From the IMG/VR virus record IMGVR_UViG_3300047564_006189, positions 1-64,000 of that record: 64,000 bases of DNA; one strand, given 5' to 3'. Both the position numbers and the translations under genes were made by a program. The stretch's first letter is position 1; each line of letters begins with the position of its first letter. Origin of the DNA: a virus. Shown here one piece after another: positions 1 through 64,000 of this stretch. A model generated the notes under the pieces. The model was not told the origin of the DNA and did no database searches. It saw nothing but the letters and a program-made list of their open reading frames with translations.

Positions 1-1786
1 CGTTAACACCTATCAGAATGCCATCAGTTGCGTTTCCATTATCTCTGGAATATAATAATGTGTTAGCAGTAAATGTTTGGAAATTTACCCAAAATTCGAT
101 GGTGAAATCGGCTCTTCCATAATCAAATGTTTTATAATTTGACTGAAATTGATTGTTTAAAACTGTTACATAACTGCTGCCTTGACCATTTAGGTATATG
201 CTTGATGTGCCATTCTTTTTGACTGATGTTACAATTCCACCGGCGTTTGTGGTAGTTGCCTCTAAATAAACAGGATACATGCCGCCAGTTTTGTCAGTAA
301 CTGACAAATTATTGAATTTTAACAAAAGGCTCGTTCCGGTTAGTGCAGAAAGTGGGGAATTTGGTGGGGTGAAATCCCCATTATAAACTGCGGTCCCCTT
401 AACAATACGAAAATCTGAAATGTAACCTTGATATGGCGCGAGGGCAGCATTATCTCTTCGACCTATAAAATACTCAGTTGTTGTGGAGGCAAAATTGATG
501 CTGTGGCTTGTAGTTGTTGTGGCTTTACCATTTACATAAATTTTAAAGACATTGCTACTTCTAACCCATGCAACATGTGACCAGTGGAAGTTTTCTACAT
601 TCTGCGATGAAGTTCGTTTTGCGGTACCATCCCACAAAGCTGGTTTAGCGGCATCTAGCAAAAAACCAATTTGCGGAACACTATTATATGAATTAAAAAG
701 AACATTTTCGCCAGAAAGGAACGGATAAACCCAACACTCAACAGTAAAATCTCCGGTTCCAAAAACAAATGCGTCGTTTGGCTGGAGTCTTAATGCTTGT
801 GGGTTACCAGAAAAGGTTCGAAAATAGGCAGAACCAACTGTTGATGAAGTTTGTACTGGCACTCCAAACGGACTAAATCTGGCTGCTTGCGCACCAGAGA
901 CTTGTAATTTGTAGTTATTTGGACTGCTATCTTTAAGGACACCATCTTGGAAAACAAGTAACTGAGTTCCAGAAATTGCGGTCAGTGCTGTAGTTGAAGG
1001 TGTAAAATTCGTATCATAAACAACTGAATTACAAATTCTAAGATTTGATATATAGCCTGGAGAAAACCGTCTAGTTCTACCAGTATTATTTCCGATATAC
1101 AAAACTGAAGATGCATTAGTTGTTGTGGCGGAAGCCGCAGATTTACTTGTGGTGGAATCTAAAACACCGTCAATATAAATTTTAGCATTATCAGTTGCTG
1201 TTGTCTGATCATAAGTAACAGCAATATGCGTCCATCTTAATGGGATGTCAGAAATAGATTGAGCCGTGCAAACTGTCGCCCCACCATTGCCGATAGTTAA
1301 TTTTAATTTATTCGCTAAGATTGACAGAGTAATCCCAAGTCCAGTGTCTGAGTTATTTTTATCATCAAGAATTACTTGTGCCGTGGATGCGTTTGCTCCT
1401 CTAACTAGTGGGAATATCCAGCCCTCAATTGTGAATTTAGCGGTTGGTGTGTGGAGGAATGTAAATCCAGACGAAGTTGTAAAAGGCGACACATAATCTG
1501 CTGCCTCTTCAAAATATTCCGACCAAAGACCAACTTGTCCATATGGATTAAATGAAGTCTGTACCACACGGCGTACTCCGCCAACGCTGTTAGTAACTGT
1601 GAAATTATTATCAGACGAATCAAAAAAGATTCTACTATCTGCAGTGCTTGAAAATGTTTCACCATCCAAAAATAGAGACAAATAAGCAGAATTAGATAAA
1701 ATTTCTGAAGTCACTGGGGCTTGCGCTTGACTTGACAATATCAAGATTCTTCCTGCGGCGGCCACTGTTAGTTGTAATGCAAGCAT
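1..1786 (-). CDS. LamG-like tail/adhesin protein, 3' end outside window
   Basis: Partial gene; the reading frame stays open from an ATG at 1786 to the window edge, so the C-terminus is missing. The protein starts MLALQLTVAAAG and then holds at least three successive concanavalin A/LamG-type modules, recognisable by repeated 'FTIEGWIFP', 'WTHIAVTYD', 'KIYIDG' and 'GYISNLRI' segments. LamG folds usually bind carbohydrate or protein ligands, so a receptor-binding virion role is inferred. It is the last gene seen of the tail-fibre block and has an AAAAGGG ribosome site. A late-promoter-like box lies just upstream. The family assignment is firm; the exact role is not. Confidence 0.8.
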   Translation of the reverse strand, partial: MLALQLTVAAAGRILILSSQAQAPVTSEILSNSAYLSLFLDGETFSSTADSRIFFDSSDNNFTVTNSVGGVRRVVQTSFNPYGQVGLWSEYFEEAADYVSPFTTSSGFTFLHTPTAKFTIEGWIFPLVRGANASTAQVILDDKNNSDTGLGITLSILANKLKLTIGNGGATVCTAQSISDIPLRWTHIAVTYDQTTATDNAKIYIDGVLDSTTSKSAASATTTNASSVLYIGNNTGRTRRFSPGYISNLRICNSVVYDTNFTPSTTALTAISGTQLLVFQDGVLKDSSPNNYKLQVSGAQAARFSPFGVPVQTSSTVGSAYFRTFSGNPQALRLQPNDAFVFGTGDFTVECWVYPFLSGENVLFNSYNSVPQIGFLLDAAKPALWDGTAKRTSSQNVENFHWSHVAWVRSSNVFKIYVNGKATTTTSHSINFASTTTEYFIGRRDNAALAPYQGYISDFRIVKGTAVYNGDFTPPNSPLSALTGTSLLLKFNNLSVTDKTGGMYPVYLEATTTNAGGIVTSVKKNGTSSIYLNGQGSSYVTVLNNQFQSNYKTFDYGRADFTIEFWVNFQTFTANTLLYSRDNGNATDGILIGVN

Positions 1787-1814
1787 TTTTAATCCCTTTT
1801 AGTGTTGTTTTAAT

Positions 1815-1822
1815 TATTTATC
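1815..1822 (-). promoter_or_regulatory. Late-promoter-like box (GATAAATA)
   Basis: The minus strand reads GATAAATA about 30 nt before the ATG at 1786. It differs by one base from the T4 late -10 box TATAAATA. It overlaps the end of the upstream gene, so the LamG gene could be transcribed on its own late in infection. Confidence 0.4.
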
Positions 1823-2627
1823 AAGCATAATTCTGGCCGGAAATAAAACCGAACCAAGAAGTACCACTGTTATAAGTAACTAAAGTAACAACATCTACTC
1901 TGGTAGCAGTTGTTGATAGAGTCGGCGCGGCCGCATTTGCCCATTTAACTGCATTAGGCCAAGTTATAGTCTTACTGCCGCCACCAGCTTGCTCAATAAA
2001 CATGTTCAGGGAAGCAACTTTTGGTGCTGACGGAACATTACTAAATGTTAGTGTGTTAATACTTGAACTAAGTGTTAAAAGCACCATTGAGCCTGATGAA
2101 ACATCAATGTTTGTTGTTGAGGCCCCAGTCACAGAGAAATATGATTCAGTGTATGATTTCAACTCTGCTGGACCAGTTAACACCAAGTTAGTAACTGTTG
2201 TGGTACCGGTTACAGTATCACCAGTTTTTAACATATATGTGTCAGCTAATGAGGGGATATCAGCTGCGGTTAATGTTGTTGCTGAGGTTACTCGACCTTT
2301 AGCATCAACCGTAACTTTTGTATATGTTCCAGCAGCTACTCCAGAATTATTAAGTGATAATGTTAAGGAGCCAGTTGTTGTAATTGGGCCACCACTTACA
2401 GTAATATCTGTTGATGTAGCATTAACTGAAGTTACAGTGCCTGATCCACCACCGCCACCACCAGCTACTTCTACCCAGGCAGAACCATTATAAACAACAA
2501 TAGCCTGACTATCTGATCTGTAAAATAATTCACCAACATTAGGATTTGATGGATTTGATGTTCCTGAAGCTAAAACCAAATTTGTAGCGGTGGAGCCTTC
2601 CACCAGATTAAGGCCGTCGAGTAACAT
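1821..2627 (-). CDS. Tail fibre-like protein, short paralog of the 1514-aa fibre
   Basis: A 268-residue protein. Its first ~50 residues (MLLDGLNLVEGSTATNLVLA, GELFYRSD, VYNGSAW) closely match the N-terminus of the 1514-residue fibre upstream. A glycine-rich linker follows, then one 'GTYTKVTVDAKGRVT' repeat that is also found many times in the long fibre. The C-terminal ~110 residues are Ser/Thr-rich and end in FISGQNYA. The shared N-terminus suggests both attach to the same virion site, or that one arose by duplication and loss. No catalytic motif is visible. Confidence 0.75.
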   Translation of the reverse strand: MLLDGLNLVEGSTATNLVLASGTSNPSNPNVGELFYRSDSQAIVVYNGSAWVEVAGGGGGGSGTVTSVNATSTDITVSGGPITTTGSLTLSLNNSGVAAGTYTKVTVDAKGRVTSATTLTAADIPSLADTYMLKTGDTVTGTTTVTNLVLTGPAELKSYTESYFSVTGASTTNIDVSSGSMVLLTLSSSINTLTFSNVPSAPKVASLNMFIEQAGGGSKTITWPNAVKWANAAAPTLSTTATRVDVVTLVTYNSGTSWFGFISGQNYA

Positions 2628-2669
2628 AATTAGATTCCCCTAAGATTGTATTAGGTAAAAGGTACTTGT

Positions 2670-2678
2670 TATTTATTA
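2670..2678 (-). promoter_or_regulatory. Late-promoter-like box (TAATAAATA)
   Basis: Minus-strand TAATAAATA stands about 43 nt before the ATG at 2627, downstream of the terminator of the preceding fibre gene. The same variant box precedes the genes at 7311 and 48615. Confidence 0.45.
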
Positions 2679-2710
2679 GAACGAAAAAATAATGCGTAAA
2701 ATAAGATAAA

Positions 2711-2743
2711 ATGACGGTCTGAATTTTTCATTCAGACCGTCAT
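2711..2743 (-). terminator. Rho-independent terminator after the long fibre gene
   Basis: A perfect 14-bp inverted repeat (ATGACGGTCTGAAT / ATTCAGACCGTCAT) with a 5-nt loop is followed on the minus strand by TTTTATCTTATTTT. It sits 24 nt after the stop of the 1514-residue fibre gene. Confidence 0.85.
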
Positions 2744-2766
2744 TCCCATTTCTGCTTCTTTAATTA

Positions 2767-5700
2767 TTATTCTTTATTATCAATCTTAGCCTTAAGAATT
2801 TCAATCTCCGTAGATAGCTCTTTAACTGCTTTAAATAACACCGCAATTAAATCCTGAGAATTGAATTTCAACAGATTTGCATCTGAGGCATCAATAATTG
2901 TTGCATCGCCTTGGAGCGGTAATAGCTCTTGAGCGGAGAAGCCGAGAATCTTACGACCAACTGCCTCTTCTGAGTCACGTGATTTCTTAAAGCGATAAGA
3001 AATCGGATTCACTGAATTGACGAAGCCAAGACCAAGCGTTACAGGTGCAATTTCTGTCTTATCACGGATGTCTGATGGGACAGTGATTGCGACTTTGGCA
3101 GTGATGTTGGTGGTGCTGTTGTTACCGATTACACCTTGATTGCTTTCGGTTGTAATATTCAACAATGCATCTGCACCAGAAAGATAACCTATGCCGAAGT
3201 TATTGGTTCCGGATGAGTAATACAGGGCATCTTGACCAATTGCTACATTCCATGACCCAGAAGCATTAGCATATAATGAACCACGACCAATACTAACATT
3301 TTGTTCGCCAGTTAGATTGTTGTATTGTGAAGCATAACCTACGGCTACGCTGCTATGGCCAGTCGTGTTTTTATTCATGGCATCTGTGCCAAGAACAGTG
3401 AGTCTATAACCAGAGGTGTTAGTTTGAAGACTTCTAGTGCCAACTGCTACGTTATGATAACCGATAGTATTAGCAAGCAACGCTGCAAAACCGAGTGCAC
3501 TATTTTCATAACCTGAAGTGTTAGCATATAACGCGCTTCGGCCGATTGCACTGTTATATGAACCTCCAGTGTTAGCGTACATTGACAGATGGCCTATAGC
3601 TACGTTATTTGAGCCGGTTGTATTGGCCTGCATTGCATTTGCGCCAACCGCAGTGTTTGCCCAACCAGCTTTATTAAGCAGCAGAGTAAATGGTCCGACT
3701 GCTACGTTATTGGTGCCGGAGGTGTTAGATTTCAGCGAGTCATAACCAACAGCAGTATTATACGTGCCAGTGGTATTTGCCATTAAAACTGCACGACCTA
3801 CAGCAACGTTACCAATACCGGTTGTATTAGCTGCTAAAGCTGAAGTACCGAGAGCAATATTATCTTGGCCGCCTACGCCTCTGCCAACAGTGACTCCATT
3901 AATTAACGCATCACCACCATAAACGTCAAGCCTAGCATTAACTGTACTAGTTCCAATACCAACATTACTATTTGTTTCTATTGTTAAAGCGACACCAGTT
4001 GTTGAATCACCCCACGTGTTAGTTGCAAATCTTAGTGGTCGAACTGTACCTGTTCCGCCACGATAAGGAGAAAACATCCACGTGTCTTCCAAATTTCTTA
4101 AACCAAAACCAGAAGCATTAGCACCGCCGTTGTCTGAATACGCAACAATAAATGTTGATGATGATTTATTTGCTGATATTCTTGATGTACCTGTCATTTC
4201 TAAGTTATACTGTGGGCCATGACCGAATGTAAATGATGCTATTCCTGGTGATGGATTAGACCCGTACCCTACTGAAATTGCAGACATGGTGGCAGTGCCA
4301 ATCACATGTAATCTTTGCGTAGGTGCTGTGGTGCCGATGCCAACGAAGCCCGAAGAATCAATTCGCATTCTTTCACCACCATTAGTTGAGAAACCTAATG
4401 TTGTTGTGGTTGGTTTGAAGATACCAGTTGCAAAATCATCAAGGAACGACAATGATGGTGAAGATGTACTGCCACTTCCTATTCTTAGAGCTGTAGTTGT
4501 TGCAGTTCCCGCAACAGTTAATCTGTTACCACCATGGGCTGTAGTACCAACCATCATGTTACCATCTGTAACGGCCATATGCAACGTTGCAGAGGATGAG
4601 CCATAAAGCATCAACCATGCTTCTGAGCCATCATTTGGTGTAGGGAAATAACCAAGATGGAATTCATTGCCCTTTCCGAAATCCGTGCCGTTTTTAAGAA
4701 CAAGATGACCAGAGGAAGTAGTCCAGGCATTTGGCAAATAAATTTGGCCAGACGATGAAACAGAAAGAGTTGTCGCAGCAAAAACTGAAGTTGCGCTGAC
4801 ATGGCCACCTACATGGAGTTTTGCTGAAGGCGATGATGTACCAACACCAACATTACCAGAAGAATCAATTCGCATTGCTTCATTGACACCAATACCAAAT
4901 AGTAATGGTGTTGCACCTGAGACGGCGATTGTGTTTTGATTAAAACCAAGATATGAAGCTGTTGCTGTTGACTTGACTGCAAATAAGTAATCCACGCCCT
5001 GTGTCGCAATCCCACCAGGCGATGCACCATAAACCATAAGGCGATGGCCTAATGAATTAGTTGAGGTGCCGATTGCAACATTACCGGCAGAATCAATTCG
5101 CATTGATTCAACGCCGCCTTCTACGAAGGCAAGTGTATCTGCAGCAGGATTGTAGATACCAGTATTAGTATCTGCTGAGAACGAGATTGACGGTGAAGAT
5201 GTGGTTCCTGCACCAGCATGGAAGTTAGTACCAGTTAAGGTCCCAGTCACAGTATCACCAGCTTTTAACACATATGTGCTTGCTAATGAAGGAATATCAC
5301 CAGCGGTTATTGAAGTGGCTGTGGTAACACGGCCTTTGGCGTCAACTGTAACTTTTGTATAAGACCCAGCAACTACGCCAGAGTTAGCCAACGTTAATGC
5401 AATTGAAGTTGACCCAGAACCTGTGGCATCACCGCTTACGGAAATTGATTCATTTCCTGTCAAATACGTGCTGGTATCAAGCGACCAAGAATCGACGCCG
5501 GTTTTCTTAAGAAGACCAGAAGTACCAGCCAGACCAGCAATTGCGGTAAGATCGGCATCTAACGGTTGGTATGTACTTGAAAGTGATGGGATGTCACCAG
5601 CAGATAATGCGCCGCCAGAAACCACTCGACCATATGCATCTGTGGTGACTTTTGCATATGTGCCGGCAGTTCCAGTTGTAGCTAAATCAATGCTATCGGC

Positions 5701-7311
5701 ATTAACAATAACTCTATCAGCTGAAGCAGAAACAACATTCACGGTGTTTCCAGTTTTTGTTAAACCTGCACCAGCTGTGACTTGACCTAAGCCGTTGAAT
5801 TGAACAAATGTTAAAGTTGTGATGCCGAGTGAAATTGGGTTATTTGTGCTTAGTACCCACCCAGAATCGGCATTTGTGGTGCCTTCTTCTACGAAAGCGT
5901 ACATGCCAGAAGTAACTTCTCCATCTGGTGTATTATCTGCATCGCTTGCTCTAGACCAAGAACCTGCAGCCACGACATAAATTCCATTGTCGGCAGCTAC
6001 AGTCTGATCTTTAACTAAAACGCGATTACCAGCAACTACAGCAACGCCATCAATTGTTTGGGTTCCAGATAATGTGATATTGCCTGTGGTGGCAACTCGA
6101 ACTGATGCCTTCATATCAAGGCCAGTTATTGTGTTATCAACATAATCCTTAGTTGCGGCATGGCTGCCTGAAACAGGTGTTCCAACCGTTACTGGGCTAT
6201 TGAATGTCCAGGTACCAGAAATTGTTTCAGATGAACCAACACGAGCTAATAAGGCACCATCAGTTATTTGTGTTTCAGCTATTGTCAATGAGGCTTGGTG
6301 TTGTGTAACGTTAGAAGAAGCAACGATAGAATCACTCAACGTCCCTGAAGTTATTTGAGATGCCGCAATTGCAATATTTGTGGCTGTGGCGCTAGTCAAA
6401 CGGCCTTTCGCATCAACAGTTACAGTTGGTACGGCTGAGGCAGTGCCATATGTGCCAGCCGCTACACCTGAATTAGCTAAGGTTAATGAAATTGATGTTG
6501 AACCGGAACCGGTCGCATCGCCTGATAAAGAAATTGTTTCATTCCCAGTTAAGTAGGTTCCAGCTAATGAGGGGATATCACCAGCATCTAATGTAGTAGC
6601 TGTGGTAACACGACCCTTTTCATCAACAGTAACTTTTGTGTATGTGCCAGCTACTACACCAGAAGTAGCCAAAGTCAATGTTGCAGTATCACCACCAACT
6701 ATGGTTCCGGTAACATCACCTTCAACATCTGCTGTGAATAAGCCAGATGGAATTGAACCTGCGCCAGTTACTTGAATCCAATTGCCGCCGCTGTAAACGT
6801 GCAAGCCTTCCGCGGAATCTCCAGTGCCATCAGCGTAGAATGCATTACCTTCTACGGCAGACACATCACCAGTAGATGTTCCAACGTACACCGTCGCTGT
6901 TGTTACCACGCCCCATGAGACATTGGTACCATCAGTTTTAAGGAATTTTTGTGAGTTTGCCGTTTGTGCAGGCAGAAGATTGTTGATAGCGGTTGCTGTG
7001 GTTGTTGCACCAGTACCGCCTTTGCTTATTGGGATTGTGTTAAGTGACAGCGTAATTGTACCACTTGAGGTCACTGGGCTGCCGCTAACAGCTAAATCTG
7101 AAGATGAAATTCCTAGCGATGTGACTGTTCCAAGTCCACCAACTGAAGAAACGTTTGTCCAAGTTGAGCCATTGTAGATGCTAAGTTGAGACAAATCTGA
7201 TCTATAAAAAAGTTCTCCAAGATCTGCACTGCTTGGGAAACTTGAACCAGAGGCAATTACCAAATTACTTGCAGTGGAACCCTCTACTAGGATTAGGCCG
7301 TCGAGCAGCAT
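2767..7311 (-). CDS. Long tail fibre with C-terminal peptidase S74 chaperone
   Basis: A 1514-residue virion fibre. The N-terminus (MLLDGLILVEGSTASNLVIA, GELFYRSD) is shared with the neighbour at 1821. The first half has repeated 'TYTKVTVDAKGRVT...GDIPSLA' units. Later come several 'FVGIGTTAP' style units and then a run of 'AVGxxALxANTTGxxN' repeats like YadA/trimeric adhesin heads (about 1130-1390). The last ~110 residues begin SDIRDKTEIAPV and include 'SYRFKKS' and 'LGFSAQELLP', which match the intramolecular chaperone of endosialidase (peptidase S74). That domain trims itself off after trimer folding, normally just before the Ser-Asp. Host recognition is the likely role. A terminator follows. 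Confidence 0.9.
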   Translation of the reverse strand: MLLDGLILVEGSTASNLVIASGSSFPSSADLGELFYRSDLSQLSIYNGSTWTNVSSVGGLGTVTSLGISSSDLAVSGSPVTSSGTITLSLNTIPISKGGTGATTTATAINNLLPAQTANSQKFLKTDGTNVSWGVVTTATVYVGTSTGDVSAVEGNAFYADGTGDSAEGLHVYSGGNWIQVTGAGSIPSGLFTADVEGDVTGTIVGGDTATLTLATSGVVAGTYTKVTVDEKGRVTTATTLDAGDIPSLAGTYLTGNETISLSGDATGSGSTSISLTLANSGVAAGTYGTASAVPTVTVDAKGRLTSATATNIAIAASQITSGTLSDSIVASSNVTQHQASLTIAETQITDGALLARVGSSETISGTWTFNSPVTVGTPVSGSHAATKDYVDNTITGLDMKASVRVATTGNITLSGTQTIDGVAVVAGNRVLVKDQTVAADNGIYVVAAGSWSRASDADNTPDGEVTSGMYAFVEEGTTNADSGWVLSTNNPISLGITTLTFVQFNGLGQVTAGAGLTKTGNTVNVVSASADRVIVNADSIDLATTGTAGTYAKVTTDAYGRVVSGGALSAGDIPSLSSTYQPLDADLTAIAGLAGTSGLLKKTGVDSWSLDTSTYLTGNESISVSGDATGSGSTSIALTLANSGVVAGSYTKVTVDAKGRVTTATSITAGDIPSLASTYVLKAGDTVTGTLTGTNFHAGAGTTSSPSISFSADTNTGIYNPAADTLAFVEGGVESMRIDSAGNVAIGTSTNSLGHRLMVYGASPGGIATQGVDYLFAVKSTATASYLGFNQNTIAVSGATPLLFGIGVNEAMRIDSSGNVGVGTSSPSAKLHVGGHVSATSVFAATTLSVSSSGQIYLPNAWTTSSGHLVLKNGTDFGKGNEFHLGYFPTPNDGSEAWLMLYGSSSATLHMAVTDGNMMVGTTAHGGNRLTVAGTATTTALRIGSGSTSSPSLSFLDDFATGIFKPTTTTLGFSTNGGERMRIDSSGFVGIGTTAPTQRLHVIGTATMSAISVGYGSNPSPGIASFTFGHGPQYNLEMTGTSRISANKSSSTFIVAYSDNGGANASGFGLRNLEDTWMFSPYRGGTGTVRPLRFATNTWGDSTTGVALTIETNSNVGIGTSTVNARLDVYGGDALINGVTVGRGVGGQDNIALGTSALAANTTGIGNVAVGRAVLMANTTGTYNTAVGYDSLKSNTSGTNNVAVGPFTLLLNKAGWANTAVGANAMQANTTGSNNVAIGHLSMYANTGGSYNSAIGRSALYANTSGYENSALGFAALLANTIGYHNVAVGTRSLQTNTSGYRLTVLGTDAMNKNTTGHSSVAVGYASQYNNLTGEQNVSIGRGSLYANASGSWNVAIGQDALYYSSGTNNFGIGYLSGADALLNITTESNQGVIGNNSTTNITAKVAITVPSDIRDKTEIAPVTLGLGFVNSVNPISYRFKKSRDSEEAVGRKILGFSAQELLPLQGDATIIDASDANLLKFNSQDLIAVLFKAVKELSTEIEILKAKIDNKE

Positions 7312-7352
7312 AAGTGAACCCCCAATAATATTAAGAAATAAAATATACGATT

Positions 7353-7361
7353 TATTTATTA
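7353..7361 (-). promoter_or_regulatory. Late-promoter-like box (TAATAAATA)
   Basis: Minus-strand TAATAAATA lies 42 nt before the ATG at 7311, a spacing similar to the box before the paralogous fibre gene at 2627. Confidence 0.45.
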
Positions 7362-7446
7362 ATACGTGTGGGATTTAGCGGAGAATCATCGAGCTTGCGC
7401 AAAATAGCCGTATACACAGTTCAAATATTGATTATGACCAAATTAT

Positions 7447-8013
7447 TTAAAATGTAAATGTCGTCGGAATTGAAAATCTCAGATTGTATATTCTCAATAA
7501 TTGTCCAGTCGTAACATTTACGTTTGCGATTTCCAAATCTGCACCTGAACCAACCACACCAACGCTACCAACTATTTGGTGAAATAGTGGGGCAGAATTA
7601 TAATAATCGACATTGCTATTAGGTGGTATTATGGTTGATAGAAGCAAAAACCAGGTAGCAGTGCCCGACGACGTAGCAGGTTTATATGCACTAGTCAGAA
7701 CTGATGGGGAAGCATAAAATGATGCGGAAGACGCAGTAGTGAATTCTGCGCCTTCAAAGGCACATAAAACTGTTGAAGTATAAGAAGAAAATGAGGTGAC
7801 CGTGGAAATAACAGCTGGAGGCGTACCTTGCATAACTATTAATCTGCCCGCTGGGTACGGCGTCGATGTCACTGGTTTATATCTTTCTGGTAATAGCGGT
7901 TGGGTGACAGCACCATTTGACACAAATCCTGAATCGCCAACTTCAAATATTCTTTTGGCTGCAGAAGTGTTATTGCCTGCTGCGAAATCAGGGCTTAGAT
8001 AAATTGTCCCCAT
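7447..8013 (-). CDS. Tail-associated structural protein, member of a four-gene family
   Basis: A 188-residue protein rich in Ser, Thr and Ala. I do not recognise a named family. Its middle 'SSGTATWFLLLS' and its end 'VTTGQLLRIYNLRF' recur in altered form in the genes at 8022, 13113 and 14040, so the four look like diverged copies. Its place between the long fibre and the 1528-residue LamG protein suggests a fibre or baseplate-decoration role. Confidence 0.6.
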   Translation of the reverse strand: MGTIYLSPDFAAGNNTSAAKRIFEVGDSGFVSNGAVTQPLLPERYKPVTSTPYPAGRLIVMQGTPPAVISTVTSFSSYTSTVLCAFEGAEFTTASSASFYASPSVLTSAYKPATSSGTATWFLLLSTIIPPNSNVDYYNSAPLFHQIVGSVGVVGSGADLEIANVNVTTGQLLRIYNLRFSIPTTFTF

Positions 8014-8021
8014 TATTCACC

Positions 8022-8483
8022 TCAAATTATAGTTATTCCTGCATCGACAAATGTTATTGCTGACGCAGTTGTGAAATTAAGTGAAGAAAAACGAATCACA
8101 CCGCTATTTGCGGTAGTTGTAACATCTCCAATAATGAAACGTGTAGAAGGGATTGTGGCCGAACCTAATTGTCCACTTGATGCACCAGTGCTAATCGTCG
8201 AATTCCATAAAATACACCAAGCTGCAGTGCCAGCTCGCAGCGGGATAGCCGCAGTGGGAGGCGTAGAGGCATATACTGTTAGACTGTTTTGTAAACTCCA
8301 GACTATCCCGCTACTGTGCCAAAGACAATTTGCCGCACTCTGGTTGTACGATGCCCAGCTGTTGAGTATAGTTTGCGGAGTTGGTTGTACTCCAGAATAT
8401 ACTGTGATAGAGCCACCCAAACCCTGCCGGATACCTCTTTCTGCAAAAACCCTTTTGATATTTGGATGATAAAGAAGAGCCAT
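8022..8483 (-). CDS. Tail-associated structural protein, member of a four-gene family
   Basis: A 153-residue protein that starts MALLYHPNIKRVFAERG. The central 'RAGTAAWCILWNS' matches the W-containing motif of the neighbours at 7447, 13113 and 14040. It is followed after 8 nt by the gene at 7447, so the two probably share a transcript. No enzymatic motif is seen. A virion role is inferred from location and composition. Confidence 0.6.
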   Translation of the reverse strand: MALLYHPNIKRVFAERGIRQGLGGSITVYSGVQPTPQTILNSWASYNQSAANCLWHSSGIVWSLQNSLTVYASTPPTAAIPLRAGTAAWCILWNSTISTGASSGQLGSATIPSTRFIIGDVTTTANSGVIRFSSLNFTTASAITFVDAGITII

Positions 8484-8515
8484 TGTTGATTTAATCCTTT
8501 AATTTATAGATTCTT

Positions 8516-8524
8516 TATTTATTC
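8516..8524 (-). promoter_or_regulatory. Late-promoter-like box (GAATAAATA)
   Basis: Minus-strand GAATAAATA overlaps the last codons of the 1528-residue gene and lies about 33 nt before the ATG at 8483. It is weaker than the consensus TATAAATA. Confidence 0.3.
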
Positions 8525-11500
8525 AATTTGCTGGCGTCATAGAAATTGGTAGTTCATTTGCTGAAATTTCTTCCGGCGAATATAAAGTTGACACACTTAA
8601 AGTCCCAGTTGACGGCATTGAGCTAATGTTTATTGGTAGGCTGTCGGCAGAATTCTGGTCAGGTGAATACGCGGTAACAACAGAATTAATTCCAGAAGTT
8701 GACAGAGAAGTTAGATAAACATCAAACGAAGAAATTAATCTAGTAAAGAATGACTCGCCTATTTGACCAATCGCAAATACCGGAAATTCATTTATTGGTC
8801 CACCTTCAACAGTCAATAAATTCAAAGATGTACCAAAATCTGTTTCTGATACTGTGTAATTTCCAGTATATAGACATACATTTTTGAGCAATCTTGTTGA
8901 ATCCATACGTCCGATTAACCCAAGTCTATTACTACCAACTTGCTTATAAAAATTACCAAGATGCCAAGATGAATTATAAAAATTAGTAGTAACTCCAGAA
9001 ACAACAGCAAATGGGTTTCCATTTAGGAAGGCATACAGAGTACCACCGCTTCTTGTTATGGCGATATTGTTCCAGGTGTTTAGAGAGACTGAGGAGGTGC
9101 TTAGTACTGTTGTTAATGTGCCATTATTTCTAACTGAAAATCTTGGCTTCCAAGACCCTGCATCCGACTCTAAGCTTATGGAGATATCGCTTGCATCAAC
9201 AGCACCACTTGTTGGATCAGGACAAGCACAAACCAGATATTGAGATTGTGTACCCTCAAACCCTCTTTGTTTAAACCAAGTTTCAAAAGTAAAATCTGCA
9301 ATTTCCAGCGGCTTCACGACTCCCTTTGCGAAAAATGCACCGGAAGAACTATCAGTCATGTCTAAACATGACAAACCAAATTTGAAATCAGTCGTGGTAA
9401 CTGTAGCTGAACCAACAAAACTGGTTTGATAATTGTAAGCAGATCGATCAAAAAGATTTGGGGATTCTTCATAATCTAATTTTATCAACACCTCTGGTTT
9501 ATAAAATCGATCCCTTTGTGCGTTGTAGTTCTGGACAATTTCATTATCAGACAAACCACGGTTATACATTCTAAGATTGCCGATATCTACTGAAGTTCCT
9601 GTTACGCGATTACCGAATTGGATATTTTTTAGCATTGAGGCATCAGTTCCTGTACCCCACAAAATTGAATTTTTATAACCAGATATTATGCTACCACTTC
9701 GTGAGAGTACAATATGGTCCCAAACATTAGGCTGTGCGGTAGGCGCTAAACTTGAAATTGTTGCGGGTAGTACTAAATTGGTTGAAGAATACGTGTATGT
9801 TGCGTTGGCGCCCTCAGCGACTTTTAACCACATCTCTATAGCAAATTCCCCAGTTGATTCTCCATCAATATTTTCAATTAATGCTGTTGTTGCAGTACTG
9901 TCTAATTCGGAACATGATAATGAAAACGCGTTTGAAGAAGCGTGATCTAATTTTTGCGTACCACCAGTTAACAGTTCTGTTCCATCATTATTAACATTTA
10001 ATAAAACTCCTGGATTGTTTCTATCAAATGAGAAAGAATTAGAAGGATCAAAGTATAGATCTAAATTCTTTGCGACAATATTTTCATCATTGATATTTTC
10101 AGTAAACGCCAGTGCTGGTAGATTGAAGTCTTCTGTGTACTTAGCAAAATTGGATATTCTTAATTCATCAATGTAACCATTAAATGACACGCTACTTGCA
10201 GTATATGCGCCGACATAAAGTGTTGAGGACGCAGTAGAAAATCTATTTCCGGACCCAACTGGTAAATGCTTTTTGCCGTTAATAAAAATTAAATGATTAG
10301 TATTTTCTCTCTGGATAACCAAGTGGTACCAGGCACCAGTTAGAAAATTTGTAGTTGTTGTTCTACTGCCATCATTGTGATATGATAATACCACCGAGTT
10401 GGCATTTACATATAAAGTGAATCCCGAAATTGTTACCAAATCCTGAGAAATAATAGTATTAATTGAACTAGTATTAAAAAGCTGTGGATTAATCCAAGCC
10501 TCAATTGTAAAATCTCCGGCTAAGATATTTTTTGCTGGTGTGGTTTTTATTCCAGATCCACCAGCTACAGACAACCCGCCTGATCCAAATGCAGCTGCCA
10601 AAGATGTTATTGTTGCTGAACTTGCCGGAGAGCCAGCATTATAGTATGTCCAATTTGACTGCATTTGATCAATAAATTGCGTAGATGCGGTATCATCAAA
10701 ATGCAACAAATGCAGTGGTAATATTGGGGGTTCTGTTGATGTTTGTCTTGGCGGAATGAAATCATCATAATAGCGTGCAATGCCTTTGGTTATTCTAATG
10801 TCATCAAAATATCCATAGCTTGACCTTGACCCGTCTGAAATTGTTGCAACTCTAAGTGGAAGTTCTGGTGCCTTTATTGTGCCAGTAAAAAATCCAGTAA
10901 AAGAACTAATATTTTTACCATTCACAAACCCCTGAAGCATGTCATTACGTCTTACCACTGCCCAGTGATACCAACCTAATGATGAAAACGGGTCATGTTC
11001 ATCATCATTTTTGATGCCTTCAAAACGAACAGTTTTAGAACCATCAGACAGAGAAAATGCTAATTGTGAGGAATCAATTCCTTGAGAAACTAACCAGCTT
11101 GATGTTGCTGTTGTGTTAGACCAAACACCAATTAGTGCACCATCACTTGATAATTTTAGCGGACTCCACCAACCCTCTATAGTAAAATCTTTATCAGATA
11201 AATCTAAGCTTTCAGTATCATCCTGTAAAACTAGCAGTCTAGTGTTAGCAACAATTGATAAATTATTTTTAGGAACAGCGAAATCTGTTGTGTAAACTTC
11301 TGTACCTTTTACTACCCTCAGGTTTGAAATATGTCCTCGAAAAAAATTGGCGGTAGCCGTTGCTCCACCATGCCTACCTATTAAGAATCTGTTATTACTA
11401 ACAGCTGTTAAGCTTCCGGTTGATGTCTGGGCAGCGAGAGTTCCATTTATAAAAATTTTAACATATGGCGCCGTGTTTTTTCTAACAATAGCCACGTGTG

Positions 11501-13109
11501 TCCAGGTATTATTTTGTATTGAACCAGCTGATGATTGCACATTTATGCTTATGCCGGATCCTGTTTCTTCCACATAATTGATTGAATTGCCTGCTGTTGG
11601 GATTTGACAATAATGTCTATCATATGAACCACCGATTGAATTGCTGAAAATTGCATCGGGGTATATAGAATCTATAATTTTCGGATATATCCAAAATTCG
11701 TATGTCATTGTGTCTATTGTAGAGACATTAATTGCATTTAAAGACGTCTCTAAGTAATCGGTGGATCCATTAAAATAAACTGAATTGCCCAAATTCTGAC
11801 TAAAAGGTCCAAAATCATAAATTGTTGGTGAACCATATACCGTAAGGGCGGTATTAGCACTTTTATCTTCAAATTGTGAACCATAGATTTCAGTTTCAAT
11901 ATATGAACCTTCATCTTCTGTCTTTGCGGCTTTTGTCTGCAAATTGTTTTGATCATTAATAAATCTAGTTGAATTAACTAGCATTATATTTGATGATGTA
12001 ACTGCCTTATGTGTCAAGTCAGTCACTGCTCTTTGACCAACAACACCTTCCATTTTAAGATGGACTAAATTTTTATAAAATAAAAGATCTGGTGATGAGG
12101 AAGATTTTGTTTCTGGGCCATTTAATGGTGGTATTTCTACAAGGAATGGCGGAATCAAAAATCCTGCTGGGATTATCTGTTCATCATTCTGATGAACAAA
12201 AAGTGAATCTGATATTTGACCGCCAGAATTAAATCCTATTGCAATCGGAGTTAATGAATCATTGCTTAAAAATGTTTTAATTGCACCGGTGTTATCTGCA
12301 AAAAAGTTTGTAGGAACATCTGCAATTTGACCAGTTACAAAACTGTCACCAACTGGATCTTTTGAAAAATTGAAAATTACAGATGCAGTAGAATTAAAAG
12401 GAACAAACTCATTTGAACTCTGTGCTATAAACTGCGTAAAAATCGTGCTAGTATAATTTGAGCTTATAAATTCATTTGAACTTTCTATGTTAACTGAAAT
12501 TGGAGTTTTAACTAAAACATCAAGCGTTAAGAAATTAATTTGCTCATTTTTTTCAAAAACATAAAAATTATAAATGGATGATTTGAATTTCTCGGATGTG
12601 AATGTGTGAGTTTCTTCTTTTTGTAATAGGAATGGAATAGGACGAACATATTCTTCATCTATTAAGGAAAATGATTCATTTTTTGTAATTGCTGCCGGAA
12701 TAGGACGAACATATTCTTCATCAATAAATGTTGATATTTCGGCTTTAGCGAATCCTGTAGGTATAGCTCGAAGATATTCTTCATCAATAAATGTTGATAT
12801 TTCGGCTTTAGCGAATCCTGTAGGTATAGCTCGAAGATATTCTTCGTCTGTTAAAGTTAATATTTCAGATTTCTGTAAAGTTATAGAAATTGGTTTTAGA
12901 TAATCCTCTGAGAGGAATGTTATTATTTCATTTTTTTCTAAATCAATTGGAAGTTGATTGTAATACTCTGCATCTAAAAAGGTGAATACTTCACTTTTGG
13001 CATATGCCGTTGGGATATTTAGAAAAAAATTAGTGGCCGTGAAATTTTCTGCACCCCAAAGCAGTTTATCCGACTTTGGGGGCCTCCAAATCAAAATGAC
13101 CGGACGCAT
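8523..13109 (-). CDS. Giant multi-LamG adhesin / tail protein
   Basis: A 1528-residue protein. Residues ~35-190 hold about seven 21-residue repeats of the type 'KAEISTFIDEEYLRAIPTGF'. The region from ~410 to ~1390 carries about five LamG/concanavalin A-like modules, shown by 'FTIEGWWSP', 'WYHWAVVRR', 'FINGK' and 'GYIDELRIS' signatures. The C-terminus has a two-fold repeat around 'YSPDQNSADSLPI' and 'YSPEEISANELPI'. There is no signal peptide, in keeping with a virion protein. LamG modules commonly bind glycans, so a receptor-binding or capsule-binding role is inferred. The gene ends beside a small tail-family gene. Confidence 0.8.
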   Translation of the reverse strand: MRPVILIWRPPKSDKLLWGAENFTATNFFLNIPTAYAKSEVFTFLDAEYYNQLPIDLEKNEIITFLSEDYLKPISITLQKSEILTLTDEEYLRAIPTGFAKAEISTFIDEEYLRAIPTGFAKAEISTFIDEEYVRPIPAAITKNESFSLIDEEYVRPIPFLLQKEETHTFTSEKFKSSIYNFYVFEKNEQINFLTLDVLVKTPISVNIESSNEFISSNYTSTIFTQFIAQSSNEFVPFNSTASVIFNFSKDPVGDSFVTGQIADVPTNFFADNTGAIKTFLSNDSLTPIAIGFNSGGQISDSLFVHQNDEQIIPAGFLIPPFLVEIPPLNGPETKSSSSPDLLFYKNLVHLKMEGVVGQRAVTDLTHKAVTSSNIMLVNSTRFINDQNNLQTKAAKTEDEGSYIETEIYGSQFEDKSANTALTVYGSPTIYDFGPFSQNLGNSVYFNGSTDYLETSLNAINVSTIDTMTYEFWIYPKIIDSIYPDAIFSNSIGGSYDRHYCQIPTAGNSINYVEETGSGISINVQSSAGSIQNNTWTHVAIVRKNTAPYVKIFINGTLAAQTSTGSLTAVSNNRFLIGRHGGATATANFFRGHISNLRVVKGTEVYTTDFAVPKNNLSIVANTRLLVLQDDTESLDLSDKDFTIEGWWSPLKLSSDGALIGVWSNTTATSSWLVSQGIDSSQLAFSLSDGSKTVRFEGIKNDDEHDPFSSLGWYHWAVVRRNDMLQGFVNGKNISSFTGFFTGTIKAPELPLRVATISDGSRSSYGYFDDIRITKGIARYYDDFIPPRQTSTEPPILPLHLLHFDDTASTQFIDQMQSNWTYYNAGSPASSATITSLAAAFGSGGLSVAGGSGIKTTPAKNILAGDFTIEAWINPQLFNTSSINTIISQDLVTISGFTLYVNANSVVLSYHNDGSRTTTTNFLTGAWYHLVIQRENTNHLIFINGKKHLPVGSGNRFSTASSTLYVGAYTASSVSFNGYIDELRISNFAKYTEDFNLPALAFTENINDENIVAKNLDLYFDPSNSFSFDRNNPGVLLNVNNDGTELLTGGTQKLDHASSNAFSLSCSELDSTATTALIENIDGESTGEFAIEMWLKVAEGANATYTYSSTNLVLPATISSLAPTAQPNVWDHIVLSRSGSIISGYKNSILWGTGTDASMLKNIQFGNRVTGTSVDIGNLRMYNRGLSDNEIVQNYNAQRDRFYKPEVLIKLDYEESPNLFDRSAYNYQTSFVGSATVTTTDFKFGLSCLDMTDSSSGAFFAKGVVKPLEIADFTFETWFKQRGFEGTQSQYLVCACPDPTSGAVDASDISISLESDAGSWKPRFSVRNNGTLTTVLSTSSVSLNTWNNIAITRSGGTLYAFLNGNPFAVVSGVTTNFYNSSWHLGNFYKQVGSNRLGLIGRMDSTRLLKNVCLYTGNYTVSETDFGTSLNLLTVEGGPINEFPVFAIGQIGESFFTRLISSFDVYLTSLSTSGINSVVTAYSPDQNSADSLPINISSMPSTGTLSVSTLYSPEEISANELPISMTPAN
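12716..12846 (-). repeat. Perfect 63-nt tandem duplication inside the adhesin gene
   Basis: Two consecutive 63-base units, for example 'tcaataaatg' at 12721 and again at 12784, look identical. They encode two copies of the 21-residue repeat. Flanking repeats encode the same motif but have diverged at the DNA level, so this copy is recent. Confidence 0.85.
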
Positions 13110-13112
13110 ATC

Positions 13113-14027
13113 TTATATTGTCCATACCTGCGGGAAGTTTAAGAAAATGCCTGCGCAATTATATCGCTGTCCAGCAACAATGCTCGTTGTTAAAATTTGT
13201 AAATCAGCAGTAGAATACAACAAACCAACTGTGCCTAACATTGCGCCACGACGATAATGGGAAAATCTAGCAGCTCCAGAGTAGTCATATGCATTTACCG
13301 CATTTGTGAAAGTTCCATATAAAAATGAATCAGCAGGCACAGTACCTTTGAGTGGACTAACCGTGGCTTGACCGCCAAAACCACCACCAAAGAATGTAGC
13401 AGTAAATGAGGAAACTACAGTTCCAGTACACGGCGTGCTAAATTGAAACACTGCAGTGGAAGTTGTAACAGTTGAGCTTAATAAAGTTGATACTGTGCCA
13501 GTAATTGATGGAACAACATTTTTAACGTCAAAATTTATTGGTTCATTGAATAGTTTATTTTCTGTTAAGGCTGAAAGTGAAATTGTCCACGTGGCAGAAG
13601 GTGTTGATTGATTCACAGTTTGACTTGGCTCTTCATAATTTACTGCAGCAAACCACGTTGCCTCGCCAGATCTTAATGCATCAACAAAATTTAAATTACG
13701 GCCGCAAATATAACGGTGAGAATCGGTTTCTTCAATAAAACCCAAATATAAAATATGATCGCTGTGGCCGTACATTGGAAATGACAAAAGAAGATCGCTT
13801 TCTCTGTCTGCCAAATCTGTGAACTGGGTGACAGTAGGTACTGTCCCTTTGTAAATGTTTAAAACACTATGAACTGTGCTAGTCCCAGCCGGCCCACCAA
13901 AAATTGCAGATGACGCAGTGGTATCCCAAAGACCATAACCGTTATGAGTTTGTACGCCATAGGCCAACCAAGATTTACCTGCACCCATGAATTTAGCCGC
14001 TTCTTTAGAAAATTTTATTGTTGCCAT
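13113..14027 (-). CDS. Tail-associated structural protein, longest member of four-gene family
   Basis: A 304-residue protein that starts MATIKFSKEAAKFMGAGKSW. It contains 'LRSGEATWFAAVN' in the middle and 'SIVAGQRYNCAGIFLNFPQVW' near the end, matching the pattern of the genes at 7447, 8022 and 14040. It is unusually rich in Thr, Ser and Gly, like fibre proteins. Only a few bases separate it from the adhesin gene downstream and the paralog upstream, so they form a unit. Confidence 0.6.
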   Translation of the reverse strand: MATIKFSKEAAKFMGAGKSWLAYGVQTHNGYGLWDTTASSAIFGGPAGTSTVHSVLNIYKGTVPTVTQFTDLADRESDLLLSFPMYGHSDHILYLGFIEETDSHRYICGRNLNFVDALRSGEATWFAAVNYEEPSQTVNQSTPSATWTISLSALTENKLFNEPINFDVKNVVPSITGTVSTLLSSTVTTSTAVFQFSTPCTGTVVSSFTATFFGGGFGGQATVSPLKGTVPADSFLYGTFTNAVNAYDYSGAARFSHYRRGAMLGTVGLLYSTADLQILTTSIVAGQRYNCAGIFLNFPQVWTI

Positions 14028-14039
14028 AATTTTTCTCTC

Positions 14040-14558
14040 TTATATGATGGACAAATTAAACCAGCAAATGATAGCTTGGCCTGTCGTAACGGTGCTCGTT
14101 GAAACTGTTAACAAACTATTTGTTCCAGGAATTCCAACAGAATCTGAAATGGTAACTATGCCCTCTTCAGTACTAGACCGCGGATTAGATCTTATTGCGA
14201 ACCAATCTATTTTTCCAGATGCGACTGCCGAGTAAAGCACAGTGTTAAAATAAATTTTATCATCTGTGGCATTGCCTTTTGTTCCGCCATCATCGATGGT
14301 TATATTAGAATTAAGATCTTGCTCAAAGATAAAATTTGATAAAGAAGGATGCGGTTGACTGCCAGTATAGTACGTGCTGTCGATTGGATTTGCTGGATAC
14401 GGCCTAATAGAACTATCAAAAAGATATATAGTTTTTGACGTACCGAATGGAGCAACATTATCTCTGCCATCTGCGTTGTTTCTATCTCGTTGGTGTTTGA
14501 ATGTTAAATTAAAATATAGAGCATCTTTAATAAGATACTCGTTGAATGAAATTGCCAT
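14040..14558 (-). CDS. Tail-associated structural protein, member of a four-gene family
   Basis: A 172-residue protein, the first gene of the adhesin transcription unit. It contains 'VASGKIDWFAIRS' and ends 'VTTGQAIICWFNLSII', aligning with the proteins at 7447 and 13113. A good ribosome site (TTTTGGAGATC) and a canonical late promoter box lie upstream. Function unknown; a virion role is inferred. Confidence 0.65.
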   Translation of the reverse strand: MAISFNEYLIKDALYFNLTFKHQRDRNNADGRDNVAPFGTSKTIYLFDSSIRPYPANPIDSTYYTGSQPHPSLSNFIFEQDLNSNITIDDGGTKGNATDDKIYFNTVLYSAVASGKIDWFAIRSNPRSSTEEGIVTISDSVGIPGTNSLLTVSTSTVTTGQAIICWFNLSII

Positions 14559-14604
14559 TCTAGATCTCCAAAATTCCTAGGAAAATATCCTGCTTGTAGT
14601 AACT

Positions 14605-14612
14605 TATTTATA
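14605..14612 (-). promoter_or_regulatory. T4-type late promoter (TATAAATA)
   Basis: Exact minus-strand TATAAATA about 47 nt before the ATG at 14558. It would drive the unit 14558 to 8523. Confidence 0.65.
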
Positions 14613-14689
14613 TTTTCTGCACAAACACGAAATAATATTTAAGAAAAATATTTACAAACTATTATCCAAATTACGCCTGCATCAAAACA

Positions 14690-14712
14690 AAAACCGCCTT
14701 TTGGGCGGTTTT
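14690..14712 (-). terminator. Rho-independent terminator
   Basis: Inverted repeat AAAACCGCC / GGCGGTTTT with a 5-nt loop, followed on the minus strand by a T-rich run (TTTTTGTTTTG). It ends the small DUF6447-like gene 30 nt upstream and separates it from the tail block. Confidence 0.85.
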
Positions 14713-14741
14713 CATGATAAGAGTAATATTGTTAAATCAAT

Positions 14742-14957
14742 TTATTCGGCTTTTGGCTCATTGTCTGATTTAACCACGGCAATAATTTCTGACGATAATT
14801 GACGAAGTGCAGCTTCCAATTTTGCAACTTCTAATCTCGCCGTAGCAAGTTCTCCACTCCATGTTTGATAAAATGAAATTAAGCTTCTCGCAGCTGGTGA
14901 GAGTTTCTCAACTTCGTATTCTACACCATCAATTGTGACTTTTGGAACTTGGCTCAT
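14742..14957 (-). CDS. Small DUF6447-like phage protein
   Basis: A 71-residue protein: 'VTIDGVEYEVEKLSPAARSLI' followed by a Leu/Ala/Glu-rich helix that may form a coiled coil. This layout matches the DUF6447 family of small phage proteins, whose function is unknown. The ribosome site is TAGGAG. GATAAATA stands about 55 nt upstream, so late expression is possible. Confidence 0.7.
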   Translation of the reverse strand: MSQVPKVTIDGVEYEVEKLSPAARSLISFYQTWSGELATARLEVAKLEAALRQLSSEIIAVVKSDNEPKAE

Positions 14958-15023
14958 ATTTTATTTCTCCTATATTTTATGATATAAACATATTGATTAT
15001 GAGATATATTTATCATCTTTTAT

Positions 15024-16322
15024 CTAATTCTTCATTAGATCTAATAAACTTTTTGTTGATTTGATTTTTTCTTCTCTAGCCTGTTCAGGCGATAATTTTT
15101 TAGATACTCCATTTAACAGAGAAGTAACTCTTAAGGTTTTTGCGTCCCAACCAAGAGTTATTGTTTTGCCGACAGTTGGCGCATTTCGCGCTTTTGCAAC
15201 TTGAATCACATATTCGCCAGCATCTCTCATCAGATTATCTTGAATGATTGCCAGCAAAAAGTCTGCGGTATTAACCTTTGAGATGCCGCCTTGGATGTGA
15301 CCTTGATTAATTTCTTCAGCGTCAAGAGCCGCCCTGCCCATCTGCGAAGCTGATAACACTGCGCAGTTGAATTCTGCGCCAAGGGCTCGAGCTTCTTCAG
15401 TTAGGTACTTATCCTTGATGAAGAGATTATCTGCCGCAACCTTATTATTGGTGGCCATGATGTCAAGATAATCTATAATGATAACATCAGGATCCCAGCC
15501 GGCTTCAAGCTGCAGCTGTTTTACGTAGGCACGAATCTGATTTGCGGAAGTTACGCTTTCAGGCATTCTTTTGATCTGTAGCTTGCCATAACTTTCACGC
15601 CGCTTTTCAATTTCGGCAATCACCATCTGCTTATTTGTCTGCAGCTTAAACTGCTCGATACCAGTGATCATCGAGTCAAATCTTTTTGCGACAATTTTAT
15701 CAGCAAGCTCAAGCGTGATATAAACCACGTTCAAACCTTGGGCGACCAGGTAAGCGCCGATGTTGGCGAGAAATATCGACTTACCGACACCAGAGTTTGC
15801 CATGAACAGAATGATCTCTTGCCTCATTAGCCCGCCGTTGATAACAGCATCAAGCTCTGGTAGGCCAGTAGACATTGGTTTGAACGCCGACTCGGCCTCG
15901 GCCATCCGCTTTTCAGGATCGGCAAAGTAATCAACGCCAAGATCTTTTGTAAGGCCAAGAGCCACGGCTTCTTTTATCAGCTTCTCAATCGCGCCAGTAT
16001 CTTGCTTTTCAAGCAGCTCAACCGATTTAATGATCGCTGACGTGATGGCTTGATTTCTACACAGCGTTTCAACTTCAGCCGCGACATAATCAAGTTCAGC
16101 CTTGTGAACTTGTAAGCCTTCAAGTTCAACTGATGTCTCGGCCTTGATTGCTTGTAGCGAAGGCAAACCTTTGTGTTTTGTGAAAAATTCTTGCATGAAC
16201 CTGACGGCTTTTCTCACTGACGCGTCAAAGTAATCTGGCTTTATGATTGAGTGACAGATTGCAAACAGCTCTGGGTTGCTAGCCAAACAGCTAACTAAGT
16301 GATGTTGTTTATTTGGTTCCAT
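15024..16322 (-). CDS. 41: Replicative DNA helicase, DnaB/T4 gp41 type
   Basis: A 432-residue hexameric 5'-3' helicase that unwinds the fork together with the primase encoded next to it. Walker A is ANSGVGKS at 175-182 and Walker B is VIIIDYLD at ~280-287. The RecA-like core follows an ~150-residue N-terminal domain. It overlaps the primase gene by 14 nt, so the two are translationally coupled. Slightly shorter than T4 gp41. Assignment is secure from motifs plus context. Confidence 0.93.
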   Translation of the reverse strand: MEPNKQHHLVSCLASNPELFAICHSIIKPDYFDASVRKAVRFMQEFFTKHKGLPSLQAIKAETSVELEGLQVHKAELDYVAAEVETLCRNQAITSAIIKSVELLEKQDTGAIEKLIKEAVALGLTKDLGVDYFADPEKRMAEAESAFKPMSTGLPELDAVINGGLMRQEIILFMANSGVGKSIFLANIGAYLVAQGLNVVYITLELADKIVAKRFDSMITGIEQFKLQTNKQMVIAEIEKRRESYGKLQIKRMPESVTSANQIRAYVKQLQLEAGWDPDVIIIDYLDIMATNNKVAADNLFIKDKYLTEEARALGAEFNCAVLSASQMGRAALDAEEINQGHIQGGISKVNTADFLLAIIQDNLMRDAGEYVIQVAKARNAPTVGKTITLGWDAKTLRVTSLLNGVSKKLSPEQAREEKIKSTKSLLDLMKN

Positions 16323-17313
16323 TTGGAGAGAGTAGATTTAATTTTAGTCGTAGCAGTGCTTCGGTGGTAGATGGTGGAATACTTTTCATTATATTATATA
16401 CAACCCAAGGCGCTCCAGTTTTTACTAACGCTTCATTAGCGTCTCTGAACCCTGATGGGATGAATGATACTTCAAATCCAGCATTGATCGCCGCTTCACC
16501 GAGCAGGGTACCAGTTTTATCTCGATCAACCACAAAAATTAAGCGGCGTTTAGCGTTTTTTAAAAGTTCTAATTTACTTTCACTGAGCTTACTGCCAAGC
16601 AGAGCAATTCCATTAAACGGGATCGCATCAAAAATACCCTCGAACACCAGTAGCGGCAGCGAGGTATTTCTATAGAGCTCATCCATCCCGAACATGACAG
16701 CTGAACTCGGTGCAGAACAAGAAATGTACCTGAGTTTTTCGAAGCTGTCAAGTGCTCGCGCAGTCCAAAAAATTAATTTGTCACGATAATAACATGGAAT
16801 CAACAACCTTCGTGCGAGCTTTCCTTCTTTGACAACGTAAAAAGACAAGTCTGGCCTGAGAGCTCGGCGCTGCTGCAAGTACTCGACTGCTAGGTGCTCA
16901 AGATCATCAAAAGGCTGCGTGAGGTTTAGTTTCTTGGCTTCTGCTGGTAGCTCAATCTCCCTCAGGAAGACACTCTGTTTTTTCTTGGTCAATGACTTTA
17001 GCGTTATCTCTGTTTCTTCCTTGGTTAGGAATTTTGCCGCGGTCACTGAATTTATATCTTCATCTGAACTGCCAAATGCCTTCAGCAGCTTCCTGAAGTT
17101 TGCTGAGACCTTGTTTGAGGTTTCATCATGGATAACTTTAAATTGGCAGTTAAAGCAAGAATAACCAATTTTTCCAGCTTCAAATTTAAAGCCGCCACGA
17201 TCCTTGTAGTCATGACAGACTGGACATTTTGTTCGCTCAAATCCGGTGGCGCTTGGTCTGCCTAAAAAGGCCCTGGCCCGAATCAGCTGTTCAAAAGATG
17301 AAAAATCATTCAA
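16309..17313 (-). CDS. 61: DNA primase, T4 gp61 type
   Basis: A 334-residue primase that makes RNA primers for lagging-strand synthesis. The N-terminal zinc ribbon has Cys30, Cys33, Cys53 and Cys56. The TOPRIM domain has Glu225 in 'LLVFEGIFDA' and Asp263/Asp265 in 'VVDRDKTG'. The start is a TTG codon with GGAA 7 nt upstream; no ATG or GTG occurs between the upstream in-frame stop and the conserved region, so I keep the TTG. It runs into the helicase gene. Confidence 0.92.
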   Translation of the reverse strand: MNDFSSFEQLIRARAFLGRPSATGFERTKCPVCHDYKDRGGFKFEAGKIGYSCFNCQFKVIHDETSNKVSANFRKLLKAFGSSDEDINSVTAAKFLTKEETEITLKSLTKKKQSVFLREIELPAEAKKLNLTQPFDDLEHLAVEYLQQRRALRPDLSFYVVKEGKLARRLLIPCYYRDKLIFWTARALDSFEKLRYISCSAPSSAVMFGMDELYRNTSLPLLVFEGIFDAIPFNGIALLGSKLSESKLELLKNAKRRLIFVVDRDKTGTLLGEAAINAGFEVSFIPSGFRDANEALVKTGAPWVVYNIMKSIPPSTTEALLRLKLNLLSPNGTK

Positions 17314-17346
17314 CTTAATTTTCCAATCAAATAAATTATCAGGTTT

Positions 17347-17352
17347 ATTATA
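17347..17352 (-). promoter_or_regulatory. Extended -10 promoter candidate before primase
   Basis: The minus strand reads TGATATAAT, a TGnTATAAT extended -10, about 30 nt before the primase start. No good -35 lies at 17 nt. The same extended -10 recurs before several early genes in the window. Confidence 0.45.
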
Positions 17353-17401
17353 TCACCTTCGGTAATAATAAAGATGTAAAATGTGCTATTTTAAAATCAA
17401 C

Positions 17402-19684
17402 TTATTGGCTTTGCCCGAGCAGCGCCTTAGATATTCGTACAATGAACGGATTATCCATCTGCACATATCGGTGAAGTACACACTTAGCTGAATCACTACT
17501 GATATTTAAGGCCTCCTTTCCAAAGACCTCCTTGATGTCCAATTCTTGTCCTTCTAACATGTTCCAGCCAATCACATTAAAATTGATTTCATTTCTGATT
17601 AATTTTTTCTTAATCAGCCTTAAAGCAATTTTTTTGATAAAGCCCGCAGGAGACATTTTATCAGTTATCACCACTATTTCCGCTTGTGACAACTGCCTAT
17701 TGTCATAAGAAATATTAATTTTCCCGGCGATAAGATCTGAGATTAAAGATCTGGGCAAAGATGGGGTAATACTAAACAAGGGCGTTTTTTCTACAGATCT
17801 AGGGTTCAAAAAAGTATAGTTGCCTATTACCCCCGCAAAATTGGAATCCGAGCCATCCGAAAGCAGAATTATGTTTTTAATCTGGGCCGTATTATGCTGC
17901 AATATATTTTCAGCTAAGCTTAGTGCTTCGAAGATGGTGGTGCCGCTCATGCTTGTGAGCTTGACAATATTAACAAACATTTTCTTAAGTTCATCTTCAG
18001 GAAAGTCCTGAATTAATTTTTCGAAATGTTTGCGTGTATTCTGGAAATTGTTTCGGATCTTGTTTCTATTTAGGCTGATCGTGTTAAGAAGGCTAATATA
18101 ATCAGTACTCAGCAGGGTTTTCCAGGAATATCTTCCGCCGCCATACGAGGCATGTAACGAACCAAACACGTTCGAAATTGCTAAATGCGACGAAATGTAA
18201 AGGTTTAATAACCTGTCATTTAATTCATGTTTCTGTTTTTTCGTATTTAGAACTTTAATAAATTTAGGCTGTCTAAAAAGTAAACCTGAATAACGCTGCT
18301 GTTGTTCTGGTGGCATTTTTCGCAGCTTGTTCGTAAATGAAGCTTGTCTGGCTCCAGTGTCCGTGTATAGCCAGATTTCGAGTTCAACATCCGCCAGATT
18401 TGCGAAGTGAACTAGCTCGAGCGCGCGGTGAACAAGAGCTGCAAGGCTTTTACGCATTGAGCCACTCCAGTCTAACATAACAACATACGCGTGATTTTGT
18501 TGGTTCTGCTGAATGCACTTATTCCTAAAGATGTCATCTTGAATTTGAAATAGGCTCGCCCGGGTTGGATCGAGCGTGCCAGTTTTACGAAAACTCGTCA
18601 TGCTGTAATTTCTGGCGTGAACCTGTTTAATGAACGCTGAAAAAAATTTCTGGCCGGCGGCTTTTGCGCTTCGATTTACAGTGTTAAAATTCTTTTTTAG
18701 CTCTTGAAATATCGGATGAGTATCTAATAATTTTGGATATCCATAGCTTGCATAGTTCTCCGGAGCTTCATTCCTGAAGTCGAGCACATCATAAATTTCC
18801 GCCAGCTCGGTTATTTCTTTATGCGTGCCAATTTTCAAGTTGCCAATATCGTCTTCTATCCAAAATTGCCCTGTCATTTTTTCATCAGGCTGCGTATTCT
18901 TATCTTTTAACTTGTCCGCAATGTTATCGTCGTTAAAGACATGTTTTTTATGTTTTTCTAGAAGTTCGTCAAGCTGGGCATTTGATAACTTCTGCAGACT
19001 GCTGCCACCCGCGCCACCTTCACCTGCTCCGTCAGCCTCGCCATCGCTGAACATAATATCACCATTTGGGTCTTGTTCAGCATCAGACTCCCCGTATTCT
19101 GCGATGGCGTCTTTCACCAGCCCAGAAAATGAAATCCTAGCTACGAGCTCTGGTTCGTTAATGAAGATGGCCCGATTGAACAGCTCAACGTGTTCAGGCT
19201 TTAAATACGTCGGCCAGTCAAAAAATTTTCCGATCGGAAAACCCTTGCAGTTTGCTGTCAGCAGATTTAGCAGCTCAATTACCTTGCATTCGTTTTGTTC
19301 TTCCTTGGGCTCCTTTTCGAATACTTCCACGAAGAGCTCAGTTCTATTTTGCTTGATCCCTGGATATTTTTTTCCAGTTTTACGGTCGACGTAGCCATCT
19401 TCGATCGCGTTCCAGACATTCTGCAAGAAGTTACAGCCACCAAAAATCTCTTCGGGCTTGGTGTCTTCAGGTAGGTTGGTGTACAACGCGTGACCTACCT
19501 CATGAACCAACAGCGCAGGCGTGTACTGCTGCATGTCGTCATTCAGCTTTGAGATGTGAAGAACTCTTGATTTTAAATCAAAGGCCGCGAGCCCTGATAT
19601 GTCAGAATTGAATCTGACGTAGATATTTTCTGCCGCGAGTAATTTTGCGAGGAGTTCGTTTGTTTGTAATTCTGATAGGATCAT
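17402..19684 (-). CDS. CobT-like protein with HExxH and VWA domain
   Basis: A 760-residue protein. The N-terminus contains HEVGH at 61-65, a zinc-metallopeptidase-type motif. The middle (~200-290) is acidic and low-complexity. The C-terminal half is a von Willebrand A domain with an intact MIDAS motif DWSGS at 405-409, followed by 'SGTTIFEAL' and 'LLSDGSDSN'. This layout resembles cobaltochelatase CobT and the CobT-like proteins of cyanophage-type myoviruses. Its usual partner is a CobS/MoxR AAA+ ATPase, and one is encoded at 29718. A joint metal-insertion or protein-remodelling role is inferred, not shown. Confidence 0.75.
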   Translation of the reverse strand: MILSELQTNELLAKLLAAENIYVRFNSDISGLAAFDLKSRVLHISKLNDDMQQYTPALLVHEVGHALYTNLPEDTKPEEIFGGCNFLQNVWNAIEDGYVDRKTGKKYPGIKQNRTELFVEVFEKEPKEEQNECKVIELLNLLTANCKGFPIGKFFDWPTYLKPEHVELFNRAIFINEPELVARISFSGLVKDAIAEYGESDAEQDPNGDIMFSDGEADGAGEGGAGGSSLQKLSNAQLDELLEKHKKHVFNDDNIADKLKDKNTQPDEKMTGQFWIEDDIGNLKIGTHKEITELAEIYDVLDFRNEAPENYASYGYPKLLDTHPIFQELKKNFNTVNRSAKAAGQKFFSAFIKQVHARNYSMTSFRKTGTLDPTRASLFQIQDDIFRNKCIQQNQQNHAYVVMLDWSGSMRKSLAALVHRALELVHFANLADVELEIWLYTDTGARQASFTNKLRKMPPEQQQRYSGLLFRQPKFIKVLNTKKQKHELNDRLLNLYISSHLAISNVFGSLHASYGGGRYSWKTLLSTDYISLLNTISLNRNKIRNNFQNTRKHFEKLIQDFPEDELKKMFVNIVKLTSMSGTTIFEALSLAENILQHNTAQIKNIILLSDGSDSNFAGVIGNYTFLNPRSVEKTPLFSITPSLPRSLISDLIAGKINISYDNRQLSQAEIVVITDKMSPAGFIKKIALRLIKKKLIRNEINFNVIGWNMLEGQELDIKEVFGKEALNISSDSAKCVLHRYVQMDNPFIVRISKALLGQSQ

Positions 19685-19770
19685 TTTATTTCTTTAAGGA
19701 TTAGGCTTCTACCCTTTTCACTGCCTTTTAGATGTCTGTTTCGATATTTGTAGGACTTGAGAATTTGCAT
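19681..19770 (-). CDS. Possible 29-aa basic leader peptide
   Basis: A 29-codon frame (MQILKSYKYRNRHLKG...) starts 20-odd nt after an extended -10 promoter. Its stop overlaps the start of the CobT-like gene as ATGA, the coupling style seen throughout this genome. No clear Shine-Dalgarno is visible. It is strongly basic. It could be a real micro-gene or chance. Confidence 0.3.
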   Translation of the reverse strand: MQILKSYKYRNRHLKGSEKGRSLILKEIK

Positions 19771-19796
19771 TTGGTTACTGATAAAAGTTATACGAA

Positions 19797-19802
19797 ATTA
19801 TA
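19797..19802 (-). promoter_or_regulatory. Extended -10 promoter candidate before the CobT-like gene
   Basis: Minus-strand TGTGATATAAT overlaps the last codons of the gene at 19798. The extended -10 (TGnTATAAT) matches the early-promoter pattern of the window. The -35 is weak (TTGGAC at 20 nt). Confidence 0.4.
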
Positions 19803-20130
19803 TCACACACGTTGAGCTATGTGTCCAAGCCAAATTTTTGTTGATCATTTTTGAAAGATGAACTGCGATTCCGACTGGGTCGAATCCTCTTTGTTTTTCT
19901 TTGCCATATTCCCTTGTTACGGAGAGCCAAAGTTCTTCACCGCCTTTACCGCCAAAGACGTTGCCATTTTCAAAATCTTCACACTCCAACATCATTTGTT
20001 CAACACACTGCTTTACTACTAATCTGCAAAATTCATTAACTGCTTCTACGTCTTTCGAATCTGGTTCATTGAGGTAAAGATGATAATCAAGACCTGCTTC
20101 ACACGCAAGCTTCAAGATCAAATCATTCAT
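19798..20130 (-). CDS. FAELIVxxC-family small protein, long variant
   Basis: A 110-residue protein beginning MNDLILKLACEAGL with 'VNEFCRLVVKQCVEQM' in the centre. These match the start and core of the small-protein family that fills this array. The C-terminal third differs from the usual HFGVEE ending, so it may have a fused or replaced tail. Its start overlaps the upstream gene's stop (ATGA). Function unknown. Confidence 0.6.
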   Translation of the reverse strand: MNDLILKLACEAGLDYHLYLNEPDSKDVEAVNEFCRLVVKQCVEQMMLECEDFENGNVFGGKGGEELWLSVTREYGKEKQRGFDPVGIAVHLSKMINKNLAWTHSSTCVI

Positions 20131-20363
20131 GGCAGTTTAATTCCTAGTGTGTCGGGGCTGTAATCAATCCAGCGTTTATCTCCATCCTCATAGAGATATG
20201 CATCGTCATCGCATATTTGGAACATGAGAGCATAAAGCTCAATGTCATACTCTTTACACATTGAAAGCTTCACTTCATCATACACCCTAACTTTGAATTT
20301 TCCATCACCAGCATACACAAGGCTGCACCACCGGCCATTGGCATTTTCTGTCTTCAACTTCAT
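20127..20363 (-). CDS. Small hypothetical phage protein
   Basis: A 78-residue protein starting MKLKTENANGRWCSLVYAGD. It appears to be a compact alpha/beta protein with many aromatic and acidic residues. It is linked by 4-nt overlaps to genes on both sides, so it is part of a co-translated early operon. Family not recognised. Confidence 0.55.
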   Translation of the reverse strand: MKLKTENANGRWCSLVYAGDGKFKVRVYDEVKLSMCKEYDIELYALMFQICDDDAYLYEDGDKRWIDYSPDTLGIKLP

Positions 20364-20593
20364 TCTCCTTTATCAATAACGGCCGCAGACAATTGTGCCA
20401 CACTGTTCCTAATTCCTAATATTGAATTTCGGTGCTCAATAACTTCTTCTGTTTCATTCAAGATATTATCGGCCACGCACCACGCACCAACGTATTCAAT
20501 CTGGCCACGCCCTGCTTTTACGCCAAGCGCGACTGCTTGCGCAAGCAAATCCCTTAAAGAGATTTTATCGTCAATAATTCTATTTTCAATCAT
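20360..20593 (-). CDS. Small hypothetical phage protein
   Basis: A 77-residue, mostly helical protein (MIENRIIDDKISLRDLLAQA...). It is the first gene after a promoter candidate and overlaps the next gene by 4 nt. Family not recognised. Confidence 0.55.
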   Translation of the reverse strand: MIENRIIDDKISLRDLLAQAVALGVKAGRGQIEYVGAWCVADNILNETEEVIEHRNSILGIRNSVAQLSAAVIDKGE

Positions 20594-20637
20594 GGGCAGT
20601 CTCCATAATCAAGTTACATGACTTAACATATCATGAT

Positions 20638-20665
20638 TGTATATCAGAAACTAATTCTTGTACAC
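20638..20665 (-). promoter_or_regulatory. Early promoter candidate
   Basis: Minus-strand GTGTAC, 16-nt spacer, then TATACA preceded by TGA (extended -10 form TGnTATACA). It lies about 45 nt before the gene starting at 20593, in a 117-nt gap that has no other feature. Confidence 0.45.
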
Positions 20666-20710
20666 TGCCTATTGTTTCGAATGTGGTAAAATCACACGTG
20701 TTGCGAGGCG

Positions 20711-20989
20711 TTACGCCCCTACGCCCAATGAATCACTGTCGTCGTGCCGATCATCATAGATTGTAAAAGAGAAGCCATAACCTGCTAAGGCCAGCCACAC
20801 CGAAAGCCGTGGGGCATGATTGCCCTTGATTGCGGCTTCTACTTCAATCATAGATACAATTTCAGTGTCTTTGAATAGAACTAATTCCCAATGTTTGTGT
20901 GATACCGGCAGTGACCCGTTATAATCACGCTGTTTGAAGTCATACTTATTTGAAAATGGATTCGTAATTGTTAAATTAAATTTTAACAT
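20711..20989 (-). CDS. Small hypothetical phage protein
   Basis: A 92-residue protein starting MLKFNLTITNPFSNKYDFK. It contains 'HKHWELVLFKDTEIVSMIEVEA' and 'LSVWLALAGYGFSFTIYDDR', a pattern suggesting a small beta-sheet protein. I do not recognise a characterised family. The ribosome site is AAGG. Confidence 0.55.
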   Translation of the reverse strand: MLKFNLTITNPFSNKYDFKQRDYNGSLPVSHKHWELVLFKDTEIVSMIEVEAAIKGNHAPRLSVWLALAGYGFSFTIYDDRHDDSDSLGVGA

Positions 20990-21038
20990 TATTTCGCCTT
21001 CGTTAAATAATGATATTTTTGGTTGTTTCTAACTGAGC

Positions 21039-21281
21039 TTAATACGGTCTAGGACCTGGCCAAGGTCCGGCCCGCCCTTTTGTGTAATAGTCCCATTCCT
21101 GCCTGTCCCACTGTTCATTGCGCATTTTTACCCAATCTGTGAATTCAATGTAATCAACATCTGATTTTGGGTCTTTATAACAATATGGATCATAGCTGCC
21201 GCACGTTTTTGCGTCTAACGTATCATGGTCTATCTCAAAAACCATGTTATTCGTGCAACATCTAACGAGCAATTTTCTCAT
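21039..21281 (-). CDS. Small hypothetical phage protein
   Basis: An 80-residue protein starting MRKLLVRCCTNNMVFEID. It has four cysteines and a Pro/Gly-rich end (GPWPGPRPY). Its start overlaps the stop of the gene at 21278 by 4 nt. Function unknown. Confidence 0.55.
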   Translation of the reverse strand: MRKLLVRCCTNNMVFEIDHDTLDAKTCGSYDPYCYKDPKSDVDYIEFTDWVKMRNEQWDRQEWDYYTKGRAGPWPGPRPY

Positions 21282-21550
21282 TCTTCGCTATCTTTAAGAC
21301 CAAAGTTTTTAATATGATATAGCGCATCTACTATGCCACCATTACAACCTTTAAGATATGCCTTGTTAACAGGATCTTGTTGTGCTTCAATCACCTCGTC
21401 ATCAATTAATTCTTGTCTGACCTGATTGTATATTTCAACAATCAGCAAATCAGCAATCCGTTCAGCAAAAGGCACGGGATTTCCAAATTCTGGGCTCACC
21501 ATAGGATCATCCCAGGCCTGTTCTGCAATTTTTCTAATTCGTTCATTCAT
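21278..21550 (-). CDS. FAELIVxxC-family small protein, divergent
   Basis: A 90-residue protein that begins MNERIRKIAEQAW like the family, then has 'FAERIADLLIVEIYNQVRQ' in the core position but lacks the usual cysteine. It ends 'NFGLKDSEE', a degenerate form of the HFGVEE tail. It overlaps both neighbours by 4 nt. Confidence 0.6.
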   Translation of the reverse strand: MNERIRKIAEQAWDDPMVSPEFGNPVPFAERIADLLIVEIYNQVRQELIDDEVIEAQQDPVNKAYLKGCNGGIVDALYHIKNFGLKDSEE

Positions 21551-21786
21551 TTTTCAACTCCAAAATGTTTTTTAATCTTATCACCAGCAAATTTAAACTC
21601 ATATCCACTGTAGCACTCACCGGCTGAGCAACGATAAACGATATCAGCGCATCGCTGAACGATCAATTCGGCAAACTTTTCCAAGTCAACGCCATCCTCG
21701 TTGTGTTTGTCTTTAGCAAAAAACATGCCAAACTTGTCATCAGTCATACCAGCCTGTTCTGCAAGTTCTTTAATTAATTCGTTCAT
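21547..21786 (-). CDS. FAELIVxxC-family small protein
   Basis: A 79-residue typical member: MNELIKELAEQAGM, then LEKFAELIVQRCADIVYRC, and the tail KIKKHFGVEK. This three-part layout (N-terminal helix, core helix with invariant Cys, C-terminal FGVEE) defines the family here. It sits between two other members with 4-nt overlaps. No function is known to me. Confidence 0.7.
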   Translation of the reverse strand: MNELIKELAEQAGMTDDKFGMFFAKDKHNEDGVDLEKFAELIVQRCADIVYRCSAGECYSGYEFKFAGDKIKKHFGVEK

Positions 21787-21992
21787 TCTTCAACTCCAAG
21801 ATAATCCTTCATGGCTTGATGAATCATATAACTCCTATCGGCTTTTTCCAAATTATATTGTCTGGCAAATTCAGCACATTCGCCAACAATCAACTCAGTG
21901 AATTTTAGGATAAATTCGTCAGTCAGTAGACCAGTATCATAGTCAGTGTATTCACCTGCACAGTTAGCAAGTTCTCTAATTCGTTTGTTCAT
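21783..21992 (-). CDS. FAELIVxxC-family small protein
   Basis: A 69-residue member: MNKRIRELANCAGEYTD, then FTELIVGECAEFARQY, and the tail DYLGVEE. I chose the ATG at 21992 because GGAG stands 6 nt upstream; the longer frame would need a TTG start. It overlaps the gene upstream by 4 nt. Confidence 0.7.
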   Translation of the reverse strand: MNKRIRELANCAGEYTDYDTGLLTDEFILKFTELIVGECAEFARQYNLEKADRSYMIHQAMKDYLGVEE

Positions 21993-22123
21993 TCGATGCT
22001 CCAAATATATGACGGCGGAAGCCCAGCAAGACTATTTCTAACCTGTTCGTAGGTGCCATATCGTTGAAAGTTATTGCTGGAATAACCATTCCAAACTCGC
22101 ACAGTCCAATTTCTTTCATTCAT
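21989..22123 (-). CDS. 44-aa small protein in the array
   Basis: Frame MNERNWTVRVWNGYSSNNFQ, ending WSIE with a stop that overlaps the next start (ATGA). It is preceded by GGTAGATCAAA. It resembles the 52-residue protein at 26712 (both start with a short 'RxVxVWN' segment and are aromatic-rich), which supports its being real. Confidence 0.5.
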   Translation of the reverse strand: MNERNWTVRVWNGYSSNNFQRYGTYEQVRNSLAGLPPSYIWSIE

Positions 22124-22139
22124 TTTGATCTACCCGCCG

Positions 22140-22649
<510 letters not shown>

Positions 22650-22666
<17 letters not shown>

Positions 22667-22727
22667 TTGTCTGCCCCTCCACTTTGGCAATGGCTGCGCC
22701 TGTAAGTTCAAATGTTTTGATTTTCAT
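22650..22727 (-). CDS. 25-aa DUF2591-like N-terminal fragment
   Basis: A 25-codon frame MKIKTFELTGAAIAKVEGQT... starts just after the DUF2591-like gene. It looks like the first residues of that family (MKIK..ELTGAAL...) joined to unrelated sequence, so it is probably a remnant of a second copy. It overlaps the start of the next gene. Confidence 0.35.
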
Positions 22728-23092
22728 TCCAGTCCCTCCGGTACATCTACTTCATCACCCAACTTTGATGCCACATAGCAGCGCATGGCGGCAATCAGTG
22801 GCGTCGGACCCCAATATTCGTAACCTGGCCCTTTGTATTGAATTGCCCACCACTTGCTGTTTAATACGTATCCAGGATCCGAACCAAGCTCCATGAACTC
22901 ACGCTCAATGATCGGTCCACCTTGAGACCAGTCGGTGGTGTAGTTGAAATCGCATAGACCAATCAAGCCGTACCCGCCTTTGCGGGGTGGCAGCATCTTC
23001 TCAGTGCGCGGGTCGTAGTCTGTGAACCCTTCACACGTTGCCACCAACCAGTTGATCTGGATGGAGGTTGCTTCACTTACTTTGATCTTCAT
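22724..23092 (-). CDS. DUF2591-like prophage protein
   Basis: A 122-residue protein: MKIKVSEATSIQINWLVATC, 'TDWSQGGPIIERE', 'GPTPLIAAMRCYVASKLGDE'. This pattern is characteristic of DUF2591 proteins in prophages and phages of Gammaproteobacteria and Betaproteobacteria; their function is unknown. It lies within a GC-rich island that interrupts the AT-rich small-gene array, so it looks acquired together with the next gene. Confidence 0.75.
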   Translation of the reverse strand: MKIKVSEATSIQINWLVATCEGFTDYDPRTEKMLPPRKGGYGLIGLCDFNYTTDWSQGGPIIEREFMELGSDPGYVLNSKWWAIQYKGPGYEYWGPTPLIAAMRCYVASKLGDEVDVPEGLE

Positions 23093-23153
23093 GCTTACCT
23101 CATTCGTTTCTGTTTGAGACAGTTCTCTGTTTCAAGTTTTTAAACGCGTTCGT

Positions 23154-23245
23154 TCATTCATGAACTCCAAAATGTTCTTCCACTTTAGCATCCAACACTA
23201 ATAAACACTTCACAGCTTGATCAAGACATCCGGCCTGGCCGTTGC
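23154..23245 (-). pseudogene. Remnant of a FAELIVxxC-family gene
   Basis: One frame reads ...AVKCLLVLDAKVEEHFGVHE then stop, matching the family's C-terminal signature, but it has no family-like N-terminus or start. The stop overlaps an ATG that opens 'MNER' (the usual family start), and that closes after five codons. This looks like the scar of one truncated member plus the stub of the next, next to the GC-rich cassette. Confidence 0.4.
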
Positions 23246-23356
23246 ACAAGTTCGTTCAACCCGACCTTCATACAAGTAAGGAACACGTTCGCAATAGCGT
23301 TTTGCCAGGATTCGAACGATAAACAATGGCAAAATTTCGGTCCACTTACTCAGCAT
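23210..23356 (-). CDS. 48-aa small protein
   Basis: Frame MLSKWTEILPLFIVRILAKRYCERV... has a good ribosome site (TAGGAGTTATCT). It has a short hydrophobic stretch followed by basic residues. It overlaps the family remnant in another frame. No family is recognised; it could be a fusion by-product of the decayed member. Confidence 0.4.
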   Translation of the reverse strand: MLSKWTEILPLFIVRILAKRYCERVPYLYEGRVERTCATARPDVLIKL

Positions 23357-23442
23357 AGATAACTCCTAGTTAGCACAAGTGCTGGGTTGATCTTGAATAG
23401 GTCCTTAAGACGCCATGCATACCATTCACGTGCAACTGACAT
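23350..23442 (-). CDS. Possible 30-aa peptide
   Basis: Frame MSVAREWYAWRLKDLFKINPA... ends 7 nt inside the next gene. The longer version of the frame would begin inside the promoter region, so I prefer the internal ATG. The ribosome site is weak. Confidence 0.25.
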   Translation of the reverse strand: MSVAREWYAWRLKDLFKINPALVLTRSYLC

Positions 23443-23470
23443 CTTCAGACAATTATTCAACAAGGCTATT

Positions 23471-23499
23471 GTAATACAAACGTGGCATATTGTATACAA
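23471..23499 (-). promoter_or_regulatory. Minus-strand promoter candidate in the divergent gap
   Basis: Minus-strand TTGTAT, 17-nt spacer, TATTAC. It points leftward from the gap between the leftward small genes and the rightward ADP-ribosyltransferase gene. The -10 is imperfect. Confidence 0.35.
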
Positions 23500-23574
23500 C
23501 TTATTACAATTAATTAATGACAGACATTTCAAGTCATGAAACTAGCCTTGTTCTACCATTCAGCCCGCCTGCTT

Positions 23575-23583
23575 TAATAAATA
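23575..23583 (+). promoter_or_regulatory. Late-promoter-like box on the plus strand (TAATAAATA)
   Basis: Plus-strand TAATAAATA lies 38 nt before the ATG of the ADP-ribosyltransferase-like gene. This is the same variant seen before the fibre genes on the minus strand. Confidence 0.4.
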
Positions 23584-23620
23584 GATCAACTTCTGAATTG
23601 ATTGGGGCATAAGCATAAAA

Positions 23621-24163
23621 ATGTTGTTATGTGAATTATTCGAAAGCAGTGAAACATGGTACCATGGTTCATCAGCGGAAATACAACAGTTCAATCTTGA
23701 TAGTGTTGGTAAACCTGGTGCGACAGATCAAGAAGGTCCTGGGATTTATCTGACAAGCTCAATCGAGGATGCGCTGCATTATGGCAAATTTATTCACGCC
23801 GTGAAAACAGTTAGAGCACCACGACTGGTTCCAGAGAAAAAATCTTTCACAACAGCAACAATTAAAAAGCTAATCGAGCTATCTCCAGATAAAGAAGAGG
23901 CGCTCCTGGGCTGGGATGAGAATCCAGTAACTGCTGCTTCTAAAGCATCAAGCGCGATCTACGATAGGTGGGGTCCTAATAACTTTCGTGAAATGCTTGA
24001 ACAAGTATGGTACGACTTTTACCTAGAAAGCCCAAAGGCATGGTTAGATATTTTAAGCAAAAATCTCAACTATGATGGTTTTGTTCTGCAAAGGACTGGA
24101 GTTAAACATTTCATCTGTTTTAATCCTGAGATTTTAGAAATTACTGAAGTGATTCAGTACTAA
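23621..24163 (+). CDS. Putative ADP-ribosyltransferase (ART, polyvalent type)
   Basis: A 180-residue protein and the only sizeable gene on the plus strand. The N-terminus has 'TWYHGSS' and 'GPGIYLTSSIEDALHYG', which fits the H and Y motifs of ADP-ribosyltransferases of the PARP-like/polyvalent-protein type. The C-terminus 'NYDGFVLQRTGVKHFICFNPEIL' matches their usual ending. Such enzymes use NAD+ to modify proteins, as the T4 Alt/Mod enzymes do to host RNA polymerase, although those belong to the R-S-E class. A takeover or defence role is inferred. The catalytic Glu cannot be assigned by eye. Confidence 0.6.
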   Translation: MLLCELFESSETWYHGSSAEIQQFNLDSVGKPGATDQEGPGIYLTSSIEDALHYGKFIHAVKTVRAPRLVPEKKSFTTATIKKLIELSPDKEEALLGWDENPVTAASKASSAIYDRWGPNNFREMLEQVWYDFYLESPKAWLDILSKNLNYDGFVLQRTGVKHFICFNPEILEITEVIQY

Positions 24164-24193
24164 CTTCAGCATCCAGTTATCTCAGGAATCTTG

Positions 24194-24475
24194 TCATTTA
24201 TCATCACTCAACGCAAGTAAAACTTTCCCGTTGAGACGGGCCCTGGCAGACCTGGCATATTCTGAGATGTTGCCGCATTTGTCTTCCCAGCGAAGCAAGC
24301 TGCGAGCGGTATAACCAATATCAAGTTTATTTTCGCAAGTGGCTTCTTGATTCAGAACACCATTCAGAAACACGCGAACATGATAAACGCCGTTGATGCA
24401 ACGAACAGTAACTTCATGCTCGCACTCGCCAACAATGCAACGTTGGATTCGGAGAATTTGTTTGTAGCGTTCCAT
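24194..24475 (-). CDS. Small hypothetical phage protein
   Basis: A 93-residue protein starting MERYKQILRIQRCIVGECEHE. It appears to be a small beta-rich domain ('YHVRVFLNGVLNQEATCENK') followed by a basic helix. It has its own sigma70-like promoter and a short leader that resembles that of the gene at 24902. Family not recognised. Confidence 0.55.
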   Translation of the reverse strand: MERYKQILRIQRCIVGECEHEVTVRCINGVYHVRVFLNGVLNQEATCENKLDIGYTARSLLRWEDKCGNISEYARSARARLNGKVLLALSDDK

Positions 24476-24508
24476 GATATCACCTGCAGCATGTCTTACG
24501 ATAGGATG

Positions 24509-24538
24509 ATTATATCAACAGCATGCTAATTTGTACAA
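24509..24538 (-). promoter_or_regulatory. Early sigma70-like promoter with duplicated leader
   Basis: Minus-strand TTGTAC, 18-nt spacer, TATAAT with extended TG. The 26 bases at 24494-24519, covering the -10 and the first transcribed bases, are identical to 24924-24949. Confidence 0.7.
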
Positions 24539-24551
24539 TACTTTCAAAAAT

Positions 24552-24902
24552 TTAGATCATCTCAAATTTGATCTGGAAACCAGCCTCTTCCAGAGCCTCC
24601 ATCCAATCGTTGAGCTTGGCGATATGTTCATCCGCTTCACATACGGTTTCAAATCCTACAGGTTCACCTTCACCGAAGATATCATCACCCGCAAAAACTG
24701 GTTCAACACGCTCTACGCGTCGATCTTGAATCCACTCGATGTACGCCTGCGCAGGGCAGGCTGCTGCAAGAATGCGCTCAGTTGTTTCGGTTGGAGTTTG
24801 CCAGGCATCGAACTTGCGGCGCTGAATCTCATTACCACGGCTACCATCTTTCTTGATGAATGCAATCTCGCGTTCTGCCACGATGAAGACGTTCATGCTC
24901 AT
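24552..24902 (-). CDS. Small hypothetical phage protein
   Basis: A 116-residue acidic protein starting MSMNVFIVAEREIAF. GGAG stands 8 nt before the ATG, and a near-consensus promoter lies upstream. A longer frame on the opposite strand is a shadow. Family not recognised. Confidence 0.6.
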   Translation of the reverse strand: MSMNVFIVAEREIAFIKKDGSRGNEIQRRKFDAWQTPTETTERILAAACPAQAYIEWIQDRRVERVEPVFAGDDIFGEGEPVGFETVCEADEHIAKLNDWMEALEEAGFQIKFEMI

Positions 24903-24938
24903 GATATCAACTCCTACAGAATTTCTTACGATAGGATG

Positions 24939-24967
24939 ATTATATCAACTTGTGCTGAGGTTGTAAA
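24939..24967 (-). promoter_or_regulatory. Early sigma70-like promoter with duplicated leader
   Basis: Minus-strand TTTACA, 17-nt spacer, TATAAT (extended TG). It shares 26 identical bases (24924-24949) with the promoter 430 nt downstream, so the two promoter-leader units are duplicates. Confidence 0.75.
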
Positions 24968-24973
24968 CTAGTT

Positions 24974-25186
24974 TTATTCTTCAACGCCAAAATATCTTTC
25001 AATCTGTTCAATCAATTTAGGTCGACTAACAAACTCACCGCCAGCACCGACAATATCAATACATTTCTCAACAATCAATTCTGCAAATTTTTCTGCCACC
25101 TGCAAGTTGGTTGTTGAGAAGCCATACTCTTGTCCTGCGTTCAGCAGCGCAGCTTCATACATCTCCTGGAGTTCTTGCTTCTTCAT
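24974..25186 (-). CDS. FAELIVxxC-family small protein
   Basis: A 70-residue member: MKKQELQEMYEAALLNAGQE, core AEKFAELIVEKCIDIVG, tail IERYFGVEE. The gene upstream overlaps it by 4 nt (ATGA). Confidence 0.7.
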   Translation of the reverse strand: MKKQELQEMYEAALLNAGQEYGFSTTNLQVAEKFAELIVEKCIDIVGAGGEFVSRPKLIEQIERYFGVEE

Positions 25187-25362
25187 TCAATATTCCCTTT
25201 TAGATCTAGCAATTTATTTAAAATTGCAGCATCCCACGGATTGCCCTTACATATGGCGTAAATTTGTTCAATACGCTCGGTCGAAACATTAGGATCCAAT
25301 TCTCTAATTAGCTCTTCCGCAATCGCAAAGTTGAATGCTTCTTGCAGCTCATCATTCAACAT
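25183..25362 (-). CDS. 59-aa small protein
   Basis: Frame MLNDELQEAFNFAIAEELIRE..., a helical acidic protein. Its stop overlaps the next start (ATGA) and its start overlaps the end of the Pth2-like gene. This tight packing supports it as a real gene. Family unknown. Confidence 0.5.
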   Translation of the reverse strand: MLNDELQEAFNFAIAEELIRELDPNVSTERIEQIYAICKGNPWDAAILNKLLDLKGNIE

Positions 25363-25675
25363 ATTTTGGCTTCCAAAGTTTGGCGTATTTTAATACATTA
25401 GGTTGTTCGCCCTCAATTGGGCAGATTACTGCGCAACTCTTTTTGGCATCTAATGTTTTATTTTCATGTCCAAGATAAACATTAGGTAATGCTGCAATTT
25501 TATCAAATTCTTTTTGATTTACTCGCACTACACATTTACGAAAAGATTCTGTCAGCCAGCGTTGATAAATTTCAATGTGCTCAAATGCTAGATGGGCACC
25601 TAACATAGTATGCGCCACCAGCGTCGGTGTCATATAATCTGGGAACTCGTCAAGAACTGCAATATACAAACGCAT
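25352..25675 (-). CDS. Peptidyl-tRNA hydrolase 2-like protein
   Basis: A 107-residue protein: MRLYIAVLDEFPDYMTPTLV, 'AHTMLGAHLAF', 'RKCVVRVNQKEFDKIA', 'SCAVICPIEG'. The order of a leading beta strand, an A-x-H-A-like helix and a later hydrophobic strand resembles the Pth2 fold found in archaea, eukaryotes and some T4-like phages. If active it would recycle peptidyl-tRNA. The match is by overall pattern only. The start was chosen for AGGG 8 nt upstream. Confidence 0.45.
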   Translation of the reverse strand: MRLYIAVLDEFPDYMTPTLVAHTMLGAHLAFEHIEIYQRWLTESFRKCVVRVNQKEFDKIAALPNVYLGHENKTLDAKKSCAVICPIEGEQPNVLKYAKLWKPKYVE

Positions 25676-25730
25676 ACATGTCACCCTAAAAAGATTTCAA
25701 AACAGTTATTTGATTATCAAAAATCCGCAA

Positions 25731-26261
25731 TCAATCAACTTGTTTGTTGGTCTTATTTTTAATTCTATCTACTTCTTCTTGAAGAATTTTTTCAACGTAC
25801 TGATTCAGAGTCATATCGCTCTCATGTGCCAACGTCATAAGTTTAAAAATTTCATCATCTTCTAATTCAAGCGGAAGTTTAACCCGAGTATCATATTTTT
25901 CACCAGAAATAATGGCCCGAGTCTTTTCTAAAAAATCCTCTTCTACTTCCAGCTCAATGTAGTCAACGCCATCCCATGCTTCATGCATATTAACAGCATG
26001 GTGTTCAGCTTCAGCTTGATGAGCAGTTAAGTATGCTGGATTGATTAGCCGGTATGCTCTTTCTTCTTTATAATCATGTATTGCCGCTTCATAAATTTCT
26101 TGCGTGACAGTGTCAAATACGACACACGCTGAATGGCCGTCTTGCTCATTATTCCAATAGTCAAGATAATGCGCATTTCCACCATAACATGCCCATTGAT
26201 ATGGGCCGGCTTCTGTGATTTTATAGCCGATAGCTTCCATGAAATCTTTCATTGTGATCAT
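25731..26261 (-). CDS. Hypothetical protein with ribbon-helix-helix-like C-terminus
   Basis: A 176-residue protein. The N-terminal two-thirds is unrecognised and rich in His, Tyr and Glu. The last ~50 residues ('VKLPLELEDDEIFKLMTLAH', 'TLNQYVEKILQEEV') resemble an Arc/MetJ-type ribbon-helix-helix. Such domains bind DNA or mediate dimerisation. The start overlaps the upstream gene (ATGA), with GGTGGAG 7 nt upstream. Confidence 0.55.
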   Translation of the reverse strand: MITMKDFMEAIGYKITEAGPYQWACYGGNAHYLDYWNNEQDGHSACVVFDTVTQEIYEAAIHDYKEERAYRLINPAYLTAHQAEAEHHAVNMHEAWDGVDYIELEVEEDFLEKTRAIISGEKYDTRVKLPLELEDDEIFKLMTLAHESDMTLNQYVEKILQEEVDRIKNKTNKQVD

Positions 26262-26500
26262 AATATAGCTCCACCATTATTTGCAAATTCAACAATATTT
26301 TTGACTTTTCGATCTGACCAACCAGCACCAACTGATGCCCATTTACCTTTTTCCCAAAGTTGCCAACTATCACGTTTTTGCCAACATTCTTCTGGGTGAT
26401 CAACTGCTTTATTATAATACAAATCTGTTGAGAGTTTATAAAATAACGTATTGCCGTAAAACTCGGCAAAATGTGTTGCATCTTCTGGCGCTTTTGTCAT
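26258..26500 (-). CDS. Small hypothetical phage protein
   Basis: An 80-residue protein starting MTKAPEDATHFAEFYGNTLF, Trp- and Lys-rich (KRDSWQLWEKGKWASVGAGW). Overlaps of 4 nt with both neighbours indicate co-translation. Proteins with this 'PEDATHF...W' style are common in phage accessory regions. Function unknown. Confidence 0.55.
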   Translation of the reverse strand: MTKAPEDATHFAEFYGNTLFYKLSTDLYYNKAVDHPEECWQKRDSWQLWEKGKWASVGAGWSDRKVKNIVEFANNGGAIL

Positions 26501-26712
26501 AATTTGAAATGATCTTTTATATTGTTCACTACATTTTTAACAACTTGCTCTTGGCTTGGCGCCACAGCCCAACGTGTTTCTTTAGCTTCTTCGGCAAGCC
26601 CAATACACTTCATAATAATCAGCTCTGCGAATTTTTGAAAGTCACCATGACTATTTGGCCAACCAGTCAGCAATCTGGCTTCAGTTGCAAGTTGTTTAAT
26701 TTCCTGATTCAT
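26497..26712 (-). CDS. FAELIVxxC-family small protein
   Basis: A 71-residue member: MNQEIKQLATEARLL, core FQKFAELIIMKCIGLAEEA, tail IKDHFKL (FGVEE lost). Two adjacent ATG codons compete; GGAG stands 6 nt before the second, which I use. Confidence 0.65.
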   Translation of the reverse strand: MNQEIKQLATEARLLTGWPNSHGDFQKFAELIIMKCIGLAEEAKETRWAVAPSQEQVVKNVVNNIKDHFKL

Positions 26713-26870
26713 CATGGTCTCCATTCCAGTTTGATACAACCATAACCTTGTCGTTTTGCCCGCCACATCTTGTACATGGCTTTAATCATACTCTCACCAC
26801 AATAGACTTGCAACCAATGATAGCCATCATCGGAATGATTCCACACGTTTACTTCGAATCGCCAACCCAT
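26712..26870 (-). CDS. 52-aa small protein in the array
   Basis: Frame MGWRFEVNVWNHSDDGYHWL, ending KLEWRP. The start overlaps the upstream stop (TAATG) and the stop overlaps the next start. It resembles the 44-residue protein at 21989, and both sit directly before a FAELIVxxC gene. A conserved gene pair is likely. Confidence 0.55.
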   Translation of the reverse strand: MGWRFEVNVWNHSDDGYHWLQVYCGESMIKAMYKMWRAKRQGYGCIKLEWRP

Positions 26871-27067
26871 TATTCAACTCCAAAATAACTTTTTAAGTAA
26901 TATATTACGTAATCAATATCATCACCTTCACGATAGGCGATATCTACACAATGCTGAACGATTAATTGCACAAATTCTTGGACTTCAGCGCGTTGCGCTT
27001 CCCCAGCTGTGTAAAAATTCCAAATAAGTGGTTTTTGCTGAACGAGCTGTTCAATTCTGTCGTTCAT
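26870..27067 (-). CDS. FAELIVxxC-family small protein
   Basis: A 65-residue member: MNDRIEQLVQQKPLIWN, core VQEFVQLIVQHCVDIAYR, tail LKSYFGVE. The upstream gene overlaps its first codons by 17 nt. Confidence 0.7.
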   Translation of the reverse strand: MNDRIEQLVQQKPLIWNFYTAGEAQRAEVQEFVQLIVQHCVDIAYREGDDIDYVIYYLKSYFGVE

Positions 27068-27194
27068 TTTTTAATTCCTGACTTAATTCTTCAATTCTTT
27101 CAGCGGCCATAAGCAATAACATTGAAAGCGCAATATTATCCCCAACGCTTTCTTTTGCGATCTTTAATGTGCGGATAAGATCTTCATCACTCAT
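27051..27194 (-). CDS. 47-aa small protein
   Basis: Frame MSDEDLIRTLKIAKESVGDN, helical, with 'LLLMAAERIEELSQEL' near the end. The start overlaps the upstream stop (ATGA) and the end overlaps the next gene. Unknown function. Confidence 0.5.
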   Translation of the reverse strand: MSDEDLIRTLKIAKESVGDNIALSMLLLMAAERIEELSQELKNERQN

Positions 27195-27400
27195 TTTATG
27201 CCCATTGCCATTTTATATAATTGCAATTCACTAGTAGGGACCCATTCTTCATATGTGCCAAAGCTTCGCAAAAATGAGTGATTAGATAAATCAGTTTCAG
27301 GAGTGACTTTCACCATAGAAACTTGTACAGCAATACCATTCCCATTTTCATCGGTCCTTGGACCTCTCAACAAGACATATTCGGTGCCATTCTTTTGCAT
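27191..27400 (-). CDS. Small hypothetical phage protein
   Basis: A 69-residue, probably beta-rich protein (MQKNGTEYVLLRGPRTDENG, 'YEEWVPTSELQLYK'). The 'W(V/I)P.S.L' ending is reminiscent of small SH3-like phage proteins. Not assigned to a family. Confidence 0.55.
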   Translation of the reverse strand: MQKNGTEYVLLRGPRTDENGNGIAVQVSMVKVTPETDLSNHSFLRSFGTYEEWVPTSELQLYKMAMGIK

Positions 27401-27402
27401 TT

Positions 27403-27600
27403 TTAACTCCTATCGTTGATTCCAAAATGTTCAAACATGGAATCCATCACTTCATATTCTCCATGTTTATCAGCAATGCTAATACATTGGCGAACTACCA
27501 GTTCGGTTAATTTTTCAATTAACTCTAAATTTCCGCCCATATAATTATACGGGTTTAATCCGGCTTCCTTAGCTAATTCCATAACAAGCTGTGAATTCAT
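27403..27600 (-). CDS. FAELIVxxC-family small protein
   Basis: A 65-residue member: MNSQLVMELAKEAGLNP, core IEKLTELVVRQCISIADK, tail MFEHFGINDRS. Core and tail are slightly diverged. Downstream of the gene at 27604 with a 3-nt gap. Confidence 0.65.
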   Translation of the reverse strand: MNSQLVMELAKEAGLNPYNYMGGNLELIEKLTELVVRQCISIADKHGEYEVMDSMFEHFGINDRS

Positions 27601-27603
27601 GCT

Positions 27604-27810
27604 TCACCTATCTTCAAGAATGTCTACAGATTTTACAAGCTGCTCACGTGAATCTTCTTGCTGGACATCTTGATATTCCTTTGAAATTGACCGAACTGGA
27701 ATACCATTGTCCAATTGTTGCTTGATGAATACACATGCATCAGAATAATTTAAAAATGCTTGGCGACTATAAGGAACATTTCCATAATGAACCATGTATT
27801 GTTTTTTCAT
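27604..27810 (-). CDS. Small hypothetical phage protein
   Basis: A 68-residue protein starting MKKQYMVHYGNVPYSRQAFL. Compact and mixed in composition, with no recognised motif. It is packed between array genes. Confidence 0.5.
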   Translation of the reverse strand: MKKQYMVHYGNVPYSRQAFLNYSDACVFIKQQLDNGIPVRSISKEYQDVQQEDSREQLVKSVDILEDR

Positions 27811-27819
27811 GTTGATCCC

Positions 27820-27993
27820 TTAAGTAAAAGATTTAGCAAGCGTAATTGCATCTTCTAATGAAGCACATGTTTTGCAGAACCTCTCTTCTCCACCATACTG
27901 AAGAATTTCATAAACCGCATATAGGCCATCTTCATTTTCGTAAACGAGCCCATATGATTCTTCACCATACGAGTATTCATAAACTAGTTTCAT
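27820..27993 (-). CDS. Small hypothetical phage protein
   Basis: A 57-residue acidic protein (MKLVYEYSYGEESYGLVYEN), Tyr-rich. The start was chosen for AGGA 7-8 nt upstream; a longer frame lacks its own ribosome site. Unknown function. Confidence 0.5.
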   Translation of the reverse strand: MKLVYEYSYGEESYGLVYENEDGLYAVYEILQYGGEERFCKTCASLEDAITLAKSFT

Positions 27994-28004
27994 TTTAATT
28001 CCTA

Positions 28005-28187
28005 TCATTCTATATCAAAATGTGCTTTTAGGTAATCAACATTGTCGCCATTTCGGGCTGCAACATCGATGCATTCCTGCACGATTATTTCAATGACCGC
28101 GCGCACTGTAGCATCAGAAACCACGCCAGGGTCAGCAAACCATGGCCTAACTTGGGCTTGCTTTATCAGATCGCTATAGTCAGTCAT
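28005..28187 (-). CDS. FAELIVxxC-family small protein, first gene of its operon
   Basis: A 60-residue member: 'DLIKQAQVRPWF' start, core AVIEIIVQECIDVAARNGDN, tail LKAHFDIE. It directly follows a near-perfect sigma70-type promoter and has GGAG before the ATG, so it heads the leftward early operon. Confidence 0.65.
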   Translation of the reverse strand: MTDYSDLIKQAQVRPWFADPGVVSDATVRAVIEIIVQECIDVAARNGDNVDYLKAHFDIE

Positions 28188-28217
28188 GAAACTTCTCCAA
28201 AATATAGTATAACAAGG

Positions 28218-28246
28218 ATTATAACATTAGATTAGCAAATTGTAAA
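28218..28246 (-). promoter_or_regulatory. Strong early sigma70-like promoter
   Basis: Minus-strand TTTACA, 17-nt spacer, TATAAT preceded by TG (extended -10). It lies 31 nt before the ATG at 28187. Confidence 0.8.
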
Positions 28247-28254
28247 CAACTGTG

Positions 28255-29634
28255 TCAACATAATTTATCAAGAAATTCACTGATCATGGGCAAAGGCCTG
28301 CCAGTGGAGCTCGATCCTGACCAGCTTGTTCCGGCAATATCCAAATGGCACCAACCAGTTTCTGGTGCAAACTTTTGCAAAAACACTGCTCCTTGCGTAG
28401 CACCTGCACCTCTACCTGGGGCCAAATTACAAACATCGGCAACATTGCTTTTTAGAAAATCCTTATGGCATTCTTCAAGCGGTAGTTGCCAAGCCCAATC
28501 TTTTGTGGCCTTGCTGGCAGCGAGCAACTTTGTCACGAGTTCATCATCTTTAGAGAACACGCCAGTATGGGTATAACCTAATGCGGTAATGCAGGCTCCA
28601 GTAAGAGTGGCCAGGTCAATTGTGTATTTTCCGTTGAATCGTTTTGAGTATGTTAATGCGTCAGCCAACACCAAGCGACCTTCAGCATCGGTGTCAATAA
28701 CTTCAATTGTGGTGCCGTCCATCGCGGTTAATACGTCGCCTGGCTTGACGCTGCCCCCGCTTGGCATATTTTCACAGCAAGCAGCAATTGCAACCATGCT
28801 AATTGGCAGTCCTGCCTTAGCCGCATAAATCACTGAACATAAAGCAGTTGCTGCTCCAGCCATGTCAGATTTCATTTCATGCATGCCACCACTTGGCTTG
28901 ATGCTAATCCCACCACTGTCAAACGTCAATCCCTTACCAACCATCACGATTGGGTTATCTACTTTTGGGCCATAGCGTAAGACGATAAGTTTAGGTTCTT
29001 CAACACTGCCCTTGGCCACCCCGTAAAATGATCCCATTTTTTGCTCAAGAATATAATCAACGCCAAACACTTCACATTTGATTTTCAGATTATTTTCCTG
29101 AATATATTCTTGCACCAATTCTGCAAATTTTGATGGTGTCAAATAGTTTGGTGGCATATTAACTAGTTGTCTAACGAATGCGCGAGCTTCAGCTAAGGCC
29201 TGCCCGCGCTTGGTACTAAACTTTTTTGGCTTATTAACTACAAATTCAATTGTCTTGCGCGCCGGTGATTCTTCTTTCTTCTTAAGATTCCAATCAACTT
29301 GCAGGTTTAAAAGAGTTCGGCTAACAAGCGTTTTGTCATTAAACTTGTAAGCACCCAAGTTAACTGTAACTTCCAACACGGATTCTGGCATAGCCATGAT
29401 TGCGCCGATAATTGATGTTTCAACATCACCCGCATCAACACAGACAAAAACCGTAAATTCTCCTTTAACCATACTCATGAATGTGCCGCCAACTTTTTTA
29501 GGCAGCAGCGAATGCCATTTTTTATGGCTATCCAAAATAACTGAATCATCTTTAATCTGATAAGGAACAACTACCGCCCCGCTTAGACTTTGTTTATTGA
29601 CAAACTTTACCATTGGAAAGTTAAAATCAAACAT
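28255..29634 (-). CDS. Leucyl aminopeptidase (M17 family)
   Basis: A 459-residue two-metal aminopeptidase that removes N-terminal residues from peptides. All family ligands and catalytic residues are visible: Lys234 and Asp239 in 'GKGLTFDSGG', Lys246, Asp257 in 'KSDMAGAA', and Asp315, Glu317 and Arg320 in 'DTDAEGRLVLADAL'. Length is slightly below the usual ~480-500, with a shortened N-terminal domain. GGGAG lies 8 nt before the ATG. M17 peptidases are rarely described in phages, so this is an auxiliary gene. Peptide recycling during infection or regulation (as with PepA DNA binding) are both possible. Confidence 0.92.
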   Translation of the reverse strand: MFDFNFPMVKFVNKQSLSGAVVVPYQIKDDSVILDSHKKWHSLLPKKVGGTFMSMVKGEFTVFVCVDAGDVETSIIGAIMAMPESVLEVTVNLGAYKFNDKTLVSRTLLNLQVDWNLKKKEESPARKTIEFVVNKPKKFSTKRGQALAEARAFVRQLVNMPPNYLTPSKFAELVQEYIQENNLKIKCEVFGVDYILEQKMGSFYGVAKGSVEEPKLIVLRYGPKVDNPIVMVGKGLTFDSGGISIKPSGGMHEMKSDMAGAATALCSVIYAAKAGLPISMVAIAACCENMPSGGSVKPGDVLTAMDGTTIEVIDTDAEGRLVLADALTYSKRFNGKYTIDLATLTGACITALGYTHTGVFSKDDELVTKLLAASKATKDWAWQLPLEECHKDFLKSNVADVCNLAPGRGAGATQGAVFLQKFAPETGWCHLDIAGTSWSGSSSTGRPLPMISEFLDKLC

Positions 29635-29717
29635 TAGGCAATCTCCCTTGTTGTGTGTTTATTGTTCCAAAATATTCTTACATGTGAATTTCTAAAATTG
29701 ATCGCCGTTAAAAGCAG

Positions 29718-30974
29718 TTAAAATGGGTCAATCTCCATACCAGCACTAGCACCAGGCTGACATTGTTCTTCACCACTTGTTGGAGATTTAGCCATCATTT
29801 TCCAGAGTTGAATAAACGCCTCACTGAGTTCATCATCTAGAATTGACAGGCTGTCTCGCAGCGCGTTGTAGGCCTTGCTGCTGGCTGCTTCCTTGACATT
29901 GTTGTTGGCGAATGTCTTTGCTACCGTCAACACCTTCCGAGTCGAAATAACATCTGTGACTGCTCCAGCTTCATACGACGTTTGAATCTGCTTGTGCCAA
30001 GCTGCTAGACATTCAACCATAGTTGGCGCAAGCTCATAGCCAGAATTCTGAATAATGTTAACCAGCTCAGCTTCGGTTGGCGGATCAAACGAGATGGCAA
30101 TTTCAAATCTGTCGAGCAAAGCACTGTCGAGCAGCTGCGTGTTGTATTTTCCAGTTAGGTCGCCTTTGCCACGAGAATTTCCTGTTGCAAAGACACAGAA
30201 CCCAGTCGTTGGGTAAACCATCTTATTCAATTTCTTGATCAGGTAGCCGCGATGTTCTAGCACTGGAAATAGCTCAGTTGCCACCTGCGGGTTGATCCTG
30301 TCGAGCTCGTCAAGCAGCAGGATTGCACCTAGCTCCATTGCTAAGACCGCCGGGCCTTTGTTATAAACCATCGTCCCATTTACGAGCCGTAGTCCACCGA
30401 ACAGGTCATCGACCTCAGTGAAATATGAAATTGGGACTCTGATCACGACCCGCCCAGCCTGCTTGGCTGCAGACAAGATTGAGGTGGTTTTACCCAATCC
30501 AGTTTCGCCGTACACGTACACGTTGACGGGATTCTTAACTTTAAGCTGTCTTTGTACATCTGCGAAAGATGATGTTTTTACATATGTTTTTAAATTTGGA
30601 TCATTTGCTGCGTTGAGCGAGTCAATGCATAACTCAGTAGCACCAGTTTGTTCTGATTGTGAAACATCGTTTTTGCTTGAAGTAGGTGCTGTGTCCAGTT
30701 TAACATTTTCTGGTGGCGAACTTTTAATTTTGCGCAAAGCAGCCAGCGCCTTATTGGCATCCAGAACAATTGGCCTCTTTGAGAGAAATGTTTTGGATAA
30801 ATTATCAGTCACAAAATTTTTGATGAGTGAAATATCTTTTAACGCACTTGAACGATTAACCGCAGAATCAAAATCATACTTATGAAGTAGAAAAGATAAT
30901 TCAGCAGTGGTGTGAGCAAATGGCTCTAGCCTGTCGATTAAATAGTCGCAAATTTGAACTGTGGTAAGACTCAC
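29718..30974 (-). CDS. CobS/MoxR-like AAA+ ATPase
   Basis: A 418-residue AAA+ protein. Walker A is GETGLGKT (~156-163), Walker B 'ILLLDELDR' (~218-226), with a sensor-like 'FATGNSRG' and arginine-containing 'LLDRFEIAI' after it. This is the CobS/AAA_5 group, often called cobS in cyanophage-type myoviruses. The first ~130 residues are specific to this protein. I place the start at a GTG with GGAG 8 nt upstream; a longer frame lacks a ribosome site. Its likely partner is the VWA protein at 17402. Cobaltochelatase activity is not demonstrated. Confidence 0.8.
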   Translation of the reverse strand: MSLTTVQICDYLIDRLEPFAHTTAELSFLLHKYDFDSAVNRSSALKDISLIKNFVTDNLSKTFLSKRPIVLDANKALAALRKIKSSPPENVKLDTAPTSSKNDVSQSEQTGATELCIDSLNAANDPNLKTYVKTSSFADVQRQLKVKNPVNVYVYGETGLGKTTSILSAAKQAGRVVIRVPISYFTEVDDLFGGLRLVNGTMVYNKGPAVLAMELGAILLLDELDRINPQVATELFPVLEHRGYLIKKLNKMVYPTTGFCVFATGNSRGKGDLTGKYNTQLLDSALLDRFEIAISFDPPTEAELVNIIQNSGYELAPTMVECLAAWHKQIQTSYEAGAVTDVISTRKVLTVAKTFANNNVKEAASSKAYNALRDSLSILDDELSEAFIQLWKMMAKSPTSGEEQCQPGASAGMEIDPF

Positions 30975-31008
30975 TTTAGCATCTCCGTATAAAATCAGCT
31001 GATGGCAA

Positions 31009-31037
31009 ATTATAACACGCGAATTGAGTCTAACCAA
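31009..31037 (-). promoter_or_regulatory. Early promoter for the CobS-like gene
   Basis: Minus-strand TTGGTT, 17-nt spacer, TATAAT with extended TG, about 35 nt before the GTG start. Confidence 0.65.
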
Positions 31038-31074
31038 CTAAATTAGTAAATTTTCGCGCTAATATTATAAAGAC

Positions 31075-31098
31075 AAAAGGGACAAATTTGTCCCTTTT
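31075..31098 (-). terminator. Bidirectional-looking terminator after isocitrate lyase
   Basis: A perfect 24-nt palindrome (AAAAGGGACAAA/TTTGTCCCTTTT) lies 112 nt past the isocitrate lyase stop, with T-rich sequence on the minus strand. The remaining 31099-31210 holds no gene that I can see. Confidence 0.7.
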
Positions 31099-31210
31099 AT
31101 CATATCACCACACCCAGCAGCACGATCTGCAAGATTGATTTTTAAATTTTATTAATCAAATCAGCGCGTTAGCTGCATTTTTACTTCCTGTGTGCCAGAT
31201 TTACTGCAAC

Positions 31211-32554
31211 TTAACGAGTATTTTTACTGCTGTCAAAGAATTGTTCATCTTCAGTGGAACCTTTCAGGGCAGCCGTTGAAGCTTCGCGTTCAATTGTAGT
31301 TGTTACTGCATCGAAGTAGCCAGTGCCAACTTCACGTTGGTGCTTGACCGCGGTGAAGCCTCTTTCAGCCGCCGCAAACTCTGCTTCTTGTAGCTCAACG
31401 AATGCCGTCATGTTTTGCCGAGCATACCCATGAGCCAAGTTGAACATTGAGTAGTTCAGGCTGTGGAAGCCTGCCAACGTGATGAACTGGAACTTATAAC
31501 CCATCGCACCAAGTTCGCGTTGGAATTTTGCGATTGTTGCCTCGTCAAGATTTCGCTTCCAGTTAAATGATGGTGAGCAGTTGTAAGACAACATCTTGCC
31601 TGGGAACTGCCGTTGAATTGCTTCAGCGAATCGTTTTGCAAATTCAAGATCTGGCTTACCGGTTTCACACCAAATTAAATCAGCATATGGTGCGTAGGCG
31701 AGGCCACGAGAAATTGACTGCTCCAAGCCAGGGCGAGTTTTGAAGAACCCTTCAACAGTACGCTCACCTGTCACGAATGGTTTATCGTTGTCATCGACAT
31801 CTGAAGTGACCAGATCAGCTGCTTCAGCATCAGTGCGCGCGATTAGGATGGTTGGCACGCCCATGACGTCAGCGGCCAGGCGAGCAGAAATCAACTTCGC
31901 AACAGCTTCACGAGTTGGAACCAGCACCTTACCGCCCATGTGCCCGCACTTCTTAACTGCGGCCAACTGATCTTCAAAGTGAACGCCCGAGGCGCCTGCT
32001 TCGATCATGGCCTTCATGAGTTCAAAAGCGTTAAGCACGCCGCCAAAACCAGCCTCGGCGTCGGCAACGATAGGTGCAAAATAATCTATATAATCAGCAT
32101 CACCTGGATTTTTACCTTCCATCCACTGAATTTGATCACAACGAGTCAGTGTGTTGTTGATGCGTTTAACAACAGCTGGTACTGAGTTAATCGGGTAGAG
32201 CGATTGATCAGGGTACATTTCGCCCGCGAGGTTTGCATCACCCGCGACTTGCCAGCCAGAAAGATAGATTGCCTTCAGTCCTGCTTTAACTTGTTGCATG
32301 GCTTGGTTGCCGGTTAAAGCGCCCAGGGCATTGACGAAGGGTTCAGTTGTAATTGAGTTCCAAAGACGTGTAGCACCTCTTTTGGCGAGAGTGTGCTCCA
32401 CTTGAACCGAGCCACGAAGTTTTACTACATCTTCAGCAGTGTAACCGCGTTTGATGCCGAGCCAGCGTTGATTTTCTGCCCACTCTCGTTGAAGTTGCTG
32501 TATTTCGCGCTCGCGACTTTCGCGCTCGCGCAGCTGCGCAAAAATATGTTCCAT
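31211..32554 (-). CDS. aceA: Isocitrate lyase, full length
   Basis: A 447-residue enzyme that splits isocitrate into succinate and glyoxylate, the first step of the glyoxylate shunt. The catalytic loop KKCGH is at 201-205 (Cys203); 2-methylisocitrate lyases have KRCGH instead, so this is a true isocitrate lyase. '[10 protein letters not shown]' (99-108), '[10 protein letters not shown]' (239-248) and 'NCSPSFNW' (325-332) are intact. The C-terminal '[11 protein letters not shown]' is the normal bacterial ending. TAGGAG precedes the ATG. Terminators on both sides make it a single-gene unit. The two stretches I counted are GC-richer than phage neighbours (33/60 and 29/60). No malate synthase is in the window. 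Confidence 0.96.
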
Positions 32555-32605
32555 ATTAAAACTCCTACTAAATTATGGTGAAAGGTGAAATGTAAAAATA
32601 AAAAA

Positions 32606-32629
32606 CAGCCTAGAAATAATCCTAGGCTG
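32606..32629 (-). terminator. Rho-independent terminator upstream of isocitrate lyase
   Basis: Stem CAGCCTAG / CTAGGCTG with an 8-nt loop, followed on the minus strand by TTTTTTATTTTT. It ends the gene at 32650 and insulates the isocitrate lyase unit. Confidence 0.85.
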
Positions 32630-32649
32630 CCGTTATGAAGAAGCTTGAA

Positions 32650-33075
32650 TTATTTGAATTCTTTAGTTGCTCTGTCTAGGTTGGCCTCAGATGGGTTTAC
32701 GAAATCAGAACCGATCATTGAATCTTCAACGATTCCAACTCCCAGAATTGATTGGCTGGTTGCTCTAGCTCCTGGAGGTCTTTTAACCTTAATGAAGTTT
32801 GAGTGAAAATAGTCTAGTGCATTTAGACCATTGCTGAGAGTTGCCTGTGACAGTAGTTCCCAAAGTGGGTACTTGTCAACGTGGGGTGACATCAGTACTT
32901 TTTTGAGGCGGCCCTTGTCAATGTTGGCTAGGCTGTCAATATCAACATAGTGCAGTGTGCCATCGCTGTCGCGCTTAACAACAGCAATTTCACGTAGAGT
33001 TCCAGTATCATCGATGTCCATAAGTTCGACGTGGTGCATTGAAGTTTTACGCCCCACTAATTGATTGTCTGCCAT
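32650..33075 (-). CDS. Hypothetical protein, late-expressed single-gene unit
   Basis: A 141-residue acidic protein (MADNQLVGRKTSMHHVELMD). It has 'DSDGTLHYVDIDSLANIDKG' and 'HVDKYPLWELLSQATL', with a C-terminal extended region. I do not recognise the family. A perfect late promoter box upstream and a terminator downstream suggest a separately controlled, abundant late product, perhaps structural. AGGAG ribosome site. Confidence 0.65.
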   Translation of the reverse strand: MADNQLVGRKTSMHHVELMDIDDTGTLREIAVVKRDSDGTLHYVDIDSLANIDKGRLKKVLMSPHVDKYPLWELLSQATLSNGLNALDYFHSNFIKVKRPPGARATSQSILGVGIVEDSMIGSDFVNPSEANLDRATKEFK

Positions 33076-33145
33076 TTTTATCTCCTATGATATATTAGAT
33101 TCATACCCCGATGTGATACTTTTAAGAGGTATAGAGCGGCAAAGT

Positions 33146-33153
33146 TATTTATA
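33146..33153 (-). promoter_or_regulatory. T4-type late promoter (TATAAATA)
   Basis: Exact minus-strand TATAAATA, 70 nt before the ATG at 33075, in a 105-nt gap. Confidence 0.65.
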
Positions 33154-33180
33154 AAAACGAGAAGGTGCTTTTTTCAAATA

Positions 33181-34191
33181 TTAAAACTGTAGTAAAGATT
33201 TTGCAGCAGGCAGTGTTTTTTGCGATTCTTCAGTTAGTAGCTTAGCTGCTGAACTCGACTTTTGATTTTGCATGCTAAGAATTTCAACATAGCTGCTGAC
33301 ATTCTCTGAAATTTTCTTGAGCTCATACTTTCCGAGAAATTTCTGGAAGTGAAATAAGGAAAATTTAGATCTTGCGGCAATAGCGTCATCAACCATCTCT
33401 GGCATGATGTTTCGTATTTCTTCAGGCTGACACGTTAAATCCATCAGCAGTTTGTTTTCTTGCCACAGCTCGCCCACGTTGAAGACAGTTTTAATGCCTG
33501 GGTCTAGTTCTGCTTCCCACTCATGACTAAACAGAGCTTGCCGGGCATATTCGTCGCGGTATGCTTCTTCTATTTTTGTTTTCCGTAACCTAGGATACGC
33601 GCTCATGACATTATCGCCAGAGTCACCTCTAAAACACTTTTCAAAAATGAAATAATCTGGGTCAAGCGGCTTCTTTGATTTTTTATCAACACCTACATTT
33701 TTATCTAATTTTCCAACAAACTTCACATTTGGTTGGCGATACAGCTGCAAGAAGTCATCATCACCCGAAACTATGTATAGTTCATCCTCAGCAGTGTTGA
33801 ACCGCTGACAATACGCCGCAATGCTATCATCACCTTCGAGAGATGCATGACCCAAACAAACTAGGCTGGTGTGCTCGCGTGCCATCTCCTCAAAGTTCTT
33901 AATTAATTCAAAGAACAAGTTCATTGATGGATCTTTTACACGATTTGCCTTGTACACCTGTTTGGAGATACATGCTTCAGATTTAGTATAATCTTTTCTC
34001 CAGTTGGCACGCCCCTCAAATGCCAACGCAATCTGTTGCGGTTTTAATTCTCTGGCGTATTTTGCTAGAACATTTAAAGTCATGTGCATGGCCAACCCTG
34101 CGGTGTCTTTTGGATCTGACGCACGATTGTACGAATTGACTGCGGCCACACTAAAAAGCAAATTTGAGGTGTCTACTACAAGGCGTCTCAT
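33181..34191 (-). CDS. rnh: 5'-3' exonuclease / RNase H, T4 Rnh type
   Basis: A 336-residue FEN/PIN-family nuclease that removes RNA primers from lagging-strand fragments. Acidic metal-binding clusters are visible: 'LVVDTSNLL' at 4-12, 'ASLEGDDSIAAYC', 'YIVSGDDDFLQL' and 'FRGDSGDNV', the last leading into the helix-3-turn-helix. Replication genes lie upstream. Length is close to T4 RNase H (305). Confidence 0.85.
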   Translation of the reverse strand: MRRLVVDTSNLLFSVAAVNSYNRASDPKDTAGLAMHMTLNVLAKYARELKPQQIALAFEGRANWRKDYTKSEACISKQVYKANRVKDPSMNLFFELIKNFEEMAREHTSLVCLGHASLEGDDSIAAYCQRFNTAEDELYIVSGDDDFLQLYRQPNVKFVGKLDKNVGVDKKSKKPLDPDYFIFEKCFRGDSGDNVMSAYPRLRKTKIEEAYRDEYARQALFSHEWEAELDPGIKTVFNVGELWQENKLLMDLTCQPEEIRNIMPEMVDDAIAARSKFSLFHFQKFLGKYELKKISENVSSYVEILSMQNQKSSSAAKLLTEESQKTLPAAKSLLQF

Positions 34192-34200
34192 TGTATTTCC

Positions 34201-34500
34201 TTATGTGCGAAGTTGATTTTCTGTGGAAAGCAAAGGGTGGGCTTCCGAATTGACATTCTCCTCAGGGTCAGGAAATTCCGAAGGCCGAAGCTGAGACGCA
34301 ACTAAAAATAACATAGCGGTTTCATGATCATTTGCACCGTTGATCCCGTTTCTTTTCAGATTTTCAATCAGGCCTTTGTTCCAATACATCTCAAATTTGA
34401 TTTGACCATCTTCACTAATTCCCGACGTGATGTATGCGACATATGGTTGTTTGGTTCTCTCAACCAAAAAATTGATCAGCCAATTAAGAATTTTTCTCAT
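34201..34500 (-). CDS. Hypothetical protein in the replication operon
   Basis: A 99-residue protein starting MRKILNWLINFLVERTKQPY. An amphipathic N-terminal helix is followed by 'GQIKFEMYWNKGL' and a polar tail. It overlaps the gene upstream by 4 nt and lies 9 nt before the RNase H gene. Unknown role. Confidence 0.55.
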   Translation of the reverse strand: MRKILNWLINFLVERTKQPYVAYITSGISEDGQIKFEMYWNKGLIENLKRNGINGANDHETAMLFLVASQLRPSEFPDPEENVNSEAHPLLSTENQLRT

Positions 34501-34964
34501 TGCGAACTCCTTACGACAACTGCGTTTTGAATAATAGATTTATTGAAATCACCTAATGCTTCTTTTAGTACTGGCACAAAAAGTTGTTCAGCGAAATGTG
34601 ATGAAAGCATCTGCAGTAGCGTCTGCTGGTCAACACAAAACTCGGTAGCCATTTGGTCTAAAATCGCGTATGAACATGTTTTCGTGTTGCCCAAAGAATC
34701 TTCCATCCAGATGCTAAGTACTTGATTGCTCGCATCGGCATTTTTATCGAGCACGATTCTTTTTGGCGTCCACTTATTTGCAAGATCAGCAAAAGAAGCA
34801 AAGTTCTTTAAAAGAAAAATAATATTGTTTAACTCTGCTTCGGATACAACAACTGAGCCATCTTGCATTTTACTAGAATGCCAGCGCATTTGTAGCTTTT
34901 CAACAAGAGTATTTGCTACGTCAATTTGTTTTTTTCCAATTGTTCCAATTACGCTCTTTGACAT
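34497..34964 (-). CDS. Hypothetical protein next to the sliding clamp
   Basis: A 155-residue, mostly helical protein (MSKSVIGTIGKKQIDVANTL). In T4 the clamp-loader small subunit (gp62) lies near the clamp, but I see no matching motif here and do not assign it. It follows the clamp gene directly (ATTT gap of 1 nt) and shares its operon. Confidence 0.55.
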   Translation of the reverse strand: MSKSVIGTIGKKQIDVANTLVEKLQMRWHSSKMQDGSVVVSEAELNNIIFLLKNFASFADLANKWTPKRIVLDKNADASNQVLSIWMEDSLGNTKTCSYAILDQMATEFCVDQQTLLQMLSSHFAEQLFVPVLKEALGDFNKSIIQNAVVVRSSQ

Positions 34965-35687
34965 TTAATCCACCTTTGAAATAACTGTTAAGAAATGACC
35001 ATTAATTTGTGTAGTCAGAGTTCCACTTTCGCCAATAATCAATTCGCATGTTTGTTTTTGCTTCAGCAGCGAAAGCAAGATGTTAGCTGGATAGTAATAC
35101 GCAAATGCTGGTTCTGGCGTATCTTTTTGTTCATTAACCCACTCCGCAGGTGTTTCAAGTGAAATTGAAAAAACATCGTTATTTGTGTCAGAACACTCAA
35201 ATAAAAGCTGACTGCCTTTTTTCGCAACCACGAGCGTTTTAGCATTCATAACGCGAACGGCTGAAACTATCATTTCAGCTTGTTCCTTGCTGACCTCAAC
35301 TCTCCAGCTTGGTGGATCATTTATTGCTTTTGGCGCGCGAATTATACTTGGCGCGGCACAGCGGAATTCAACTTTGGCTCCGCCGCCAGAAAGACGTAAA
35401 TGTGTAACTTCGTTTTTGGTTGGGTTGACTACGGCTTCAAGATCAAAATTCTTAGAGCTCTTTAATACATTCAAACGCGCAGACAGTACTGACATTCGAG
35501 CCAGCCCCAGCTTCGTTTCACCAAACTCAGGGATGCCACTCGAAGATAGTATTACGCAACTTTTCTCATCATTAATTCCACGAATCATACCATCTTCGAT
35601 AATAACATTTTCGATACCTACCGATGAGCATACCGAAATAATATTTTCAAAAAAATTCAACAGCTGTTGAGTATTATCTTTCATCAT
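34965..35687 (-). CDS. 45: DNA polymerase sliding clamp, T4 gp45 type
   Basis: A 240-residue processivity factor that tethers the polymerase and in T4 also activates late transcription. Length (T4 gp45 is 228) and position directly after the polymerase gene fit. It has the beta-rich pattern of clamps, for example 'GGGAKVEFRCAAPSIIRAP' and 'GHFLTVISKVD' at the C-terminus. AAAGGA precedes two adjacent ATG codons. The assignment rests partly on context. Confidence 0.8.
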   Translation of the reverse strand: MMKDNTQQLLNFFENIISVCSSVGIENVIIEDGMIRGINDEKSCVILSSSGIPEFGETKLGLARMSVLSARLNVLKSSKNFDLEAVVNPTKNEVTHLRLSGGGAKVEFRCAAPSIIRAPKAINDPPSWRVEVSKEQAEMIVSAVRVMNAKTLVVAKKGSQLLFECSDTNNDVFSISLETPAEWVNEQKDTPEPAFAYYYPANILLSLLKQKQTCELIIGESGTLTTQINGHFLTVISKVD

Positions 35688-35694
35688 TTTTCCT

Positions 35695-38376
35695 TTAGAA
35701 AACTAAAACACTTTTCAGATGCGTGCCATACGGAGTTGGTACTTCCTGCCCGAGCGCAGAAAAGATTCCTTCCAGTTTTGAATCAATCATTTTTTGTTCA
35801 GTTTTCTTAACATCAATTTTGAACTTAGAAAACCATGGTGGAAACTTTGTCATTTCGGCAGGAATTGCGATGCTTTCTAGATTTCTATCATTTTTGACTA
35901 GATAATAGATTAAAACCTTATCACCAGAATTTATCAATGACGCGCCAGCACCTTCGTATTCCAACGCCATCTCATTATAATTGACTGATGCCCTAACGTG
36001 ACCTGGCAGTTTAGCCCGACCAAGGCCTGATTTTTCTTTGGCCTTCCATTCTTCATAAAATTTATCAAGGTTATTTACTGCCTTCGAAACCCCAATCGAG
36101 ATCAAATCACTATCACTTACTGAATTTCTAAGCAGGCCGTAACGAGATTCATTTATGAATTTTTCAAGCTCTTGATAAGATTTGCCATCTAGAATCTGCT
36201 GCAACACCTGTTTAAGGAAGTTCTGAATAACTTTTGGCGTGTCTGATTTTTTAACTTCAGAGCCCATCGATTTTAACTTGTTAACTGTGGCACCTTCTAG
36301 GTCGACAACTTTGATGACGTATTTTTTCTTCGCTTGGAATAATGCTCGTTCACCAACAAGTTCGCGTGCAGCTTTAATTAGATCATCATAACCTGGTGTG
36401 CACAGGAAAGCTTCACGCATAAAATCCTTGAATGAATCATTAATTCCGTTTGCGACAGCATCTGCAATTTCTACTGCGCTTTCTTTATCTGTTGTGAATG
36501 TTTGATAATAACACGAATCCGTGTCAGAGTAGATGATCGCCATGGAGTCAATATGATAATCATGTTGAACTTTACCCTTTTTATCGACACTGGTTGTTTT
36601 TACGAGTTGCTGTCTGGCACCAGTTAAAATTTCACCGGCTGTTTCAATCATGTGAGTTGTAATTTGCCGGCCAGTTGCCGTCACGCTGGCACCCATTCTT
36701 TCATCAAAGAACGCAAAGAACGCGTTCAATAAAGCACCATAAGCTGAGTTCAGCGAAATCTTTTTGGTGTGTTGTAACAAATCATAATGCGCCACGTTCT
36801 TTTCGGCCTCGGCAATTTCTGCCTCAGGCGCATTTGATTTTATGAGTTCCTTAAGCTTGATGCTCCATTCTTTCTTCTTCTTCTGAAGATCTTTTCGAGC
36901 GGCGAACCATGCGGTCAACACCGCGGCCACGGCACCTTGGCCTGAACTCTGATCGAACACTGTGCCATACGCTGAAACTGCCCACTGCTTTTGTTTTAGC
37001 AGGTCATACCATTCAGCGCCAGTTGCCTCATACGTATCAAGATTTTCCATTTCAAGCAGGTGGATCTTATCATCTTTTTTCCAGATGCCGCGCCAGTCTT
37101 CTTCTTTATTTGTGAATTGGCCGATAATTTTTTCGGATGAAATGTTCAATGATCTGATAACTGATGGGTATAGCGAGTTAATGTCAACTGAGCCAACCCA
37201 CTCATGCAGCCCAACTTTTGGCGTCATAACAATCGCACCTTCAACCTTTCCAGTATTTGGGCGAGTGATTTTGTCAGGCATAACTTTATTCATCACGTTA
37301 TGCACATAGTTGATGATGCCGGTCTCAACGTATTTCACCGTGCCAAGAACTGCCTCAACCGGCACGGTGTTTTCATGAGACATTTGATTTGCTAGCGCGA
37401 TGAATTTAAATTTCTGATCGAGCCTCTTTAGAATTTCAGTGTCACGTACGTTGTACTTGATGAAGTGAATGAAATCATTTTTGTACAAGTCTTCAAGCGT
37501 GCCTTCATATTCCAACTTTGGGATATCCAATTCTTCTTCGGCGATCGCGCCAAGCGAAAAAGAAACTCGACCTTCGAAGGTAAATTTTTTAAATAGCGCC
37601 AGATAGTCAAGGTGGATTCGACCGCTTAGGCTTGCATTAATCTGTTCTTTGCCAAATCTTTCAACGGTATCGAATCGCGGTGGTAGGGCGCCGAGGAAAC
37701 ACCAGCGGTTCATGGCTTTTCGCCCGAGAACCATTTCTGTTCTTTTTAGCAAGTACGGCAAGTCAAAGAATTCTGAGTTCCAGCCTGAGATCAAATCGCT
37801 GTCGTCGATAAGATCAAGAGTTGAATAAATTAATTCGGCTTCATCCTTGGCGATAATCAAGTTAGTCTTGATTTCTGGCATCATCTCGTCAAATTGCTTA
37901 ACGATGTCGCCTTTCCAACCTTTCGGTGGAACAACTATCGTGACAAATTCGTCAAGCCACTGATGATACAACGTAATTGCGTTGATTGGTGCATACGGAT
38001 TTTCTGGACTTGAGAAGCCAATGTTCCGGTCATAATCAACTTCGATATCAAGAAAAGTATAATTAAGACTTGGTGTCGGTGCCTGATAGTATTCATTCAT
38101 CAGGACTTTTGCGGTTGGGTTGATGTCAGATTCAAACCGTCTTTCGTGTTTGAACTTGGCGGCCTCAAATTCTGCCTTACAATCAAAATCCAATCGTGTC
38201 AGTGTGTGACCAAACAATGAAGTGTGTTTGCCTTTATCATCCTCAACATAAAAGTAATAGGGCGCGTCGTACCGAATCATTTTCCGCCCGGTAGGTCCAC
38301 GCTCCCAGACCAGCACCTGCTCCGTTTCATAGTCGGCGCAGGCGCTGATGTAACCAAGTTTTTGTTTATCAGTCAT
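35695..38376 (-). CDS. 43: DNA polymerase, family B (T4 gp43 type)
   Basis: An 893-residue replicative polymerase with proofreading. Exonuclease motifs: Asp110/Glu112 in 'FLDIEVDYD', 'GWNSEFFDLP' (198-207) and 'YNVRDTEIL' (308-316). Polymerase motifs: A 'SVDINSLYPS' (396-405), B 'KKISLNSAYGALLN' (538-551), C 'YSDTDS' (616-621). All catalytic acids are present. The start overlaps the end of the DsbA-like gene; the clamp gene follows 7 nt on. Confidence 0.97.
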   Translation of the reverse strand: MTDKQKLGYISACADYETEQVLVWERGPTGRKMIRYDAPYYFYVEDDKGKHTSLFGHTLTRLDFDCKAEFEAAKFKHERRFESDINPTAKVLMNEYYQAPTPSLNYTFLDIEVDYDRNIGFSSPENPYAPINAITLYHQWLDEFVTIVVPPKGWKGDIVKQFDEMMPEIKTNLIIAKDEAELIYSTLDLIDDSDLISGWNSEFFDLPYLLKRTEMVLGRKAMNRWCFLGALPPRFDTVERFGKEQINASLSGRIHLDYLALFKKFTFEGRVSFSLGAIAEEELDIPKLEYEGTLEDLYKNDFIHFIKYNVRDTEILKRLDQKFKFIALANQMSHENTVPVEAVLGTVKYVETGIINYVHNVMNKVMPDKITRPNTGKVEGAIVMTPKVGLHEWVGSVDINSLYPSVIRSLNISSEKIIGQFTNKEEDWRGIWKKDDKIHLLEMENLDTYEATGAEWYDLLKQKQWAVSAYGTVFDQSSGQGAVAAVLTAWFAARKDLQKKKKEWSIKLKELIKSNAPEAEIAEAEKNVAHYDLLQHTKKISLNSAYGALLNAFFAFFDERMGASVTATGRQITTHMIETAGEILTGARQQLVKTTSVDKKGKVQHDYHIDSMAIIYSDTDSCYYQTFTTDKESAVEIADAVANGINDSFKDFMREAFLCTPGYDDLIKAARELVGERALFQAKKKYVIKVVDLEGATVNKLKSMGSEVKKSDTPKVIQNFLKQVLQQILDGKSYQELEKFINESRYGLLRNSVSDSDLISIGVSKAVNNLDKFYEEWKAKEKSGLGRAKLPGHVRASVNYNEMALEYEGAGASLINSGDKVLIYYLVKNDRNLESIAIPAEMTKFPPWFSKFKIDVKKTEQKMIDSKLEGIFSALGQEVPTPYGTHLKSVLVF

Positions 38377-38695
38377 TAGTGCCAGTGCGACGGCTTGAAC
38401 TTGAAAGGAGAAGAGTTAGAACTGCTTCCCATTTTTCAATTTCAGTTTGCGCTTCCGCGAAGTCATTGTTGAAGTACATTTTTACGAGCTTGTTGAAGTC
38501 TTTACCTGAGATGCCGATTTTTTCTTGGGCGTCATCACGAAGCGCCTTGATGCTTTCAGCTTCATCTGCCATCCGTGTTTTTGCTGCGACCGCTTCGTCA
38601 ATAAAGACTTGCAGCTTTTCTTTTTCGCTTGGGTTATTCAGGATAGAAACAAGATCTTGAGCTTGCTTTTTTGCTGCTTTCTTTTGGCGGGCCAT
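38369..38695 (-). CDS. dsbA: DsbA-like dsDNA-binding protein
   Basis: A 108-residue protein. The C-terminal half 'ALRDDAQEKIGISGKDFNKL' then 'VKMYFNNDFAEAQTEIEKWE' follows the pattern of T4 DsbA (D-x-A-x-E-x-G-x-x-G-K-x-F-N-x-L). T4 DsbA binds DNA near late promoters. The N-terminus is Lys-rich (MARQKKAAKKQAQD). It precedes and overlaps the polymerase gene by 8 nt. GGAG ribosome site. Confidence 0.75.
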   Translation of the reverse strand: MARQKKAAKKQAQDLVSILNNPSEKEKLQVFIDEAVAAKTRMADEAESIKALRDDAQEKIGISGKDFNKLVKMYFNNDFAEAQTEIEKWEAVLTLLLSSSSRRTGTND

Positions 38696-38775
38696 AACGC
38701 TCTCCTTTATGAATATGAATATACGAATTGGTCAATACCAACAGTTAGATTGTAATACATGAAAGACAATTATTG

Positions 38776-39213
38776 CTAATTTGCGTGATTTTTTTTGCTA
38801 AAACTTTTTTCGGCAAGTTCAAACTTTAGCTCGCTTTGCAGTTTGACCACGCTGGCGCTAAAACACGTAGGTAAGTCCGCCGCTGGGTTCTTGCCTATGT
38901 AAGATTTGTCAACAAGATAAAATTTTGCAACTGAGACTTCCTTTGCACTGGAGTTTTTTAATTCACCCGGTTCTGCGGTATCCCAGAGAATTTTATATGA
39001 GTTATCTCCAATTTCATTAATTTCTGTCATTACTGCTTTTACTAAATTTGCGCATGTCAGCACACAATCTTCAGGATTTTTGTATATTTTAGAAACTACC
39101 GTAATATCATGAGAATCTACTATCTTTGAAAATAAACTAAGTTTTTTAAAATCAGATACTGTGTTAATTAGACAATAATAACGATAATACGGCGTGGTGC
39201 TAGTGGAGGACAT
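38776..39213 (-). CDS. Hypothetical protein
   Basis: A 145-residue protein (MSSTSTTPYYRYYCLINTVS) of mixed composition. It forms an overlapping trio with the genes at 39200 and 39610 (overlaps of 14 and 4 nt), so the three are probably made together. No motif recognised. Confidence 0.55.
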   Translation of the reverse strand: MSSTSTTPYYRYYCLINTVSDFKKLSLFSKIVDSHDITVVSKIYKNPEDCVLTCANLVKAVMTEINEIGDNSYKILWDTAEPGELKNSSAKEVSVAKFYLVDKSYIGKNPAADLPTCFSASVVKLQSELKFELAEKSFSKKNHAN

Positions 39214-39613
39214 GATTTGAACTCTCCCTTAAAGAATCTTTCTCGGCGACATATTCATCGTGCGAAATAATTGAAAAAACTTTTCCGATTAAATTTGACG
39301 TGGAAACTACTTCACCGTCAGTTGCTAAAATCAGCAATTTTAAAAAATTGTCGCCGAGCTCAATAAAGCTGTTGTCCTCAAATTTATCTTCTTCTTCTCT
39401 GACTGGATATTCAGCAGAATTAAATTTGTACATAACGTCTTCAGAATTTAAATTCTCGAGCGTTTTATTCAAGGCACCAACTGCCTCAATGTCTGAATAA
39501 AAACCGTCTGATGAAATTACTATTTGCTCCATTCCAAATTCATTAAGTTCTGCCGGAAGCTGATCTGCCGTGAGCGATAAAAGATAAAAATACTTTTCGT
39601 TTTGTTGTGTCAT
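39200..39613 (-). CDS. Hypothetical protein
   Basis: A 137-residue acidic protein (MTQQNEKYFYLLSLTADQLP). It has the same opening pattern as its neighbour at 38776 (a short Tyr-rich strand followed by 'L(S/I)xT'), so they could be distant relatives. Part of the overlapping trio. Unknown function. Confidence 0.55.
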   Translation of the reverse strand: MTQQNEKYFYLLSLTADQLPAELNEFGMEQIVISSDGFYSDIEAVGALNKTLENLNSEDVMYKFNSAEYPVREEEDKFEDNSFIELGDNFLKLLILATDGEVVSTSNLIGKVFSIISHDEYVAEKDSLRESSNHVLH

Positions 39614-40689
39614 ACGGGTCCAATAATATACGGGTTAATTGCTTTTTGCACGAGTTCAGAAGTTCCTGAAATTTGATTTTTTTCGGCAGTGCTGTTAACC
39701 AACACTGTTGGAAAAATTACTGGCCATACTGGTTTTTCTGTCCTGGCACTAAGAAGCAAATTTAATTTCTCACCCGCCGGGGCAAATAACCATTCTGCAG
39801 TAATTTCAGAAAATTTTACAACAGAAGACAGCTCTCTGTCAACTGGTGAATACGGAGAATATGCTAACATTATATAGGCCACGTCGGTCATTGGTGCTGT
39901 GTTAGCTGATAGTGACATGAGTTGCAATTCTTCACCTTGCTTAAGCAATGTGGACAGATTGCCGTACGTGAATAACTTATATGTTGACCCAAACATATTA
40001 ACTTTTGTAACATTTGACCAGCTGCTACTGCCAGGCGTAACATTATTCGTAAGGGTTAAATTGAAGCTTGGGGCTGTTGTTGCTCGCGTGACATTTATTT
40101 TAATCTGCAGTGTTTCTGCAGTCAGCGCAGGAGAAAATGAAATCGTTTGAGATGCTAAGTCGGCAGTCCAACTAGTAGTGTTTAACTTGACGCTGTTAAC
40201 AATAACTTCTACTGTGTCTGCGGCTTCAAAAAATAATGTTTTGCTTTCAGGACTATTGTCACGGCCAGAAATAAATGAAACAGTCCCGCCGCGATAAAAA
40301 ATAAATGGTGTAAATGTAGAAGGATCTACTTGACGTTTTTTAGCAACTGCGATTATTGAAGTTGCAGTCGTCGCGGCGTCAGGAATTGCAACAGTTAATT
40401 CTCCAGCAGCACCAGTTATTAAAGAAATTGGCGGCAGCTCGCGCTGAGATACTGCAGCTGCGCTTATTGCGACTTGCTCCCGTGGCAACCAATCTTCAGT
40501 TGTGCTATCTGCTGCCGGTGAAGTTGCAACGATATTTCTGGTGTTTTTACTGCCAATCGGATATAATTTTCCTTCGCATCCAAGAGTTATGTTGCACTTA
40601 GTAAATTTGACTGACGTGATTCTATTTTCTTCGTCAATTGTTCTTTTACACAGATTGCACTTATACGTTATAAACCGAGTAGTTGTCAT
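39610..40689 (-). CDS. Hypothetical virion-like protein with N-terminal zinc ribbon
   Basis: A 359-residue protein. The first ~45 residues contain CxxC (CNLC) followed by two more Cys ('FTKCNITLGCEG'), a likely zinc ribbon. The rest is Ser/Thr/Ala-rich and beta-like ('ITLTNNVTPGSSSW...'), typical of virion or appendage proteins. The combination is unusual. It heads the trio 40689 to 38776. Confidence 0.55.
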   Translation of the reverse strand: MTTTRFITYKCNLCKRTIDEENRITSVKFTKCNITLGCEGKLYPIGSKNTRNIVATSPAADSTTEDWLPREQVAISAAAVSQRELPPISLITGAAGELTVAIPDAATTATSIIAVAKKRQVDPSTFTPFIFYRGGTVSFISGRDNSPESKTLFFEAADTVEVIVNSVKLNTTSWTADLASQTISFSPALTAETLQIKINVTRATTAPSFNLTLTNNVTPGSSSWSNVTKVNMFGSTYKLFTYGNLSTLLKQGEELQLMSLSANTAPMTDVAYIMLAYSPYSPVDRELSSVVKFSEITAEWLFAPAGEKLNLLLSARTEKPVWPVIFPTVLVNSTAEKNQISGTSELVQKAINPYIIGPV

Positions 40690-40922
40690 TTTATTTAAGC
40701 TCTTTACTGTATTTCAAACTGTAAATTTATTCTCAGCTTGACGTGTTTAATATATTCAATTCAGCCAATTTGGGATTATATTGTCTGGGCAGCACCACGG
40801 TTAATCCGTAATTCAAATATGTTTGCTCGCCACGTTCTTATTTATTTTTATTTAGTTTGCTTTTAACCGTTAATGCGTAAACTGATATAAAGTTTAAAGT
40901 GCAAGTCAACTTAACAATAATT
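40690..40922 (-). other. 233-nt gap with a possible gene remnant
   Basis: No complete gene. Between 40733 and 40837 one minus-strand frame reads ERGEQTYLNYGLTVVLPRQY and on to NTSS-stop. It is protein-like but has no ATG and follows an in-frame stop; a TTG at 40816 is the only plausible start. AT-rich AAATAAATA-like sequences precede it. It may be the 3' stub of a lost gene or a 27-residue TTG-started peptide. Confidence 0.3.
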
Positions 40923-41120
40923 TTATTCTTGAGCGTCGTCAGCCGAATCTTCACAAATTTCGTATAAATCTTCGCGCCTAACCCATTTTTTCCAGCCAAT
41001 GTCTTTGTCTAATGGCGTAATTTCTAAAAGAGTAAACTGGCGATTGCTGACTTGTTTAACTGCACTTCGTCCAGTTAATACAATTTCTTGATTCTCATAC
41101 ACAAAAGTCTTCTTAGACAT
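40923..41120 (-). CDS. Small hypothetical phage protein
   Basis: A 65-residue protein (MSKKTFVYENQEIVLTGRSA). It has an SH3-like ending 'WKKWVRREDLYEI' and an acidic tail. It overlaps the exonuclease gene by 8 nt, so it is co-translated with it. Confidence 0.55.
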   Translation of the reverse strand: MSKKTFVYENQEIVLTGRSAVKQVSNRQFTLLEITPLDKDIGWKKWVRREDLYEICEDSADDAQE

Positions 41121-41727
41121 TACCAAGCGCCTCGTTAACCAACAACCTGACAGACTTTACTACTTCAAGTGTGTACAGCGCGTCTTCAAGTGGATCATGA
41201 TTGCCGCGTTTTTCTAAGCCAACTAGTTCAAAAAGGTGGTCTGATTTATACTTGCCGAATGCAATGAGCCCCATGCCAGACGTGTCAAGTAAAACATGAT
41301 GAACATCAAACATCAGACCGTGCGGCTGAAGAAGCTGGCGGGTGAAGCTGATGTCAAAACCAACGTTGTGGCCGAGCACCATAATTTTTGGGCTTGGACC
41401 AAAGTATTTGATAATTAGCTCGGCCAAATCTGCGGCTGCCTCTTCTTGTGTTATTCCATTTTCTTCAAGAAATCCACGAGTCATGCCGTGGATTCTTTGC
41501 GCGTCGGCGCTCCACTTGTATTTTGCTGGTTCATATTTGACATATCGTTTTAATGTGTCAACTACTTCAAAATCAGACAGCCTAAAAATTACTGCACCAA
41601 AAGCAATCCCTTGGTACTCAAGAGAGCTATCTCCGCCAAAATTGGAACCGGTTGTTTCCCAGTCGATACACAAGGCCAAGTTCGGAATTGCTCCACCCTT
41701 AGTAATTTGCTGCTGTTTATTTTGCAT
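41113..41727 (-). CDS. DEDDh 3'-5' exonuclease (DnaQ/DexA-like)
   Basis: A 204-residue exonuclease. Motif I is 'CIDWETTGS' with Asp22 and Glu24, motif II 'GHNVGFDISF', motif III 'HDPLEDALYTL' with His and Asp five apart (DEDDh). It most resembles T4 DexA, which degrades DNA or RNA 3' ends; T4 DexA itself is about 227 residues. AAGGA lies 8 nt before the chosen ATG. It overlaps the upstream kinase-like gene by 11 nt. Confidence 0.85.
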   Translation of the reverse strand: MQNKQQQITKGGAIPNLALCIDWETTGSNFGGDSSLEYQGIAFGAVIFRLSDFEVVDTLKRYVKYEPAKYKWSADAQRIHGMTRGFLEENGITQEEAAADLAELIIKYFGPSPKIMVLGHNVGFDISFTRQLLQPHGLMFDVHHVLLDTSGMGLIAFGKYKSDHLFELVGLEKRGNHDPLEDALYTLEVVKSVRLLVNEALGNV

Positions 41728-42361
41728 GATGTAGGTCCTTTGCAAAATTCTTAATTTGCGTAACGCGGTACGCGCGTTCAGAATATGAGATCATTTTAAT
41801 AGGAGGTCCCAAGAGCGAAGTGCTCAACATTAAAATTTCGTCTTGAATCCACTGCCGTGAATCGTATCCTGCTCTATTTGCGTCTTGTTCAAAAATAACA
41901 CCGTCATTTATTAAAAATAAAGCGACTCCACTGTAAAGCTGAGACTGCATGATTAGGCATTTTTTAGTAAATGCATCTGTCCAAAGTCGGAGTTCTTCTC
42001 GATACTCGGATGGCAGATGCCATGATCTTTCACTCGACAAAACTTTTTTAACCCACAAGTGCGTGTACGCCGCAACATCAAATAGTGAACGCTCAACAAT
42101 TATTGTTTTATTCTTTAATCTTGGGTTGTCTAGAAGCTCGCCGTCGTGGTCAACCTTTTGACCTAAAATTTCCATTTGGAACTCAATAAGTTGTTCAGGA
42201 GTTTCATATGCTTCTTCTAAAGTAGAATAACCAAACTTTTTTTGGACAGAACGACTGACTTTGAAATCGTCAACATAAAAATCTTGAACTGATTTTAAGT
42301 CATTGATTGTAGTACTTTTCCCGGTACTGTGAGTTCCGCTAAAAGCAATCATTTTTGCCAT
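41717..42361 (-). CDS. P-loop NTPase / kinase-like protein (NadR-like AAA_28)
   Basis: A 214-residue protein. Walker A is GTHSTGKST at 9-17, and 'TIIVERSLFDVAAYTHLW' resembles the DR(S/x)-type motif of nucleoside or nucleotide kinases. This looks like the AAA_28/NadR-like ATPase group found in many T4-like phages. The substrate is unknown. It follows an extended -10 promoter and leads into the exonuclease gene. Confidence 0.75.
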   Translation of the reverse strand: MAKMIAFSGTHSTGKSTTINDLKSVQDFYVDDFKVSRSVQKKFGYSTLEEAYETPEQLIEFQMEILGQKVDHDGELLDNPRLKNKTIIVERSLFDVAAYTHLWVKKVLSSERSWHLPSEYREELRLWTDAFTKKCLIMQSQLYSGVALFLINDGVIFEQDANRAGYDSRQWIQDEILMLSTSLLGPPIKMISYSERAYRVTQIKNFAKDLHHAK

Positions 42362-42394
42362 TATTTGTCCCTGTAGATAATATACTTATGGTGC

Positions 42395-42400
42395 ATTATA
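42395..42400 (-). promoter_or_regulatory. Extended -10 promoter candidate
   Basis: Minus-strand GTGATATAAT (TGnTATAAT) about 35 nt before the ATG at 42361. The -35 is poor. Confidence 0.45.
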
Positions 42401-42455
42401 TCACGAAATTTGAAAATAAACAGCTTTTTTGCTTATTTCTTACTTAAAGAAACAA

Positions 42456-42492
42456 GGGCAATTCAACAGAAGTCAAATCTGTCGAATTGCCC
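42456..42492 (-). terminator. Terminator after the 726-aa structural gene
   Basis: Stem GGGCAATTC / GAATTGCCC extended by ACAGA / TCTGT with one A-C mismatch, then T-rich sequence on the minus strand. It lies 16 nt past the stop at 42508. Confidence 0.8.
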
Positions 42493-42507
42493 TATCTCAT
42501 TAGGCTT

Positions 42508-44688
42508 TTACGTAAGTGCTATCATTTCTATATTCGGCGTTGGGAAAGAAATTATCGGAGAATTTAGATAACTTGAATTTGGTTTTATAGCAGTTATTTG
42601 TAGTGATATTGACCCAATGATTGGGCCAACTCCCTGCTTTAGAGAATATTTGACAGCAATCTTAACATCCTTACCGTTAATGCCTTGTGTATTTGCTGAA
42701 ATGTCGTATTTAATTGGTAGGGTAGCATCATTATTTTGGCAAACCATAGCTTCTATAATGGTGCTAGGCGAAGAGGTTAGCGCATAGTAGCCGCCGCGAT
42801 TAGGCATATTCCTGGATTTGTTTAGATCAGTTACCACGATCGGGTCTTGCGCACCACCATAAGGGCTTGGTATTGAATTTTGAATAATTGGGCCGCCGTA
42901 GTCAACTAATTCATAGCCTGGGTATGTTTTATAAGCGGCAAATGAATTATCAAATTGGTAAATGGATTTAAAAGAACCTCTTTCATATATTGTGTCTGTG
43001 TTAAACAAGCCAGTAATATACGTATCACCAACTAAACCCAAAACATCTTTTAGTGCCGCATTAGCTGCAGCATTGGCACCGACCGGGTTTGGAGAAAAGC
43101 CACTAGAAATTTTAATTTTTCCACCAGAATTAAAAAATACATGTGCTTGTTCAAGAGTTGAGAAGCTAAGATTGATTTCTGCCGATCTATATGAAAAAGG
43201 TGAAGATAAACCAAGCCATGCAATATTGTCTGTTGTAGAAAACATAACAGTAGATGAAGACGCAGCATGAGATAAAACTGCACTATTCTTAATTAGTGAA
43301 TTTACTGCATGTTCTGTTTTATCATACTCCCTCAGCAACGTTGTTAGGCCGCAATTAATTGCTGGAGAAGCATTCGGTTCAATTATAAATCCACGAGTTG
43401 AAATATTGTCAAGGGCATCATCATTTCCCTGATGCATTGCAATGTTTCTAAATTTTCCTAAAAGGTTTAACCAACTAGAATTAGTTACCACGTCCAGTGT
43501 TGGCAATTCTGTTTGACCATACCCAAAAGCTTGTGGCGTAATCACTACATCGGTTACAGTAATAGATTTGCCAGTATTCTCTTCAAGCGTATTCATCCTC
43601 ATTAAAAACTTAACATTCGCGGCCTGCGGATCATTAGCTAATAAAAATGTGTCATCAGACAACACCGTTGGATCAAAGTCTGCCGTGTAACGTACAACAT
43701 CTTTAGTAATTCTGACATTATCCATTAGTCCGTAGAAAGACCATAGATTAGTTGGGCGGCCCAGACCGGTCAAATTTTGACCAATGAAAATATCTCCTGT
43801 GGCATTTGGCGATACCCAACCAGATTTTTCTAATATTAATTTACCGTTCAGGAAAATTGCTATATTTCCTGATCCAAACGTTACAGCAATATGATTCCAT
43901 TCATCTAATTTAACTACATCTAATTCTGAAGACTCTGCAGTAAAATCGGCATCATTATAATATCCCGTAATTACTGTGATCGTTCCTCTTTCAGTTATGT
44001 TTAATCTCCACGCGGTAAGTCCAGGGTCAGTAGCAGAAATTTGCTTAATTAAAGTCATCATGCTCATGGATTTCGGTAAAACCCACAGCTCAATCGTTCC
44101 AGAAGTATATGTGCTCAAATTAAAATCAGCAGATCCAGACGCTTCGATCAGCGAAGTTTTCCCATTGAAGCTTGCGGCGCGATCAGATACATCTGTCGGG
44201 GCACCTGCGATCAGATTATAACTCGCAACCATTGTGTTGTATTCCTCAACACCAGCAACTGGTATTGACGTGCCTAATGATTTCCAAACGCCGCCCTGGT
44301 TAATCAAGATTGTTGAAGTGATAGTATTATACCACAACATTCCCTCAAAGGTCATGCTGCTAGCAGGCGCGCTTGAGTCTACGTATACATTATTGACTGG
44401 CTTCCAACTAGAACTCGCATCATATACTTTTAGTAAGTTAGAGCCGCTGTCAAACCACAGTTGTCCTGAGGTTGGCGCGATCGGCGCCGTTGGACTTGAG
44501 AAATTTTCAAGCATTCTGATGAAGTTTTCTTGTTGGCCTTCACCATAGCGTGGTGCCCCTTTACCAAATAAAACTATTGAACACTGCGAGGTGCCTGTGG
44601 TGGTGCCTGGATCTAAAGCTACTTTTGGGGTAAGTGTGATTGTTTGCTTGGTGCTTGACGACCAATTCAAAATATAATCTTGCATCAT
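42508..44688 (-). CDS. Virion structural protein with LamG domain
   Basis: A 726-residue protein. Residues ~45-145 contain 'RYGEGQQENFIRMLENFSSP' and two 'GQLWFDS/GMLWYN' units, a pattern common in T4-like tail or neck appendage proteins. A LamG module follows (~165-345: 'GTIELWVLP', 'EWNHIAVTFGS', 'FLNGKLIL', 'GLMDNVRITK'). The C-terminal half is Ser/Ala/Asn-rich. It has both a late promoter box and an extended -10 upstream and is closed by a terminator. Probably a surface-exposed virion component. Confidence 0.75.
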   Translation of the reverse strand: MMQDYILNWSSSTKQTITLTPKVALDPGTTTGTSQCSIVLFGKGAPRYGEGQQENFIRMLENFSSPTAPIAPTSGQLWFDSGSNLLKVYDASSSWKPVNNVYVDSSAPASSMTFEGMLWYNTITSTILINQGGVWKSLGTSIPVAGVEEYNTMVASYNLIAGAPTDVSDRAASFNGKTSLIEASGSADFNLSTYTSGTIELWVLPKSMSMMTLIKQISATDPGLTAWRLNITERGTITVITGYYNDADFTAESSELDVVKLDEWNHIAVTFGSGNIAIFLNGKLILEKSGWVSPNATGDIFIGQNLTGLGRPTNLWSFYGLMDNVRITKDVVRYTADFDPTVLSDDTFLLANDPQAANVKFLMRMNTLEENTGKSITVTDVVITPQAFGYGQTELPTLDVVTNSSWLNLLGKFRNIAMHQGNDDALDNISTRGFIIEPNASPAINCGLTTLLREYDKTEHAVNSLIKNSAVLSHAASSSTVMFSTTDNIAWLGLSSPFSYRSAEINLSFSTLEQAHVFFNSGGKIKISSGFSPNPVGANAAANAALKDVLGLVGDTYITGLFNTDTIYERGSFKSIYQFDNSFAAYKTYPGYELVDYGGPIIQNSIPSPYGGAQDPIVVTDLNKSRNMPNRGGYYALTSSPSTIIEAMVCQNNDATLPIKYDISANTQGINGKDVKIAVKYSLKQGVGPIIGSISLQITAIKPNSSYLNSPIISFPTPNIEMIALT

Positions 44689-44715
44689 ATCTCCTAGTGC
44701 CTGCTGGCTCGGGCA

Positions 44716-44721
44716 ATTATA
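44716..44721 (-). promoter_or_regulatory. Extended -10 sequence before the structural gene
   Basis: Minus-strand TTGTTATAAT (TGnTATAAT) 28 nt before the ATG at 44688, in addition to a late box 44 nt farther up. It could give early or middle expression, or be fortuitous. Confidence 0.35.
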
Positions 44722-44764
44722 ACAACTTAGCGTGGTACCAGTATTTTCACGCCGTGCTTAAACG

Positions 44765-44772
44765 TATTTATA
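44765..44772 (-). promoter_or_regulatory. T4-type late promoter (TATAAATA)
   Basis: Exact minus-strand TATAAATA immediately after the PhoH terminator and 76 nt before the ATG at 44688. Confidence 0.65.
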
Positions 44773-44778
44773 AAAAAA

Positions 44779-44799
44779 GCCCTAGTGTAATACTAGGGC
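44779..44799 (-). terminator. Rho-independent terminator after phoH
   Basis: Stem GCCCTAGT / ACTAGGGC with a 5-nt loop, followed on the minus strand by TTTTTTTATA. It lies 38 nt past the phoH stop. Confidence 0.9.
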
Positions 44800-44836
44800 C
44801 CAAGCGTGATAAACACTAAGCGGTCAATAAATTATA

Positions 44837-45616
44837 CTACTCTACCCCTCCATATAAGGTTTTAAAACCCGCTTGTGGTCGCGCTGGTCCTGGGCCATCG
44901 AGGTGTGTCAGGATGGTTGTGATGATTGGATTTCTAACAATGTCTGCCCGGTCGAAGGTACAGACCATAATGCTTGGGTCAATGCCTGTGAGCCTGTCTG
45001 AAAGCCATGATAGCGAATTTTCATTCTTGTTTGATGGCAAATCAGATTGGGATGGGTCACCATTGATGGCAAAATGAGAATCATAACCAATGCGGGTGAT
45101 GAACATGCGAAGCTGTTCGCGTGTTGCATTTTGCGCTTCATCAAGGATGACAAAACAGTTATTGAAACCACGACCACGCATATACGCGAGAGGCGCAATT
45201 TCGATCTTGCCACTATCCATTAATTTTTTAGTCATGGTAGGGCCGATATGGTCTTGAATACTATCGATTAACGGGAGTAAGTAAGGGTGCAGTTTTTCTT
45301 CCATCGTGCCTGGAAGAAACCCGAGGTGTTCGCCGGCTTCGACGACTGGGCGGGACAAAACAATTTTGGAAACTTGATTTGAGAGGAGTTTTTCCAGAGC
45401 GAGCGCGGTAACAATAAAAGTTTTACCAGAGCCAGCTGGACCTAAACATATTGTGATTGTCGACTCGCGGAGAGCGTCAATATAAAACTCCTGAGCGGCA
45501 TTTTTTGGCTGTATTTTATGCTTTATAAATATTTCTCTTTCTGCTAATGGCTGCGGATATTTTTGTTTTGGTGACCGCAGAGGTGTCGCTTTTGCCTTTG
45601 TTGCAGATCTTGCCAT
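44837..45616 (-). CDS. phoH: PhoH-like ATPase
   Basis: A 259-residue P-loop ATPase. Walker A is GPAGSGKT at 59-66, and Walker B 'VILDEAQNA' begins near 156. 'LSRPVVEAGEHLGFLPGTME' is the family signature. PhoH is very common in marine and freshwater myoviruses. RNA-related helicase or nuclease roles have been proposed; its role in infection is unsettled. AGAAGGA lies 8 nt before the chosen ATG. The frame remains open upstream to an unused AAAGGAGGT at 45691-45699. Confidence 0.92.
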   Translation of the reverse strand: MARSATKAKATPLRSPKQKYPQPLAEREIFIKHKIQPKNAAQEFYIDALRESTITICLGPAGSGKTFIVTALALEKLLSNQVSKIVLSRPVVEAGEHLGFLPGTMEEKLHPYLLPLIDSIQDHIGPTMTKKLMDSGKIEIAPLAYMRGRGFNNCFVILDEAQNATREQLRMFITRIGYDSHFAINGDPSQSDLPSNKNENSLSWLSDRLTGIDPSIMVCTFDRADIVRNPIITTILTHLDGPGPARPQAGFKTLYGGVE

Positions 45617-45720
45617 TTGTAATGTCCTTCTCTTATAAAAGTTCAAAGGGAATTTGCTCTGAGAACTTAGACTATGATAAAACTTGGCGTACCTCCTTTC
45701 TAGAATTAATTTGAAAAGTC

Positions 45721-46083
45721 TTAGTCTTGTTTTCTTAGAACATACTTAATCCAATCCAGAACATTCATTTGCTCTTCATCCTTAGATAAAGTTGCAAAAG
45801 GTTCTCCTGCGTACAGGCTGGCATAAAGCCATTGTACAAGTTCAGTTAATTCAGATTGGTTGAGTTCTTTGACAGCATTGAGAGTTTCTTCGGTTGGCGG
45901 ATGTTCTCTCAATTCATGAATTGCGACAGCTGGGCGATATTTGAAAAAATGCACAAGGTTTGCAATGAGCTGTGTTTGGACTGTATTGGTTAATTTACCA
46001 GCGCTGATGACCTCTTTGAGAATCATGTAAATCTCAATCGGGATAAGACTTTCGAAGACTGGTGTGATTTGAGATAATTTCAT
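45721..46083 (-). CDS. Hypothetical protein under late promoter
   Basis: A 120-residue helical protein (MKLSQITPVFESLIPIEIYM). It has no recognised motif. It resembles small T4-like structural or assembly proteins only in size and late promoter. It is followed by the phoH gene. Confidence 0.55.
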   Translation of the reverse strand: MKLSQITPVFESLIPIEIYMILKEVISAGKLTNTVQTQLIANLVHFFKYRPAVAIHELREHPPTEETLNAVKELNQSELTELVQWLYASLYAGEPFATLSKDEEQMNVLDWIKYVLRKQD

Positions 46084-46119
46084 TTTGTGTTATATGGTTA
46101 GGTTAATCATGTATGAATC

Positions 46120-46127
46120 TATTTATA
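46120..46127 (-). promoter_or_regulatory. T4-type late promoter (TATAAATA)
   Basis: Exact minus-strand TATAAATA 36 nt before the ATG at 46083. A plus-strand copy stands 57 nt away, so the gap 46084-46211 is a divergent late promoter region. Confidence 0.65.
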
Positions 46128-46183
46128 GGATTTTTTTCAAAGACAATTTAAGTTTTACAACTTTTATTACACGAATTTTTCAA

Positions 46184-46191
46184 TATAAATA
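46184..46191 (+). promoter_or_regulatory. T4-type late promoter on the plus strand (TATAAATA)
   Basis: Exact TATAAATA on the plus strand. The ribosome site AAGGAGGT begins only ~5 nt later, so the transcript would have almost no leader before the Shine-Dalgarno. Confidence 0.5.
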
Positions 46192-46211
46192 AACTAAGGA
46201 GGTAAATTAAT

Positions 46212-46409
46212 ATGGAAAATAATACAGAATTCGATAAAATAGATTCCTCTCGGTGGGAAAGCATGTCTGTTACTGAATTGCTTGAACAAAAATCAATCAT
46301 GTTGAACAGATATTTTTATCTTTCGGCGAGAGGAGTTCCATACGCGCAAAACTTAAATTCTGGTATCGCTCAATTAGATAATCTAATCAGCTCAAAAATC
46401 ACCGGCTAG
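46212..46409 (+). CDS. 65-aa plus-strand protein
   Basis: Frame MENNTEFDKIDSSRWESMSV, then 'ELLEQKSIMLNRYFYLSARG' and 'GIAQLDNLISS', helical. It is real by its excellent AAGGAGGT ribosome site and late box. One of two plus-strand genes in the window. It ends tail-to-tail with clpP, overlapping by 11 nt. Small proteins with the 'EL.EQ...LNRYY' pattern occur in other phages; function unknown. Confidence 0.75.
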   Translation: MENNTEFDKIDSSRWESMSVTELLEQKSIMLNRYFYLSARGVPYAQNLNSGIAQLDNLISSKITG

Positions 46410-47082
46410 TTTTCACCTTTCTCTGAACTTTTACTTCCTTTATTTCTTTCGTTTCTGGAGGAACAAAGTGTTCAGTGACAACATCACATAAGCCGTATTT
46501 CTTACATTCTTGTGGAGTTAACCAGCGATCAGATGGTGCGAGCAGAATATCTTTAATCTGTTTTTCAGTCATGTCGGAATGCGCCATAAAATATTTGATG
46601 AACTGCTGTTCAAGCTGGACGTGACGTTTTTGTCCTGCGATAAGCTCATGGTGCTTGCCTTCGAGGTATGAATAAAATTGGTGTGCCATAATCGCAGAAT
46701 TCTTAGTTAAGATCCTACGGCCCTTATGACCTGCCGCAAGAATCAATAACGCCATCGAAGCGATCAGCCCAACTCCTACTGTTTGAATTGGCAAGCGCGA
46801 GGTTTCCATAACATCGATTATGGCGAATCCATCTGTTACGTGGCCGCCTGGACTATTAATAAACAGATTTAATACGTATGAATCTGGAAGAAGCATGTTT
46901 GCTTTAAGCAAAAATTCTATCGTGTATAATGAAGATTCTTCTGAAATTTCGCCAAACAACATGTGCGAACCTAATGCCTGAATGGAAAAATTATCCATTG
47001 GCAGCAGGCTTAAGCCACTGGCTGAGCTTCCCTGATCATCTGAACCATCTGAAGTATTATTAATCTGTTTTAATGATTTCAT
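46399..47082 (-). CDS. clpP: ClpP-like serine protease
   Basis: A 227-residue ClpP-family protein. The triad is in place: Ser109 in 'GLIASMALLI', His134 in 'AIMAHQF', and Asp185 in 'PSDRWLTP'. The oxyanion-type 'NSPGGHV' is at 77-83. The N-terminal ~35 residues form a Ser/Asp-rich extension instead of the usual processing peptide. Phage ClpP homologs may serve as prohead or regulatory proteases or use host ClpX/A. It is transcribed after the RNA ligase across a long hairpin. Confidence 0.9.
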   Translation of the reverse strand: MKSLKQINNTSDGSDDQGSSASGLSLLPMDNFSIQALGSHMLFGEISEESSLYTIEFLLKANMLLPDSYVLNLFINSPGGHVTDGFAIIDVMETSRLPIQTVGVGLIASMALLILAAGHKGRRILTKNSAIMAHQFYSYLEGKHHELIAGQKRHVQLEQQFIKYFMAHSDMTEKQIKDILLAPSDRWLTPQECKKYGLCDVVTEHFVPPETKEIKEVKVQRKVKTSR

Positions 47083-47135
47083 ATTTTATGTCCAAAGATT
47101 ATGGTGAATTTGAATGTTTGAGCTAGCTGTTTCTA

Positions 47136-47181
47136 GTTTCGCTCAAGTGTATTTACACTTTAAAATACGCATGAGCGAAAC
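47136..47181. other. Long imperfect hairpin between rnl and clpP
   Basis: GTTTCGCTCA (47136-47145) pairs with TGAGCGAAAC (47172-47181). Inside it, GTGTATTT pairs with AAATACGC with one G-U, separated by one A-A mismatch. The total is about 18 paired positions with an 8-nt loop. No T-run follows on either strand, so it does not look like a standard terminator. It may be an RNA-processing or stability element, or a protein-binding operator. Confidence 0.6.
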
Positions 47182-47204
47182 GCACTTCAATTTAAGACAA
47201 TGAT

Positions 47205-48338
47205 TTATTCAACCTCCCCGATGCTTTGTAGCAAGTTAAGTTGCCTTAAACTAAATTGGTCCTTCAGCAGATTTTTAATAAAGAAGCCTTTGAAATCTGG
47301 ATCTTTCCCTGAAAATTTATTCATCAGCAGCCCAAATTCTAGATGTTCTTTATTTTTAATCGCGAAATCTTTTCTTTCTAAATGCTTATCTTGCTCGAAG
47401 GCTAATTCTACTCGCGAAATTAATTCTCTTAGAGAAGCTAGCACTCTTGCCTCGATGTTGATAATTTCATCGATGTTAACGCCTTCACCGGTTAATACTG
47501 ATTTGATGTCGTCGAGTTGTTCGCTAATGGCAAGTTCAGCAATATCGCGTTCACGCAAGAATGTCATCGTGCGGTGTCTTTTTAGATACCACTCGGTTTT
47601 CAACTTGACCATCTCGCCATCTTCAAATTGAACAATCCAACCCTCGATGCCCTCAACAGTCTTGGCAAGTTCCACCAAATGTTGTCCAAGCTTTTCTTTT
47701 GGCACGTCAAATGCAGGTTCATCAACCACGCCAATATTAAACTCAGCAGATAGCGATTTTATTGATTCACTGGAATAATATTCACCAGTAACATTGTGTC
47801 GAACATGTAGCAAGCGCAATTCTTCTTGTGGGTAATATAGCACGATCCTGGCGTCAGGAGCGGTCCACTCAAAAATCGCGGTGCAATTTTTATCCGCTAG
47901 ATGTGAACACAGTGAGCGAACATTTGCGCCAGCCTCTGAATTAAACCAACGAGTAGCGGAGATGGCCACATCGGATGTTAATGATTTTTTTGATTTTAGT
48001 CTTACCCCATCTGGTGTAATAACGGTATGAATCATTGAGCCATCACGTTTATCCATCACGCGAACAACTTTTGTCCAATCCACTTTTGATAGTAGGGTTT
48101 CTTCTCTTTCATTTACATTAAAAAATTTATGAAGTGGCCTACCAATAACAGCTCCAGATTTATTGTTAAAAACAATCCCGCGGCATTCTCTCGCCCAAGA
48201 AGTGTTGAATGTATCTTGAGCCGCAATCATGTAACAGAAAGAAATAATATCTTCTTCAAGAAGCATTTTTCGAATTTCTTCTTGTTCGCCAACTTCGTAC
48301 TGCAGCTGTTCAACGTGTGTAATATTTGGGAATTGCAT
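47205..48338 (-). CDS. rnlA: RNA ligase 1 (T4 RnlA type)
   Basis: A 377-residue RNA ligase. The nucleotidyl-lysine motif is 'DKRDGS' with Lys97. Motif IV is 'EGWIVQF' and motif V 'VKLKTEWYLK'. Length (T4 Rnl1 is 374) fits. T4 Rnl1 repairs tRNA cut by host anticodon nuclease; the same role is inferred here, though no polynucleotide kinase lies nearby in the window. Confidence 0.9.
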   Translation of the reverse strand: MQFPNITHVEQLQYEVGEQEEIRKMLLEEDIISFCYMIAAQDTFNTSWARECRGIVFNNKSGAVIGRPLHKFFNVNEREETLLSKVDWTKVVRVMDKRDGSMIHTVITPDGVRLKSKKSLTSDVAISATRWFNSEAGANVRSLCSHLADKNCTAIFEWTAPDARIVLYYPQEELRLLHVRHNVTGEYYSSESIKSLSAEFNIGVVDEPAFDVPKEKLGQHLVELAKTVEGIEGWIVQFEDGEMVKLKTEWYLKRHRTMTFLRERDIAELAISEQLDDIKSVLTGEGVNIDEIINIEARVLASLRELISRVELAFEQDKHLERKDFAIKNKEHLEFGLLMNKFSGKDPDFKGFFIKNLLKDQFSLRQLNLLQSIGEVE

Positions 48339-48392
48339 TTTATCAGTGCAAACAGTAGATGTATTTTAAAATAATTTAATCGGGATTGATTT

Positions 48393-48421
48393 CTTCGGCG
48401 GGAATTAAATTCCCGCCGAAG
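48393..48421 (-). terminator. Strong hairpin without T-tract
   Basis: A near-perfect palindrome CTTCGGCGGGAATT / AATTCCCGCCGAAG lies 9 nt past the stop of the gene at 48430. The stem is GC-rich, but the minus-strand sequence after it is AAATCAATC, not a T-run. It may be a weak terminator or an mRNA 3'-end stabiliser. Confidence 0.55.
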
Positions 48422-48429
48422 ACGGTAGA

Positions 48430-48615
48430 TTACAGATATCCTAGAACCAAAGCTGCTGTTACTGCAACGTTTACGAGCAGAACGCCAGCTGTTGCGAGCA
48501 GTGTACGCTTGATAAGTGTAAGCTGCTTGTCTTGATCAAGATTTTTTTGATCATACGCCGAAACGAAACTTTTGAATTCGTCAGCAGTAAAAATATTAGA
48601 ATTCATGATCTTCAT
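48430..48615 (-). CDS. Small membrane protein
   Basis: A 61-residue protein (MKIMNSNIFTADEFKSFVSA). A charged N-terminal helix is followed by one transmembrane segment at the C-terminus ('LLATAGVLLVNVAVTAALVL'). It could be an inner-membrane or lysis-related protein, but no holin signature is clear. It has its own late-like promoter and a hairpin behind it. AGGAG site 10 nt upstream. Confidence 0.6.
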   Translation of the reverse strand: MKIMNSNIFTADEFKSFVSAYDQKNLDQDKQLTLIKRTLLATAGVLLVNVAVTAALVLGYL

Positions 48616-48677
48616 TATGTGTTATCTCCTATAGTGTTAGCAAAATATAATTTATATTATATTGTAATATTAATTTC

Positions 48678-48686
48678 TATTTATTA
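48678..48686 (-). promoter_or_regulatory. Late-promoter-like box (TAATAAATA)
   Basis: Minus-strand TAATAAATA 63 nt before the ATG at 48615; the same variant as before the fibre genes. Confidence 0.4.
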
Positions 48687-48705
48687 TCTTAAATATTAGT
48701 ATATT

Positions 48706-49209
48706 TTACGAAATACTTTTTAAAAAGCTTTCATATTCTTTTTTCTGCATTGGGTCCTTAGCAATTGCGGCTTCACCTGCTGGCCATGGTCCTTTGAGCA
48801 CATGCTTTGCGTAAAAATAAGCGTAATTTGGATCTTTCGCAATTGCTTCTTCACCTGCTGGAAATGGGCCGTTGAGGACATCATATGCATACTCGATTGC
48901 CCAATCTGCGTCTTTCGCGATTGCAGGTTCACCGGCAGGCCAAGGTCTTTTAAGGACATTCCTTGCGTATAAATATGCCCATTTAGCATCTTTCGCAATT
49001 GCGTCTTCACCAGCCGGAAATGATGTTTTAAGGATCTGTCTTGCATAATAATATGCCCATTTAGCATCTTTCGCAAGTGCGGCTTCTCTCTTCTTTAGTT
49101 CTTCGGGATTATTTTTATATACTTCCCAAAAAAAATTTGGCACTTCATTATGCAGTTTATCATAGTGATCGAGGGTTTCCGGGTTTGCATGTAATTTGTA
49201 TAAGTTCAT
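48706..49209 (-). CDS. 26-residue-repeat protein, shorter copy
   Basis: A 167-residue protein: an N-terminal ~35-residue cap (MNLYKLHANPETLDHYDKLH) and then about five 26-residue repeats of the type 'AIAKDxxYAYxYARxVLKGP' followed by 'xPAGEA'. It shares cap and repeats with the upstream gene, 3 nt away, so they are tandem duplicates. Such repeats form helical solenoids in phages and giant viruses. Binding partner unknown. Confidence 0.7.
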   Translation of the reverse strand: MNLYKLHANPETLDHYDKLHNEVPNFFWEVYKNNPEELKKREAALAKDAKWAYYYARQILKTSFPAGEDAIAKDAKWAYLYARNVLKRPWPAGEPAIAKDADWAIEYAYDVLNGPFPAGEEAIAKDPNYAYFYAKHVLKGPWPAGEAAIAKDPMQKKEYESFLKSIS

Positions 49210-49212
49210 GAT

Positions 49213-49890
49213 TTATTTCTTTATTGACCAGGGTTTTCCTTTAAGGACATCTCTGGCGTATGCAAATGCGTACTCTGGAATTTTCGCAATCGCGGCTTCG
49301 CCTGCTGGCCATGGTTCTTTGAGGACATTTCTGGCGTACGCAAATGCGTACCCTGGTTTTTTCGCAATTGCGGCTTCACCGGCGGGAAATGGTCCTTTAA
49401 GGACATCTTCTGCGTACCTGCGTGCAGATTCTGCATCTTTCGCAATTGCGGCTTCACCCGCTGGAAATGGACCTTTAAGGACCTTTTCTGCGTACGCGAG
49501 TGCGTACTCTGGATCTTTTGCAATTGCGGCTTCACCCGCTGGAAATGGACCTTTAAGGACCTTTTCTGCGTACGCGAGTGCGTACTCTGGATCTTTTGCA
49601 ATTGCGGCTTCACCCGCTGGAAATGGACCTTTAAGGACCTTTTCTGCGTACGCGAGTGCGTACTCTGGATCTTTTGCAATTGCGGCTTCACCTGCTGGAA
49701 ATGGTTCTTTGAGGACATCTCTGGCGTAATAATATGCGTACTTTGGATCTTTCGCAAGTGCGGCTTCTCTTTTCTTTAGCTCTTTAGGATTGTTTCCGTA
49801 TTTGTGCCAAAATAAAGCTGGCACCTTATCATAGGCTACATCGTAGTGATCGAGGGTTTCCGGTTTTGCGTGTAAGTTGTATAAGTTCAT
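49213..49890 (-). CDS. 26-residue-repeat protein, longer copy
   Basis: A 225-residue protein with the same cap (MNLYNLHAKPETLDHYDVAY) and seven repeats 'AIAKDPEYALAYAEKVLKGP'. Three central repeats are near identical in DNA. Each unit is a predicted helix pair, giving a helical solenoid like TPR or Sel1. Repeat number differs between the two copies, so it is probably changing by recombination. Confidence 0.7.
   Translation of the reverse strand: MNLYNLHAKPETLDHYDVAYDKVPALFWHKYGNNPKELKKREAALAKDPKYAYYYARDVLKEPFPAGEAAIAKDPEYALAYAEKVLKGPFPAGEAAIAKDPEYALAYAEKVLKGPFPAGEAAIAKDPEYALAYAEKVLKGPFPAGEAAIAKDAESARRYAEDVLKGPFPAGEAAIAKKPGYAFAYARNVLKEPWPAGEAAIAKIPEYAFAYARDVLKGKPWSIKK
49463..49696 (-). repeat. 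78-nt tandem repeat, three near-identical units
   Basis: The landmark 'ggacctttaa' occurs at 49469, 49547 and 49625, an exact 78-nt period (26 codons). Flanking units encode the same repeat but have diverged. Confidence 0.9.
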
Positions 49891-49925
49891 GATTTATTTC
49901 TTTATTTTCATGGCGCAAGAATAAT

Positions 49926-50141
49926 CTATTTATTTTCATAATCATCATGCTCATCTTCAAAATCATCAAAATCATCTTCCAGCTCATCAGTTTTAAGCTG
50001 ATTCAAATATCGCTTAAAATTGATTTTTTGCTGACGTTTAGCTTGATGATCATCATATTCTGCGTACCCGCGCTTTTTGCCTTTCTTTTTTGAATGCTTT
50101 TCAACGCGTGAATTTTTGATGTAAAGATCCTCTTTTGACAT
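49926..50141 (-). CDS. Small charged protein
   Basis: A 71-residue protein (MSKEDLYIKNSRVEKHSKKK). The first half is very basic and the last 20 residues are Asp/Glu-rich. It could be a nucleic-acid-binding or assembly protein; no family is seen. AGGATT precedes the chosen ATG. Confidence 0.55.
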   Translation of the reverse strand: MSKEDLYIKNSRVEKHSKKKGKKRGYAEYDDHQAKRQQKINFKRYLNQLKTDELEDDFDDFEDEHDDYENK

Positions 50142-50152
50142 AATCCTATTTC

Positions 50153-50374
50153 TCAATTAAAGTTGATAAAAGTTTTAAAGCTAAGTTTAATATCTTCAGT
50201 TATATTTAACATTTTCTTTAATGTACCTGTTGCATACGCCCACTTACGTGAAGAATCTTTCTTCTTGGGAAATTTTTCTTCGGCTGCATCTTTTGCCCTG
50301 AGCCATAGCTCTTCTACTTCCTTTTCCGATTTATGTGCTTTTTCTGCAAAAGATTTTATTATAGCGGCTGGCAT
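50153..50374 (-). CDS. Small conserved phage protein
   Basis: A 73-residue protein: 'IIKSFAEKAHKSEKEVEELW', then 'KKKDSSRKWAYATGTLKKML'. This 'AEK.GKS..EVE.LW ... YAYVTG.LKKML' pattern is one I associate with small conserved proteins of T4-like cyanophages. Role unknown. It lies downstream of a late promoter with the gene at 50379. Confidence 0.6.
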   Translation of the reverse strand: MPAAIIKSFAEKAHKSEKEVEELWLRAKDAAEEKFPKKKDSSRKWAYATGTLKKMLNITEDIKLSFKTFINFN

Positions 50375-50378
50375 AATT

Positions 50379-51479
50379 TCACACTGGTGTTTTAACTATT
50401 TTAACCTTCATTTCTGTCGGTTTAATCTCGCCTTTGGTATTTCTTATTTCAATAATATATGATGCAAATTCATTTGACAATTTTATTTTAAGCTGTTTAG
50501 AGGTAGTGTGTGGATAGCAGATTTCAGAGACACACAAATCCTTTAATAAAATGTCATGCACAAATTCCTTATCCATCTTTAGAACTTTAAAATTCGTACC
50601 GACGTTTCGAACATACAGATAATTAAAACCCCACGATTTGATCATAAAATCATAAAAGGCACTGTCTATTGGAATTTTTCTAACTGTGCTGTCTGTGATG
50701 GGCTTCATTACCTTTTCGTCTCTATATGACTTAAGGCCTTTTGAGAATATTGAAAAATTGACGCCTATTTCACGCAGCATTTCATAAAGCGAATTAGACT
50801 TATTTACTGCTAGTTGCTCGGTGAATAAACGCTTCATGCCAATATTTGCAAAAGTGTCGCCTGTTTGATTCTTAATGGAGAGGTAGAGACAGGTTTCATT
50901 TTGCAATTCTACTATAATATCGGCAACAACTTCACCAATTTTCTCGGCCGGAATATTTGCGCGTGACGTTTGCCCAGATCTTTTTCTTATTTCCTTAATT
51001 TGCGAGATGTCAAAATCTTGAATTGCATTTTTAATGGCGTTGAATAAATTTTTAGCTTCTTCAACTTTGGCATTCTTAATTGGGTCTTTAGCATACTTCT
51101 TAAGTTTTGAAAATAATTCTTTTTCAAAAATTTCGCCCTCATTAGCGCCTCTTACGATAACCACATCATATTTTTTATCATGCTTTTCAAATGAAACGCT
51201 AGTCGCTTTCTCAGAATTCAGATTAGTTTTTATATTTCCGATATCAAGTTTTTGAGCGGCCAACCTTAGTTGATTTTCTAGTATTTCTGCGGTCGGCAAA
51301 TTTACACAGTCCTTGATTTTCTTAGGTCTTAACTTAATCTCAAATGATTTGTCTTCAGCAAGCTTACGCTTTTTTGAGATAACAAGGCCTAATGCATCTT
51401 CCATTTCCTTGGCGAAGTTATTAACAAAAGCCGCGTCTGAAGTTAGGTGCTCATTCAAGGCAGGTTCTTCTAATCTCAT
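50379..51479 (-). CDS. Hypothetical protein, possible PD-(D/E)XK nuclease-like
   Basis: A 366-residue Lys/Glu-rich protein. Around residue 120-215 it has 'GEIFEKELFSKLKKY' and 'VVADIIVELQNETCLYLSIK', an arrangement (E, D, x-IK) seen in phage proteins with restriction-endonuclease-like folds. The active-site assignment is tentative. The C-terminal part is unrecognised. A perfect late promoter precedes it; late expression argues for a virion or packaging-associated role. Confidence 0.5.
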   Translation of the reverse strand: MRLEEPALNEHLTSDAAFVNNFAKEMEDALGLVISKKRKLAEDKSFEIKLRPKKIKDCVNLPTAEILENQLRLAAQKLDIGNIKTNLNSEKATSVSFEKHDKKYDVVIVRGANEGEIFEKELFSKLKKYAKDPIKNAKVEEAKNLFNAIKNAIQDFDISQIKEIRKRSGQTSRANIPAEKIGEVVADIIVELQNETCLYLSIKNQTGDTFANIGMKRLFTEQLAVNKSNSLYEMLREIGVNFSIFSKGLKSYRDEKVMKPITDSTVRKIPIDSAFYDFMIKSWGFNYLYVRNVGTNFKVLKMDKEFVHDILLKDLCVSEICYPHTTSKQLKIKLSNEFASYIIEIRNTKGEIKPTEMKVKIVKTPV

Positions 51480-51507
51480 TATATTTAAAAGTTGAAAAAA
51501 GTCAATT

Positions 51508-51515
51508 TATTTATA
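51508..51515 (-). promoter_or_regulatory. T4-type late promoter (TATAAATA)
   Basis: Exact minus-strand TATAAATA 28 nt before the ATG at 51479; it would drive 51479 to at least 49926. Confidence 0.65.
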
Positions 51516-51540
51516 CTATTTTTATAAAAATTAGTTAATT

Positions 51541-51825
51541 TTAGTGCTTTTTTAAATAATTTAACCAATTTTTTATTCTTTCGAGTTTATCTATTTTTGC
51601 TGAGTTTAACATTTCATCTGTCAACCCTAACTCTGCCTGCTTTGTTAATTCTATTAGAGCCAGTACGTCTCCCAATTCTATTGCCAGCATTTCAAAATTC
51701 GTAGTGCCCTTATATTCAGTGTTGAGCCCAAAGCGTTTTATCTTTGAAATTGCCTGAATAACCTCGGCACATTCTTCGGCCAAGATTAATAGTATTTCTG
51801 TTTGGGTTGGAGTTAATTCATGCAT
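51541..51825 (-). CDS. MazG-like NTP pyrophosphatase, short form
   Basis: A 94-residue all-alpha protein with 'LAEECAEVIQAISKIKRFG' and 'LAIELGDVLALIEL', matching the EExxE...ExxD metal-binding pattern of MazG/PRA-PH pyrophosphohydrolases. It would hydrolyse (d)NTPs or alarmone-like nucleotides. The start is coupled to the phosphoesterase gene (8-nt overlap, GAGG upstream). Confidence 0.75.
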   Translation of the reverse strand: MHELTPTQTEILLILAEECAEVIQAISKIKRFGLNTEYKGTTNFEMLAIELGDVLALIELTKQAELGLTDEMLNSAKIDKLERIKNWLNYLKKH

Positions 51826-52510
51826 CAATAACCTCATTTAATAATTTTGGTTTGTAGCCAGTAATTTCTGCCGAAACATTAATGTGTTTATTAGAATCTG
51901 GGACTGACCTATGGTGGATGTGCCCATGAATATTAATAACATTTTCCGGAAGCATCTCAGTTCTTATTGGGTAATGAGTGACCCAATATTCTTTGCCGCC
52001 GTGAAAAAACACCTGGATGGCGTCAGCCCATGGAAATTTAAGATTTGAGCCCCAAACATCTTGGTCATGATTGCCTGCAATTAATCTGCATGGCTGAAAT
52101 TTGGCCCATTGACTTTCCACGAAATCCTTTTTGCCCATCGCAAAATCGCCAACAATTATTGCAAGATCTTCACGCGGAATGTTTTGCGCGGCAGCTATTA
52201 AAGCGGCATTCATTTCTGATGAAGAGTTAAACGGACGTGAGCAATACTTTATAATGTTTTGGTGATTTAAATGTAGATCTGACCAGAACCAGACGTTTTT
52301 ATTTGCAACCAATGCGGCCTGCAGCCAAGCAGTCTGTTCTGCGGTTCCCTGCAGGGCGTTATGATTAATGTCAGATAACAACCTGACAAACTTGTCCTTA
52401 GCTGGCTTTGCAGGGCTGTCAGAGTGGGACATAACTATTGGCGAAGACAAGTGCTCAGCGTAAACACGAAACGCGTATTTTCTTCTTTCAACAGCTTTGT
52501 CAATCAACAT
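51818..52510 (-). CDS. Calcineurin-like metallophosphoesterase
   Basis: A 230-residue protein. Phosphoesterase motifs in order: 'SDLHLNH' (77-83), 'GDFAMG' (121-126), 'GNHD' (146-149), 'HYP' (179-181) and 'HGHIH' (195-199). All metal ligands are present. The first ~70 residues are an extra domain of unknown function. The substrate is unknown; phage homologs are seen near nucleotide-metabolism genes, as here. Confidence 0.88.
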   Translation of the reverse strand: MLIDKAVERRKYAFRVYAEHLSSPIVMSHSDSPAKPAKDKFVRLLSDINHNALQGTAEQTAWLQAALVANKNVWFWSDLHLNHQNIIKYCSRPFNSSSEMNAALIAAAQNIPREDLAIIVGDFAMGKKDFVESQWAKFQPCRLIAGNHDQDVWGSNLKFPWADAIQVFFHGGKEYWVTHYPIRTEMLPENVINIHGHIHHRSVPDSNKHINVSAEITGYKPKLLNEVIDA

Positions 52511-52513
52511 AAT

Positions 52514-52858
52514 TTAGGCATGTTGCAGTTTATTAAAACACTCGTGTTCAACATTCACAAATTTGTCAAGTCCATCATTAGCTTTTACCGAAAAATTATT
52601 CCAAGAAATATAGATTTGACTTGGTTGTTCAGAGTCTGCGTAGATGTCAATAATAGAATCTAACTTAATGCACGGCTCTTGTTTCCAATTTTCAGTTGGT
52701 TTTTTCCAGTGGAAATTGCCAACGTCTTTACTTTCTGGAATATGAGCTAAATCATCTACCTGCTGACACATGATGGCTGTTTTAAGAACCAATTTTTTGA
52801 ATAGGTATTCTGTTAAGGCGTCTGCCGGTTCGTAAAGATTCATTGAATTTTCTTTCAT
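52514..52858 (-). CDS. Hypothetical protein
   Basis: A 114-residue protein (MKENSMNLYEPADALTEYLF), acidic, with 'QPSQIYISWNNFSVKANDGL'. No motif recognised. It lies 3 nt before the phosphoesterase gene and downstream of thyA. A second ATG six codons in is an alternative start. Confidence 0.5.
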   Translation of the reverse strand: MKENSMNLYEPADALTEYLFKKLVLKTAIMCQQVDDLAHIPESKDVGNFHWKKPTENWKQEPCIKLDSIIDIYADSEQPSQIYISWNNFSVKANDGLDKFVNVEHECFNKLQHA

Positions 52859-52901
52859 TTTATTTTACCAATCTAAGTTATTTAAGAAATGACAGCGACC
52901 T

Positions 52902-53825
52902 TTAGACTGCCATTGCTAATTTGATTGGGTTATGGTGAACATAGTCAACTAGCTCAATATCAGTCATTTTGAAATCATCAATCTTAGAGATGTTTTTATT
53001 CAGTCGCAATTTGGGCATCGCAAATGGAGTACGCTCAAGCTGCTGCTTTACGCCTTCGATATGATTCTTGTAAATGTGAGCATCCCCCAGACTCATAACA
53101 AGTTCACCAACTTCGAGGTCACAAACTTGTGCAATCAGGTGAGTCAGGAGGGCATAGCTCGCGATATTGAACGGCAACCCAATCGCTACGTCACATGACC
53201 GTTGAGTCATCAAACACGACAGCTCACGCCGCTTGTTAACGCTGAATTGCATTGCAAAGTGACATGGCGGTAGAGCCATTTGATCTAACTCGCCTGGGTT
53301 CCACGCGCTTAGCACGTGTCGTCGACCGAATAGATCTTTTTTAATTCCTTCAATCAAATTAGCAAGCTGGTCAACTTTTCTAATTTGTACCTTGGCCCTG
53401 AAATAAGTGCGACTGCCATCATCATGTTCTACGTAATCATTGCTGAATTCTTCAAATACGTGGGCATGTTTCCAGTCGCGCCACTGAGCGCCATAGACTC
53501 TCCCAAGATCGCCGTCATACTTGGCTTTTGGCTTCCAATATCCAGCCAAAGCATTTGGCGTCCAAATTGTGACGACGCCTTCACGGCTCCCGTGGGTGAT
53601 CTCAGCCAGTCTCCGCTCATCTGTTGAGCCTTCAATAAACCAAAGCAACTCGCCGACTACAGCCTTCCACGCAAGCTTTTTAGTTGTTAGAGCGGGGAAG
53701 CCCTTCTGCAGGTCAAATCTCAGTTGTCTGCCAAATACTGCGACAGTGCCAACTTGGGTACGATCATCTCGCTCTTCACCATTTTCGAGAATGTCACACA
53801 GAAGATCTAAATATTGCTGTTCCAC
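52902..53825 (-). CDS. td: Thymidylate synthase (ThyA type)
   Basis: A 307-residue enzyme that converts dUMP to dTMP with methylene-tetrahydrofolate. The nucleophile is Cys188 in 'ALPPCHFAMQF'; 'QRSCDVAIGLPFNIASYA' is the dUMP-binding signature, and 'DRTQVGTVAVFG' begins the folate/dUMP region. The start is a GTG with GGAG 8 nt upstream, directly after the stop of the MazG-like gene. No intron as in T4 td. Confidence 0.95.
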   Translation of the reverse strand: MEQQYLDLLCDILENGEERDDRTQVGTVAVFGRQLRFDLQKGFPALTTKKLAWKAVVGELLWFIEGSTDERRLAEITHGSREGVVTIWTPNALAGYWKPKAKYDGDLGRVYGAQWRDWKHAHVFEEFSNDYVEHDDGSRTYFRAKVQIRKVDQLANLIEGIKKDLFGRRHVLSAWNPGELDQMALPPCHFAMQFSVNKRRELSCLMTQRSCDVAIGLPFNIASYALLTHLIAQVCDLEVGELVMSLGDAHIYKNHIEGVKQQLERTPFAMPKLRLNKNISKIDDFKMTDIELVDYVHHNPIKLAMAV

Positions 53826-54236
53826 TTATTTTGCTCCGTGCTCGGCTAGAACTTGAAGTTGCTCTTCAGTTGGACTTTTCCAGCCTTTTGGTTTGACAAC
53901 ATCAAGGCTTGTACCACGCTTAGAATCTTTTGCACTCTTGGCCCGCACTTTTGACATGTTTGCTTTTTGAACAGGATCCCAAAGGTCTGACCAAAGATCA
54001 TGATCTGCACCCATCATGTGTGAAGTACCGTACGCGACATATACCAAATCGAGCAGAGCGTCAAACGCTTCTTGCAAATTACCTTCTTCCGAGGCTTTTT
54101 TAAATTCATCCAATTCTTCCTGAAGAAACTTAACGCGAAAGTTAAGTGCTTCACCAGTCAGCAGTGTTGGCGTGCTTGAAACTGGGACTTCAAATTTGTC
54201 ATGAAAATCCATTACATCATAATATCCGGAATGCAT
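53826..54236 (-). CDS. MazG-like nucleotide pyrophosphohydrolase, longer form
   Basis: A 136-residue protein: 'RVKFLQEELDEFKKASEEGN', 'AFDALLDLVYVAYGTSHMMG', then 'ANMSKVRA' and 'PKGWKSP'. This is the phage-type PRA-PH/MazG-like layout, with EExxE and ExxD-type acidic ligands. It probably removes non-canonical or excess nucleotides. Directly upstream of thyA with shared TAAGTG. Confidence 0.85.
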   Translation of the reverse strand: MHSGYYDVMDFHDKFEVPVSSTPTLLTGEALNFRVKFLQEELDEFKKASEEGNLQEAFDALLDLVYVAYGTSHMMGADHDLWSDLWDPVQKANMSKVRAKSAKDSKRGTSLDVVKPKGWKSPTEEQLQVLAEHGAK

Positions 54237-54245
54237 AATTTCTCC

Positions 54246-55553
54246 TTAAAGGTCAAGCTCTTTTAATTCTGTTAGATATAATTTTTTGGCAGTGGTACTG
54301 TTCAACATTAGAATTTTTTCTTCAGAGTCGCCAATTTCTTTTCTGAGCTTCTCAATTTCATCATGCGTTAAAGTATATATTGGAAGCCGCAGCAGCCGGT
54401 CAACCTCTTTAAATTTGTTTTTCTCAAGTAAAGATAATAATTCTAGTTTTGGTTGACCAGCAAAATCTTTGGTGTGCTTAAGATAAAACATCACAAAGCG
54501 CATCTTTTCATTAAGCCAATCAAGCTGTTCGATTTCCAAATCAAGAAGTTTGAGACGACGATCTTCATAACGTTCAAGTCGCCAATTAACAAATTCTTCC
54601 AAAATTTGCTCTGGTATTTCATACTCACGAATTTTGTTATTGGTGTCCCACAGCGTGAAGTTCTCAGTTTCACGAGAAATCAACTTGAATTTCTTCATCA
54701 GCACGTCGTTTGACAAAGACGTCGTAGTTCTTGGTGCGTTGATGACAAACTCAAAAGCTGTTTCAGTTGACATATCTTCAAAACCTTTTATTAGGCCTTC
54801 ATCTTCAAGATCGTACAACACTTTCTTGAAGTCATCGAGATACATGCCAATTGGTAGCTCAGAAACCTTGATCGTAGTCGTGTTTACGATTTCTAATTTT
54901 CCCTCAATAATAACCTGTCTTTCCACTTTACCAACTTTACCTGTGAAGCCTCTGAACCAAGGTAGTAGTTGTGAAGATGCCTTCTTACCATTAACAATCG
55001 CAATGGCATGTGTCTTAAGATCTTCTGGGTTGTAACTTAGAATGTTAGAAGCATAACCGGTGCCAACTCCTCGGCTACCATTAATTAACACGAGTGGTAA
55101 CAGCGGAATGTAGTATTCAGGTTCTATTTCATCGCCATCTTCAACCATGTGTTTAAGAATAATGTCATCTTCTTTCTTAAACAGCTTACGAAAATTGGAA
55201 GAAAATTTCGTAAAGATGTAACGCGCTGACGCAGCAGTTGGGGAAAGTCGTGAACCAAATTGTCCAAGCGGTTCAAACAGATTAACATTATTTGAACCAG
55301 CAAAAGTTTGTGCTAGTCCAACTAAAGTTGATTCAAGCGAACCCGTGCCATGGTGATATTTGGTGTCTGCTGCGATTGAGGCTGCCAACCTTTCAATCTG
55401 AACTTCTCCAGCATTTTCACCACGCTGCTGAGTGCCATAGATACATTTGCGCTGTGCTGGTTTAAAACCATCACGCAGGCTTGGAATACTTCTCACATTA
55501 TCATACCGTGAGAATTGAACAAACTCTTGGTCAAAATATTGCTTCACACGCAT
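54246..55553 (-). CDS. 52: DNA topoisomerase II medium subunit, T4 gp52 type
   Basis: A 435-residue breakage-rejoining subunit. N-terminal 'RSIPSLRDGFKPAQRKCIYG' and 'YHHGTGSLESTLVGLAQ', and the catalytic Tyr in 'ASARYIFTKF', are characteristic. C-terminal coiled-coil region ~310-420. It works with the gp39-type ATPase subunit encoded at 55915. An extended -10 promoter lies 31 nt upstream. Confidence 0.93.
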   Translation of the reverse strand: MRVKQYFDQEFVQFSRYDNVRSIPSLRDGFKPAQRKCIYGTQQRGENAGEVQIERLAASIAADTKYHHGTGSLESTLVGLAQTFAGSNNVNLFEPLGQFGSRLSPTAASARYIFTKFSSNFRKLFKKEDDIILKHMVEDGDEIEPEYYIPLLPLVLINGSRGVGTGYASNILSYNPEDLKTHAIAIVNGKKASSQLLPWFRGFTGKVGKVERQVIIEGKLEIVNTTTIKVSELPIGMYLDDFKKVLYDLEDEGLIKGFEDMSTETAFEFVINAPRTTTSLSNDVLMKKFKLISRETENFTLWDTNNKIREYEIPEQILEEFVNWRLERYEDRRLKLLDLEIEQLDWLNEKMRFVMFYLKHTKDFAGQPKLELLSLLEKNKFKEVDRLLRLPIYTLTHDEIEKLRKEIGDSEEKILMLNSTTAKKLYLTELKELDL

Positions 55554-55583
55554 ACAGAGATATCCACTAGAAGTAGTTGTTTA

Positions 55584-55589
55584 ATTATA
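55584..55589 (-). promoter_or_regulatory. Extended -10 promoter for gp52
   Basis: Minus-strand ATGTTATAAT. A CACGCAG block stands 9 nt before the extended -10. A similar CACGCAG block is 10 nt before the -10 of the gp39 promoter at 57854. Confidence 0.5.
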
Positions 55590-55616
55590 ACATAATTTGG
55601 ACTGCGTGAATACATG

Positions 55617-55904
55617 TCATGAGTATGTCGCAGTGTCGCTGATTCGAGTCACCGCAGCTTCAGTTACTGTGCCATAGAGAAGGGCTTGTGAAAATAAAAC
55701 AGGGTGGCCAGCAACTTGACGATATTCAGTCAACGTCAACATGCTGCAATTATCGCGCGAACTGTGATACATCGAAGTGACCTGAGCAACGGTGCCTGAG
55801 CTTTTAATTCTAACCAGGTCACCAACTTTGATATCTGATTGTGAGAGAGTATTCATTTTAGTTACTGTGTCCTTAGGATTTTGGCTTGTTGAGAAAATTT
55901 TCAC
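55617..55904 (-). CDS. Small SH3-like hypothetical protein between topoisomerase genes
   Basis: A 95-residue protein starting at a GTG with AGGA 5-6 nt upstream. 'VGDLVRIKSSGTVAQVTSMY' resembles a small SH3/KOW-like barrel. It lies between the two topoisomerase subunit genes, so co-expression with gp39 is likely. Role unknown. Confidence 0.55.
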   Translation of the reverse strand: MKIFSTSQNPKDTVTKMNTLSQSDIKVGDLVRIKSSGTVAQVTSMYHSSRDNCSMLTLTEYRQVAGHPVLFSQALLYGTVTEAAVTRISDTATYS

Positions 55905-55914
55905 TTCAGTCCTC

Positions 55915-57807
55915 TTAAGTAAGAGCTACCCATTCTTTACGATCGTCAGCTCGGTTTTTATTAAATGCTAAGTCAACTGCATCACCATCTTTCATATCTT
56001 CGACCGTCAATTGAACTAGATGTTTATCCATGTTTTGGAGATATTCACCAAACTCTTTTGCGGTCGAGGTTCCAAGACCTTTGTACCAACGCATTTTATG
56101 TTTAACGTTTTCGTTCTTCTGCTGCCACTGCGCATATTCTGCCTCAGTGTAAAACCAATGCTCTTCCTTCTTCTTGCCTTCAGTCCAAATTTTGATAAGT
56201 GGAGTTTTGAAATAATGAACGATGCCTAGCTCAAAAAGTTCTGGCCAAAAGGTGAAGAACAAATTTGTTAACAGGCCAGTGATGTGGGCACCATCTAAGT
56301 CAGCATCGCAGGTTGCAACAATTTTGCCAAATCTGAGTGAGCCAACACTGACAACCTTCTCACCAAGCTTTAAGCCGGTGATTGTCAGAATTTTTTTGAT
56401 CTCTTCGTTCTCTAGGATTTTTTTCGTGTCAATGTCGCGCACATTCAGCGGCTTGCCTCGAAGAGGAAAGCTGCCGATGTAAGGATTTTTCCCACGCCCG
56501 GCTTGAACTGACTTTGCAGAACTATCGCCCTCAGTCAAAAACAAGATACATTTACTTCGTTCTTTCTTTTCGCCGGCATCTGAAAATTTCTCAACTCGAC
56601 GCGGATCAGTTTTGTCAGCCTCTTTATTCAACTTCCTGAGTTCGGCGAGCTGCTGCGCTTGTGCTTTGGCATTGACCCAATCTAACACAGACTGAATGAT
56701 CGGAGATTGCGTCAGGCGTTTAATAAACTTTTCAGACACAGAAGCCTGAGTTCTTACTTCCCTCGGAAGTTCAGAAATCAATTTTTCTTTTGTCTGACTG
56801 TCATATTTTGGATTGACAATCGTTGAGTCTAAGAAAAGCAACAGGTGACCTTTAATATCCGCTGGTTTAACTTCAACTTTATGCTTTTTCTTAAAGAATG
56901 TGCGAAGATTTTCAACGATGTCAGTTGCTACGTGTTCAACGTGAGAGCCACCAACAATTGTTTCAGAACCATTAACGAACGAAACATGTTGGAACCCGTC
57001 ATCTGACGGCGCAACCGCTAGTCTCCACCCGCATTCCAATTCTTCATACTCAAGCTCAGACGTGTAAAGAGAAACATAATCCTTAAAGGTCTTAAGCTGA
57101 ATTCTAGTTCCGTTCAGGTGAACTTTGAGCGTTGGATTGCAGGCAGCTACATCAACTACACGCTTAACTAGCTTGGCATAGTTGTCATCATCGAGCGTGC
57201 AGCCAAGTCTTTCATAATCTGGCAGAAACGTGATCTTAGTGTGATTCTTGTCGCTTTCACGAATCTTTGGCTCTTTCCTGACGTGGTTGTTGTCCAAAAA
57301 TTCTTGTTTAAAGGCCTTGACACCGTCACAAGTTTCAACTATGAACTTTTTCGAAAAGATATTAACTAGCGAGGCGCCAACTCCATTAGTGCCGACCCAA
57401 GTTCTTTCGTCATCGTCATTGAAGTTTGACCCAGCCTTAAGCTCTGCAAACACCATCGTCGGCACGTACATATTGTGTTCTGGGTGCAGCTGAACTGGAA
57501 TTCCGCCGTTATCATAAACTGAGATTTCACCAGTTTGCCGGTCGACTTCAACTTTGATTACGTCAAGCTTCGAGCCAGCTCGCTTGCTTTCATCGACTGA
57601 GTTTGAAATAACCTCATCAAATAATTTTTGCAGGCCAGGATTCCATGTTAATTCTTTTTTGATCATCTTAGCATCAGCTTCATCATATGCCCAAGTGACA
57701 GCAGTATGTGGCTGAGTTGAACCAATGTACATGCCTGGCCGTAACAGCACGTGCTCGATGTCAGTGAGCTTTTTATATTTCTGTGCTATATCAACTTGCT
57801 TCGCCAT
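55915..57807 (-). CDS. 39: DNA topoisomerase II large subunit (gp39/gp60 fused)
   Basis: A 630-residue ATPase subunit. The GHKL domain shows 'EHVLLRPGMYIGS', 'DEVISNSVDESKR', 'DNGGIPV' and 'GTNGVGASLVNIFS'. The TOPRIM domain has 'LTEGDSSAKS' and 'CDADLDGAHI'. In T4 the equivalent is split into genes 39 and 60; here it is one continuous protein, as in most relatives. GGAG ribosome site. Confidence 0.95.
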   Translation of the reverse strand: MAKQVDIAQKYKKLTDIEHVLLRPGMYIGSTQPHTAVTWAYDEADAKMIKKELTWNPGLQKLFDEVISNSVDESKRAGSKLDVIKVEVDRQTGEISVYDNGGIPVQLHPEHNMYVPTMVFAELKAGSNFNDDDERTWVGTNGVGASLVNIFSKKFIVETCDGVKAFKQEFLDNNHVRKEPKIRESDKNHTKITFLPDYERLGCTLDDDNYAKLVKRVVDVAACNPTLKVHLNGTRIQLKTFKDYVSLYTSELEYEELECGWRLAVAPSDDGFQHVSFVNGSETIVGGSHVEHVATDIVENLRTFFKKKHKVEVKPADIKGHLLLFLDSTIVNPKYDSQTKEKLISELPREVRTQASVSEKFIKRLTQSPIIQSVLDWVNAKAQAQQLAELRKLNKEADKTDPRRVEKFSDAGEKKERSKCILFLTEGDSSAKSVQAGRGKNPYIGSFPLRGKPLNVRDIDTKKILENEEIKKILTITGLKLGEKVVSVGSLRFGKIVATCDADLDGAHITGLLTNLFFTFWPELFELGIVHYFKTPLIKIWTEGKKKEEHWFYTEAEYAQWQQKNENVKHKMRWYKGLGTSTAKEFGEYLQNMDKHLVQLTVEDMKDGDAVDLAFNKNRADDRKEWVALT

Positions 57808-57853
57808 TCAAGATTCTCCAATTCTGAGGCAGGATTACGTATCTACTCGTGTC

Positions 57854-57859
57854 ATTATA
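57854..57859 (-). promoter_or_regulatory. Extended -10 promoter for gp39
   Basis: Minus-strand TGTGTTATAAT (TGnTATAAT) 47 nt before the ATG at 57807, with CACGCAG upstream as at gp52. Confidence 0.5.
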
Positions 57860-57900
57860 ACACAAATTCAAGCTGCGTGTTTAGAATTTTACTTACGTGT

Positions 57901-58185
57901 TTATTCAGACAAGTCGTCATCTGTACCCAGAAACGCCTTCAAGAGATGCTTGCCAACTTCTTGATTACCTGAAACCGCTGCGGCGTATATGGCGCATTCG
58001 CGCACTAGTACTTCAGCTAAAGTTTCGAGTCGTTTGTCCATGACATCCATCGGCATCACATACATTCTGGTTATTTTTTCCGTTTCTGTGGCGTTAAGAG
58101 GTTCGCCGCTGGCAAGTTTACTTGAGGCGCCATATTCTACGAAGCCCGCGCCATGAATAATTGCAGTAACTATTTGATTCTTCAT
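57901..58185 (-). CDS. FAELIVxxC-family-like small protein, long variant
   Basis: A 94-residue protein. A family-like core 'LETLAEVLVRECAIYAAAVS' and tail 'LLKAFLGTDDD' follow an unrelated 50-residue N-terminus (MKNQIVTAIIHGAGFVEYG). Probably a distant member with an added domain. First gene after the topoisomerase region. Confidence 0.5.
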   Translation of the reverse strand: MKNQIVTAIIHGAGFVEYGASSKLASGEPLNATETEKITRMYVMPMDVMDKRLETLAEVLVRECAIYAAAVSGNQEVGKHLLKAFLGTDDDLSE

Positions 58186-58220
58186 GTTCTCATATCCCGG
58201 TAAAATTATAATTTATCTTA

Positions 58221-58454
58221 TTAACACCTAGTTGCCAGTTTAATTGCTAATTCTAAATCTTCCAAATCTTTTCTATGCTGCCATGTTCCATATCTGATTA
58301 TAGAATCTTTATTAAGACTTAGGCCACGCAAAGTATCAACACTTAAGATATAACGATACGGCGCGCCGTTTGGATTACGGATACCATGCTCATATAAAAA
58401 GTTTTTAAACTGATCATAGTTATAACACAGCACGTACTTGTAATTCATGTTCAT
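58221..58454 (-). CDS. Small hypothetical phage protein
   Basis: A 77-residue basic protein (MNMNYKYVLCYNYDQFKNFL) with 'YRYILSVDTLRGLSLNKD'. AAAAGGAA precedes the chosen ATG. No family recognised, but the 'YVLCYNYDQFKNF' opening suggests a small alpha/beta protein. Confidence 0.5.
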   Translation of the reverse strand: MNMNYKYVLCYNYDQFKNFLYEHGIRNPNGAPYRYILSVDTLRGLSLNKDSIIRYGTWQHRKDLEDLELAIKLATRC

Positions 58455-58465
58455 GACTATTCCTT

Positions 58466-58864
58466 TTAACAAAAATCTTCATCATCAAAATGAAGTTCTG
58501 GGACATTCGGAAAAATTCCCATTACCCTTTCAATTTCGCACATTAAATTCTGACACAATGCCATAGGATCAAAATTGCCTTTTAGTTCATAGAGATCATT
58601 TTGACAAATTACAGCATGTTCACCTTTTTCGGCTTCATTATAAAGACTAAGATTTGGCTGAATTTCATTCATCTGTTCATCAAATGTTGGGTGACTTTGA
58701 ACAAATGCGCGAACAAAACAATCACGTATATCTCGCACCGTAAGACCTTGCACTAATTGTGAGCCACGCGTTCCGTCACAGCAGTGGGGTTGACCAGAGT
58801 ATTCACGATCTCGACGCATGTTGTGGTCTGAACCAAGATGGTCTATGATAGAAGCGATGTCCAT
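58466..58864 (-). CDS. Hypothetical protein
   Basis: A 132-residue protein (MDIASIIDHLGSDHNMRRDR). It has a Cys/His-rich N-terminal part ('QPHCCDGTRG') and a helical acidic C-terminus. 'LTVRDIRDCFVRAFVQSHP' is typical of small early phage proteins, but no function is known. Confidence 0.55.
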   Translation of the reverse strand: MDIASIIDHLGSDHNMRRDREYSGQPHCCDGTRGSQLVQGLTVRDIRDCFVRAFVQSHPTFDEQMNEIQPNLSLYNEAEKGEHAVICQNDLYELKGNFDPMALCQNLMCEIERVMGIFPNVPELHFDDEDFC

Positions 58865-58883
58865 TTCAATCTCCTGCTAATTT

Positions 58884-59147
58884 TTATGGCCTAAAAAATA
58901 ATACGACAAATAAACATACAAAGATAAAAGCAATGCAGGCCAGAAAACAACGATGCGTCAAACGTGCATCGTTGTCATAAGCGTCTTGATACAATTTCAT
59001 ATCTTGCCAGAGTTTACCAGATGGATCAATTTCTAAATAAATCTCTGATAAACTTTTATTAGCAATGTCAATTACTTTGACTTGTCTTTTTGGTTGAACA
59101 TGGCCTTCATTATTTTGATCAAGTTCACCAACTTTTTCATGCGTCAT
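58884..59147 (-). CDS. Small membrane-anchored protein
   Basis: An 87-residue protein with a soluble acidic N-terminus and one C-terminal transmembrane helix ('CFLACIAFIFVCLFVVLFF'). Tail-anchored topology. The start overlaps the upstream gene by 11 nt. Confidence 0.55.
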   Translation of the reverse strand: MTHEKVGELDQNNEGHVQPKRQVKVIDIANKSLSEIYLEIDPSGKLWQDMKLYQDAYDNDARLTHRCFLACIAFIFVCLFVVLFFRP

Positions 59148-59367
59148 TGTTGCACTCCTTCTTAGCTGCCCTAATCACTTCTCGTGCAAATTTAATATGC
59201 CACGTAGTTTCATGCACATGCAGTTCATCTACTGGAATCGAATCAGCAATCTTTGAAATCTGCTCATCTGACAGTTCTTTTTGATTTGATGTCACAGATG
59301 GTTCATCCCAATACAACCAAAAACCAACGCCAGAATTTGAATTGTTATCATTACGATGTGCTGTCAT
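59137..59367 (-). CDS. Small phage protein
   Basis: A 76-residue protein. 'ELSDEQISKIADSIP' followed by 'IKFAREVIRAAKKE' is a common phage and prophage C-terminal pattern of unknown function. It overlaps the membrane-protein gene downstream. Confidence 0.55.
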   Translation of the reverse strand: MTAHRNDNNSNSGVGFWLYWDEPSVTSNQKELSDEQISKIADSIPVDELHVHETTWHIKFAREVIRAAKKECNNDA

Positions 59368-59379
59368 AGATTATTCCTC

Positions 59380-59832
59380 TTATTCAAACACTGAAGTTGA
59401 TTTATTAAATTTTTCGAAAGTTGCTCGTGCATATCCAATTAAATCCTTAACCGATGCGGTGTGGCCCCATGCCCCGTGCGGCCAACCAGGGTCGCCATGC
59501 ACATACAACTGCAGCGGTGCCAAAAAACCATTTCGCGGTTTCTTAATATAACAGACTTTATAGCCTGGTTCTTTACTACATTGCCAATGCTCAATAATAA
59601 TCCCAGTATTTGATGTCATATTTTGCAAGATTAATTTTTCATCCTCAGATAAGTTTTTAGTAACTGAGAATTCTCCACTAGCTACAGTGAGCACATCAAA
59701 TAAATTGCTGCCGTTTTGAAGCATTTCATTTGCGCGTTCCACATTTGCACAGGCTTGCTCATGCTCTAGACATTCGCGCTCAGTGCTGAATTGTAGGCCG
59801 TCATGGGCTTCGTACAGCGTAACAATTTTCAT
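59380..59832 (-). CDS. Hypothetical phage protein
   Basis: A 150-residue protein. 'YEAHDGLQFSTERECLEHEQ' at the start is a motif shared by many small phage proteins (YEA.DG..F.T...C..HE). The middle has 'GIIIEHWQCSKEPGYKVCYI'. Function unknown. Confidence 0.6.
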   Translation of the reverse strand: MKIVTLYEAHDGLQFSTERECLEHEQACANVERANEMLQNGSNLFDVLTVASGEFSVTKNLSEDEKLILQNMTSNTGIIIEHWQCSKEPGYKVCYIKKPRNGFLAPLQLYVHGDPGWPHGAWGHTASVKDLIGYARATFEKFNKSTSVFE

Positions 59833-59862
59833 CTCTAATTCCTTTCTTTAAGATTATCAATT

Positions 59863-60048
59863 TCATTTACGAGCTGCTTCCTGCAATCTTTTTATTTCTG
59901 CTGCAGCTTCTTCAAGCAAATCGGACAACCGATCGGGCTTACCTTCTTGTACGCTTTTACGCGTGTTGATTTGTCTACGGATTTCGGCACGTTTCAGTAA
60001 TCTATAAACTAAGCTTTGCTGCTCATACGGTAAGTGGCTTTCGTCCAT
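59863..60048 (-). CDS. Small hypothetical protein
   Basis: A 61-residue helical, charged protein (MDESHLPYEQQSLVYRLLKR). The longer frame overlaps the upstream gene heavily, so I use the ATG at 60048 just after that gene's stop. Unknown function. Confidence 0.5.
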   Translation of the reverse strand: MDESHLPYEQQSLVYRLLKRAEIRRQINTRKSVQEGKPDRLSDLLEEAAAEIKRLQEAARK

Positions 60049-60055
60049 GTTTTTC

Positions 60056-60721
60056 TCAATCAACGTATAGTTGTAATTGTTCAGCTGAAAATTTTCTGCC
60101 ATCAGAAATCTGAGCAACAAGATCAACGAGGGTCTTTTCTGAGATTGTATATCCTTTTTGTTTGTATTTGAATAGCCTGTTGATTGATGCTACGGGGTAT
60201 GTTATTTGGTTGATGTATAAGCTTTTGCGTTTCACTGATTCAATCATCTTCTTCGCAACAGTGATTGAAGTGCCATCATATGCAGCCTGGCATATCGTAA
60301 AATCAAAACTGTCAAGTAGGTGTGTATTATTCAAATAAAAGTGTTTTGCAATGCACTGCACTTTCAGATCACGTTTTTTGTACGTAAACAATTCGCCTTT
60401 TGGACAAGCGAATACTTCAACAAACCCATCAGCTAGCAACTCAGCCCGTGTTACTGATAGATGATCAGCTGATTTGAAAAATAAATCAAAATCTGAAATC
60501 TGCTGCGTATGTTCGATTAGTGTACGAAGTGCACCGCCCGCCAGCCAAACCGAGTTGGCGCGCAAATATTTTTTCATAATCTCAAAACGTGAAATTCGCC
60601 AGGCATGAAGGCGATTAGCTTTTATCTTAAGATATGCGAGCGGATTTTCAGCAATATACAGCTCAGCATTCTTGTTAGCTTCTTCAGCTGTAAAATCAAA
60701 GAGATCGGCCAATGACAACAT
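60056..60721 (-). CDS. Nucleotidyltransferase-like protein
   Basis: A 221-residue protein. 'NSVWLAGGALRTLIEHTQQI' then 'SDFDLFF' gives the GG...DxD signature of the polymerase-beta/MNT nucleotidyltransferase superfamily (Gly62-Gly63, Asp77, Asp79). A third acidic residue may lie in 'LLDSFDFTIC'. It is too small for a CCA-adding enzyme. It could modify a nucleic acid or protein, or be an antitoxin-like enzyme. The substrate is unknown. Confidence 0.6.
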   Translation of the reverse strand: MLSLADLFDFTAEEANKNAELYIAENPLAYLKIKANRLHAWRISRFEIMKKYLRANSVWLAGGALRTLIEHTQQISDFDLFFKSADHLSVTRAELLADGFVEVFACPKGELFTYKKRDLKVQCIAKHFYLNNTHLLDSFDFTICQAAYDGTSITVAKKMIESVKRKSLYINQITYPVASINRLFKYKQKGYTISEKTLVDLVAQISDGRKFSAEQLQLYVD

Positions 60722-60740
60722 AATAATTAACTCCCGCTAA

Positions 60741-60962
60741 TTACATTTTAAGATTAAAGGCCTTCGACAAATGTTCAGCTAAATGAATTCTATCCTGAAC
60801 CACGTCAGAAGATTTTATAGGACATTTGGTGAGCTCTTCCATGCATTCCAATATGATCAACTTAGCAAATTTAGTATGATCGAAATAGCTAGGTAACATT
60901 CTTCCATTTACCTCAACCACCTCGATAGAATAACTGACTAGTTGATCAAGCCTTTCATTCAT
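60741..60962 (-). CDS. FAELIVxxC-family small protein
   Basis: A 73-residue member: MNERLDQLVSYSIEVVE, core HTKFAKLIILECMEELTK, tail LSKAFNLKM. The start at 60962 overlaps the stop of the 56-residue gene upstream (ATGA); a longer frame starting at 61025 is unlikely. Confidence 0.65.
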   Translation of the reverse strand: MNERLDQLVSYSIEVVEVNGRMLPSYFDHTKFAKLIILECMEELTKCPIKSSDVVQDRIHLAEHLSKAFNLKM

Positions 60963-61129
60963 ACTATCTCTATAACTAAGTTTGGATTGAGCCGTTGACG
61001 TTCTTTCCAATACGGAACAGCCCAAGTTAGATTGGTCTCAACACAAAGATATGTAGGCGGCCTATAATATGACGTCCGGTTGCTAATTTTTGGAACATAT
61101 CTTTTGTCATAGACTCTAAGACACGGCAT
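60959..61129 (-). CDS. 56-aa small protein
   Basis: Frame MPCLRVYDKRYVPKISNRTS, Tyr/Arg/Pro-rich, ending NLVIEIV. It has a TGGAG ribosome site, a consensus promoter 30 nt upstream, and an ATGA link to the next gene. Good evidence that it is real. No family seen. Confidence 0.6.
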   Translation of the reverse strand: MPCLRVYDKRYVPKISNRTSYYRPPTYLCVETNLTWAVPYWKERQRLNPNLVIEIV

Positions 61130-61159
61130 AATAACTCCAGCTATCAGAATGATAGAGGC

Positions 61160-61188
61160 ATTATAACATGTGATGGGTTAAAAGTAAA
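61160..61188 (-). promoter_or_regulatory. Strong early sigma70-like promoter
   Basis: Minus-strand TTTACT, 17-nt spacer, TATAAT with extended TG. It starts the operon 61129 to 60741 and probably beyond. The gap 61130-61235 holds nothing else. Confidence 0.75.
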
Positions 61189-61235
61189 CAGATATTAATT
61201 AAAAAAGAAGAAGTTGAGAACTTTTGCAGATTATT

Positions 61236-61472
61236 TTAAATTCCAAATCGCCTACGGATTTTAGTAATACACTCGTCAACAGCCGTGACGGCCTCATCAT
61301 TAACGCCAAATGCCTCAATACCAACTAGAGAACACTCTGTTAAACATTCATACGCTATGATCTTTGTGAACTCGTCAAGCTGTTGTTTTGTCAAACACAA
61401 TTTTTGGCAATCATCTTTATGATAATCTGCGCCAATGTTAATTGCAGTTTCCCAATTTTTTCGGTAGATCAT
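61236..61472 (-). CDS. FAELIVxxC-family-like small protein
   Basis: A 78-residue protein with core 'LDEFTKIIAYECLTECSLVG' and tail 'TKIRRRFGI', matching the family at core and end but with a different N-terminus (MIYRKNWETAINIGADY). Start chosen at the ATG at 61472; the longer frame would use TTG. Confidence 0.55.
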   Translation of the reverse strand: MIYRKNWETAINIGADYHKDDCQKLCLTKQQLDEFTKIIAYECLTECSLVGIEAFGVNDEAVTAVDECITKIRRRFGI

Positions 61473-61524
61473 AGAATTCTCTATTATAAAAGACAAGTAA
61501 TTTGTCCATCCTTAATTTGTCCAA

Positions 61525-61623
61525 CTAGCCTAATACATTCTTAAACATGTCAAGTTTGTATAACACGTATCCAATTAAAATGACCACGCCTATAAAGATT
61601 GATACATCTGCTTCTGATTTCAT
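61525..61623 (-). CDS. 32-aa membrane micro-protein
   Basis: Frame MKSEADVSIFIGVVILIGYV..., a single transmembrane segment with AGGG 5 nt before the ATG. Tiny membrane proteins are frequent in phage early regions. Confidence 0.45.
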   Translation of the reverse strand: MKSEADVSIFIGVVILIGYVLYKLDMFKNVLG

Positions 61624-61648
61624 GATTGCCCTAGTTGACTAAATGCAC

Positions 61649-61975
61649 TTAAGATTTTTTTGCCTTCTGAATAGCACCAATTGCCATCTTTTCAGCAACT
61701 GATTCATCAACTGCGTACTTCAGATCAACCAGTGCATCTGATAGACTGAACATGGAGTCTGCCATCAGATAAGCAAGTTTTGATAGTCTTTCCATGGCGT
61801 CGAGTCCAACAAAATTACGTCGGATTTTTTCATTGAATTCTTTAGCTTTTTCTTGTTTTTCTTGTGGAAGTTGAGAAATGTAGTTTTGCAAAATTCTTTC
61901 TTTTTCCTCTTCCAATCCAATTTCGCCTTTTTCAATGTAGATTTTACGAAGTCTTTCGAAGTTAAGTTCGTCCAT
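61649..61975 (-). CDS. Helical hypothetical protein
   Basis: A 108-residue, Lys/Glu-rich and almost fully helical protein (MDELNFERLRKIYIEKGEIG), perhaps coiled-coil. It follows a strong early promoter about 40 nt upstream. Unknown function. Confidence 0.55.
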   Translation of the reverse strand: MDELNFERLRKIYIEKGEIGLEEEKERILQNYISQLPQEKQEKAKEFNEKIRRNFVGLDAMERLSKLAYLMADSMFSLSDALVDLKYAVDESVAEKMAIGAIQKAKKS

Positions 61976-62014
61976 GACTAGTCCTCAGTAACAAACAAGA
62001 TTAACGTAGGGTTA

Positions 62015-62043
62015 ATTATAAACAACAAACGCGTAAAAGTAAA
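62015..62043 (-). promoter_or_regulatory. Strong early sigma70-like promoter
   Basis: Minus-strand TTTACT, 17-nt spacer, TATAAT. Same architecture as the promoters at 28218 and 61160. Confidence 0.75.
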
Positions 62044-62094
62044 CAATAAACTGAAAAGAAGTATCAACATTAAGCTGTTGTTGTTATTGTACTA

Positions 62095-62334
62095 CTATTG
62101 CTCTTCTTCAGTTGCACTCACTTGCTCGACTAGATCTAAAATCGATAGCAGGTGCTCTCGTCGTGATCTTAGCACGCTACGTTGAAGAGTCCTAGATGTG
62201 CTAGTATACATGTCACACGATGGCGTGTTTGGAATTAGCGCTTGCTCTTCTTGACGTAGAATATAATCGTAGCGATGCAGTGCCGTAAGAAGAACTTCAA
62301 CCTCGGCATCAGTTAAATGAATAGTCTTCATCAT
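62095..62334 (-). CDS. Small hypothetical protein
   Basis: A 79-residue helical protein (MMKTIHLTDAEVEVLLTALH). 'LTDAEVEVLLTALHRYDYIL' resembles small phage regulators or anti-host proteins only in general style. Unknown. Confidence 0.5.
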   Translation of the reverse strand: MMKTIHLTDAEVEVLLTALHRYDYILRQEEQALIPNTPSCDMYTSTSRTLQRSVLRSRREHLLSILDLVEQVSATEEEQ

Positions 62335-62354
62335 AGTTCCTTGTGTAAAGTGAC

Positions 62355-62570
62355 CTAGGCCATAAATTTTCGTCTAATTCGTGTTACCGTTTCAATGCTG
62401 GCACCACCTTTTGATGCCATCGAAGACGTTTCAAGAACAATTTGCTTTATAAGATTCATCAAACACTCGTCTGTAAATGTGTGTGTTAACGCCTTTGAAC
62501 CATCTTGCATTGATTGGACGCTATTATACAGTTCAGTTTGACTTACTAGTTTTTTGCAATATTCATTCAT
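62355..62570 (-). CDS. FAELIVxxC-family-like small protein, divergent
   Basis: A 71-residue protein: MNEYCKKLVSQTELYNS, core 'LMNLIKQIVLETSSMASKGG', tail 'RIRRKFMA'. The Cys of the core is lost. The start at 62570 fits GGAG and the 8-nt overlap with the upstream stop. Confidence 0.5.
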   Translation of the reverse strand: MNEYCKKLVSQTELYNSVQSMQDGSKALTHTFTDECLMNLIKQIVLETSSMASKGGASIETVTRIRRKFMA

Positions 62571-62745
62571 GTCGTTCTCCGCCGCGCTGATCGACAAATT
62601 TAATATTGCCTGTCATAGATTGGACAGCCGATTTAACAGCTTGACTGAATTTATATTTTCTGCTTTGCGCTTGCACAGAATTAGTTGTGTTGAATTTATC
62701 CAGAATTGACGTGTGGATTTTTTCAAGCGGAGAAGTTTGACACAT
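62563..62745 (-). CDS. 60-aa small protein
   Basis: Frame MCQTSPLEKIHTSILDKFNT, Ser/Lys/Gln-rich and polar. It is packed against the next gene by an 8-nt overlap. No family seen. Confidence 0.45.
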   Translation of the reverse strand: MCQTSPLEKIHTSILDKFNTTNSVQAQSRKYKFSQAVKSAVQSMTGNIKFVDQRGGERHE

Positions 62746-62780
62746 AATATATTACCCTCGTGAGTATTGAATAAAATTAT

Positions 62781-63089
62781 TTATTCGACTGCGCTTTGAT
62801 AAAACCTACATACTGTAGTGTCAGGATAGTTTTGAATTAAGTCATTAAGTTTTTCTACCAAATCATCCTTGTCACAATCTGATAGATAAATGCCAGATGA
62901 TGATTCAACACCATTTCGCAATAGCTTAATTGCGAAGCGACTTCCGGCATTTGATTTTACCATAACAATTTTTAGTAATTTCCTTGCAGCTTGAGCATGT
63001 TGATCTCCGAATTCTACTGCAGATATCTTATTACGAACAAGTGCGTCAAGTAGCGGATTCAATTCTTGACGAGTAATCTCTTTAATCAT
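62781..63089 (-). CDS. Hypothetical protein
   Basis: A 102-residue protein (MIKEITRQELNPLLDALVRN) of mixed alpha/beta pattern. No motif recognised. Confidence 0.5.
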   Translation of the reverse strand: MIKEITRQELNPLLDALVRNKISAVEFGDQHAQAARKLLKIVMVKSNAGSRFAIKLLRNGVESSSGIYLSDCDKDDLVEKLNDLIQNYPDTTVCRFYQSAVE

Positions 63090-63108
63090 TTTTCATCTCC
63101 AAGACTTG

Positions 63109-63516
63109 TTAGCGTGAATATTGCTGCAACACGTAATCAACAACCCGCTGCGTGTCTTTCTTAAACATGATAGACGCAATTTCTCCGTTGAAGGCCTTAT
63201 TGGGTGAACACCACCAACGAGAAACTTGCTCTTTTGAGCCTAACATGCTTAATAGAATAGTGTCAATTGCGTTTTTTGTTTTTTGGTCTTTCACAGAAAG
63301 CGCTCTGGCCACTGGCGTGCTGATGTCAAATACTTCTCTGATGTATTGCACTGCTGACTGTGTTTGCTCATCTTTTTTCTGCTCAAGGAGTATGTCACAG
63401 CAGTGATTAACAAGAAGCTGAGAATACCTCGTAAGTGCATCTTCATCCCAACTGTCTGGTACTCCGTCGCACAATAGTCCTGCTTCATACGCATACAATT
63501 CTAGAATTTTATTCAT
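63109..63516 (-). CDS. FAELIVxxC-family small protein, long variant
   Basis: A 135-residue protein. It starts like the family (MNKILELYAYEAGLL) with core 'LTRYSQLLVNHCCDILLEQK' and 'IREVFDIST' where the tail normally ends, then continues for ~70 residues of unrelated sequence. It looks like a family member fused to another domain. A start two codons upstream (63522) is also possible. Confidence 0.5.
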   Translation of the reverse strand: MNKILELYAYEAGLLCDGVPDSWDEDALTRYSQLLVNHCCDILLEQKKDEQTQSAVQYIREVFDISTPVARALSVKDQKTKNAIDTILLSMLGSKEQVSRWWCSPNKAFNGEIASIMFKKDTQRVVDYVLQQYSR

Positions 63517-63521
63517 GAACA

Positions 63522-63731
63522 TCACCACATCGTAGTAACAATTTCGATTCTTTTTTCAAGCATCGCTTTAGCGTATTCATAATTAGCTTGAGCCCAAACT
63601 GCAAAAAAAGCCGCCCGATTTTGGTCATTTGTTAGATCTGGCTCGCCTCCAAAAATTTTACAGACCATGTCAAAATCAACTGGCGAACTCTTAGCAAATT
63701 CATCATGTTTAGTAATCGGCTCATTTGACAT
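63522..63731 (-). CDS. Small hypothetical protein
   Basis: A 69-residue protein (MSNEPITKHDEFAKSSPVDF) with GGGAG before the chosen ATG. It overlaps the gene upstream by 11 nt. Family unknown. Confidence 0.5.
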   Translation of the reverse strand: MSNEPITKHDEFAKSSPVDFDMVCKIFGGEPDLTNDQNRAAFFAVWAQANYEYAKAMLEKRIEIVTTMW

Positions 63732-64000
63732 TTTTATCTCCCAAACCAAAATGGTTTTTAATTAAATCTGTGTATGTGCTAGCTGGTATTCGTTTAGCCA
63801 CCGCGTCATCAATGACATCAATGCATTGCTGAACAGTAAATTTCATAAATTTTTCCAACCCGGCGTTCGGCGGCAGCCATTCTCCATCCGGCGCTAGAGC
63901 AATTATAACATATTTGGTCTGATCTGGGAATTTAACTTGTGCCAATCCTGCCCTTTTTGCTAGGTCATCAACACCTTCAAATTTGTGCTCAATCAGCGTT
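63721..64000 (-). CDS. FAELIVxxC-family member, 5' end outside window
   Basis: The open frame runs to the right edge without a start: '...DDLAKRAGLAQVKF', core 'LEKFMKFTVQQCIDVIDDAV', tail 'IKNHFGLGDKNVK'. The family-like 'LAKRAG' before residue QVKF shows that the real start lies beyond the window, not at the internal TTG near 63945. Confidence 0.65.
   Translation of the reverse strand, partial: TLIEHKFEGVDDLAKRAGLAQVKFPDQTKYVIIALAPDGEWLPPNAGLEKFMKFTVQQCIDVIDDAVAKRIPASTYTDLIKNHFGLGDKNVK

What the first reader, a model, noticed from the sequence alone, without database searches (positions are those of the whole stretch)
19798..28187. Expanded family of tiny proteins with FAELIVxxC core and HFGVEE tail
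At least eight clear members in this array and several more at 57.9-64 kb share three blocks: an N-terminal MNExIxxLAxxAG helix, a central FAELIVxxCxxI helix and a C-terminal IxxHFGVEE. They are mostly under 80 residues, linked by ATGA overlaps, and diverged from each other. Such an expansion suggests diversifying roles in host takeover or defence. I know of no assigned function.
Basis: partly seen in the sequence, partly recalled or inferred. Interest (0 to 1): 0.65.

Follow-up and report, generated by a model that had tools for sequence, protein, structure and literature searches.

The report
Mix-and-match tiny phage protein family
Many uncultured phages carry arrays of roughly 75-residue proteins built from three fixed DNA blocks with two interchangeable variable segments, so that phages in nature reassort the segments like building blocks; what the proteins do in the host is still unknown.

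Summary
The family is real. A profile made only from proteins of other phages finds 13 window ORFs at E<=2e-5 (nine at 19.8-28.2 kb, four at 60.7-64 kb). No Pfam, PHROG, NCBIfam, PADLOC or PDB family matches it convincingly.

The two variable stretches, before (~18 aa) and after (~23 aa) the FAELIV core, are shuffled independently. Among 658 full-length members, 575 pairs share an N-module and 505 share a C-module, but only 15 share both. In matched control ORFs from the same contigs, 62-78% share both. In 136 recent swaps, DNA identity of about 0.9 runs through the flanking blocks and then drops to chance. The blocks keep position-specific codons. The modules are under purifying selection (dN/dS 0.13 and 0.19). 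The GVEE part of the 'tail' is largely the ribosome-binding site and overlapping start of the next gene.

Best reading: a recombining repertoire of small helical proteins, probably host-directed binders made early in infection. The shuffling is shown; the function is inferred.

The parts
19798..20130 (-). Divergent member (110 aa): head and core, no conserved tail
   Evidence: leave-window-out HMM E=4e-7
21278..21550 (-). Member (90 aa); C-half (..YLKGCNGGIVDALYHIKNFG..) recurs in L012 and L023 behind other N-halves
   Evidence: E=2.5e-8; sequences
21547..21786 (-). Best member (79 aa); N-module MTDDKFGMFFAKDKHNEDGVDL recurs in 10 other loci with different C-modules; ATGA overlap with the next member
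   Evidence: E=1e-23; cluster size 11
21783..21992 (-). Member (from the internal ATG); C-module shared with L130; tail carries GGAGTTGAAGAATGA
   Evidence: E=9e-17
23142..23185 (-). Decayed tail-head junction (GAACATTTTGGAGTTCATGAATGAACGAACG..): remnant of a lost or truncated member
24974..25186 (-). Member (70 aa); C-module IDIVGAGGEFVSRPKLIEQ shared with L015 and L038
   Evidence: E=4e-12
26497..26712 (-). Member (from MNQEIKQL..); C-module (..ETRWAVAPSQEQ..) shared with L142
   Evidence: E=4e-14
26870..27067 (-). Member (65 aa); C-module resembles that of 28005
   Evidence: E=2e-13; AF2 three helices
27403..27600 (-). Member (65 aa); C-module shared with L225
   Evidence: E=2e-11
28005..28187 (-). 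Divergent member (60 aa), first gene after the promoter at 28246
   Evidence: E=2e-5
28218..28246 (-). Sigma70-like extended -10 promoter (TTTACA-17-TATAAT, 11 of 12) ahead of the array
   Evidence: consensus match only
24924..24967 (-). Sigma70-like promoter; its 25-nt -10/leader TTGATATAATCATCCTATCGTAAGA recurs exactly at 24494-24518
   Evidence: 0 expected by chance
60741..60962 (-). Member of the second group
   Evidence: E=4e-8
61236..61496 (-). Divergent member
   Evidence: E=1e-5
63109..63528 (-). Divergent member with a C-terminal extension
   Evidence: E=1.5e-6
63721..63999 (-). Member at the window edge; C-module (..REPASTY..) shared with L053 and L158
   Evidence: E=9e-8
57901..58185 (-). 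Borderline member (core only)
   Evidence: E=7e-4
62355..62597 (-). Marginal, membership unproven
   Evidence: E=0.01

Best explanation
SHOWN: these genes form one family of short, acidic (median pI 4.9), free-standing proteins. Each gene is a cassette: a fixed head (MNERIKELAxQA), a variable N-module (~18 aa), a fixed core (EKFAELIVREC), a variable C-module (~23 aa) and a fixed tail (IKxHF-GVEE). The head and tail blocks of neighbouring members run together in the DNA. N-modules and C-modules are reassorted almost independently among phages; recent swaps end inside the block DNA; the modules are protein-coding and selectively maintained. INFERRED: homologous recombination in co-infected cells, using the ~33-nt core and the ~50-nt tail+head junction as homology arms, swaps either module or a whole gene. 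The GGAG of the tail and the overlapping ATGA let any incoming cassette be translated by coupling from the gene before it. AlphaFold predicts a small three-helix protein (an N-terminal helix, a long core helix and a C-terminal helix). The variable modules would sit in the loops and the end of the core helix and give each protein a different partner. The likeliest role is an early-expressed set of binders of host proteins (takeover or counter-defence), held as an assortment and refreshed by recombination.
For: Family and copy number. Module uncoupling: (575 N pairs, 505 C pairs, 15 both; 644 distinct combinations in 658 members), against 62-78% coupling in control ORFs of the same contigs. Breakpoints: (136 pairs; identity ~0.9 across the block, then 0.28). 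Position-specific codons in the blocks: (Leu8 CTT 231/TTG 27 versus Leu38 TTG 303/CTT 10). Purifying selection on modules. Tail as RBS. Shared by contigs with and without gp23. Structure. Promoter-like sites ahead of the array.
Against: Function has no direct evidence: no homolog, no structural match, no expression or host data. AF2 confidence is moderate (pLDDT 82 and 77) and lowest in the N-module. Purifying selection shows that modules matter, not that they bind host proteins. Codon conservation of the blocks could partly reflect a DNA- or RNA-level signal other than recombination. Which enzyme does the recombination is unknown.
Confidence: 0.6

Rival explanations
1. Shuffling without adaptive purpose: the blocks are mobile translation-coupling/recombination sequences (a coding cousin of the T4 PeSL cassettes), and the reassortment is a by-product. 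The proteins have one shared minor function.
For: GGAGTTGAAGAATGAACGAACG also precedes members behind unrelated genes, where the upstream gene ends in ..GVEE without HF; block DNA is conserved beyond the protein.
Against: Modules recur across phages at saturated synonymous divergence with dN/dS 0.13-0.19, so their sequences matter; F71 is retained whether or not a gene follows.
Confidence: 0.25
2. Hetero-oligomer parts: members of one phage assemble together through the conserved helices into one particle or filament, and the modules set who pairs with whom.
For: Conserved amphipathic core helix and many co-encoded members per phage.
Against: Many contigs show only one or two members; shared modules carry no linked neighbour gene.
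Confidence: 0.1
3. Ordinary duplication and divergence of one gene.
For: Shared blocks and array layout.
Against: Modules are uncoupled; no same-locus pair shares both modules (0 of 1407); identical C-module DNA sits beside unrelated N-modules.
Confidence: 0.03
4. Acidic decoys: DNA-mimic or charge-based inhibitors of DNA-binding host enzymes.
For: Median net charge -6 in ~80 aa, pI 4.9.
Against: The charge is moderate; modules are rich in aromatic and glycine residues as well as acids; no fold match to solved structures.
Confidence: 0.07

Closest known systems
PeSL-mediated modular shuffling in T4-type phages (Arbiol 2010, Comeau 2014; known here through PMC4503421, the papers themselves are not held)
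   Same: Repeated short conserved sequences in arrays of small phage genes thought to serve as recombination sites.
   Different: PeSLs are promoter/stem-loop elements between genes and move whole genes. Here the blocks are coding, one lies inside the gene, and two modules within one ~75-aa protein are exchanged separately.
Domain mosaicism of phage proteins (Smug et al. 2023, PMC10684548)
   Same: Recombination joins homologous fragments to unrelated ones within one protein, also across phage groups.
   Different: That work required shared fragments of at least 50 aa, so modules of ~20 aa would be missed; its hotspots are tail fibres, endolysins and polymerases. It predicts a further reservoir in proteins of unknown function.
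HsdS specificity subunits of type I restriction (own knowledge)
   Same: Two variable regions between conserved regions, each exchangeable by recombination in the conserved parts.
   Different: HsdS is about five times larger and of known function; no sequence relation was seen (no Pfam match).
Uncharacterised proteins of uncultured Caudovirales phages in BFVD/UniProt (e.g. A0A6J5LFX3, A0A6J5PQ97)
   Same: Same size and similar predicted fold (Foldseek probability 0.99 and 0.96); probably members.
   Different: Unannotated; no function or family given.

Membership tests
Any named protein family (Pfam, PHROGs, NCBIfam, PADLOC) | Match to the family profile | tested here: not met
   40 diverse members: at most one member per family at weak E-values
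Protein of known structure | Sequence or fold match in the PDB | tested here: not met
   Best profile E=0.46; Foldseek best E 6.8-9
T4 PeSL cassettes | Promoter plus stem-loop terminator between genes as the shuffling site | tested here: not met
   Shuffling sites are coding blocks. A repeated 25-nt promoter/leader does occur twice in the array but is not at module breakpoints
Mosaic (domain-shuffled) phage proteins | A homologous segment shared by otherwise unrelated proteins, with recent exchange at >=90% identity | tested here: met
   136 pairs with module DNA >=90% identical and the other module unrelated
Host-takeover or counter-defence proteins | Effect on a host protein or defence system | not testable with these tools
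   Needs expression, pull-down or plaque assays
Diversity-generating retroelement targets | Template/variable repeat pair with adenine-specific changes and a reverse transcriptase | not tested
   Not searched for; whole ~20-aa modules are replaced rather than single sites

The most novel reading that the evidence does not exclude
Environmental phages share a global pool of at least about 1000 N-modules and 800 C-modules (Chao1 lower bounds) that recombine through coding homology blocks into a combinatorial repertoire of micro-binders, each phage carrying a different hand of up to about 18 aimed at host or defence proteins: a recombination-driven counterpart of a variable-region repertoire.
Probability: 0.4. 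Interest if true: 0.9.

Novelty: new variant of a known kind. Interest (0 to 1): 0.72.

Why it matters
Small genes of unknown function make up much of many phage genomes, and their origin is a long-standing question. Here is a route by which many such genes are made: new combinations of two ~20-residue modules, joined at fixed DNA blocks that also supply the ribosome-binding site of the next gene. The modules give hundreds of matched natural swaps, so the effect of each module on binding or toxicity can be tested directly. Annotation pipelines and fragment-length cut-offs of 50 aa miss the pattern.

Tried and rejected
Known-family assignment: Pfam, PHROGs, NCBIfam, PADLOC, PDB sequence and two Foldseek searches of solved structures gave nothing usable. 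An internal start codon at Val40 (GTG) in the core was considered as the cause of its codon conservation: rejected, because that codon is not conserved (GTG 137, GTT 123, GTA 30, GTC 29). Pairing with a fixed neighbour gene (toxin-antitoxin style): not supported, flanking DNA around shared modules falls to chance. Fusion domains: none found, members are always short. Interchange between N- and C-positions: only 19 weak matches. A link to phage small proteins with FAxLVxxxEREACAK: transitional forms exist (L019, L022, L185, L218), but PHROGs gave no family and it was not pursued. Rheinheimera phages matched the tail DNA, but that gene is unrelated and shows the same RBS logic ending in EHLGGEE. 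Papers: motif searches found nothing relevant; other searches found no description of this family.

Full report
WHAT WAS CHECKED. The window is nearly the whole of one 64,124-base viral record. Nine short minus-strand ORFs between 19.8 and 28.2 kb and four between 60.7 and 64 kb match a profile trained only on proteins from other contigs at E<=2e-5; reversed sequences gave none below 1e-3. Members in this window are more divergent than in many other phages and are interspersed with unrelated small genes.

DISTRIBUTION. Cultured phages are almost empty: the best tblastn hit is one weak match in a spring-water phage genome. Copy numbers reach 18 in a 374-kb contig, 16 in a 46-kb contig and 14 in a 28-kb contig. 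Ten of 22 of these records carry the T4-type capsid gp23 above its cut-off; several of 120-171 kb do not, so the family probably crosses phage lineages, though records may be incomplete. The seven hits among bacterial genomes are all in contigs of 3-9 kb of metagenome-derived assemblies, possibly phage DNA.

ANATOMY. Conservation over 413 aligned members gives three blocks, columns 1-13, 33-43 and 67-74, and two variable stretches, 14-32 and 44-66. AlphaFold gives three main helices, with the core block inside the long middle helix (pLDDT 82; a second member 77). Members are free-standing (5-95% range of ORF length 66-113 aa, no fusions) and acidic (median charge -6, pI 4.9).

MODULE SHUFFLING. 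Scoring only the variable stretches, 575 pairs of 658 full-length members share an N-module, 505 share a C-module and 15 share both (score >=40, no lower than the highest of 20,000 reversed comparisons per module). The same test, with the same geometry, on 5148 other small ORFs of the same contigs finds 62-78% coupling at that threshold and 47-70% at the stricter one; the other half is unrelated in 5-15% of control pairs but in 92-96% of family pairs. A cluster of 14 N-module relatives has 13 different C partners; 644 of 658 members are unique combinations. Chao1 lower bounds are about 1026 N- and 779 C-modules. Of the ten window members scored as full length, eight have a module with a relative at the clustering threshold; for two of them (26870 and 28005) the relative is each other.

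RECENT SWAPS AT DNA LEVEL. In L014 and L037 the C-module and tail are 100% identical in DNA from the end of the core to GTTGAAGAA (one silent C/T difference in the tail), while the N-modules and downstream DNA are unrelated. Over 136 such pairs (module DNA >=90% identical) identity averages about 0.9 through the neighbouring block and then falls to 0.28-0.3, chance level. Outside the shared genes most of the sampled locus pairs have only short matches; one pair, L142/L156, shares 7.5 kb at 99.96%.

SELECTION. Modules shared between phages have pS about 0.63 and pN 0.16-0.22, dN/dS 0.13 (N) and 0.19 (C). Pairs were chosen by protein similarity, which biases pN downward, but near-saturated synonymous sites with retained protein sequence cannot arise neutrally. 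The blocks are conserved in DNA beyond protein: within loci, identical residues use identical codons in 0.63-0.72 of cases against 0.42-0.47 expected from locus codon usage, and the same amino acid has opposite codon preferences at different positions (Leu8 CTT, Leu38 TTG; Glu3 GAA, Glu37 GAG; Lys6 AAA, Lys34 AAG).

THE TAIL IS LARGELY A RIBOSOME-BINDING SITE. The codons for F-G-V-E-E read TTYGGAGTTGAAGA, followed by ATGA, the overlapping start of the next gene: GGAG sits at Shine-Dalgarno distance. GGAGTTGA lies upstream of 176 of 219 members that follow another member, but of only 39 of 435 that do not. When a start codon overlaps, V73 is kept in 90% and E74 in 82%; with no start nearby, both in 55%; F71 hardly changes (96% to 91%). 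So H-F belongs to the protein, and GVEE is to a large extent the translation signal.

MECHANISM. Shown: independent reassortment, breakpoints in blocks, selected modules, coupled translation geometry. Inferred: homologous recombination at the blocks during co-infection. Early transcription is suggested only by consensus promoters, 11 of 12 matches at 28246 and 24967; the one at 24967 shares an identical 25-nt -10/leader with a third at 24537. The functional step, module-specific binding of host targets, is an inference from small size, diversity, array setting and selection.

COMPARISON. The PeSL papers on T4-type phages are the nearest precedent for cassette shuffling, known here only through PMC4503421. 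Smug et al. 2023 (PMC10684548) describe domain mosaicism with fragments of at least 50 aa and expect more in proteins of unknown function. Neither, as far as could be read here, describes sub-domain modules within ~75-aa proteins. I rate this a new variant of a known kind (recombination-driven mosaicism), with an unnamed protein family.

LIMITS. Loci came from scans keyed on the core and the tail-head junction, so block conservation is partly enriched by ascertainment; the variable modules, on which the main result rests, were not used for the two large scans (the first small scan, did use one member's own peptides). Some loci overlap or come from near-identical contigs; identical DNA was removed before counting.

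Noticed in passing
window 23621-24163 (+): Plus-strand ORF inside the minus-strand array resembling ADP-ribosyltransferases (ART-PolyVal, E=2.4e-5, below Pfam's cut-off; phrog_25279 E=3e-18).
   Followed up: partly
window 28255-29634 (-): M17 leucyl aminopeptidase in a phage (PF00883, E=5e-109) just upstream of the array.
   Followed up: partly
window 31211-32554 (-): Isocitrate lyase-family protein (PF00463, E=2e-102) in a phage genome: a possible auxiliary metabolic gene.
   Followed up: partly
window 24494-24518 and 24924-24948 (-): Exactly repeated 25-nt promoter -10/leader TTGATATAATCATCCTATCGTAAGA, a possible PeSL-like element.
   Followed up: partly
window 49196-49890: Plus-strand frame shows a repeated CGFTRWKWTFKDLFCVRECVLWIF unit, so the minus-strand ORF 49213-49890 probably encodes a tandem-repeat protein.
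   Followed up: no
window 22724-23092 (-): NinX-like protein (PF10765, E=8e-16) within the array.
   Followed up: no
L019:8338-8613, L022:8224-8648, L185:3147-3344, L218:5648-5962: Transitional proteins joining the family head and N-module to an EREACAK core, some with an AIRARG-like end; they may link to another widespread phage small-protein family.
   Followed up: partly
L232:1279-1524 (Rheinheimera phage Barba1A): An unrelated cultured-phage gene ends EHLGGEE because its 3' end is the RBS (AGGAGGTGAAGAATGA) of the next gene.
   Followed up: yes
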